Shown here: positions 1 to 34,239 of the stretch, in pieces
Position numbering within the stretch: the first letter of the stretch is position 1
Layout: each line of letters begins with the position of its first letter
Source: Syntrophobacteraceae bacterium
GTDB taxonomy: Bacteria; Desulfobacterota; Syntrophobacteria; Syntrophobacterales; Syntrophobacteraceae
Direction of reading: 5' to 3'
Length of the DNA stretch: 34,239 nt
Assembly (NCBI GenBank): GCA_031292215.1
Contig: JARLHO010000107.1
Span: 1-34,239, forward strand
Translations under genes and position numbers: made by a program
The notes under the pieces: model-generated
Databases searched by the model: none
The model's input: the letters and a program-made list of their open reading frames with translations, nothing else
Told to the model about the DNA's origin: nothing

Positions 1-28
1 AAATTAAACCTAAAGGCCCGTTCTTGTC

Positions 29-68
29 GGGTCAACCGATGCCCTGTAACTGGCACTCCGGTTGACCC
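29..68. repeat. Inverted repeat, 10-bp perfect arms
   Basis: GGGTCAACCG at 29-38 is exactly reverse-complemented at 59-68. Inside the loop TGCC (40-43) can pair with GGCA (52-55), so the RNA or single strand would form a long two-part hairpin. No T tract follows on the plus strand. It may be a repetitive extragenic palindrome or the end of an upstream transcript; the sequence alone does not decide. Confidence 0.6.
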
Positions 69-93
69 ATGCTCTGCTCTTTTAAGATACAAG

Positions 94-120
94 GTTGGGC
101 TAAGCGCAGCGCAGCCCAAC
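94..120. repeat. Inverted repeat GTTGGGCT / AGCCCAAC
   Basis: GTTGGGCT at 94-101 and its exact reverse complement at 113-120 flank an 11-base spacer. Palindromes with a TTGGGCT/AGCCCAA core are a common class of dispersed intergenic repeats in bacterial genomes. That assignment is from general knowledge; only the palindrome itself is visible. Confidence 0.55.
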
Positions 121-184
121 AAATTAATCGTATAGGAAACTCCAAGTTTCATCTCGTTCAAACCGCATCCCCGGAGGCGGCGGC

Positions 185-313
185 CCCGCTTATATAAAAC
201 TTCAGCGGCGTGTCGCCGAAGACGGGTTGCCAAGCCCCGACCTGCCCGACAGGCTGCGCCGGCGGCAGCTCGGACGACAGTCCGCACCGCCTGCCCGCTC
301 CTATGAAACTTCA
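185..313 (+). repeat. Imperfect direct repeat pair, 17/20 identity
   Basis: The 20-mers at 185-204 and 294-313 share CCCGCT, then TAT, then AAACTTCA, and differ at three positions. They lie 109 bases apart in the non-coding left end. This could be the remnant of a duplicated or mobile intergenic element. No terminal inverted repeats or coding remnant were found with it. Confidence 0.4.
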
Positions 314-646
314 ATACGGGGCGCCGCAGCTTTTTTCCAGAAAAGAATACCCCGGTTTTCTTTGCACGCTAAATTTGAACTGACGCCCAAACTGAAAAGA
401 GCAACCGTGGGGTCGGTAGAGCCCGAAAGAGCAAGATACCGGTTTTCCCCGGCCTTTGCTCTTCTTCGTGACGAATCGGTTATTAAATGCTATATAAGAA
501 AGATTACAGCCGAAACATATATTCGAATTTTACGGATCGTGAGGCTGGCCTGCAAGGCTATACTCCCCCGCCCTGCGCAGGCAGGGTAGGCGTAAACGTT
601 GTCATGCCCGCCGATAAATTTAAGGATGAAAACCGGTGCAGGTAAA

Positions 647-1426
647 ATGATCGACTTTCACAGCCATATACTGCCCCATCTCGACGACGGCCCCCCGGAT
701 TGGGAGGAAAGCCTCCAAATGGCAAGAATCGCCGTCGAAGACTCCATTTCGGCGATGGTGTGCACTCCCCATCTGTCGCCTGTTTTTCCGGACAACAACC
801 GCTCGGTGGTGATGGCAGCGGTCGAACAATTCCGCATAAGACTACAGGAGGCGGCAATCCCTCTCCAAGTCTATCCCGGCACGGAGTTGGCCATCGACTC
901 GGATCTTCCCGAAAAAATCCTGGCCAATGAGGTATTGACCGTTAACGACAACCATAGCGTCGCCCTGATTGAAATGCCTGTCGATAGCATTGACCACAAT
1001 ATCGGAAGGTTTTTCTGGAACGTGCAGTCAAGCGGCGTTGACATTGTTCTGGCCCACCCCGAGAGAAACCTCTTCCTGATGAAAAACCAGTCGATGCTGG
1101 TGGAATGGATTCAGAGGGGCGTCATGGTCCAGATCACCGCCTCCGCCGTCGCAGGCAGGATGGGGCCACGCATAAAAGATTTTTGCATAAGCCTGCTCGA
1201 GCGCCAAATGGTGCACCTGGTGGCCTCCGATTCTCACGGCCCCCACAGAAGAAGGCCCGTGCTCTCCGGAGCGCGAGACGTCGTCGAGTCGATAACAGGC
1301 AAAGAGGAGGCGCACAAGATCTTTTGTGAGAACCCCCAACAGCTCGTGCTGGGAATTGTCCCCGACCTGGCGCCCCCTGTAGCACTCAGGAAAACGTCTT
1401 TCCTGCGGCGCATGTTATTCCGGTAG
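647..1426 (+). CDS. PHP-family phosphatase, CpsB/YwqE-like
   Basis: Cytosolic metal-dependent phosphatase of the PHP superfamily, of the kind that removes phosphate from tyrosine kinases controlling capsule and exopolysaccharide assembly. The 259-residue length fits CpsB/YwqE (about 245-255). Metal-ligand motifs appear in the expected order: FHSHILPHLDDGP at residues 4-16, then CTPHLSP, PGTEL, LAHPERN and SDSHGP near the end. The ATG at 647 is preferred because the PHP motif starts immediately after it and a CAGGT sits 5 bases upstream. A TTG at 599 and an ATG at 626 are in frame but extend beyond the usual N-terminus. The gene converges on a sugar aminotransferase gene, which supports a polysaccharide context. 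The cognate kinase is not in the window, so tyrosine-phosphatase function is inferred from the family. Confidence 0.85.
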   Translation: MIDFHSHILPHLDDGPPDWEESLQMARIAVEDSISAMVCTPHLSPVFPDNNRSVVMAAVEQFRIRLQEAAIPLQVYPGTELAIDSDLPEKILANEVLTVNDNHSVALIEMPVDSIDHNIGRFFWNVQSSGVDIVLAHPERNLFLMKNQSMLVEWIQRGVMVQITASAVAGRMGPRIKDFCISLLERQMVHLVASDSHGPHRRRPVLSGARDVVESITGKEEAHKIFCENPQQLVLGIVPDLAPPVALRKTSFLRRMLFR

Positions 1427-1441
1427 ACCAGACTCCGGTTT

Positions 1442-2542
1442 TCAACCACGGCACTGCCTTACCGCCTCCACGACAGCCTTGGCATTATCGACCGTCAATC
1501 CGTGGTGGACGGGCAGGGCAAGGATCGTTTGAGCCGTTTTTTCCGTAACCGGAAGGTTCGAGAGGCCATAAAGTTTTTCAAAAACGGGCTGCTGATGCAA
1601 ACCGCGCGGATAGTGCACGCCGCTCGCCACCCCTTTTTCCTGTAACCTTTCAGCCAAACAGTCACGGCTGCACCCGAATTCATCCGGATCGACCAAAACG
1701 CAATACTGATGCCAGGCGTGAGTTCCCTGCCCGGAAATTTTCTGTGCCCTGATGCCCCGCAGGCCCGCGAGGCCGGCCGACAAGATGTGCGCATTCGCCC
1801 TCCTTTGGGCGAGCATCTCCTCTAGCCGGAGGAGCTGCCTGCGTCCGATGGCGGCCTCCACGTCGGTCATCCTGTAATTGAACCCCAGGACGGTATGACA
1901 GTACTTGCCCGATTCCCCGTGGCTGCGCAGCAGCCGCATTCTTTCGGCGTAGTCCCCGTTATTTGTGCATATCATCCCCCCCTCCCCCACGAACATGTTC
2001 TTTGAGGGATAAAAGGAGTAGCATACAAAATCGCCAAAAGAGCCGACGTCGCGTTTTCCCCAGGAGGCGCCGTGGGCCTGGGCGGCATCCCAGACCACGA
2101 TCAGGTTGTTACGGGCCGCAAATTCGCCGACGGCCTCCGCATCGACGGGATTTCCAAAAAGATGGACGGGAGCGATAGCTCGTGTGCGCTCCGTAATGCG
2201 CCTTTGGGCATCGCCCAGATCGATTAGAAACGTTTCGGGGTCGATGTCGCAAAAAATCGGCCGCCCGCCGCTCATGGCGACCATCGAACCTGTGGCCATG
2301 AAGGTAAACGATGGCACGAGGACCTCGTCGCCGGGTTGTAAAAACGACATGTAGGCCAAATGCAGGGAAGCCGTGCCGTTGGCGCACGTAAGAGCGTGGC
2401 CAGCACCCACCATGGAGGCGAATTCGCGCTCGAAAGCCTCGCACTGACCATTCTGGCGAAGGTTTCCGGATCGCAGCACATCCACTGCGGCCTGTATTTC
2501 CTCCTCAGTTAATTTCACTTCGGAAACTTCTATTCTACTCAC
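1442..2542 (-). CDS. DegT/DnrJ/EryC1/StrS aminotransferase
   Basis: PLP-dependent aminotransferase of the DegT family, which typically transfers an amino group to a keto-sugar nucleotide for O-antigen, capsule or glycan synthesis. The 366-residue product shows the family order: an N-terminal LTEEEIQAAVDVLRSGNL segment, ALTCANGTASLHLA in the cofactor-binding region, VVWDAAQAHGA, and the PLP lysine in SFYPSKNMFVGEGG. The end has the usual GVASGVHYP and LPVTEKTAQTILALPVHHGL blocks. The start is set at a GTG (2542) because GGAGGA lies 8 bases upstream; an in-frame ATG 156 bases further out adds a segment with no family resemblance. The sugar substrate cannot be read from sequence. The gene lies 15 bases from the stop of the convergent PHP phosphatase gene. 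Confidence 0.9.
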   Translation of the reverse strand: MSRIEVSEVKLTEEEIQAAVDVLRSGNLRQNGQCEAFEREFASMVGAGHALTCANGTASLHLAYMSFLQPGDEVLVPSFTFMATGSMVAMSGGRPIFCDIDPETFLIDLGDAQRRITERTRAIAPVHLFGNPVDAEAVGEFAARNNLIVVWDAAQAHGASWGKRDVGSFGDFVCYSFYPSKNMFVGEGGMICTNNGDYAERMRLLRSHGESGKYCHTVLGFNYRMTDVEAAIGRRQLLRLEEMLAQRRANAHILSAGLAGLRGIRAQKISGQGTHAWHQYCVLVDPDEFGCSRDCLAERLQEKGVASGVHYPRGLHQQPVFEKLYGLSNLPVTEKTAQTILALPVHHGLTVDNAKAVVEAVRQCRG

Positions 2543-2892
2543 GGTGTAAATCCTCCAATCGGAGAACGCTATGACAGAATTCGCAAAATATCGCCAGCAA
2601 AAAGCGCCCCTTTGCTGCCTCGCAGAACTCGCGGCAAGGCGCCTGATGGCGGGGGAAATCTTTTCCGGCCGCCACATCCCCTCGGGTGCTGTTTGCACGC
2701 AGTTAAAAACTCTTATAACCGATGAGCCTGAAGAAGCTCCGATTATACGGTTTGGTCACCCCGGCGGTTTTAAACCGGCTCAAGGACGCCACCAGGCTCT
2801 TGAAGTTTTGGAACTGCTCAGTCGGAAATAAATTTCTTCCTTGAAAGTCCACGCCTCCGTAATGGATACTGCGGGATGAAAGGAGAGAGCAG
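2543..2892. other. Divergent intergenic region with a 13-bp palindrome
   Basis: This 350-base stretch separates the divergently read aminotransferase and metallo-hydrolase genes. An 86-codon plus-strand frame (2571-2831) lies mostly here but has no recognisable features. A palindrome CGGTTT-T-AAACCG at 2765-2777 could be an operator. I see no convincing sigma-70 promoter pair. Confidence 0.4.
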
Positions 2893-3795
2893 ATGCGATT
2901 TCGAAAATCGGGAAAAATTGTCGATAATTTATACCATCTGGGCGCCGAGGAATCCGGGGTCTACGCGCTGCGGGGAGACCATGGCACAGCCCTTATAAGC
3001 GGTGGGATGAGCTACATTCTTCCCGGGGTCCTTTCCCAGATGCAGGAGTTTGGAATCGACCCCTCGGAGATCACTACCCTTTTGATCCTCCATTCACACT
3101 TCGACCACGTGGGGATCGTCCCCTATTTTGCAAGAAAATACCCGGCCATCAACGTAATTGCCTCCGAAGCGGCGATAGCGACCTTCCAAAAGCCTAAGGC
3201 AATCGAGTATATAAACCGCTACAACGTCCTAAACGCCGGAAACCGGGTGGAAACTCTTTCGGACTTTGACCTGGAGTGGCGCTCGGACATAGTGGCAAAG
3301 CCGGTCAGGCAAGGCGATGTCATCGACCTTGGCGGATTTATACTAGAGATTTTCGAAACTCCCGGCCACTCGAACTGTTCCATTTCAGCCTATGAGCCAA
3401 ACCACAAAATCCTCTTTGCCTCCGATGCCGTGGGCATCCCCTTTGCCGATAGGCTTTTTCCGGCCATGAACACGAACATCGACCAGTTTCTGGCAAGCCT
3501 CGCAAAGTTAAAGCCGCTCGAAGTCCACCTGTTTTGCGCCGATCACTACGGCTTTATTACCGGGGAGGAGGCCCGAACCGTCGTCTCCGGTACAATCCGG
3601 GAAGCGTTGAGCATGCGGGCCGTTCTTACCGAGCTCTTAAGAAAAAACGGCTCGGATATCGACGCGGCGGCCAGGCAGGGCGCCTCCTTTACCTACGAGC
3701 AAATGCCCGGCTACTTCCTTGCTCCCGAAATTCTGGAAGGAGTCCTGAGACAAACACTCAAATACATCGTCAAAACCTCAGTGATTGATCAGTGA
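2893..3795 (+). CDS. MBL-fold metallo-hydrolase
   Basis: Metallo-beta-lactamase-fold hydrolase with a dinuclear metal site. The signature HSHFDH is at residues 67-72, followed by the distal ligands ETPGHS (His), FASDAVG (Asp) and CADHYG (His). The 300-residue length is normal for stand-alone MBL hydrolases, and no signal peptide is visible, so it should be cytosolic. The N-terminal NLYHLGAEESGVYAL strand pair resembles glyoxalase II-like and flavodiiron-type MBL domains, but no flavodoxin domain follows. The ATG is preceded by AAGGAGAG. It is a single-gene unit ending in a hairpin shared with the convergent che operon. The substrate is unknown. Confidence 0.85.
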   Translation: MRFRKSGKIVDNLYHLGAEESGVYALRGDHGTALISGGMSYILPGVLSQMQEFGIDPSEITTLLILHSHFDHVGIVPYFARKYPAINVIASEAAIATFQKPKAIEYINRYNVLNAGNRVETLSDFDLEWRSDIVAKPVRQGDVIDLGGFILEIFETPGHSNCSISAYEPNHKILFASDAVGIPFADRLFPAMNTNIDQFLASLAKLKPLEVHLFCADHYGFITGEEARTVVSGTIREALSMRAVLTELLRKNGSDIDAAARQGASFTYEQMPGYFLAPEILEGVLRQTLKYIVKTSVIDQ

Positions 3796-3800
3796 AAAGT

Positions 3801-3829
3801 GGTGACCGGGGCGCCGTTACCCGATCACC
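3801..3829. terminator. Hairpin between convergent genes, likely terminator
   Basis: GGTGA (3801-3805) pairs with TCACC (3825-3829) and CGGG (3807-3810) with CCCG (3820-3823), with one C/A mismatch and a 9-base loop. Read on the minus strand it is followed by ACTTTTC, so it best serves as the terminator of the che operon. On the plus strand the tail is only AT-rich. It sits between two convergent stop codons. Confidence 0.5.
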
Positions 3830-3865
3830 ATTCACTATTTACCACTTACCACTCACCATTGACTG
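3830..3865 (+). repeat. Short iterated ACCA/CACT-type sequence
   Basis: The bases after the hairpin are built from variants of one unit: ATTCACTATTT, ACCACTT, ACCACTC, ACCATTGAC. A related ATTCACTATT occurs again at 24654-24663 in another intergenic region. Such iterated TTCACTATT/ACCATT runs are seen as dispersed intergenic repeats in some bacteria. No function can be assigned. Confidence 0.35.
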
Positions 3866-3870
3866 CACCG

Positions 3871-5238
3871 CTAGAACCCGAATTCGGACAGAAGCGAATC
3901 GACTTCGTCTTGCGAATGGACCGCATTTTCCGAAACCCCGTGCACCGGACCGTAGAGTTCGTCGACGACTTTCTTTGGTCCCGTGGTTTCCTTGACTCCG
4001 AAGGTCCGGATCAGGCCGACCAGCCTGCCCTCGATATCCTTTAGCAGTTTGGTGATCTTTTGGATGACCTGGCCGCTCAGATCCTGGAAGTCCTGGGCGG
4101 ACATGATGATATTGAGATCCGAGCGGTGCCCCGCGATGATCTCGTCGACGGCGTCAAGCGTCTTAGAGGATTCCGCGAGCTTTTCTCCCGCCGAATCCCC
4201 TATGGCTTTCAACCCCCCGAGGATCTCCCGCAGCCGTAGGACGTGGCCCTTTTCAAGCGTTAGCCGCGCCTGGATGGCTTCCACTTGATCAAGGGTTGTC
4301 AGGGCGGACTTTTCCGTCATCTCGAGGATGTGTTCGAGGCGATTGCCCGAGTCGGGGATCTTATCCTCGACGATCTCCTGGAGGGAGGGGTCAAGAGTAT
4401 TTAGAAAACCGCCTATCGAGTCGTGGAGTCCCCTGGCCAGAGTCCCGATTTCTTTATATAGCCCCATGTCGGCTTTTGGCTGATCGGCCAGTTTTAGCAG
4501 TATCCCCTGTGCAGTCTCCATGTCGGCGTTGGAAAATGCCTCTATGAAGTCGTTGACATTGGTCACCACGGTTTCGACCGTGGCTTCTTCTATGGCTCGA
4601 AATGATCCCGAAGTCATGAGCTGCCCATCGGAGAGGAGCTTTTCAATTTTGCGCAGGGTCTCGGCGGACCCCGTAAAGGTGACCTTGAATGTCCTTGCGC
4701 AGTGTTCATCGGAATCAATTGTTAGCTCGCCTCCCAAATTCCCGATCATCTCCTTAAGACGTCCCAGATCGCCGTCCTCACCACTTTCCTCCCCCCCCCC
4801 CGGCGCCGCTTCCACAATCCCTGCGGCCTCCTGCCCGGGCTCGACCTCCGATGCGCTTTCACCCGTCGCCTCCGTTTGGCCCCGGGGCGGGCTCAACAGT
4901 TCCGATATCTCCTCCAGGCCGATTTCATTCTCGGCCTTGCCCTTCTTTAGACCTTCCAGCCCCTCTATCACCGAGCCGATCGCAAATCCGAACGTGACAA
5001 TGGAGTCCATGCCGCCCGAGGAGAAGTCGTTTGAAAGAAATGTCTCCAGTTCGACCCCGGCCTTCTCCAAACCGCCCAGACCGAGCATGGCCGCCGTTGC
5101 ATGAAAGGACACGAGGGCCCGGCGAGACTTTTCCATCTCCTTTGCGCTCTCCCCGTTGCCCATGGCGGCGACACCCTCTTCGGCTTCCCGTAGAAGCCTT
5201 ACAAGCTCATCCCAATCCTGCGTTTCCAGCTCGATCAT
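3871..5238 (-). CDS. cheZ: CheZ-type CheY-P phosphatase with HPt-like N-terminus
   Basis: Dephosphorylates CheY-P and so ends the chemotaxis signal. At 455 residues it is about twice the size of enterobacterial CheZ (about 214). The C-terminal CheZ helices contain AQDFQDLSGQV; Asp386 and Gln390 match the catalytic Asp/Gln (DLTGQ) of E. coli CheZ. The last residues, SQDEVDSLLSEFGF, match the CheY-binding tail of CheZ. Residues 38-70 (SFHATAAMLGLGGLEKAG) resemble a degenerate HPt helix pair: the His is present but the usual Lys-Gly is missing. An acidic low-complexity linker follows and contains the poly-G tract. The gene overlaps the cheA stop by 4 bases (ATGA), so the two are translationally coupled. 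It is the last gene of the operon. Confidence 0.88.
   Translation of the reverse strand: MIELETQDWDELVRLLREAEEGVAAMGNGESAKEMEKSRRALVSFHATAAMLGLGGLEKAGVELETFLSNDFSSGGMDSIVTFGFAIGSVIEGLEGLKKGKAENEIGLEEISELLSPPRGQTEATGESASEVEPGQEAAGIVEAAPGGGEESGEDGDLGRLKEMIGNLGGELTIDSDEHCARTFKVTFTGSAETLRKIEKLLSDGQLMTSGSFRAIEEATVETVVTNVNDFIEAFSNADMETAQGILLKLADQPKADMGLYKEIGTLARGLHDSIGGFLNTLDPSLQEIVEDKIPDSGNRLEHILEMTEKSALTTLDQVEAIQARLTLEKGHVLRLREILGGLKAIGDSAGEKLAESSKTLDAVDEIIAGHRSDLNIIMSAQDFQDLSGQVIQKITKLLKDIEGRLVGLIRTFGVKETTGPKKVVDELYGPVHGVSENAVHSQDEVDSLLSEFGF
4791..4801 (-). repeat. G11 homopolymer inside cheZ
   Basis: Eleven consecutive C on the plus strand (G on the coding strand) encode Pro-Gly-Gly-Gly-Glu near residue 146-150 of the CheZ protein, between its N-terminal region and the phosphatase helices. 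In the given sequence the frame is intact. Tracts of this length are classical sites for slipped-strand mispairing. A gain or loss of one base would remove the catalytic domain. Confidence 0.8.
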
Positions 5239-7430
5239 TTTGAACTTTCCTCGTATAGGCTGATTATCCCTTTGACATCGATTATCAGTGCAATCTTGCC
5301 ATCTCCCAGTATCGCGCCCCCCGAGATCCCGGGCAGTTGCGCGAAAAGACTTCCAAGGCTTTTGATTACGACTTCCTGCCGGCCCACGATCTCATCGGCT
5401 AAAAGACAATAGGAATTTTGCCCCTCGATCACCACCAGAAGAAGCGCTTCCCAAGGATCGCGATGTTTGGGCTCTTCATTGAAATAATTGTGCAAACGGA
5501 TGAGCGGCATGATGGAATCTCTTACCTTTACCAGCTCGCCTTTCCCATGCACGGTAAAATAGGCCTCCCGCGGAACTTTTAGCGATTCCTTAAGAGCAAT
5601 GGTGGGCACAATGTATCGCTCGGCGCCGATTTGCACGATCATCCCGTCGATAATGGCCATAGTTAGGGGCAGCTTCATATGAAAAGAGGTCCCCCGGCCC
5701 TGCTTGGTCGATATGTCGATCTTGCCGCGGAGCCGCTCGACGCACTTTTTTACAACGTCCATTCCAACGCCCCGCCCGGACACATCGGTTACTTTGTCAT
5801 TTGTCGAAAACCCGGGGTGAAAGATCAGCTCGTATGCCGCCTTATCGTCTAACTGATCGGGTCCGCCTATTATCCCGCGCGATACCGCCTTTTCCCGAAT
5901 CCTTGCGGCGTCGAGCCCTCGCCCGTCGTCTTCGATGTCAATTACAATGTTACCGCCCTTTTGTTCGGCGGAAACAGTTATCGTACCCGCCGGGCTCTTC
6001 CCCGCTTTTACTCTCAAATCCGGCGTTTCGATCCCGTGGTCCACCGAATTTCTGATCATATGCACAAGCGGTTCATATATTTCTTCGACCATATTGCGGT
6101 CTATTTCGGTATCCTCGCCGTTCATCTTTAATAGTGCTTCTTTACCCGATTTTTTCGAAAGATCGCGGACCAGCCGGATCATTTTCTGGAAAGTATTCTT
6201 GATCGGGACCATGCGCATCGACATGCTTATTCGCTGTATTTCGGCCGTAATCCTGTTTAGCTGACTGCAGTCCTTCTGGAGTTTTTGATCCTTTATCATT
6301 TGAATTTCCGGGTTCTGGAGCACCATCGATTGTGCGATAACCAGCTCCCCGACCATATCCACAAGGTTGTCGAGCTTACGGGTGTCGATCCGGACAGATT
6401 GGGAGGTTTCGATATTGTGGCGCTGTTCGCGCAAAGCCTTGGACACTTCCCGGGGGCTGGCGATCCCTTCCTCTATTAGCGCCTCGCCAAATTTCCTTCC
6501 CTCAGCTTTACTCTTTTGAGCAATATCGGGCAGAGTCTCATCTTCTAGGACCCCGTGCTCGACAAGGATTTCTCCGACCTTTCTTACCGGGATTCCCGCA
6601 CCTACCGCCGGCTCGCCGTTAAAGGCCTTGACCTTCTTTAGAAAATTCTTTACTACCGGCGAAGCCGCTTTGCGGCCGCTCTGGTCCTTTTCCAGCTCCT
6701 CGAGCAGCCCTTTTAGAATATCGGTAGCCACAAGGACTATGTCGATCAGCGCGTCGGTCACCGCCAGCTTCCCGGCCCGCGCCAAATCCAGAAGGTTCTC
6801 CACCTCGTGGCTAAGCTCGTGGATTTCCAACAGGTTTAGAAAACCCGCCACCCCCTTTATGCTGTGAAAGGGCCGGAATACCGCGTTTATCGCCTCGGTG
6901 TCTTCCGGGTTGGTCTCAAGGCCCAGCATGTTCATCTCAATCGAGGAAAGATGCTCTTTGGCTTCCTCGATAAAATCCTTTAGAAGCTCAGGGTCCTGCA
7001 TCTCGGCAAATTCTGGCTCCCCGAGATACGCGACATCGTCGCCCGCCACGGCCTCCGGCTGGCCGGAAACCACGCCGGAATCTGAGTCGCCCGCCATCGA
7101 GGCGAAAAAATCCTCCTCCACGGTTGCGGATGCGCTCTGCTCTGCCGCCTCCGGTGCTCCGCCCAGTAAAACTTCCTCCGCGCCCGAAGGGTTCCCCAGA
7201 GAACCGAGCAACTGTTGAATCCTTAGCCAGTCGCTGTTCGGATCGGGGGATTCCTCCAAGATCAGCCGTTTAAAAATCAGCCTCACCTTTTGGATTATTG
7301 CCCCCAGCGGCCCTGCCGATCCGTTTTGCCCTTCGAGCTCATCGAGAATGTTCAGGCATTCCCCTATCCCTGCAAGGTCATCCGGACCGTCAATCACACC
7401 ATTGACGAGACGGTCGATTATTGTTTCCAT
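5235..7430 (-). CDS. cheA: CheA chemotaxis histidine kinase with MshEN-like insert
   Basis: Autophosphorylating kinase that passes phosphate to CheY and CheB. The 731 residues read: an unassigned helical N-terminus (1-75), an acidic linker, an HPt domain with the phospho-His in RPFHSIKGVAGFL (His189), a two-repeat segment at 283-336, dimerisation helices from about 345, the HATPase with HMIRNSVDHGIE and DIEDDGRGLD, and a C-terminal CheW-like domain. No P2-type CheY-binding domain is evident between HPt and dimerisation region. That place is taken by RKVGEILVEHG and RKFGEALIEEG repeats resembling MshEN domains of type II secretion and pilus ATPases. The ATG follows GGGGAT. The gene lies 57 bases downstream of a cheY and overlaps cheZ by 4 bases. 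Confidence 0.95.
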   Translation of the reverse strand: METIIDRLVNGVIDGPDDLAGIGECLNILDELEGQNGSAGPLGAIIQKVRLIFKRLILEESPDPNSDWLRIQQLLGSLGNPSGAEEVLLGGAPEAAEQSASATVEEDFFASMAGDSDSGVVSGQPEAVAGDDVAYLGEPEFAEMQDPELLKDFIEEAKEHLSSIEMNMLGLETNPEDTEAINAVFRPFHSIKGVAGFLNLLEIHELSHEVENLLDLARAGKLAVTDALIDIVLVATDILKGLLEELEKDQSGRKAASPVVKNFLKKVKAFNGEPAVGAGIPVRKVGEILVEHGVLEDETLPDIAQKSKAEGRKFGEALIEEGIASPREVSKALREQRHNIETSQSVRIDTRKLDNLVDMVGELVIAQSMVLQNPEIQMIKDQKLQKDCSQLNRITAEIQRISMSMRMVPIKNTFQKMIRLVRDLSKKSGKEALLKMNGEDTEIDRNMVEEIYEPLVHMIRNSVDHGIETPDLRVKAGKSPAGTITVSAEQKGGNIVIDIEDDGRGLDAARIREKAVSRGIIGGPDQLDDKAAYELIFHPGFSTNDKVTDVSGRGVGMDVVKKCVERLRGKIDISTKQGRGTSFHMKLPLTMAIIDGMIVQIGAERYIVPTIALKESLKVPREAYFTVHGKGELVKVRDSIMPLIRLHNYFNEEPKHRDPWEALLLVVIEGQNSYCLLADEIVGRQEVVIKSLGSLFAQLPGISGGAILGDGKIALIIDVKGIISLYEESSK

Positions 7431-7487
7431 TACTATCCCCGGTTCGATAAGTAACGCTTGTTAATCCCCTGATACATGCCCGACCGC

Positions 7488-7868
7488 TTAGCGAGGGACA
7501 ATTTTTCCCAGCTTCTCTTCGAGGGTCGCAGCCGTGAATGGCTTTACAATGTAGTTGCTGACCTTCGCCTTTACCGCTTCCATTATGTTTTCTTTCTGCG
7601 CTTCGGCAGTAACCATCAAAAACGGAGTGTTCTTTATCTTATCGTTTGCGCGGACCTCCTTTAGAAGCTCTAGACCCGTCATCCTGGGCATATTCCAATC
7701 CGAGACTATCAAATCGATTTTCGTTGTCTTCAGGACCTCCAGGGCCGCCAATCCATCCTCGGCTTCTATTACGCTTTGAAAATCGAGGTCGCGCAGAATC
7801 TTTCGCACTATGCGCCGCATCGTGACAAAATCGTCAACTACGAGCACTGTAAGGTCCTTGTAAGCCAT
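7488..7868 (-). CDS. cheY: CheY response regulator
   Basis: Single-domain receiver, 126 residues, with the complete CheY active site: acidic pair VVDDF (Asp12, Asp13), phospho-acceptor VSDWNMP (Asp57), the Thr in LMVTAEAQ and the Lys in YIVKPF. VSDWNMP and MVTAEAQKE closely match motor-binding CheY proteins, so this is the better candidate for the flagellar output of the two receivers in the operon. It sits between cheB (16-base gap) and cheA. GAGGT upstream of the ATG serves as ribosome site. Confidence 0.93.
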
Positions 7869-7884
7869 GTATTGCGGTACCTCC

Positions 7885-8970
<1,086 letters not shown>

Positions 8971-9006
8971 CTAAACAGTGTTCACAAAGCCCGCCAGCCA
9001 AAATAC

Positions 9007-9471
9007 TCAACCGGACAGATATTCGAGAGCCGCCGAACCGGCCGGCTCCCCTGAAAAAGTGAAGCCCAGCCCGCAGACCCTCCGGGCTGAATTGTCCTCC
9101 TCGGCTCCGCCCCTCCACGCCCGTGGTATCCCCAATTTCCAGTCCGAACCGGGGGCATGAGCGTGACAGCCGCCGGCGACCATGTTCGCCAGTTCCCTCA
9201 GACTGTCTACGAGATCGTCTTCTTTTACCTCATCCGCCCTCGCCTCATCGATGCCCAAAAAGTTTGCAGTTATCATTTTTGCAAATTTTTCGCCGATTCG
9301 CATCCTAAGGACTATACACCCCTCGCTATGTTCCAGGCGAGTCTCCGATCCGTACTCGAAAACCCCTTCGCCTTCGCCTTCGCGCTCCTCGAAGTCCACA
9401 TCCGTAAAATACATGGTCTCGAAGACCTCAGAAATCACTTCCTTCAGAACTCCTTGCCGCAGGAAAACCAT
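9007..9471 (-). CDS. cheX: CheX/CheC-type CheY-P phosphatase-like protein
   Basis: A 154-residue protein with the CheC/CheX/FliY phosphatase signature D-x3-E-x2-N in DSLRELANMVAGG (Asp89, Glu93, Asn96), the helix that enters the CheY active site in CheX. Only one such motif is present, as in CheX rather than CheC. The residues after 105 are low in recognisable pattern. The gene overlaps the upstream cheY by 44 bases, and its ATG has a G-rich ribosome site (GGGGG). With CheZ also encoded here, the operon has two unrelated CheY-P phosphatases. CheX identity is inferred from the motif and position; a CheC-like role with CheD next door is an alternative. Confidence 0.72.
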   Translation of the reverse strand: MVFLRQGVLKEVISEVFETMYFTDVDFEEREGEGEGVFEYGSETRLEHSEGCIVLRMRIGEKFAKMITANFLGIDEARADEVKEDDLVDSLRELANMVAGGCHAHAPGSDWKLGIPRAWRGGAEEDNSARRVCGLGFTFSGEPAGSAALEYLSG

Positions 9472-9850
9472 CTGGCGCCCCCATGATCCGATTCAGCAAA
9501 GCCCCGATCTCCTCGGGACGAAAAGGTTTGCGGATGTAGCCACTCGCCCCGAGCTCCATCAGAAGCTTTAGCCTCTCTTCATTGGCCTCGGTCGTAACGA
9601 ACACAACCGGAGTGTTGCTAAATAGCTCCTTTTGCCTCAAAATCCTCAAAAACTCGATGCCGTCCATTTCCGGCATGTGAACGTCGGACAAGATCAGGTC
9701 TATCCACTCGCCCTCCAACATAGCGAGGGCTTCCCTGCCGTTTGAGGCCTCCAGACATTGCCCGATCTCAAAGCCGGAAAGTCGCAAAGTCTTTAGCAGG
9801 ACCTTTCGCATCGATCCGGAATCATCCACCATCAGTACATTGTAGGCCAT
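9428..9850 (-). CDS. cheY: CheY-like response regulator
   Basis: Single-domain receiver of 140 residues: acidic pair MVDDS, phospho-Asp56 in ILSDVHMPEMDG, Thr in VFVTTEANEE and Lys in YIRKPFRPEE. It has a short C-terminal tail beyond the receiver fold that overlaps the start of the CheX-like gene. The operon therefore carries two receivers. This one diverges more from motor-type CheY and might act as a phosphate sink or adaptation regulator, but that is inference from sequence style only. Confidence 0.9.
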   Translation of the reverse strand: MAYNVLMVDDSGSMRKVLLKTLRLSGFEIGQCLEASNGREALAMLEGEWIDLILSDVHMPEMDGIEFLRILRQKELFSNTPVVFVTTEANEERLKLLMELGASGYIRKPFRPEEIGALLNRIMGAPDGFPAARSSEGSDF

Positions 9851-9884
9851 TGCGTCACCAAATGATCCATTCCAGCAGCATAAG

Positions 9885-10403
9885 TCAAATCTCTACTTCG
9901 GCATCCCTTCCGACCTTCATGAATACTTTGCCGGTATCCATCAGCAACCGTACGGTGCGGTTGACCTCTCCACCCACGTGTTCGGCCGAGACAGCCACGT
10001 TGTTTCGCCAAAAAATCTTGCGCATCGCCAGGCAGTTTCTTGTCCCTATGTTGAAAACACCGTTGGGATCAAGCGTTTGAGCCCCACCAACCGATTTCAC
10101 CACGATGTTCTCTTTCCTGGCCCCCAATTGGTAGCTGCTTTTGAAAAGATGCGTGATTCCGGTATCTGCGAACATGCATGGGTTTTTCTTGGCCTTCTCC
10201 AGATCCAGAGTCGATTCGGGCAGCATATAATGAAGCATTCCGCCCACTGACGCGACCGGATCGAAAATCACCACGGCTATGCAGGACCCCAGGGAATAGG
10301 TTATCAAAAGCTCATCGGCCGAGTTGCTGACAGCCATATCCGCCACCCCGATCACTTTCCTTATCCGAGTCTGTACTGTGCTCAATGCCCCCGGATGTTT
10401 CAT
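9885..10403 (-). CDS. cheD: CheD receptor glutamine deamidase
   Basis: Deamidates specific glutamines of chemoreceptors; in many bacteria it also binds CheC. The 172-residue protein has the nucleophile cysteine in TYSLGSCIAV and the catalytic histidine in GGMLHYMLP, followed by the family's FADTGI and KSVGGAQTLD blocks and a GTRNCLAMRKIFW segment. ATG 10403 with GGAG five bases upstream is chosen over a TTG one codon earlier. It lies 30 bases after cheR. Confidence 0.94.
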   Translation of the reverse strand: MKHPGALSTVQTRIRKVIGVADMAVSNSADELLITYSLGSCIAVVIFDPVASVGGMLHYMLPESTLDLEKAKKNPCMFADTGITHLFKSSYQLGARKENIVVKSVGGAQTLDPNGVFNIGTRNCLAMRKIFWRNNVAVSAEHVGGEVNRTVRLLMDTGKVFMKVGRDAEVEI

Positions 10404-10433
10404 CAAAGCTCCAATTTCGTAAGATCCCCGCTA

Positions 10434-11267
10434 TCACTTATTACGGTATATAGCCGGCTGAACATAAGATAACTTATGGGCCAGTCCCGTAAGACTCTCG
10501 GAATGACCTACACAAAAGTACCCCCCGACGCCGAGAAAACCAGACATTTTATTGACCAGTTCCTCCTGGGTCTTTTTGTCGAAATAGATCATCACGTTTC
10601 GGCAGAAAATAAAGTCGAACGGCCCCTTGAACGGGTAGGGCTCCTTGAGGTTCAACCGGTGGAAAGTTATGAGCCGCTTTACATCGGGAACTACCTGGAA
10701 ATCCGAGGCGCCGTTGCCCCCGCCGGCCTTTCGAAAATAGGCCTGCCTTAGCGCCGGAGGAACCTTTTTCACCTTCTCCTCCGAATAGACCCCACGGCTT
10801 GCCATCTCCAGCACCCGCGTCGATATGTCGGTTGCAAGGATCTTGAAATCCCACTTCGTGTTGTCCTGCAAGTGAGCCAGCACGCACATCGCCAGGCTGT
10901 AGGGCTCTTCGCCCGTAGAACACCCCGCGCTCCAAATCCGTATTTTGGTGTTCCTTTCTTTTCGCTTTGCCTCGACAAGTTCGGGCAGACCCACCCTCTC
11001 TATGAAATCGAAATGCTGGATCTCGCGAAAAAAATAGGTGAGGTTAGTTGAAATGGAATCGAGAAAATTTACGAATTCACCGGGGTTGCCCCCCGATGTA
11101 ATCAATTCGAAATACTCTTTATAGGTATCGATGCCGGTCATGCGCAGCCGCTTGTTAAGCCTTGCCTGCAACAGAGCTTTTTTGCCTTCGTGAAGGTTTA
11201 TCCCGCACTGCTCGTAGACAAGCCGGCTGTACTGCAAAAACAGGCTGTTCGACATATCGTTTTCCAT
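10434..11267 (-). CDS. cheR: CheR chemoreceptor methyltransferase
   Basis: SAM-dependent methyltransferase that methylates receptor glutamates during adaptation. The 277-residue product has the all-alpha N-terminal domain, the SAM-binding motif IWSAGCSTGEEPYSLAM, the ILATDIS strand and FDFIFCRNVMIYFDKKTQ typical of CheR. No C-terminal tetratricopeptide or receptor-tether extension is present. ATG 11267 follows GAGG. It is the second gene of the operon, 54 bases after cheW. Confidence 0.96.
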   Translation of the reverse strand: MENDMSNSLFLQYSRLVYEQCGINLHEGKKALLQARLNKRLRMTGIDTYKEYFELITSGGNPGEFVNFLDSISTNLTYFFREIQHFDFIERVGLPELVEAKRKERNTKIRIWSAGCSTGEEPYSLAMCVLAHLQDNTKWDFKILATDISTRVLEMASRGVYSEEKVKKVPPALRQAYFRKAGGGNGASDFQVVPDVKRLITFHRLNLKEPYPFKGPFDFIFCRNVMIYFDKKTQEELVNKMSGFLGVGGYFCVGHSESLTGLAHKLSYVQPAIYRNK

Positions 11268-11321
11268 TCAACTGCCTCTCGGATATCTTCGTGCGGTTGG
11301 CATTTTAGTCCTCGCCTCGTA

Positions 11322-11840
11322 TCAGGCGGCCTGGTCGATGAAACCCAGACCTATCCCGCAGTTGCTAAGAACCCGGGCGATATCGAGCAAAATTTTTACG
11401 CCCCCTCCCGTTTTGGCCATCCCCAGGATGCACTCAGCGCTCAAAGTGGTCCCAAAGCTGGGCGGATCTTCGATATCCGAGGCCTTTATGTTTAGCACCT
11501 CCGAAACCGAATCCACCACCACGCCTATGTGTAGCTTGGCCTCCGAGCTCTCGATTTCCACCACGACGATACACGTGCGCTCCGTATATCCGCTTTCCTC
11601 CATGTTGAACCGTAGCCGCAGATCGATAACCGGGATCACCTTGCCCCGCAGATTTATCACCCCCTTGATAAATTCCGGGGCCTGAGGCACGGGAGTAATC
11701 CGCAGCATCCCGATTATTTCCTTCACTTTCAGAATTCCAATCCCGTATTCTTCATCGCCAAGCGAAAAGGTAAGGTATTTGCCCTCTCTTTCCGCCCCCG
11801 AGTTCTCTAAACGATTTGCTTCACCGAACTGATCTTTCAT
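11322..11840 (-). CDS. cheW: CheW coupling protein
   Basis: Scaffold that links CheA to chemoreceptors. The 172-residue protein shows the CheW core: YLTFSLGDEEYGIGILKVKEII, TPVPQAPEFIKGVINLRGK, VIPVIDLRLRF and a terminal GGVKILLDIARVL. ATG 11840 is chosen because GGAAGGA lies 7 bases before it; a longer in-frame reading to 11966 adds only a basic, non-conserved stretch. It is the first gene of the nine-gene operon, so the promoter should lie in the 280 bases shared with the divergent imuB. Confidence 0.95.
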   Translation of the reverse strand: MKDQFGEANRLENSGAEREGKYLTFSLGDEEYGIGILKVKEIIGMLRITPVPQAPEFIKGVINLRGKVIPVIDLRLRFNMEESGYTERTCIVVVEIESSEAKLHIGVVVDSVSEVLNIKASDIEDPPSFGTTLSAECILGMAKTGGGVKILLDIARVLSNCGIGLGFIDQAA

Positions 11841-12120
11841 GAGGATTCCTTCCCGCTGTTTTGCTCGTTTGCCGCGTGCGCGCCACAAGGGAAACCGCCC
11901 GAGTTGTAACTGGTCGGCTCGAGTCGGCCTCCCCCCTTTGCCCCTCTTTTGCCTATACATCGGCAAAAAAAAATTTTTCCTTCAACCCAACTCGCGGGAA
12001 AGAGGAAAATATCTTTACTTTCACCTTTTATTCACCTAAACTTGGACCCAATCTCCCTTCCGCCCATCGGCAAACTTACGGCAAAGGGGGTTCGGATGGA
12101 CATTTTCAGCGGGGTTAAAG
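11841..12120. other. Divergent promoter region of cheW and imuB
   Basis: These 280 bases must carry the promoters for both the che operon and the imuB-dnaE2 pair. A9T5 at 11965-11978 and an AT-rich stretch at 12005-12040 are the likely melting regions. I searched by eye for a LexA box (CTGT-N8-ACAG, GAAC-N4-GTTC and Geobacter-type GGTT-N2-C-N4-G-N3-ACC) and for sigma-28 and sigma-54 promoters. No good match was found. Confidence 0.4.
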
Positions 12121-13275
12121 ATGGTTAGAAATATTGTGCACCTGCAGGTTCCCGATTTCTGTGCGGCTGTCGAAGAGCTAAGGCGGCCCGAATTAAAAAG
12201 GGCGCCGCTCGTCCTGGCCCATACGGGCGAAAGAGCCGTTATCCAGGGGGTAAACGGCCCGGCCAGAAAAGAAGGCATCCGGGAGGGCATGCCGCTTTTC
12301 ATGGCGCGCCGCCTGTGCCGCCGGATTTGCGTAGTGGACTCGGATTTTTATCATTACCGGGAAAAACAACTGGAAATTGTCCGGGAGTTGGGCGCCTGGT
12401 CCCCGCTTGTCGAAGGCAGCGGCCCGGGGAGCTACTTCATAGATATTACCGGGACCCGCAGGCTTTTGGGAGCGGCCCCGGATCTCGCCTGCCGGATGGA
12501 AAAAGAGCTTGGCGCAAAAACGGGGCTCCGCGCAAAGGTAGGGCTTGCCACAAACAAGCTGGTAAGCCAGGTTGGGGCCCGTTGCATCGAAGCGGGGGGG
12601 CTGGGTTGTATTTTCCCGGGAAGTGAGGAATCGTTTCTGTCTCCCCTGCCCGTTAATTTTCTTCCCGGCGTAGGCGAGGTTACGGCTTCCAAGCTTGCCG
12701 GCTTTAACATCGTAGAAATCGGTCAACTGGCCTCTTTTCCAATAGATATGCTCTCTGCGGTTTTTGGCCGGAGCGCCGAGCGTCTCCTAAGACTTGCCAA
12801 GGGCATGGATACCGCCCCCGTGTTTGTCGCCCGGCAAGCCCCGGAGATATCGGTCGCCAAAATCCTGGAAAGGGATGAAATCGATCCCCGAAGGCTTAAA
12901 GCCGCTTTGTTTGAGCAGGTGGAAGAAGCGGGCTGGGATCTTCGCCTCCACAATCGATGCCCGGGGAGCTTTCGCCTCGAAATCCGCTATGCCGACGGTG
13001 TCTTGGTAGATACCAGAAAGCGTGTCCCCTCGTGGTCCGTTAAGGCCGACCGGACCCTTTTTCAATCGGTTCTGCCCGCCTTCCAAAAGATTTTTCGAAG
13101 GCGCGTGGCCGTGCGCAGGCTGGTGATCGAGTTCTCGGAGCTCGCCGTACCCTTCACACAACTTTCGCTCTTTACGTGGGAAAACAAAACGACGTTAAAA
13201 GAGCGCGACCTCCAGGGCGCACTCGATGCGATTCGCCTAAAATTCGGAAAAAAAACCATCGCCTGGGCCAATTAA
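12121..13275 (+). CDS. imuB: ImuB-like inactive Y-family polymerase
   Basis: Y-family polymerase fold that has lost its active site. Where active members have H-I-D-M-D-A-F, this protein reads HLQVPDF (Gln9, Pro11). Where they have SIDEAYLD, it reads GPGSYFID (Gly103, Ser104), so the catalytic carboxylates are absent. This is the hallmark of ImuB, which acts as an adaptor bringing the ImuC/DnaE2 polymerase to damaged DNA. The adaptor role is supported by a perfect beta-clamp motif QLSLF at residues 347-351. At 384 residues it ends soon after that motif and lacks the long C-terminal extension by which ImuB usually binds ImuA'. The dnaE2-type gene begins 2 bases after its stop. No imuA-like gene is nearby. 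DinB is the most likely automatic annotation, but the missing residues argue against it. Confidence 0.85.
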   Translation: MVRNIVHLQVPDFCAAVEELRRPELKRAPLVLAHTGERAVIQGVNGPARKEGIREGMPLFMARRLCRRICVVDSDFYHYREKQLEIVRELGAWSPLVEGSGPGSYFIDITGTRRLLGAAPDLACRMEKELGAKTGLRAKVGLATNKLVSQVGARCIEAGGLGCIFPGSEESFLSPLPVNFLPGVGEVTASKLAGFNIVEIGQLASFPIDMLSAVFGRSAERLLRLAKGMDTAPVFVARQAPEISVAKILERDEIDPRRLKAALFEQVEEAGWDLRLHNRCPGSFRLEIRYADGVLVDTRKRVPSWSVKADRTLFQSVLPAFQKIFRRRVAVRRLVIEFSELAVPFTQLSLFTWENKTTLKERDLQGALDAIRLKFGKKTIAWAN

Positions 13276-13277
13276 AA

Positions 13278-16274
13278 ATGTCCCCCGATTTTGTCCACCT
13301 CCATGTCCATTCCCACTACTCCATGATGCACGGGGTAAACTCGCCCGAATCACTTTGCCGGGAGGCCAAAAAGGCCGGATTTTCCCGTCTGGCCATAACG
13401 GATCGAAACGGTTTCTACGGGCTGGTAAATTTTTTGGAAGCAGCTGCGGCGACCGGGATCGACCCCATAGTGGGGGCCCGGGTCAAAACCTCCCAAACAT
13501 CGGCGGTAATCCTTGCTAAAACCCCGCAAGGCTATGAAATTGTCTCGGACATCATAACCCGGCGCCACACCGAAGATGACTTCTCCCTTCCGCGGGGCTT
13601 TCCGGAAAAAAGCCCCGATCTAATCGTTATAAGCCCCGATCCGGAACTGCTAAAATCCCTTCGCGGGCGCATTGAGTGCTACCTCGAAATCGTCCCGGGC
13701 CCCCGCGACCGAGAGCTTTTGCGTATCGCAAATGAGATCCGGATAGCCCCTGTTGCCACCAATGCGGTCCATTTCGCAGGTAAAAACGACTACCCCCTCC
13801 ACCGGCTCCTTCGGGCAATAGATTGTAACAAAACCCTAGGGTCTCTTTCCCGGGAAGATACCGCGCTTCCCGGCCAATGGCTAAAATCTGCCCGCGAGAT
13901 GTCGGTCTGCTTTCCCGACTGCCCCGAGGCCCTGGCCAACGCGGTAGGGATCGCTGCGGCCTGCTACACCCACCCCAACCGGTTTCCAACGGTTTTCCCC
14001 GCTTACCGGGACAAAAACGAAGACCACCTTGCCCTACTTGTGGATAAATGCCGCAAGGCCATCGTCTGGCGCTACGGGAAAACCGATCCCGGGATCGAAA
14101 AACGTCTTTTGGAAGAACTGGAACTTATCAGCGCCAAGGGGTTTGTGGATTATTTCCTGATCGTTTCAGACATAGTTAGCAGACGCGCGATTCACTGCGG
14201 CCGGGGGAGCGGTGCGGCAAGCCTTGTCAGCTATCTTTTGGGGATCACCCACGTCGATCCGATCACCCACGACCTCCAGTTCGAACGGTTTTTAAATCCC
14301 GAAAGAATGGACCTTCCGGATATCGACGTCGATTTTCCGTGGGACGAGCGCGACGGGCTCTTTGAAGAACTTACAGCCCATTACGGCGACCACAGACTGG
14401 CCTTTATCTGCAACCATACGGGATTTAGGGCCAGGGGTTCGGTGCGCGAAGTGGCCAAAGTCTACGGGATACCGGCCTCCGAAATAAAGGAGGCTACCAG
14501 CAGACTGAGTTACTGGAGTGCGCAAGGGGGTGGTAAAACGCACCCCAAATTCCAAAACTTTCCCCTTTCGCCCCCGTGGCCGGAAATCTTTGACCTGGCC
14601 TTGCGCCTGGAATCGATACCGCGAAACATCTCGACCCATTGCGGAGGGGTAGTGATCGTTCCCGACCGGGTATCCCGATACGTTCCGGTCCAGATAAGCG
14701 CCAAGGGGGTACGAATCATTCAATGGGAAAAGGACCAGGCCGAAAAGGCGGGCCTGGTAAAAATAGACCTTCTGGGCAACCGCACGCTCGCTGTAATCCG
14801 CGATGCCATAGAAGCGGTCTGGCGCAATACGGGTACGCGGATCGATTATGCAAGCTTTAACCCGGTTAAAGACCCTCGGGCGCAAAAAATCATAAGCCGG
14901 GGGGACACCATGGGGGTCTTCTACCTGGAGTCCCCGGCCATGAGACTTCTCCAGGCCAAGGCGGGAAGAGGAGATTTCGACCATGCCGTGATCCATTCCT
15001 CGATTATCCGCCCGGCGGCAAACCGGTTCATTCGTCAATATCTTTTGCGCCTTCACGGGGAACCCTTCAAAGCGCTCCATCCAAGCCTTGAAAAAATCCT
15101 TGCCCAAAGCTACGGGATTTTGGTCTACCAGGAAGACGTCGTGCGCTCGGCGATGGCGCTCGCCGGTTTTACGTGGGGCGAAGCCGATAGGCTACGAAAA
15201 GCGATAAGCAAAAAGGGTAGCGCTCAACTCGCGGACTGTAAGGCCCGTTTTGAACGAGGATGCGAAAAGAACTCCGTCCCGGCCGATGTGGTGGAAAAGG
15301 TCTGGGACATGTTCACCTCTTTTGCCGGCTATTCTTTCTGTAAACCCCACTCGGCTTCCTACGCGCTTGTGAGCTACAAGTCGGCATACCTCAAAGCGCG
15401 CCACCCGGCCGAATTTATGGCTGCGGTCATTTCAAACGGTGGAGGCTATTACACAACTTTTGCCTATATTTCGGAAAGCCGCCGGATGGGACTGGAAGTC
15501 CTTTTGCCGGACATAAACGAGAGCGCCCTGCCCTTTACAGGCGTTGGCAAAACTCTACGAATCGGTTTTAAGCAACTGCAGGGGCTAAGAAAAACCGCCA
15601 TGGAAGCCCTTATATGCGAAAGAAACCGGAGCGGCCCCTTTTTCTCTATCGAAGAACTCCTGGAGCGTCTGCGCTCCAAACTGAGTCTTGCCGATGCTGT
15701 AATACTCGCCAAATCCGGCGCCCTGGACACGATTTGCGGCCCCTTAAACCGCCCCCGGATCCTTTGGCTGATCGAAGCCTGGTTTAACCGGGTTAACGTT
15801 TCCCCCGTTTTTCAAACCTCCCTTTTCCGTCCCCCGAGGGTAAAGATTCCGCCCCTTCCCGACTTTTCTCCGCCACAAAATCTCGCCCATGAATACGAAA
15901 CCCTGGGGTTTCCCCTGTCTGTCCATCCCCTGGAGCTTGCCGTTATACGCACGCCAACCGTTGCGGCCTCCACTATGGCCCATTACATCGGGAAAAAAAT
16001 TACCATGTTGGGATGGCCGGTAACCCGAAAAGAGGTCTACACCCGGGAGGGGGAAGAAATGGAGTTTTTTACCTTCGAAGATCTGTCCGGAATCTTTGAG
16101 ACGGTCTTTTTCCCCAAACCCTTTGCTCGATTTTGCCAGGATCTTGACATGAGCCACGTCTACCAACTCCATGGCCTGGTGGAAAGCGAATTCGGCGTGG
16201 CTACGCTAACCGTCCATCACGCCCGCCGCATCCCGACAAACCCGGCCGGCCCCGCCCCGGGTCTGCGCCGCTAG
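13278..16274 (+). CDS. dnaE2: DnaE2/ImuC-type error-prone DNA polymerase
   Basis: C-family polymerase alpha subunit of 998 residues, shorter than replicative DnaE (about 1160) and in the DnaE2 range. It starts with a PHP domain (FVHLHVHSHYSMM). The third PHP ligand region reads ITDRNG instead of the usual ITDHG, suggesting a weakened metal site. The palm is intact: GRGSGAASLVSYLLGI, the catalytic PDIDVDF (Asp348, Asp350, Asp352) and Asp497 in KIDLLGNRTL. The fingers have GILVYQEDVVRSAMALAG. The end contains an OB-fold-like segment (ITMLGWPVTRKEV). It should be the catalytic partner of the inactive ImuB-like protein in translesion synthesis. The start is an ATG 2 bases after imuB's stop, so it is probably translated by coupling since its own ribosome site is weak. 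A second, replicative dnaE is expected elsewhere. Confidence 0.9.
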   Translation: MSPDFVHLHVHSHYSMMHGVNSPESLCREAKKAGFSRLAITDRNGFYGLVNFLEAAAATGIDPIVGARVKTSQTSAVILAKTPQGYEIVSDIITRRHTEDDFSLPRGFPEKSPDLIVISPDPELLKSLRGRIECYLEIVPGPRDRELLRIANEIRIAPVATNAVHFAGKNDYPLHRLLRAIDCNKTLGSLSREDTALPGQWLKSAREMSVCFPDCPEALANAVGIAAACYTHPNRFPTVFPAYRDKNEDHLALLVDKCRKAIVWRYGKTDPGIEKRLLEELELISAKGFVDYFLIVSDIVSRRAIHCGRGSGAASLVSYLLGITHVDPITHDLQFERFLNPERMDLPDIDVDFPWDERDGLFEELTAHYGDHRLAFICNHTGFRARGSVREVAKVYGIPASEIKEATSRLSYWSAQGGGKTHPKFQNFPLSPPWPEIFDLALRLESIPRNISTHCGGVVIVPDRVSRYVPVQISAKGVRIIQWEKDQAEKAGLVKIDLLGNRTLAVIRDAIEAVWRNTGTRIDYASFNPVKDPRAQKIISRGDTMGVFYLESPAMRLLQAKAGRGDFDHAVIHSSIIRPAANRFIRQYLLRLHGEPFKALHPSLEKILAQSYGILVYQEDVVRSAMALAGFTWGEADRLRKAISKKGSAQLADCKARFERGCEKNSVPADVVEKVWDMFTSFAGYSFCKPHSASYALVSYKSAYLKARHPAEFMAAVISNGGGYYTTFAYISESRRMGLEVLLPDINESALPFTGVGKTLRIGFKQLQGLRKTAMEALICERNRSGPFFSIEELLERLRSKLSLADAVILAKSGALDTICGPLNRPRILWLIEAWFNRVNVSPVFQTSLFRPPRVKIPPLPDFSPPQNLAHEYETLGFPLSVHPLELAVIRTPTVAASTMAHYIGKKITMLGWPVTRKEVYTREGEEMEFFTFEDLSGIFETVFFPKPFARFCQDLDMSHVYQLHGLVESEFGVATLTVHHARRIPTNPAGPAPGLRR

Positions 16275-16767
16275 CCGCTCGATGATCCACCCGGCAGTGG
16301 GTCGCAAAGTTCCGTTGACGCGCCCTAAGGGATATTCCATGGTCGAAACCCACCGGGGACGGGTCAGGCTTGGTGTGGATCAGGATTGATGATCTTGCTA
16401 TATTCAAATGTTGGCTCTGGCCATGATCATTAACTGCCTGAAATTACAGGACGGTACTTTCACCTTTCACCATATTTTCTCATTCTCCTCCCTCATCTCC
16501 CTGGCCGCCGATCGCCGGCAAAGTCACACCTTTACTGCAGGCAGCCCCACCTGCACGTAAATTCGGGATTCCACCCTTTCCGGACAAGCCCCCCGGGAGT
16601 TTCTCGCAACCTTGGGACCTGGATTTTCAGCAAGCGCTGCAATCAATGATTGCCAATAGCTTGACGGTAGCCTTTGGAACCGATTGATTCAATTTCTTTT
16701 ACAACGGACGGCTTGATGAGAATAGTTTTATCGGCGGTTCATAACCCGGGTTGCCGATATCGATAAG
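16275..16767. other. Non-coding gap, possible island boundary
   Basis: Nearly 500 bases without a supportable gene, between the polymerase pair and the two-component block. An inverted repeat lies at its right end. On the minus strand a 31-codon stop-to-stop frame (about 16638-16733) reads like protein (ILIKPSVVKEIESIGSKGY) but has no start and may be a gene remnant. I see no terminator with a T tract after dnaE2. Confidence 0.45.
16729..16759. repeat. Inverted repeat TATCGGC / GCCGATA
   Basis: Perfect 7-base arms at 16729-16735 and 16753-16759 enclose a 17-base spacer, 9 bases beyond the stop of the histidine kinase gene. On the minus strand the tail is A-rich rather than T-rich, so it is not a typical rho-independent terminator. 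It could stabilise the 3' end of the mRNA. Confidence 0.4.
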
Positions 16768-18162
16768 TCAAGAGCGTAGGTCTGCCCCCTTCTTTTGATC
16801 CAACGATGTCGCCCGGGGGAAAACCACCGATACACGAAGGCCCGACATCGATCGTGTGTCGGCAAATCCCAAGCTCAATTTTGCACCGGCGCGGGCAGCA
16901 ATGGTCTGAACAATTGATAAGCCTAGCCCCGAACTAATCTCCTCGTTGCCTAAAATACGGTAAAACGGATCAAATACCAGCTCCCGCTCCACTTCCGCAA
17001 TGCCGGGGCCGTTGTCTTCGACCACCAGCGTAGTCGCTTCATTAGTTTCGAAAACCGACAAATCCACACGCCCCCTTGCCGGTGTATAGCGGATTGCGTT
17101 GTCCACCAGATTTTTGACGAGGGTTATCAAATCAATCTCGTTGACGAGAACCTGAACGTCCAGGTTGCTCACGACGCCGATATCGATACCCTTAACCTCG
17201 GCTAGCGGTATCAAATCCTCCAATACGCGCCGATAGACTTGTTTTACAGATACCGGGTTGTTGGGCGCGGTTGCCGAAACCTGGGCGCGCGCCAGCGCCA
17301 ACAATTGATCGATTAACTTCCTGCCACGCTCGATACCTTGCTGCAAAGTGTTTAGTCGCTCACGTGCCGTGGAGGACATCTTCGCATCCGCAAGCCGCTC
17401 GGCTTGAAGCGACAGCGCAGTCAGCGGAGAGCGCAATTCGTGCGCAGCTCCGGCGACGAAGCGCCGTTGCTCGTCGATTGATTTTTCCACGCGGCCCAAA
17501 AGTCGGTTGATTGCCCTTACGAAGGGTCGGATTTCGGCGGGCAGTGGTTCGTGGGCAATCGTGTGCAGTTCATGCTCGCCACGCTGATCGATTTCGGCAG
17601 AGAGGTCTTTGATCGGCTTGAAGATTTTACGGACCAGATTGGCCACGACGACAAGCAGTATCGGAACCAGTATCAGGAAGGGCATCAGGGTGCGCAGCGA
17701 ACTGTATCGTGCGATTTCGTCCCGGACCTCCGTATCCTGGGCTACCGCCAAACGTTTTTCACTGCCAAGCTTTTTGACAAATACCCTATAGGTTTTCTTC
17801 CCGATACTTACGGTTTGCATGCCGTTACGGAGGTTTTGAGGCAGCGTCAACGGTGAGTTGGCGACACTCTCGGCGCCTTTCGCTGAGTGTGCCGAGAGCA
17901 ATTGCACAAAGACACGCGATTCCGTGTCGTAGTCGCCCGCCTCTTTGCCCGAAGCACCACCCTGGGGTATGATCGGATTACGACTGTCGAACAAAGCGGC
18001 GACCTGGCGCAACAGATCGTCTTGCAACTCGTGGGCCTCGTTGAATGCAGACAAGAAGGCAAACATCCCGGCAATCAGGGCGACACCCAAAATCACCCCT
18101 GACAGCCAGAGGGAAAGCCTTATCTGGAGCGAGTCCGCTACCCGCCTTTTGATACCATCCAT
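16768..18162 (-). CDS. Sensor histidine kinase, QseC/PmrB-like
   Basis: Inner-membrane sensor kinase of 464 residues. A first membrane helix (about 18-40) is followed by a periplasmic loop of roughly 115 residues, a second helix (about 160-177), a HAMP region and a HisKA domain with phospho-His241 in GAAHELRSPLTALSLQAERL. The ATPase domain has NLVDNAIRYTPARG, VEDNGPGI and SSGLGLSIV. The domain order and loop size match QseC/PmrB-type kinases of beta- and gammaproteobacteria. The start overlaps the regulator gene by 25 bases, so it is translated together with it. The signal cannot be read from sequence. Confidence 0.92.
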   Translation of the reverse strand: MDGIKRRVADSLQIRLSLWLSGVILGVALIAGMFAFLSAFNEAHELQDDLLRQVAALFDSRNPIIPQGGASGKEAGDYDTESRVFVQLLSAHSAKGAESVANSPLTLPQNLRNGMQTVSIGKKTYRVFVKKLGSEKRLAVAQDTEVRDEIARYSSLRTLMPFLILVPILLVVVANLVRKIFKPIKDLSAEIDQRGEHELHTIAHEPLPAEIRPFVRAINRLLGRVEKSIDEQRRFVAGAAHELRSPLTALSLQAERLADAKMSSTARERLNTLQQGIERGRKLIDQLLALARAQVSATAPNNPVSVKQVYRRVLEDLIPLAEVKGIDIGVVSNLDVQVLVNEIDLITLVKNLVDNAIRYTPARGRVDLSVFETNEATTLVVEDNGPGIAEVERELVFDPFYRILGNEEISSGLGLSIVQTIAARAGAKLSLGFADTRSMSGLRVSVVFPRATSLDQKKGADLRS

Positions 18163-18803
18163 CCAACCCCCCTCACGTTCTTGATAACCTCGCCACCCAG
18201 CTTCTTGCGCAGGGCATGAATCAAAAACTCTACAGCATTGCTTTCGACTTCCTCACCCCAACCGTATATCCGTTCCTCCAATTGGCTACGAGACAAAATG
18301 GCGCCAGGACGGACCATCAGGGCCTGCAATAGCGCGAATTCCCGATTGGATAACTGCACGGCATCGCCTTCGTGGGCGCGCGCCTCGCGTGTTGCAGGAT
18401 CGAGCGACACTATGCCATTGCTCAAAATCGGGGCTGCCATTCCCCCTTTGCGTCGTAGCACGGCGCGCATGCGGGCAAGCAACTCAGCCATTTCGAACGG
18501 CTTGAGCACATAGTCATCCGCCCCTCCGTCCAGCCCGCGAATCCGGTCATCGAGTCCATCACGAGCTGTGATGATGAGCAGAGGCACTGGATTGTCCTTG
18601 GCGCGGATCGAATTGAGCACCTCCAGGCCGTCCTTTCCCGGCAAACGGAGGTCGAGCAACACGAGATCGTATTTTTGATAGGTTAGCGTATCGAGGGCGG
18701 TTTGCCCATTTTTTACCCAGTCGGCGGCGTAGGAAGCATCTTTCAATGCCCCGCGGATAGCCTCGCCGATCATGGGGTCGTCTTCTACCAACAAGACCCG
18801 CAT
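18138..18803 (-). CDS. OmpR-family response regulator, QseB/PmrA-like
   Basis: DNA-binding regulator of 221 residues. The receiver has LLVEDDPMIG and phospho-Asp51 in LLDLRLPGKDG, and the Lys in VLKPFEMAEL. The winged helix follows (LSNREFALLQALMVRPGAILSR and NAVEFLIHALRKKLG). ATG 18803 is chosen because GGAGG lies 5 bases before it; an upstream in-frame extension of six codons is non-conserved. It is paired with the downstream kinase. Likely targets include its own block: TTAG repeats with an 11-base period lie upstream of the first gene. Confidence 0.93.
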   Translation of the reverse strand: MRVLLVEDDPMIGEAIRGALKDASYAADWVKNGQTALDTLTYQKYDLVLLDLRLPGKDGLEVLNSIRAKDNPVPLLIITARDGLDDRIRGLDGGADDYVLKPFEMAELLARMRAVLRRKGGMAAPILSNGIVSLDPATREARAHEGDAVQLSNREFALLQALMVRPGAILSRSQLEERIYGWGEEVESNAVEFLIHALRKKLGGEVIKNVRGVGWMVSKGG

Positions 18804-18862
18804 TCGTCCTCCAGCGATCATCGTGTCGCGCTTTTATTTGAAAAGATAATAAGGCGGCTCTA

Positions 18863-19621
18863 TCAGTGGCATTGTCTTGCCGCCCTTTGCCTGAAGATCA
18901 AGATGCACGTTAGAATTAACCCAATAAGGACCGCCGACGCGGAATAGCGGCTCAGCGCCAATCCACCGGCGTTGAGAGGCTTGTCGAGGAAATCGCCTAC
19001 CACCGCGCCGAGGGGGCGGGTAAGAATGAATGCCGCCCAGAACAGCAGGGTGCGAGATATGGTTGTCCAGTAGTACGCCACAGCAACGAGCACCAACAGG
19101 GCGCCGAATACCATGGCGCCTCCCCCATAGCCAAGCCCCGCCGAATCAGCCGTCCAATCTCCAAGGGCCGTGCCCAGGGTTTGAGAAAACATGATCGTCA
19201 CCCAATAGAACGTCTCGGACTTCGGAGAACTGACGGTTTCGACCGATACCGTGCCGAGCGACAGATACCAAATGGCTAAAGATGCCGTCAATAAGACAAA
19301 CAGTAGCGAGGCCCCCCCTGCATAGCCGATCCCAAGAGAGCGGTCCGCATAGTCCGCCAACGTCGTCCCGACTGTTGTCGTCGCGATGATGGTTGTCCAA
19401 TAGAGGAACGGGTAAAAGCTTTCCGCCTTGATCTGGGCGGCTACGGCGACTAGAAAGATTGCCGCGAAAATAGCCGTTCCGGTAAGATAACCCAGATTCA
19501 TAGTCATGGACACTGAGTCGCCACCGGTCTCGCCCAAAGTGGTAGCGGCAACTTTGATGATCCAGAAGATCAAAGTAACTTCCGGGACCTTGCTCAAGGG
19601 ATGTTCTGTCGTATTGTTCAA
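18863..19621 (-). CDS. COG4705-like multi-pass membrane protein
   Basis: Hydrophobic 252-residue protein with about eight membrane helices built from four similar repeats. Each repeat has a polar motif at its start: TTLGETGGDS, TTVGTTLADYADRS, QTLGTALGDWTADS and RPLGAVVGDFLDKP, the latter three followed by a Gly-rich GIGYAGG-type turn. This internal repetition is characteristic of the uncharacterised COG4705 membrane-protein family. The start appears to be TTG 19621 with AAGGA seven bases upstream. It lies between a PepSY-protein gene and the regulator gene on the same strand. The biochemical role is unknown; the repeated Thr/Gly/Asp motifs suggest a substrate or ion path, which is only a guess. 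Confidence 0.8.
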   Translation of the reverse strand: MNNTTEHPLSKVPEVTLIFWIIKVAATTLGETGGDSVSMTMNLGYLTGTAIFAAIFLVAVAAQIKAESFYPFLYWTTIIATTTVGTTLADYADRSLGIGYAGGASLLFVLLTASLAIWYLSLGTVSVETVSSPKSETFYWVTIMFSQTLGTALGDWTADSAGLGYGGGAMVFGALLVLVAVAYYWTTISRTLLFWAAFILTRPLGAVVGDFLDKPLNAGGLALSRYSASAVLIGLILTCILIFRQRAARQCH

Positions 19622-19798
19622 AGGATTTTCCTTCTTTTTTTCATGACGGCTATTATCCTGAATTGTTTCCGGGCGACCGAAGGGTGGGCCGCCTAACCGG
19701 CAATCGTTACCGGAAAGTTGGCCCTTATCCCTATGATGTCAAGCCGAGGCCGCCATTGCAAGCCGCCGATGAGTAAGGTGGCTTCCCTCGCTTGGCGC

Positions 19799-20110
19799 TT
19801 AGTCCGCGTTAGGCCCTTCCGGCGCGTTTTCCAGCAGCGCGGCCGTTCTAGCGTCCACGCCAACTTCCCGGGTGGCCTTGCCGCGCCGGATGTCGAAAGA
19901 ATAGCGCAGGCCGCTGCCACCTTTCTCACGCTCCAATTCCTCGTCGGTAATCTTTCCGGGATAGGCCTTGAGGGCGATCACCCGTGCCTGTTCCATGCTG
20001 ATTTTTGCCTCTCCGGCAAATTTTTGGCCCGTGTAAGCGGACGCATTGCCTGCTTCCACCAACAGAAACAGGCCCAGCAACGTCATTGCACACTTCTTCG
20101 ATACTGTCAT
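19799..20110 (-). CDS. Small exported PepSY-domain protein
   Basis: A 103-residue protein with an N-terminal signal peptide (MTVSKKCAMTLLGLFLLVEA, cleavage after NASA) and one PepSY domain: ISMEQARVIALKAYPGKI followed by ELEREKGGSGLRYSFDI and GVDARTAAL. It should be periplasmic. Small PepSY proteins are frequent neighbours of QseBC/PmrAB-type two-component systems and may bind peptide, metal or the sensor loop. The ATG follows AGGAG at 7 bases; a longer in-frame reading has no conserved residues. It is the first gene of the block and the likely promoter-proximal target. Confidence 0.85.
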   Translation of the reverse strand: MTVSKKCAMTLLGLFLLVEAGNASAYTGQKFAGEAKISMEQARVIALKAYPGKITDEELEREKGGSGLRYSFDIRRGKATREVGVDARTAALLENAPEGPNAD

Positions 20111-20169
20111 GATGGTACTCCTATCGAGTTCGATTAAAATCGGGCAGACGAGTCGACGTCCACCATCAT

Positions 20170-20205
20170 TACAATTGTAGACATCGAGACTTAGCCCATA
20201 ATTAG
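20170..20205 (-). promoter_or_regulatory. Candidate operators upstream of the PepSY gene
   Basis: A perfect 10-base palindrome TACAATTGTA (20170-20179) fits the TACA-N2-TGTA core bound by CopY/BlaI-type repressors. Next to it TTAG occurs at 20191-20194 and 20202-20205, an 11-base period typical of OmpR-family half-sites such as PmrA/QseB boxes. Both lie 60-95 bases before the PepSY ATG. The cognate regulator encoded in the block is OmpR-type, so the TTAG repeat is the more likely of the two. Confidence 0.35.
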
Positions 20206-20264
20206 CGATGAGAATTAATTGGATCGTTTTGATGGACGGCAGGTAGTTTTCGTGACAGCGCAAA

Positions 20265-20345
20265 GGGGCTTGACGTGCTTTATTTAGCCGCAGGGGCTTG
20301 CCTCATCGCCAAAGGGGGCTTGGCTCAATCACGGAAGGGGGCTTG
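20265..20345 (+). repeat. Four decaying GGGGCTTG repeats
   Basis: GGGGCTTG occurs at 20265-20272, 20293-20300, 20315-20322 and 20338-20345. The last two copies share a longer unit (GGGGGCTTGGCTCAATC) with a 23-base period. The spacing is 28, 22 and 23 bases. This is a degenerate tandem array in non-coding DNA upstream of the two-component block. Confidence 0.6.
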
Positions 20346-20354
20346 GCTCAATCG

Positions 20355-20377
20355 CCCCCCTTTTTTTCAAAGGGGGG
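20355..20377. repeat. Perfect 9-bp G/C-run hairpin
   Basis: CCCCCCTTT at 20355-20363 and AAAGGGGGG at 20369-20377 form a perfect stem with a 5-base loop. It lies directly after the GGGGCTTG array and before a second G-rich run (GGTTGGGGGGATT). Such hairpins are common in dispersed intergenic repeats of deltaproteobacteria; neither flank shows a proper T tract. Confidence 0.55.
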
Positions 20378-20403
20378 TTGGGGGGATTTCAAGTCTTTTC
20401 GAT

Positions 20404-20434
20404 GGTGTCTATAGGGGTTGGTGTCTATAGGGGT
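20404..20434 (+). repeat. Tandem 15-mer, 16-base period
   Basis: GGTGTCTATAGGGGT is present exactly at 20404-20418 and 20420-20434. A third, degenerate copy follows at about 20440-20462 with a small insertion in the middle. This is a second, distinct repeat family within 150 bases of the first. Confidence 0.7.
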
Positions 20435-20642
20435 CTGGTTGGCGTCTATTGTCCATAGGGGTCCAACCCAAGCCAAGTCGCCGACTATACGTATGAAAGT
20501 GAGGTCCTGACTTCGTTAAGTATTTGGAATCATGGACTTGGAACCTCATTTTCTCCCCTGTTTTCGTTCCTGCGGCCTGTAAACTGTCGGAAACCCCGGC
20601 CTGCTTCATCCCGCAGGTTGCTTCCGAAGTCTTAGCCACCTT

Positions 20643-20673
20643 GAAAAATCCCGGGTGGTTGAAACCGCCGGGG
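20643..20673 (-). terminator. Likely terminator of the aminotransferase-MFS operon
   Basis: On the minus strand a stem (20673-20663 with 20660-20650, loop of two) has nine pairs with two mismatches, and ATTTTTC follows at once. It lies about 80 bases beyond the MFS stop codon, the expected place for rho-independent termination of that operon. Confidence 0.45.
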
Positions 20674-20752
20674 ATCCCGCACGTAACATTAGAATATAGC
20701 AAGACTATCGCATCTGGCCCTAATCATAACCGCTTTGTTGCTCACGGGCACG

Positions 20753-21973
20753 TCATCGGGCGACGGACTCATTCGGCACCGACGATTTTAGACCTTCGAA
20801 CAGGACGAGCACAACGAGATTGACAAAAATGATCCCCGCACACAGGTTGAATAGAAAAGCGACAGAGCGGCCGGAGGCAATCAATACCCCTCCAAGGTAT
20901 GGGCTGATGAAAAAACCCGCATCCATGGCGAACAAAGCCAGATTTATATTTACTCCCCGAAGTTGGGGCGCTGACACCTCGAAAAGCGTTGCGTTCAGCA
21001 GGGGCATGATAAAACCTATGCAAAGCCCGTAGTAGCCGGCCATTAGAAAAAACATGAAATTTCCATTCATGTGACCGAAAAGCATAAAACATGGGGCAAG
21101 GAGAAGCATGAAAACCTGGAGTATCCTGGTCTTGTCGATCTTATCGAAAAAGAGTCCTCCACCAAGGCGCAGGGCTATCATGACGATAGTTGCGATCGTG
21201 AAAAACCAGCCCACTTCGGTAATCGAGTTTGCCGCGGCATACCCTTTCATAAAATAGAAGACCGTGGCATAGGAAAGATAGACAAAGAGGTTTACCAGGA
21301 GCAGGAGACATATCCGGGGGTCTTTGAGGTTCGTTCGGATTTCATCGATTTTCGGCCGCTTTACCAGGACCCCCTCCACCTCGCTCAGCGCATTATTCAA
21401 TCTTTTCCGCAGCAGGAGAAGCAAAAGCAGCGCAGGGATCGCCAGTATTGTCACTCCTCGATATATTTGAGCCTCATTTTGCGTGTATCCCTTGAGCGAT
21501 TCGGTGATCAGGGGCATTATGGCGTAGGGAACCAGCACCGACACGCTGATAATGCCAAAACCCTGCCCGCTTTTATCCTTGGGAATGAAATGGACCACCA
21601 GCGCCATGGCCGCCGATACAAGCAAAACGAAAGCGGCCCCATGGATGACCCGAAGGACTATAAGGCCCGGCACGGTAACCACCCATCCGTAGGAGCAAAG
21701 AACACCCATAATCAAGATCAAGGCTGCAATCATTGCAGCGGCGGCATTTTTTGCATGCAGCAGGGGCGCCGCCGCAAGGCGCAACAGGAAAGCGCTCATC
21801 GGCTCCAGCCCCACAAGGAAGCCCCTCCAGTCGGAGGGGATGGAGATTCTGGCCAAGTAGTCGAAAAAGCTGTAGAATACCGCCATGTTACAGAATGAAA
21901 AAAAGATGATGAGGTTGAGCATTACAAATTCGATAGAGAAGAGTCTCTGCCTGTCGGTCGTTTGCAAGGTCAA
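20753..21973 (-). CDS. MFS transporter
   Basis: Inner-membrane carrier of the major facilitator superfamily, 406 residues, with about 12 hydrophobic helices. A central cytoplasmic stretch (RKRLNNALSEVEGVLVKRPKIDEIR) separates the two halves. The segment IVLRVIHGAAFVLLVSAA corresponds to helix 4 of drug- and metabolite-type MFS proteins. The start is a TTG at 21973 that overlaps the aminotransferase stop by 4 bases, with AAGG just upstream, so translation is coupled. The substrate is unknown. As the last gene of an operon with an aminotransferase it may export or import the amino compound that enzyme handles. Confidence 0.87.
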   Translation of the reverse strand: MTLQTTDRQRLFSIEFVMLNLIIFFSFCNMAVFYSFFDYLARISIPSDWRGFLVGLEPMSAFLLRLAAAPLLHAKNAAAAMIAALILIMGVLCSYGWVVTVPGLIVLRVIHGAAFVLLVSAAMALVVHFIPKDKSGQGFGIISVSVLVPYAIMPLITESLKGYTQNEAQIYRGVTILAIPALLLLLLLRKRLNNALSEVEGVLVKRPKIDEIRTNLKDPRICLLLLVNLFVYLSYATVFYFMKGYAAANSITEVGWFFTIATIVMIALRLGGGLFFDKIDKTRILQVFMLLLAPCFMLFGHMNGNFMFFLMAGYYGLCIGFIMPLLNATLFEVSAPQLRGVNINLALFAMDAGFFISPYLGGVLIASGRSVAFLFNLCAGIIFVNLVVLVLFEGLKSSVPNESVAR

Positions 21974-23094
21974 AACATCCTTCCTTCCTTCAGGATTTTT
22001 GATAAAGATTCGGCAAATGCTTCGAGAGCTTCCCGGTGGGAGACGGTAATCCTTATCCAGTTGGGGAAACGAAAACCGGTCATTGCGCGCACCATAACGC
22101 CGCAGGTCATCATCTTCCTGTACGCCAGGCTGTCGCTTATCGGTAGATGCGTCATCACGAAATTGCCTTCACCGTGAACGCAGTCAAGTCCCATCAGGTC
22201 AAGTTCTTTCAGGAGGAACCCCTTGCCCGCCCTCACGCTTTCGCGGGTGCGCCCGACGTGCTCCGGGTCGTCCAGGGCCGAAAACGCCCCCACCTGCGCC
22301 AGGGCGTTTACCGAGTACACGACACAGGTGCGCCGGATAATGTCTACGACCTCGCTGCTTCCGGCAAGATAGCCGATGCGAAGTCCGGCAAGACCATACA
22401 TCTTGGAAAAGGTCCTAAAGACCACAAGGTTGGGGTAATTGGCTATTAAAGCCATCGAATCCGGGAAATCCGGGTTTTCGACGAACTCCCTGTACGCCTC
22501 ATCCACCACCACGATGCAGCGTCGATCGACCCTGTCGAGAAACGAGCACAGCGTGCGCTTGTCCCACCAGCTTCCGGTAGGGTTGTTGGGATTGCAGATA
22601 AAGAGGATTTTGCTGCGTTCGTCGATCCTTTCGATCATTGCCCCGGCATCGAACCCGTAATCCACCAGCGGGACGAGGCGCGCCTCGAACCCGGAAAATT
22701 CAGCCACCCATTCATAAACCGCGAAGGTCTTGTCCGCGGTGATTATGTTATCGCCCTGCCGGCAGAATGCCTTTATCGCAAAAGCGATCACTTCGTTTGC
22801 GCCGTTTCCCACGATGAACTGGTCCGGACGCATCCCGAAAATACCGCCCAGTTTTTGCCTGAGGTGATAGCAGTCGCCGCTCGGATATATGGACGCGCGA
22901 GTGGTATCGAACGCCCGGAGCGCTCTGCGGGAAGTCTCCGGAGGCCCAAGCGGGTTTTCATTGTTGTTCAAACGATAGAGCTTTGGGCAGCCGTAGAGTT
23001 TTTTCAGATCATCATCGGGCTTGCTCGGTATGTAGGCTTCGAAACATTTGACATAATCGGGAACCAGCCTCTCCAGGTCGGGAAAAGGGGTCAT
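21970..23094 (-). CDS. HisC-like class I/II aminotransferase
   Basis: PLP-dependent aminotransferase of 374 residues related to histidinol-phosphate aminotransferase. The N-terminus has YRLNNNENPLGPP, the cofactor region VGNGANEVIAFAIKAF, and CNPNNPTGSWWD and VVVDEAYREFV follow. The PLP lysine lies in FRTFSKMYGLAGLRIGYL. No other his gene is nearby and both neighbours are non-biosynthetic, so this is more likely a specialised relative (aromatic or threonine-phosphate-decarboxylase-like) than the true HisC. It overlaps both neighbours by 4 bases, giving a tightly coupled three-gene operon. Confidence 0.85.
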   Translation of the reverse strand: MTPFPDLERLVPDYVKCFEAYIPSKPDDDLKKLYGCPKLYRLNNNENPLGPPETSRRALRAFDTTRASIYPSGDCYHLRQKLGGIFGMRPDQFIVGNGANEVIAFAIKAFCRQGDNIITADKTFAVYEWVAEFSGFEARLVPLVDYGFDAGAMIERIDERSKILFICNPNNPTGSWWDKRTLCSFLDRVDRRCIVVVDEAYREFVENPDFPDSMALIANYPNLVVFRTFSKMYGLAGLRIGYLAGSSEVVDIIRRTCVVYSVNALAQVGAFSALDDPEHVGRTRESVRAGKGFLLKELDLMGLDCVHGEGNFVMTHLPISDSLAYRKMMTCGVMVRAMTGFRFPNWIRITVSHREALEAFAESLSKILKEGRMF

Positions 23095-24413
23095 GGACGT
23101 TTCCCCCCGTACTGAAAGACAACGACATCGGCCTTTCCGGCATAGGGCAGCACGAAGCGCGGCTCAAAGCCCTGCGCGAGGAGTCCGGGGATGAAGAGGG
23201 TCTGCCATGCGTGGCCCAGGTCGACGGCGAAATGAATGTTAGGAATTTTCTCGCTCTTCATGAGCTTCAAATGGCGCCCGATGTTTTCCGCCTCGTCTGC
23301 TCCCGGCCACATGGGCCGCAGTGTGACACGCCCCCGGGGGCGATCGAATTCGGCGCAAAGAACCGAATGACGTGGAACAGTTTCGCCCGAGGGACGCTCC
23401 AACCTGATCTCTCTTGGCAGCACCAGCTTCGCGTATTCACGGCGAATAAACACCTCAAGATCCGGATGGACCCATACGGTTGCCCCCATGTCCTCTCGAA
23501 GCATCCTGAACCACGCTTCCACGGCCGTGGAAGACCCATCGGGCCCATAAGCGTCAAAAGTCCCCAAAAGCTCGAACCGGCGCTCGGGAAATTGCGGAGG
23601 AGGGCCGACGTTTACGATCCCGACAGCAGAGGTCCTTGCAACAGAGCCAATGCAACCGTCGAGAAGCTCTTCGGAAATGGAGGATGCCAAAGGCTGGTTG
23701 AAGATATACGGGCCGAAGCACTCGACCATTTTTTCTCCGAGGTTTCGCCAAAAAATTGCCCCTCCAATTTGCCCCTCCCCTCCCACTGCCGCTAAACACG
23801 CATATTCTCCCGCAGCCATCATGTCCGCCAGTCTCCCGGGATGGAGTAGGATATCGGAAAGTCCGCCGGCATCGTAATACGATAGGGCCAGCCGCGAGAT
23901 AAACTTGAGTTCTTCCGGCGCGGGCGGTCTCAGGATGGTTTTTGACAGTGGGGCGGCCACTGCCGCCTCGACCTCCGGGGGCAGAGGGGAGTAGGATTTT
24001 TCCTTGACCAGCATAAGCTCCAGTCCCCCTCCTTTCTCTCGGTCCAACAGGAAACGGTCAACCGATCTGGATGCGATGACAAGTCCCATCGAATCAAGTG
24101 CCGCGTCATCGTCAAAAGCTATGGAGGCGGTAATGTTGAAAGCCTCCAGGTCGAAAGCCTCGCTCGGAAGTGAAAAAACCGCCTGCGCGAAGTAGCCCCC
24201 GTTAGAGCAGGCAATTTGTAAACGGCCTCCAGAGCGGTTCGCCTTCCGGCACAGGTGCATGAATACTTCTTCGGCGGCCAGGGTCAGCCTGAGCGATTCA
24301 TCGGACCCCAGTCCAAAGCAAAAGGCCGCCTTTTCAACGAAAGCGGTCACAACCGGCAGGAAAATTTCGTCACCAACAACCGACAATAGAAGCTTTTCGG
24401 TCTCACGTTTCAC
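23091..24413 (-). CDS. Fusion of degenerate RsbW-like HATPase and GNAT-like domain
   Basis: A 440-residue protein with two parts. Residues 1-140 resemble an anti-sigma-type HATPase (LRLTLAAEEVFMHLCRKA for the N box, then GGGLELMLVKEK at the end). The N-box Asn is replaced by His and the glycine-rich G2 loop is poorly kept, so ATP binding may be lost. Residues 165-440 resemble GNAT acyltransferase folds and end in VDLGHAW then LLAQGFEPRFVLPYAG. That ending matches the end of the second GNAT-like protein (28449-29510). The GTG start follows GGAG. It is the first gene of the aminotransferase-MFS operon and diverges from the binding-protein/SpoIIE operon. I infer a regulatory or acyl-transfer output linked to the partner switch; the exact role is unknown. 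Confidence 0.6.
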   Translation of the reverse strand: MKRETEKLLLSVVGDEIFLPVVTAFVEKAAFCFGLGSDESLRLTLAAEEVFMHLCRKANRSGGRLQIACSNGGYFAQAVFSLPSEAFDLEAFNITASIAFDDDAALDSMGLVIASRSVDRFLLDREKGGGLELMLVKEKSYSPLPPEVEAAVAAPLSKTILRPPAPEELKFISRLALSYYDAGGLSDILLHPGRLADMMAAGEYACLAAVGGEGQIGGAIFWRNLGEKMVECFGPYIFNQPLASSISEELLDGCIGSVARTSAVGIVNVGPPPQFPERRFELLGTFDAYGPDGSSTAVEAWFRMLREDMGATVWVHPDLEVFIRREYAKLVLPREIRLERPSGETVPRHSVLCAEFDRPRGRVTLRPMWPGADEAENIGRHLKLMKSEKIPNIHFAVDLGHAWQTLFIPGLLAQGFEPRFVLPYAGKADVVVFQYGGKRP

Positions 24414-24746
24414 TTCGGCTCCTCAGATTGGCTGGATCGGCGCAAGGCCTTTTCCAGGCGTATTCTCGACCAGGGTACTTTGTTTATAAGGCGCCTCCGG
24501 AATAGTCTAATCGGCAAAAGGATTGGATAGGTTGAATGAAATGACGCCCCTATTTCGGACATTCACATTTTAGTCGAACAGTTTGCGGGACCGGACAATG
24601 TTTTTGACTAAAGCGGCTCCCAATGGCGTTTTCGACAGAAAAAACCGATCGCTATTCACTATTGACTACCCATGATGTAAAGTGGCGCCTTACGGATTGC
24701 CGGACTGCCCAATTCAAATGAATAACGGAGACTGAAGCTTACAAAC
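24414..24746. other. Divergent regulatory region
   Basis: These 333 bases separate the divergently read HATPase-GNAT operon and the binding-protein/SpoIIE operon, and must hold both promoters. The ATTCACTATT at 24654-24663 is shared with the iterated sequence after 3830. I could not identify a confident promoter or operator. Confidence 0.4.
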
Positions 24747-25757
24747 ATGCGATGCCTGCGCACCACTTCGAGATCTTTATTGGTCGTGATTTTTTTGGCC
24801 GCCGCCTTAGGGGCCAATGCGGCGCAGCCGCACACCGTGGGCGCTCCCGGCCCCATATGCTTCATCCCTCAGTGGACGCCCCAGGCGCAGTTCGCAGGCT
24901 ATTACGTCGCTTTCGAAAAAGGTTTTTACGCAGCTCGCGGTCTCGATGTAAAAATCCTTGAAGGCGGCCCGGCAAGGCCTTCGGCCGAGTGGCTCCAAAA
25001 AGGCGCGGCCGAATTTGCGACGATGTTTCTGTCGACCGCAATCGTCGAGCGCGCGAAAGGAATCAGGCTTGTCAACATAGGGCAGATCGTGGCACGGTCC
25101 TCTCAAGTGCTCATTGCCAAAAAATCGAGCGGCATCAAGTCCTTTCGGGATATGAACGGCAAGAAAGTCGGCCTTTGGGGCGGGGAACTGAGCATACTGC
25201 CAAGGGCTCTTTTCGAAAAATATGGCTTGCATGTCGTCGCGGTCCCCCAATCATGGTCGGTCGATCTTTTCCTGCGCGGTGGGGTGGATGTGGCTTCGGC
25301 TATGATGTACAACGAATATCATGCCATTTTGCAGGCAGGAGTCGATCCTGACGAACTGACGGTATTCTCTCTTGGCGGCCTTGGCTTCAATGTTCCGGAA
25401 GATGGAATTTACTGCATGGAAAGCACGTTTGAAAAAGATCCCCAAACCTGCCGCCGTTTCGTCCAGGCCTCCATCCAGGGATGGAGATACGCTTTTGAAC
25501 ATCCCGCGGAGGCGCTGGGTATCGTCATGAAATATGTAAACGAGGCCCGCATAGCCACCAATGGGCAGCATCAGGAGTGGATGCTCGACGATATCCGCAA
25601 GGCCATCGATTTGCCCCCGCCGGGGGGAAGTCCCGCCGCAGTAAAGAAAAGCGACTACATGGCTATAGGCGGAGAACTAATGACAAACGCAATTATTCAC
25701 CGTATTCCGGCATATTCGAATCTATTTAAGAATTGTGCGGCCGTCCATGAGAAGTAG
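24747..25757 (+). CDS. Periplasmic NMT1/THI5-like substrate-binding protein
   Basis: Exported ligand-binding protein of 336 residues. A signal peptide occupies about residues 1-26 (basic MRCLRTTSRS, then LLVVIFLAAALGANA). The mature start has the NMT1/THI5-family signature PQWTPQAQFAGYYVAFEKGFY followed by GLDVKILEGGP. MFLSTAIVERAKGIRLVNIGQ and SWSVDLFLRGGVDVASAMMYNEY complete the two-lobed fold. Family members bind pyrimidines, sulfonates or similar small organics for ABC import. Here no permease or ATPase gene follows. Instead the stop codon overlaps the start of a membrane SpoIIE phosphatase, so I infer that the protein presents its ligand to that sensor. The ribosome site is weak; the start is fixed by the signal peptide. 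Confidence 0.85.
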   Translation: MRCLRTTSRSLLVVIFLAAALGANAAQPHTVGAPGPICFIPQWTPQAQFAGYYVAFEKGFYAARGLDVKILEGGPARPSAEWLQKGAAEFATMFLSTAIVERAKGIRLVNIGQIVARSSQVLIAKKSSGIKSFRDMNGKKVGLWGGELSILPRALFEKYGLHVVAVPQSWSVDLFLRGGVDVASAMMYNEYHAILQAGVDPDELTVFSLGGLGFNVPEDGIYCMESTFEKDPQTCRRFVQASIQGWRYAFEHPAEALGIVMKYVNEARIATNGQHQEWMLDDIRKAIDLPPPGGSPAAVKKSDYMAIGGELMTNAIIHRIPAYSNLFKNCAAVHEK

Positions 25758-27684
25758 GACCATCGCGTTTAAACTTGTAGTATTTACGCTCTCGGGCACG
25801 ATGGCCATTTTTGTGTCCGCCTTCGCCTGCGTCTATTTTTCTTCCAAAGCGTCCATGATGCGTTATGTCGAAATGAATGCCCGCAATGCGACTCATGCGG
25901 CGGCATATCAAATCGAATCGGTGTTGCGGGGGATTGAAAAAGTTCCTCTAAATTATGCGGCCCTCTTGACATCGGGCGACTGCAAGCCGGCGGCTCTTGC
26001 CATGTTGCCGGAGCAAATGGTTTCGACAAATCCGGAAATCTTCGGAGCGGCGATTGCGTTCGAGCCCGGAGCGTCCGGTCCGGGGAGCCTATATTATGCC
26101 CCTTACTGTTACAGGGGAAAAAATGGCGGCCTGAAAAACGTCATGCTCGGCAATGAGTCTTACGATTATTTTACCATGGACTGGTACCAGATCCCCGAGC
26201 AACTCGGCCGCGCGGCATGGACCGAACCCTATTACGACGAGGGCGGGGGAAACGAGACGATGGCGACTTTTTCGGTTCCCTTTTACAAGGTGCTGCAAGG
26301 AAAAAATAAGTTCCAGGGCGTGGTGACAGCAGATGTCGCTTTGCGCGGGCTAAAGCAGATCGTCTCCTCGACCAGGCTCAACAAGTCCGGCTATTCGTTT
26401 CTGATTACCCGAAACGGCGTGTTCGTTACTTCTCCCGACAGCACTCTGATCATGACCAATTCGATATTCAGCGTTGCAGAGGAAAAACACAGCGCGCTGC
26501 TTCGCCGCATCGGAAGGAAGATGATCGCGGGCGGCGAGGGATTTGCGGCGCTGCCAAAGGGTCTTCTGTATCCGGGCAAATGCTGGCTCTATTATACGCC
26601 CCTTCCTTCGATAGGGTGGTCTATCGGGATCGTCACTCCCGAAGGCGTCATGCTCGCAGACGTATTGCGCTTTAGCCGCATGGTGATCCTGATCGGGCTC
26701 TTGGGTGTTTGCCTCATGGCGCTCATCGTAATGTTGATTGCGAAAAGGATTTCCAAGCCCATAAAGGATCTATCCGCGACCACCCTGGAGATTGCCCGCG
26801 GCAATCTCAATGCGACCTTGCCCGACATCCACAGGGGCGACGAAATCGGCGCGCTTGCTCGTTCATTTGAAGACATGCGGGTTGCCCTCAAGGATTACAT
26901 CGAAAACCTTACCCAAACGACGGCGGCCAAGGAAAGAATCGAGAGCGAACTAAAAATCGCCGGCAGAATTCAAATGAGTTTCCTTCCCAAGGCGTTTCCG
27001 CCGCTGCCGGGAAAAACCCCGGTGGATATAGCCGCAAGGCTTGAGCCGGCAAGGCAGATCGGGGGAGACCTCTATGATTACTTTCTGCTCGATGACGACC
27101 ACCTGTTTTTCACCGTCGGCGACGTATCGGATAAAGGCATTCCCGCAGCCCTTTTCATGGCTGTGACCAAGACACTTCTAAAGGGTATCGCCGAGAAGGG
27201 CATGTCGCCCTCCGAGATCCTTGACAAGTGCAACCTCGAACTGATCGGTGGGAACGACTCGATGATGTTTGTGACCCTGTTTTGCGCAATCCTCGATCTG
27301 CGCTCGGGCAGGCTCAGGTACTCCAACGCCGGTCACGAACACCCGTTTATCTTACGGCGGGAAGGCCCGCTGGAGACACTGCCCATCCCGGAAGGCTTTG
27401 TTCTCGGGGTAAACGAGGATGCGGGTTATCAGACGATGGAGGTCGAACTGAAACCCGGAGACCGTTTGATAGTCTATACCGACGGGGTTACAGAGGCGGT
27501 CAATGGCGCCGGCGAGTTCTACGCTCACCAAAATCTCATTTCGGTGCTCGAATCTTGCGGGTCTCTTTGCGCCGAGGGAATTGTCAGCAGAATCCTCGAC
27601 TCGGTCAAGACTTTTTCGTCCGGAGTTCCACAGGCCGATGACATTACATTGCTTGCCGTTTCGCTAACCGGCCCCAAACTTTGA
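25747..27684 (+). CDS. Membrane sensor phosphatase: dCache-HAMP-SpoIIE
   Basis: PP2C-type serine phosphatase that should dephosphorylate a STAS antagonist in response to an external signal. The 645 residues read: membrane helix about 7-31, periplasmic dCache domain about 40-295 (MDWYQIPEQ, WTEPYYDEG, VVTADVALRGLKQIV, SGYSFLITRNGVFV), second helix about 307-328, HAMP (KRISKPIKDLSATTLEIARG, GDEIGALARSF), and a SpoIIE/RsbU phosphatase from about 405. The latter has metal and catalytic motifs GGDLYDYF, GDVSDKGIPAALFM, YTDGVTEAV and ADDITLLAV. Its ATG lies inside the end of the binding-protein gene (11-base overlap); a GTG 12 bases earlier is an alternative start. The next gene encodes the probable substrate. 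Confidence 0.92.
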   Translation: MRSRTIAFKLVVFTLSGTMAIFVSAFACVYFSSKASMMRYVEMNARNATHAAAYQIESVLRGIEKVPLNYAALLTSGDCKPAALAMLPEQMVSTNPEIFGAAIAFEPGASGPGSLYYAPYCYRGKNGGLKNVMLGNESYDYFTMDWYQIPEQLGRAAWTEPYYDEGGGNETMATFSVPFYKVLQGKNKFQGVVTADVALRGLKQIVSSTRLNKSGYSFLITRNGVFVTSPDSTLIMTNSIFSVAEEKHSALLRRIGRKMIAGGEGFAALPKGLLYPGKCWLYYTPLPSIGWSIGIVTPEGVMLADVLRFSRMVILIGLLGVCLMALIVMLIAKRISKPIKDLSATTLEIARGNLNATLPDIHRGDEIGALARSFEDMRVALKDYIENLTQTTAAKERIESELKIAGRIQMSFLPKAFPPLPGKTPVDIAARLEPARQIGGDLYDYFLLDDDHLFFTVGDVSDKGIPAALFMAVTKTLLKGIAEKGMSPSEILDKCNLELIGGNDSMMFVTLFCAILDLRSGRLRYSNAGHEHPFILRREGPLETLPIPEGFVLGVNEDAGYQTMEVELKPGDRLIVYTDGVTEAVNGAGEFYAHQNLISVLESCGSLCAEGIVSRILDSVKTFSSGVPQADDITLLAVSLTGPKL

Positions 27685-27726
27685 AATTGTCCGATTTATC
27701 AACAAATGGAGCAAGGGAGAACAAAT

Positions 27727-28059
27727 ATGGATGTGAGCAGCCACAAGCAGGATAAATTCTTCATAGTAAGGGTCAGCGGCCGCCTGGACGCCACGACGTC
27801 GCCCGAATTCGAAAAGTCCTGCCTGGAGTGGATCGGGCAGGGGGAATCGATGTTCATCGTGGATATGAAGGAGCTGGAATATATGAGCAGCGCAGGGTTG
27901 AGGTCCATTTTGGTAGTTGGCAAAAAGATCAAATCGGAGGGAGGAACGCTCGCTTTCACCTCGCTTACCCCCAACGTGAACCATGTTTTTTCTATTTCCG
28001 GCTTCGGTTCGATGTTCAAGGTCCACGATTCGCTCGAAACAGCCCTCAAGAACTCGTGA
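27727..28059 (+). CDS. STAS anti-sigma-factor antagonist
   Basis: A 110-residue single STAS domain of the SpoIIAA/RsbV type. The strand-turn-helix reads FIVDMKELEYMSSAGLRSIL. Ser55 aligns with the phosphorylated Ser58 of SpoIIAA, so the protein should be phosphorylated by the RsbW-like kinase encoded 7 bases downstream and dephosphorylated by the SpoIIE protein encoded 42 bases upstream. ATG 27727 is chosen for the AAGGGAG before it; an in-frame ATG seven codons earlier has no such site. Confidence 0.92.
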   Translation: MDVSSHKQDKFFIVRVSGRLDATTSPEFEKSCLEWIGQGESMFIVDMKELEYMSSAGLRSILVVGKKIKSEGGTLAFTSLTPNVNHVFSISGFGSMFKVHDSLETALKNS

Positions 28060-28066
28060 GACGCCC

Positions 28067-28471
28067 ATGGTGACCTTGCGCCTGCCCGCCGTCATGGAGT
28101 CTTTTGGAGCTTTCCGCTCCTTCGTTATCGAAGAGATGGAGCGCGAAGGCGACCTCCGGGAGTTGATCCCCGGGGTCGATCTCGTTTTGGAGGAACTCCT
28201 GGTCAATGTGATTCATTATGCCTATCCGAAGGGGGAAGGAGAAATCGAAGTCGAGTGCGGGGCCTGCGGTTCCGGGAAGTTCCGCGTGACCGTAAAGGAT
28301 TGGGGAAACCCTTTCAACCCCCTGGAGCAGGCGGACCCCGATGTCACGGCAGACATCGACAGCCGCGAAGTGGGCGGCGTGGGAATTTTCCTGGCGAGGC
28401 AAATGGCCAGCCGATTGAACCATGCCTACAGAGACGGTGGAAATGTCATTACCGCCTGGTTTGAAAAGTAA
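28067..28471 (+). CDS. RsbW/SpoIIAB-like serine kinase (HATPase)
   Basis: A 134-residue GHKL ATPase of the anti-sigma family. The N box reads VLEELLVNVIHYAYP (Glu43, Asn47), the G1 box VKDWGNPFNPL, and the G2 box EVGGVGIFLARQMASRLNHAY. All key residues are present, so it should be an active kinase for the adjacent STAS protein. The ATG at 28067 precedes the conserved domain; upstream in-frame codons run into the STAS gene. No sigma factor gene is in the window, so the partner it holds may be something else, possibly one of the GNAT-like proteins. Its last 23 bases overlap the end of the convergent GNAT-like gene. Confidence 0.9.
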   Translation: MVTLRLPAVMESFGAFRSFVIEEMEREGDLRELIPGVDLVLEELLVNVIHYAYPKGEGEIEVECGACGSGKFRVTVKDWGNPFNPLEQADPDVTADIDSREVGGVGIFLARQMASRLNHAYRDGGNVITAWFEK

Positions 28472-29510
28472 GGACATCCTCCCGGTCATTTCTAATATAT
28501 TCAAGAAGTTCGCCAGCCTGGTCGCTAAATAATTTAATGTTTTCCCACTCCGGCCTTTCGATGGTTTTTTGCATCAGCAACCCGTCGCCGCCAAACCAGC
28601 GCGGCAGGAGCGCTCCGTAGAAATAACCCTGCTCGCGAAGTATTTGCACCGCCCCTCCGACCCATGCGCAGTCAAGATGTACCCGAACCTGGAGCACCTT
28701 GACGTTCCCCTTGAGAATCCGTGCTTCCAGCTCCTTCATCCAGGACTCGAAATCTTCCCCTATGGCCATAACCGAGATACGGGCGACCTGCGCAAATTCA
28801 AAAATTTCAAACGAAACGCTCGATACCGAACCCGCTGGCGGAGCATCGCCCGAGGCCTGCAGAGTGCGCCGGTCATCGAGCCTGGAATAACTGCTCCTCA
28901 AAACCTCTTCATAGACGGAGGGCAGATAAATCGCGTGGGGCTCCGGGACGTAGCACCGAAATGCGACGACAGAGGTGACACGGCCAAGCGAGCTCTTTTC
29001 CCTGGAGAAGGTCTCTTCGGGCATTAGATCTATCTCCAGGCCCGTTTCAATGAATTTGTGCCGCCGGACCACCCTCTGCATGTGGAGATGATTGCAGACC
29101 GCCTCGCCCCATGAGGCATCGATTCCAAGAGCCGGCGCCAACAGTTCATAGGTGTAGTGCAATAATGACTGGTTGAGGCCCTCTTTCCTGAAATCCGCCA
29201 AGACCAGCCCGCCCCCGGCTTCATAGAGACCCGGAAAGGGGGCGGAGCGAAAAAAACCCATGTGGCCGATGATTTCCCCATCTTCCTTGCGCGCCACGAT
29301 GGAGTAGTTGTCCCCCGTTTCGAGCGCCCGGGCAAGATCTTCGGGATCATAGAAGCGCTTGAAGGGATATTTGTCGCCGTAGACGGCGTGGAAGAGCCGC
29401 CCGATTCCCGGTGCGTCCTGCGGTCTAAACAGGTGGATGAAAACCGTTTCCCCGGAGCTGAGTTTAGTGACAACCGGCTCGAGCCGACTGATTGTTTCAG
29501 TATCCATCAT
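28449..29510 (-). CDS. GNAT-like protein, last gene of the molybdenum hydroxylase operon
   Basis: A 353-residue protein. The N-terminal half is a GNAT fold: VFIHLFRPQDAPGIGRLFHA, YSIVARKEDGEIIGHMGF, then an acetyl-CoA loop-like VLADFRKEGLNQSLLHYTYE. The C-terminal half ends with VHLDCAW, ILREQGYFYGALLPRW and TIERP, which matches the end of the HATPase-GNAT fusion at 23091-24413. The ATG lies 5 bases after the stop of the FAD-subunit gene, placing it in the molybdenum hydroxylase operon. Its 3' end overlaps the convergent RsbW-like gene by 23 bases. Acyltransferase activity is inferred from the fold; it may instead be a non-enzymatic partner of the HATPase. Confidence 0.7.
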   Translation of the reverse strand: MMDTETISRLEPVVTKLSSGETVFIHLFRPQDAPGIGRLFHAVYGDKYPFKRFYDPEDLARALETGDNYSIVARKEDGEIIGHMGFFRSAPFPGLYEAGGGLVLADFRKEGLNQSLLHYTYELLAPALGIDASWGEAVCNHLHMQRVVRRHKFIETGLEIDLMPEETFSREKSSLGRVTSVVAFRCYVPEPHAIYLPSVYEEVLRSSYSRLDDRRTLQASGDAPPAGSVSSVSFEIFEFAQVARISVMAIGEDFESWMKELEARILKGNVKVLQVRVHLDCAWVGGAVQILREQGYFYGALLPRWFGGDGLLMQKTIERPEWENIKLFSDQAGELLEYIRNDREDVLTFQTRR

Positions 29511-29515
29511 TTGGG

Positions 29516-30367
29516 CTATCCTTTTCGTTCATACGCTACATCGAGTAAACGCAGGAGGAGGTTTCCGGCGACCGCGCGCCGATAGTCCGCATCGGCCCGA
29601 ACATCGCTTATCGGGCGGACGACATTTCGCACAAGGTCGGCAGCCCTGCTTAAGGAGGCAGCCGAGAGCGGTTTTCCGCTAAGCGCCTCTTGCGCCTCGG
29701 GGCAACTGAATACGGTCGGCGCAACGCTTCCCCAGGCAAAAGCCGCCTTTTCCACCATGCCTCCTGGCCCCAGGCGAAGGAGCGCCGCCATGGTCACCAC
29801 CGAGCAGGCGAGGGCGTTGCGAAGCCCCACTTTCTCAAAGTGGTGTACATTGTATTCTTGCGGCTTTTTCACCCATACCGCCGAAAGTATCTCTGCTCTC
29901 TTGAGGCAGGTCGCGCCGGGGCCGGTTATAAATTCCCGGATCGGCGCCCGCCGCGAACCCTCCCTGGAGAGCAGCTCCACTTCGGCTTCCATCGCGTAGA
30001 GCGGAGGAAGGGTGTCTCCCGCAGGAGAGGCCGTGCAGATATTTCCGCCGATCGTTCCCATGTTGCGCACAAGTGGAGAGCCGATTTGCCCGATGGCCTT
30101 CCGGAGCGCGGGAAGACACCGGACAAGCGGCTCCTCGACAAGCCGACCGTAGGTAGCGCAAGAGCCGATGCGAACGCAGCCGTCCTGTTCGCCGACACCT
30201 TTTAATTCCTCGATTCGATCGAGACATATCAATGCTTCCGGGTCGAGGAGCCCCTTATACATTCTCACGAGAAGATCGGTGCCCCCGGCATACACCCTCG
30301 CTTGCGGCCTGTCGCTCAAGAGTCGCCAGAGCTCTTCGAGAGATCCCGGCAAAATGACTTCCCTCAT
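29516..30367 (-). CDS. Molybdenum hydroxylase FAD-binding subunit
   Basis: Medium subunit (CoxM/XdhB-like) that passes electrons between the iron-sulfur subunit and an acceptor through FAD. The 283 residues contain the two FAD signatures YAGGTDLLVRM and NMGTIGGNICTASPAGD, plus the C-terminal DADYRRAVAGNLLLRLL typical of the family. The true ATG (30367) overlaps the stop of the 2Fe-2S gene by 4 bases and has GGGAGAAGG before it; a longer frame to 30550 only reads through that gene. Substrate specificity resides in the large subunit. Confidence 0.92.
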   Translation of the reverse strand: MREVILPGSLEELWRLLSDRPQARVYAGGTDLLVRMYKGLLDPEALICLDRIEELKGVGEQDGCVRIGSCATYGRLVEEPLVRCLPALRKAIGQIGSPLVRNMGTIGGNICTASPAGDTLPPLYAMEAEVELLSREGSRRAPIREFITGPGATCLKRAEILSAVWVKKPQEYNVHHFEKVGLRNALACSVVTMAALLRLGPGGMVEKAAFAWGSVAPTVFSCPEAQEALSGKPLSAASLSRAADLVRNVVRPISDVRADADYRRAVAGNLLLRLLDVAYERKG

Positions 30368-30843
30368 CTCGCCTTCTCCCTGCGTATCTGTAAAGCCGCG
30401 GCTTCCACCGCATCGACTATTTTCACATACCCGCTGCACCTGCAAAGATTGCCGCTCAAACCCTCCCGGATTTGTTCCCTCGTCGGATCGCTGTTTTTGT
30501 CCAGCAGATCGACCGCCGAAAGCACCATTCCCGGAGTACAGAACCCGCATTGCACGGCGCCGTTTTCAATAAACGCTTCCTGTACGGGATGCATACCGCC
30601 GCCGTTTTGCGAAAGACCTTCGATCGTGGTGATACTGCGGCCTTCAATCTGTGCCGCCGTCATCAGGCAAGACAAGCGCGCGCGGCCGTCCACCAGGATG
30701 GTGCATGCCCCGCATTCTCCCGCCCCGCAACCTTCCTTTGTGCCTGTTAGCATCAGCTCTTCGCGCAACACCTCGACCACTTTGCGGTCCGCGGAAACGT
30801 CAACGCCGGTTTGCTTTCCGTTCAAAGTAAACGAAATCTTCAT
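30364..30843 (-). CDS. Molybdenum hydroxylase 2Fe-2S subunit
   Basis: Small subunit (CoxS/XdhC-like) of 159 residues with two [2Fe-2S] clusters. The plant-ferredoxin-type cluster uses Cys39, Cys44, Cys47 and Cys59 (EGCGAGECGACTILVDG). The second cluster uses Cys99, Cys102, Cys134 and Cys136 (QCGFCTPGM, NLCRCSGY). It overlaps both the large-subunit stop and the FAD-subunit start by 4 bases, so all three subunits are made in step. Confidence 0.95.
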   Translation of the reverse strand: MKISFTLNGKQTGVDVSADRKVVEVLREELMLTGTKEGCGAGECGACTILVDGRARLSCLMTAAQIEGRSITTIEGLSQNGGGMHPVQEAFIENGAVQCGFCTPGMVLSAVDLLDKNSDPTREQIREGLSGNLCRCSGYVKIVDAVEAAALQIRREKAR

Positions 30844-33131
30844 CGGGCCGCTCCCCTGCCGCTCAAGGCGCCAAGAACACTCGCCGCAGTGAGCGGAGAC
30901 CTTCGAAGCCTGCGCCCGATCGCATCCTCGACTGCGGCGGCAACGGCGGGCAAAGGCGCGTTCGTCCCGACTTCCCCGATCCCTTTCATCCCGAAAGGTC
31001 CGGTCGACTCAACCGTTTCGACGCAAACCGAAGTGATGTCGGGAACATCCATGGAAGTTGGGATGATGTAGTTTGTGAAATTGGGATTCAATATTTTCCC
31101 CCGTTCGGTAAGGACTTTTTCCATCAGGCCGTAACCCAGCCCCTGGGCGACAGCTCCGTGGACCTGCTGGTCGAAGCAGGCCGGGTTGATGACCCTGCCC
31201 CCGTCAGTGAGGGCAAGATAGTCCTTCACATCAATTTTTCCTGTCAGTTCGTCTACTTCGACATACACCAGGTGCGCGGCGTACGAAAAGAGCACGTGGG
31301 GAAAACCGAGCCTGAATTCTTTGGCCGAGTCCGGATTATCCTGGGCAACCGGCATTACGAAATGTTTTACCGCGATCCGGTCGGTTTGAGAAAACATGCG
31401 TCCCAAAAGCTCGAACGGGACTTCCCTGCCCGAAGGAAGATGCTTTACCTTGCCTGGCAGCAGGACCAGCCCGCAGGGTTGATCGAGCATCAGTAACAGC
31501 GACGCGCGGTGCAGGAGCTTCTCCTTCATGTCTTCGCACGCCGGAATGAGCGCGTTTCCATACGTGTAGGTAGTTCTGCCGGCTGAGGAAGAACCCGATG
31601 GATGAGCAAGGTCGGTGTCGGGCTGGATGATTTCCAGGTGCGAATCGTCCTGGCCAAGGGTTTGTCCGGCGATCTGGATGAAACCGCTCGAGTTGCCCTG
31701 TCCCATGTCGGGAACGCCGGAGTAAATACGGATTTTCCCTTCCTTCGTCAGTTCAACCCTTGCGATCGCCGAATCCGGGAGGCCCCGGCCATACCCCATC
31801 GCGTTGGAAACCGCGGCGATGCCGACCCCTCTTTTCTTTTGCGGCCCGGCCTCGCTTTTCCACTTGGCGCGATCCTTCCACAGTCGATGGACGCCGAGCC
31901 CTTCCAGGCACGCCACGATGCCCGTGGAATGGACGAGCGTAACGCCTGCCCCGTTCGTGTCTCCGCGCCTCAGCCCATTTTTGAGCCTGATATCCAGGGG
32001 GCTCAGTCCAAGTTTGGACGCGAGCTGGTCCATCATGGTCTCGATGCCAAAAGAGGCCTGGCAAACACCAAACCCGCGCATCGCCCCGCTTATAGGGTTA
32101 TTTGTGTATACGCACCATCCTTCCACAAGCGTATTGGGAACACGGTAGGGCCCGCAGGCATGTTCCATTCCGAGCGCCATCACCTCGACGCCAAGATGCG
32201 CGTAAGGGCCGGTATCGTATATGAGCCTGCAACTAACGGCATGCAGCGTGCCGTCGCGCATCGCTCCAACCCGGTACCGCATCCGGACGGGATGGCGCTT
32301 GTAGCCGGCCGTGAAACTTTCCTCGCGACCCCACCGCATCTTGACCGGCCGCCCGCGCGCGCGTAAAGCGGCAAGGGCAAGAAGACACTGAACGGTGGCC
32401 CCGTCTTTGCCCCCGAATCCTCCTCCAAGACACGGGCTGACAATTCGGATCGCCTCTACATCCAACCCGAGCGCGTGGGCGATTTCGAACCGGTCCCGGA
32501 AAGGCGCCTGGGTCGATACGATCATTGTGATTCGGCCGTCGGGTTCCTGCCACGCCAATCCGTTTTGAGTCTCGAGAAACGCAGGTTCCTGCGCCGACAC
32601 CTCAAGGGAATCCTCGACCACCACATCGCATTCCTCGAAGGCGCCCCGGGCATCTCCCACCCTTATGACAGCTTTATGGAGCAGGTTCCCCGATTCATGC
32701 ACCAGCGGCGCTTCCGACCTCATGGCCTCTTCGGGGTCGAAGACGCCCGCAAGGGGCTCAAGCTCCACTGCGATAAGGCCCAGAGCTTTTTCGAGCACGT
32801 CCCGGTCTTCGGCCAGAACCAGCGCCACAGCGTCCCCGCAATGTCTGACCCTGCTTCCGGCCAGCACCGGCTGGTCTTTATGGACTATGCCCTGCCGGTT
32901 TGTCCCGGGGACATCTTTTCGGGTAAGGACCGCATAAACTCCGGGGAGCGCGGCCGCCTTCGATATATCGATTTTTCGGATTATCGCGTGAGCAACCCCG
33001 GCCCTCCTGGCCCCGGCCCACAACATACCTTCGCGGCTGTAATCGATCGCGAATTTTTCTTCCCCGGTCACTTTCGCCTTTGCATCGAAACGGGGGGCGG
33101 GGTAACCGACCTCAATCATCCTTTTGATCAA
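30840..33131 (-). CDS. Molybdenum hydroxylase large (MoCo) subunit
   Basis: Catalytic subunit of a xanthine dehydrogenase/aldehyde oxidase-family enzyme that hydroxylates a heteroaromatic or aldehyde carbon with water as oxygen source. It has the N-terminal GYPAPRFDAKAKVTGEEKFA typical of the family, the cofactor loop CLGGGFGGKDG, the SGAMRGFGVCQASFGIE block, GQGNSSGFIQIAGQTLG, and the catalytic-glutamate region GMKGIGEVGTNAP. The preferred start is TTG 33131, five bases after a perfect GGAGG, giving 763 residues; ATGs at 33143 and 33218 are in frame but have poor ribosome sites. No XdhC-type maturation factor is nearby. The substrate cannot be deduced: purines, nicotinate and aromatics are all possible. 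Confidence 0.9.
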   Translation of the reverse strand: MIKRMIEVGYPAPRFDAKAKVTGEEKFAIDYSREGMLWAGARRAGVAHAIIRKIDISKAAALPGVYAVLTRKDVPGTNRQGIVHKDQPVLAGSRVRHCGDAVALVLAEDRDVLEKALGLIAVELEPLAGVFDPEEAMRSEAPLVHESGNLLHKAVIRVGDARGAFEECDVVVEDSLEVSAQEPAFLETQNGLAWQEPDGRITMIVSTQAPFRDRFEIAHALGLDVEAIRIVSPCLGGGFGGKDGATVQCLLALAALRARGRPVKMRWGREESFTAGYKRHPVRMRYRVGAMRDGTLHAVSCRLIYDTGPYAHLGVEVMALGMEHACGPYRVPNTLVEGWCVYTNNPISGAMRGFGVCQASFGIETMMDQLASKLGLSPLDIRLKNGLRRGDTNGAGVTLVHSTGIVACLEGLGVHRLWKDRAKWKSEAGPQKKRGVGIAAVSNAMGYGRGLPDSAIARVELTKEGKIRIYSGVPDMGQGNSSGFIQIAGQTLGQDDSHLEIIQPDTDLAHPSGSSSAGRTTYTYGNALIPACEDMKEKLLHRASLLLMLDQPCGLVLLPGKVKHLPSGREVPFELLGRMFSQTDRIAVKHFVMPVAQDNPDSAKEFRLGFPHVLFSYAAHLVYVEVDELTGKIDVKDYLALTDGGRVINPACFDQQVHGAVAQGLGYGLMEKVLTERGKILNPNFTNYIIPTSMDVPDITSVCVETVESTGPFGMKGIGEVGTNAPLPAVAAAVEDAIGRRLRRSPLTAASVLGALSGRGAAR

Positions 33132-33344
33132 AAACGCCTCCATTCGATGGTCGCCCGATGACCTGCCCGCGAGCGGCAAAGGGGCGGAGTCGGCTACCAT
33201 AGGCATGGCAGTTGGCATGGTAAGCCGTGAACCGATAAAAACCGTTGGAAAGTTCCGGGACGCTATGCACTGTCCGCAGCAACTGACGTCAAGTACTTCA
33301 CACTAGCAAGTTTTAAGCCGGGGTCAGGCGCTATTTAAGCGAGC

Positions 33345-33776
33345 ATGTTTAAAGGAGCTCAATTGCCAGGAAAACTGGGTAGATATCGGTTCCTGTCAAT
33401 ATCCTCGAGGCGTTTGAATGCGTCAATATTTTGCCAGAGCGAAAGGTTTCCGAAATCATGGATGAACATGGAGTATTTTGGCAGTGGGCGAAGCAGCGAT
33501 TACAGAGACGCTTGGTGGTATAAATCTCCAGAAACGGTAAGCGGGCAAAAGGCCGAAGAGTCGGAAGAAGCCCAGCCCGTCTATACAAAGCGGAAAGGTA
33601 TCACGAATTCGGCACATCGCGTTGACTTCACTCACCCGGAACTCTGCGCCCAAACCCGCCCGCTGACTTGCACCATCAATGGGCAAGCCGTCGTTCCGAG
33701 CAAGCAGAACTGGTCGCAGATACTGGGAGCATTACCCGTTTCTAACACTCTTCGACAACCCACCCCGATCTTATAA
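33345..33776 (+). pseudogene. Possible gene remnant in accessory right end
   Basis: The stretch 33132-33839 between the hydroxylase operon and the DUF4338 gene has no solid gene. A plus-strand frame here has a protein-like C-terminal part (HRVDFTHPELCAQTRPLTC, then INGQAVVPSKQNWSQIL) that ends abruptly in an unrelated tail. I suspect the 5' part of a gene truncated by later rearrangement, but I cannot name its family. The N-terminal third looks random. Confidence is low because no start or ribosome site supports it. Confidence 0.25.
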
Positions 33777-33840
33777 AAAAGAGCAGGACATTCTCTCCGG
33801 CTTTCCCTATTGCACGCTGGGAAACCGGGAGGAAACGTGA
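33679..33840 (+). CDS. Small ORF coupled to the DUF4338 gene
   Basis: A 53-codon frame in a different phase from the remnant. From ATG 33679 it encodes a basic start, then RRYWEHYPFLTLFDNPP, SYKKEQDILSGFPYCTLG and NREET. The aromatic-rich composition looks protein-like. Its TGA overlaps the next gene's ATG by one base (TGATG), the arrangement of reinitiation-coupled genes. No ribosome site is seen at its own start, so it may be the surviving 3' end of a longer gene. Function unknown. Confidence 0.35.
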   Translation: MGKPSFRASRTGRRYWEHYPFLTLFDNPPRSYKKEQDILSGFPYCTLGNREET

Positions 33841-34239
33841 TGGCACGGGATAATGGGACGCTTCTTTCATTTTGCGGTCAGCCGCTTTCAGTTGAAGAAC
33901 TGACTTTAATTCAGAGCATTGCTAAAGATTTCAGCGGTCTTGGGCGGACCGAGATCGCTAATACGGTCTGTGAGTTGCTGAAATGGGTTCGCCCCACGGG
34001 CAAGCTCAAGACGGTTGAATGCCGCGCGTTTCTGGAATCGTTGCAGGCCGACGGGCTGATCCGGCTGCCTCCACTGCGCTCCCAGCGGTGCGGAGAACGG
34101 AGTGCACCTCTTTCCACACCGTTGGGAGCATTCGGTACACCGCTGGAGGGATCAATCGAGGAGTTTCAACCTCTTGAACTCGAACCTGTCAGCTCTCCAG
34201 ACGATCAGGCGCTGTGGCGCGAATGGATGCAACGCTATC
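33840..34239 (+). CDS. DUF4338 (DruA-like) protein, 5' part, cut by window end
   Basis: The first 133 codons of a gene that runs off the window without a stop. The N-terminus LLSFCGQPLSVEELTLIQSI, the segment GLGRTEIANTVCELLKW, KLKTVECRAFLESLQ and ADGLIRLPPLRSQR match my recollection of the N-terminal region of DUF4338 proteins. That family includes DruA of the Druantia anti-phage system and many stand-alone, often mobile, copies. GGGAGG lies 7 bases before the ATG. Whether this is part of a defence system or a mobile-element gene needs the sequence beyond the edge. Confidence 0.65.
   Translation, partial: MARDNGTLLSFCGQPLSVEELTLIQSIAKDFSGLGRTEIANTVCELLKWVRPTGKLKTVECRAFLESLQADGLIRLPPLRSQRCGERSAPLSTPLGAFGTPLEGSIEEFQPLELEPVSSPDDQALWREWMQRY

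Follow-up and report, generated by a model that had tools for sequence, protein, structure and literature searches.

A solute-binding protein encoded with a dCache-HAMP-SpoIIE sensor phosphatase in a partner-switch locus

Proteins of the NMT1/THI5 family usually serve as the solute-binding proteins (SBPs) of ABC importers. The Rsb/SpoIIA partner switch consists of RsbU or SpoIIE, RsbV or SpoIIAA, and RsbW or SpoIIAB, and in Gram-negative bacteria the target of partner switches is often not known. In the SiaABCD system of Pseudomonas aeruginosa, the phosphorylation state of a STAS-like protein is governed by a membrane HAMP-PP2C phosphatase and a kinase, and this protein acts directly on an enzyme, a diguanylate cyclase (PMC7647112, PMC8457831). 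In the GlnH-GlnX-PknG-OdhI system of Corynebacterium glutamicum, a periplasmic SBP is encoded with a transmembrane protein, and the system adjusts Ser/Thr phosphorylation on a small metabolism-controlling regulator with no sigma factor involved (PMC9769921). The receptors known to be activated by SBPs comprise chemoreceptors, sensor kinases, diguanylate cyclases/phosphodiesterases and Ser/Thr kinases in one overview (PMC9602780), and an SBP-driven PP2C/SpoIIE phosphatase or nucleotide cyclase is absent from the classes given there.

The locus described here lies in a stretch of 34,239 nucleotides from a Syntrophobacteraceae bacterium, which was analysed whole and which we refer to as the window (Table 1). 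As in Rsb/SpoIIA it contains a SpoIIE phosphatase, a STAS serine and an ATP-binding serine kinase, all with their residues intact, but it differs in having an SBP as input, no linked sigma factor, and a probable target made up of an RsbW-like domain and a GNAT fold. With SiaABCD it shares a membrane HAMP-PP2C phosphatase, a kinase, a STAS protein and proposed direct control of an enzyme; SiaABCD, however, has no SBP and a diguanylate cyclase as target, and orthology of the window's sensor to SiaA is ruled out by a score of 63.5 bits against the SiaA equivalog cut-off of 700. The parallel to GlnH-GlnX-PknG-OdhI lies in the SBP and transmembrane protein and in the proposed control, without a sigma factor, of Ser/Thr phosphorylation of a small regulator, although there a kinase is regulated and not a phosphatase, GlnX is not a dCache protein and OdhI is not a STAS protein. 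As with SBP-activated receptors, the SBP gene adjoins that of a transmembrane receptor and has no importer of its own. We consider the chances about even that the system is an SBP-assisted, sigma-factor-free partner switch acting directly on an RsbW-like-GNAT protein.

Table 1. Features of the locus, with positions counted from the first base of the window
Feature	Position	Strand	Evidence
MFS transporter of the GNATW-linked operon	20753..21973	-	PF07690
HisC-like PLP aminotransferase	21970..23094	-	TIGR01141, 280.9 bits
GNATW, probable effector: degenerate RsbW-like domain (about 1-140) and GNAT-fold region	23091..24413	-	AF2 model, hhalign, co-occurrence
NMT1/THI5-type SBP, proposed input subunit	24747..25757	+	PF09084, AF2 model, gene neighbourhood
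Transmembrane dCache-HAMP-SpoIIE (PP2C-type) phosphatase, 645 aa	25747..27684	+	PF22673 (PDC/dCache), PF00672 (HAMP), PF07228 (SpoIIE, E=1e-51)
STAS anti-anti-sigma-type protein	27727..28059 (longer ORF from 27706)	+	PF01740, 8e-21; TIGR00377 above cut-off
RsbW/SpoIIAB-like serine kinase, N, G1 and G2 boxes intact	28067..28471	+	PF13581, 1.5e-20
Second GNAT-like protein (GNAT2)	28449..29510	-	weak PF00583, below cut-off
Xanthine-dehydrogenase-type FAD subunit	29516..30370	-	PF00941, PF03450
Xanthine-dehydrogenase-type [2Fe-2S] subunit	30364..30843	-	ORF, profile cluster across loci
Xanthine-dehydrogenase-type molybdenum subunit	30840..33218	-	nearest PucD/XdhA models, below their cut-offs

The solute-binding protein and its sensor

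The SBP (336 aa) begins with the hydrophobic stretch of a signal peptide ending at ANA-AQ, and in profile searches it matches PF09084 with E=5e-42 and 144.6 bits against a curated cut-off of 20.5. The best PDB match of its AF2 model (pLDDT 88) is ThiY (3ix1, target TM 0.81), with thiamin-bound 4nmy as a further top match, and both the profile score and the periplasmic-binding fold place it in the NMT1/THI5 family. It shares fold and family with ThiY and with the other NMT1 ABC binding proteins of pyrimidine type, but unlike them it has no importer and is the fixed partner of a sensor. Neither a permease nor an ABC ATPase gene, such as would adjoin the binding protein of an ABC importer, is found beside the cassette in the window, and in searches of the whole genome, carried out family by family, this SBP is the sole NMT1 match above fragment level.

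The sensor gene most likely starts at the ATG at 25747, giving an overlap with the SBP gene of 11 bases (ATGAGAAGTAG), as the first-pass annotation had described for this signal-peptide-bearing protein and its dCache-HAMP-SpoIIE neighbour; among 26 homologous loci in which both genes are present, about half share the register of this overlap. Two hydrophobic segments are present in the sensor (residues 11-29 and 313-331), and the metal-binding aspartates of the PP2C phosphatase of an Rsb-type partner switch (here D441, D459, D579, D631 and D632) are invariant across 87 homologues.

The order of these two genes is conserved far beyond chance. A set of 198 genomes from the phylum contains 28 close SBP homologues besides the window's own, and the sensor gene comes immediately after nearly all of them; 80 further loci come from many phyla. 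Of the 102 distinct SBP homologues left after deduplication, 101 have an orthologous dCache-HAMP sensor encoded after them on the same strand, a pairing of SBP gene and receptor with an extracytoplasmic domain of the kind that defines SBP-activated receptors. In the SBP tree, those linked to a sensor fall into one supported group (SH-like 99), apart from the ABC-linked SBPs, and the ABC-type relatives, which have about 32-38% identity and lie beside ATPase-permease genes, occur only outside this clade. The earlier proposal that the SBP is tied to a sensor and not to an ABC importer is thus supported; homologous loci with ABC genes in place of the SpoIIE gene, which would have contradicted it, were looked for, and all but one of the 102 have the sensor. 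An SBP that normally serves importers is here in a fixed pairing with a membrane phosphatase, and this arrangement is carried by many anaerobic bacteria. Cultured species are among the carriers, for instance Trichlorobacter thiogenes (L113) and Azonexus hydrophilus (L117). The arrangement had been thought uncommon, which does not hold, as at least 573 relatives are found. It seems to be undescribed so far, and we found no relevant report of an SBP combined with SpoIIE in the literature, where our search covered open-licence papers only and is hence weak evidence. There is a warning in these data that many proteins annotated as 'ABC transporter substrate-binding protein' are sensors.

With no ABC genes near and a sensor instead beside its close homologues, the SBP is ruled out as part of an ABC importer in the window. 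It might still work as an orphan receptor with an ABC importer whose genes lie elsewhere, the adjacency to SpoIIE reflecting co-regulation, as the usual role of NMT1 proteins is that of an ABC SBP and its more distant relatives are found in ABC operons, several of them adjoining dihydropyrimidinase, PreA or cytidine deaminase genes (pyrimidine catabolism). We regard this as very improbable in view of the near-universal adjacency and the 11-base overlap, which is kept in many loci. An ABC ATPase does occur near STAS in five loci (L092, L117, L118, L130 and L132), but it is of the polar-amino-acid type, GlnQ/EhuA-like (tested for L117, L118 and L130), and in L118 is accompanied by its own SBP_bac_3-permease protein; it therefore does not belong with the NMT1 SBP and was rejected as the missing importer.

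The near-invariant core comprises two genes, for the SBP and the sensor head, and a dedicated four-gene cassette as initially envisaged is not upheld: the search for four-gene adjacency bore out the SBP-sensor pair, whereas STAS lies within the retrieved stretch in at least 53 and RsbW in at least 48 of 104 loci, or only about half, these counts being lower bounds because contigs end. The output domain under the sensor head also varies: SpoIIE is the usual one, a nucleotide cyclase (10 loci) or a histidine kinase (L135) occurs at times, and SpoIIE is fused to RsbW in L072, L100 and L141. Mapped onto the SBP tree, the cyclase output requires 5 changes of label, at least 2 of them on starred branches. 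If SBPs do drive these proteins, phosphatases and nucleotide cyclases join the receptor classes that binding proteins drive.

It is plausible that periplasmic ligand capture controls the phosphorylation of STAS. In such a scheme the exported SBP would capture a small heterocycle (most likely, judging from the context, a pyrimidine-like one) and would hand it to the sensor's periplasmic dCache domain; this signal would then alter the activity of the cytoplasmic SpoIIE domain, whose catalytic residues are intact. The same dCache-SpoIIE sensor is also found in operons that lack an SBP gene (L261, L262, L264 and L267), and the SBP is therefore an add-on that cannot be the only input, and dCache may bind ligand by itself. 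Taken further, dCache could sense its own ligand directly, with the SBP merely concentrating or buffering the ligand or acting as a second, modulating input. The operons with SBP-less sensors are otherwise similar, and dCache domains commonly bind ligands directly, those of Ser/Thr phosphatases included (PMC10104139). We nevertheless find this explanation unlikely, as from the SBP side the pairing is near-perfect and often overlapping, the sensor-linked SBPs are one separate group, and the key arginine of dCache_1AA (R126 of PctA) is not conserved, its position being Met144 in the sensor and W, Q or L in relatives. Because this arginine is missing, a dCache_1AA-type amino-acid sensor is ruled out.

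The STAS protein, its kinase and a probable effector

The cytoplasmic partners of the proposed SBP-assisted switch have the residues of an Rsb-type system, in agreement with the first-pass annotation. The better supported start of the STAS protein is the ATG at 27727, whose Met is 90% conserved, and the phosphorylatable position, S55 from this start (S62 in the long ORF from 27706), is serine in 61/61 homologues. In the kinase, Asn47 of the N box, Gly104 and Gly106 are found in 48/48 homologues and Asp78 in 47/48. Judging by the intactness of these motifs and by how Rsb/SpoIIA systems are known to work, the RsbW-like kinase would phosphorylate the STAS serine and SpoIIE would dephosphorylate it.

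GNATW is encoded divergently from the SBP cassette. Foldseek searches with its model place SpoIIAB and RsbW-RsbV complexes on top (target TM up to 0.89), followed by GNATs, with the C-terminus matching the GNAT fold of 5jtf, 4jxq and 8iyo. The N-terminus has the RsbW/SpoIIAB fold, both by this comparison and by profile-profile similarity to the RsbW family (hhalign E=2e-12 vs 0.2-0.5 for controls). It lacks the features by which RsbW/SpoIIAB kinases bind ATP, the N-box Asn being present in 0/10 homologues and no G1 DxG being seen. Inspection by eye did not reveal the acetyl-CoA loop Q/RxxGxG/A where it would be expected in the GNAT part of GNATW, and catalysis by this protein is therefore uncertain. 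The protein occurs only where the sensor occurs (24/24 genomes, with 198 examined; Fisher p=8e-23, uncorrected for shared ancestry). Its conserved operon includes HisC-like, xanthine-dehydrogenase-type, MFS and second GNAT genes, often the switch genes too, and in many genomes is unlinked to the SBP gene. The HisC-like gene, in the window a paralogue of the genome's better-scoring HisC (on C78), adjoins that of GNATW in most GNATW loci, and in relatives L036, L038, L046, L088 and L119 the GNAT2 gene immediately precedes STAS-RsbW-SBP-SpoIIE and shares its strand.

We propose that the phosphorylation switch probably controls the neighbouring acetyltransferase-like GNATW directly. Unphosphorylated STAS would act on GNATW through the latter's own RsbW fold, which is without nucleotide-binding motifs and is fused to an enzyme-like part; we infer both this docking and the contact between SBP and dCache. 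If true, an SBP-SpoIIE module with an effector carrying an RsbW-like domain provides a concrete answer to what a partner switch controls.

The presence of all canonical residues in STAS, RsbW and SpoIIE would suit a classical anti-sigma switch, in which a sigma factor encoded elsewhere would be sequestered by the RsbW-like kinase, the enzymes of the neighbouring genes being no more than regulon members, and Chlamydia RsbW does control housekeeping sigma66 (PMC8256260). Such a switch is improbable here, however: no gene for a sigma factor was recognised next to the window's cassette, consistent with the original claim of a partner switch without one, and the family search of the whole genome found only three sigma-region-3 proteins. 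It also leaves unexplained the RsbW-like domain on GNATW and the strict co-occurrence of GNATW with the sensor.

RsbW-like domains on other proteins

The STAS-adjacent ABC ATPase has a C-terminal extension that is RsbW-like (hhalign 6e-12), this likeness being assigned from family profiles, as single-sequence comparison with the window's RsbW did not suffice. A recognised STAS neighbour of the RsbW-like-ABC ATPase fusion was found in 0/4 further genomes, one of which has a SpoIIE gene nearby, and linkage of the fusion to the switch is therefore not general. We suggest, tentatively, that degenerate RsbW folds may be portable receiver domains on which STAS docks to switch the enzymes or transporters that carry them directly. 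If so, partner switching would be a general form of post-translational control that replaces sigma regulation, with the SBP-dCache head as input. The proposed carriers of such domains are GNAT proteins here and ABC ATPases in Chlorobium, Methylobacter and Azonexus.

The SBP–sensor pair in the window and across genomes

Domain matches bear out the four genes proposed in the first-pass annotation, namely those for the NMT1/THI5-type solute-binding protein (SBP), the sensor (profile matches to PDC/dCache, HAMP and SpoIIE), the STAS protein and the RsbW-like kinase. ATG 25747 is the most likely start of the sensor open reading frame; given this start, the 11-base SBP/sensor overlap described there is ATGAGAAGTAG, spanning the SBP stop, and roughly half of the first set of loci share this register. 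The phosphorylatable Ser55 likewise holds, being S62 of a longer STAS reading frame when not numbered from the better-conserved start at 27727. This serine is conserved in 61/61 STAS homologues, the aspartates of SpoIIE in 87/87, and the Asn and Asp of RsbW in 48/48 and 47/48 respectively. Two SpoIIE proteins and a single real NMT1 protein are encoded genome-wide (177 contigs, 4.9 Mb).

Features of the window and of other loci
Feature	Position	Strand	Remarks
SBP	24747-25757		PF09084, 5e-42
Sensor	25747-27684	+	dCache-HAMP-SpoIIE
STAS	27727-28059	+
RsbW	28067-28471	+
GNATW	23091-24413	-	divergent from SBP; no Pfam match above cut-off
GNAT2	28449-29510	-
Chemotaxis cluster	3871-11267	-	CheZ, CheA, CheB, CheR
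L062 (G000:C104), second switch	576-5536		GAF-SpoIIE, RsbW, STAS
L118, ABC ATPase fusion	9380-10522
L118, SBP_bac_3 ORF	5649-9425		1259 aa
L137, RsbW-GNAT fusion	11885-13468
L268, RsbW-GNAT fusion	2677-4185

Among 198 genomes of the phylum, 28 further close SBP homologues turned up, nearly all with an orthologous sensor gene immediately downstream on the same strand. Scanning 84,980 species genomes yielded at least 573 relatives, and the best 80, whose loci were inspected, include besides Desulfobacterota members of Chlorobium, Azonexus, Methylobacter, Lentisphaerae, Planctomycetota, Omnitrophota, Acidobacteria and Elusimicrobia. With duplicates removed, and an outgroup (L061) and a contig-end locus (L106) excluded, the sensor follows the SBP in 101 of 102 loci (the sole exception is L060). 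MAGs make up many of these records, and the organism may be mislabelled in some, but the gene order is independent of the labels. The cassettes of L092 (labelled Desulfobacteraceae) and L118 (labelled Methylobacter) are very alike and are near neighbours on the SBP tree, possibly through a binning error in one MAG.

Exchanged outputs, ligand and dispensability of the SBP

The sensor output is SpoIIE in 87 of the deduplicated loci (in 3 of which RsbW shares the reading frame), an adenylate/guanylate cyclase in 10 (Pfam domains displayed for L043, L048, L055, L058 and L109) and a GAF-histidine kinase in L135, while 3 sensors are truncated at the edge of a contig. In a FastTree tree of the SBPs, five changes of the cyclase label are needed, at least two of them forced by starred branches. 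SBP and dCache-HAMP form the constant part, an argument for the SBP acting on the sensor rather than on the switch proteins. More distant SBPs (~30% identity) occur as fusions with signalling proteins, as in the NMT1-PAS-HisKA-HATPase-REC protein of L061. The NMT1-type SBPs of L061 and L202-L207 lie within long open frames (about 750-1320 aa) and cluster together on the tree.

At about 32-38% identity, relatives are found in typical ABC operons that include genes for an ATPase and a permease. That the window SBP is simply an orphan ABC binding protein is the least likely of three alternatives, set beside its near-constant pairing with the sensor. Several of the ABC operons include dihydropyrimidinase, PreA or cytidine deaminase, and one more distant relative adjoins a cytosine deaminase gene. 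The structure model of the window SBP (pLDDT 88) matches most nearly ThiY, whose ligand is a formylaminopyrimidine, and a thiamin-bound SBP. From this context and these folds, our best guess is a pyrimidine-like ligand.

When the search started from the sensor, six well-matching sensors (L261-L266) and a weaker one (L267) proved to lack a preceding SBP gene. At L261, L262, L264 and L267 the sensor gene directly follows RsbW, and GNAT2 or MFS genes adjoin, an arrangement resembling the window's operon minus the SBP. The sensor is thus able to work without the SBP, which is an add-on, probably extending or sharpening the sensor's ligand range. Direct sensing by dCache is the likeliest of the three alternatives; such operons are consistent with it, and the near-constant pairing seen from the SBP side favours an SBP acting on the sensor.

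GNATW as the candidate output

GNATW, the RsbW-like-GNAT protein, is modelled (pLDDT 82) as an N-terminal domain followed by a GNAT fold. The best PDB matches of the N-terminal domain are SpoIIAB and RsbW (target TM up to 0.89), mostly in complexes with STAS partners, and profile comparison with RsbW gives E=2e-12 (controls 0.2 and 0.5). Neither the N-box Asn (0/10) nor the DxG motif occurs among 10 homologues; judged from these sequences, the nucleotide-binding motifs are lost. GNATW is carried by 24/198 genomes, all 24 of which also encode the dCache sensor (present in 35/198 genomes at E<1e-20; Fisher p=8e-23, a statistic that ignores shared ancestry). An operon of GNATW, a HisC-like protein, three xanthine-dehydrogenase-type subunits, MFS and GNAT2 recurs across lineages, and in its most complete forms (L036, L038, L046, L119) adds STAS, RsbW, SBP and SpoIIE on a single strand; at L190 and L196 STAS immediately precedes GNATW. 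The HisC-like protein is probably specialised, as a second HisC in the window's genome scores better.

GNATW is therefore the probable output of the switch. In the simplest model, drawn with established partner-switch biochemistry, ligand-carrying SBP would act on dCache and alter SpoIIE activity in either direction; dephosphorylation of STAS Ser55 by SpoIIE would oppose the RsbW kinase, and unphosphorylated STAS would bind the RsbW-like domain of GNATW and alter its action, probably directed at products of the metabolic operon. STAS acting directly on GNATW would account for the lack of a sigma factor in the system, and SiaABCD offers a precedent for a STAS-like protein acting directly on an enzyme (PMC7647112, PMC8457831); an unlinked sigma factor as target ranks second among the alternatives. 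A receiver role for an RsbW-like domain would, if confirmed, be new.

The closest system in logic is GlnH-GlnX-PknG-OdhI, which employs a kinase where the window system has a phosphatase (PMC9769921). A 2022 overview of SBP-driven receptors lists chemoreceptors, sensor kinases, c-di-GMP enzymes and Ser/Thr kinases, with SpoIIE phosphatases and nucleotide cyclases absent (PMC9602780). Every part of the window system comes from known families, and the novelty is the wiring, a new variant.

Neighbouring observations

RsbW and GNAT parts are fused in one reading frame beside switch genes at L137 and L268. GlnQ/EhuA-like ABC ATPases with a C-terminal degenerate RsbW-like domain adjoin STAS and RsbW genes or lie close to them at L118, L092, L117, L130 and L132; other genomes with the fusion have no recognised STAS neighbour. 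The chemotaxis cluster of the window is apparently unrelated to the SBP-sensor switch. The genome's second partner switch (L062) is followed directly by MlaE, ABC ATPase and MlaD genes, so that a partner switch again adjoins transporter genes without a sigma factor. At L118 a single reading frame carries five SBP_bac_3 stretches and, after them, a permease domain.
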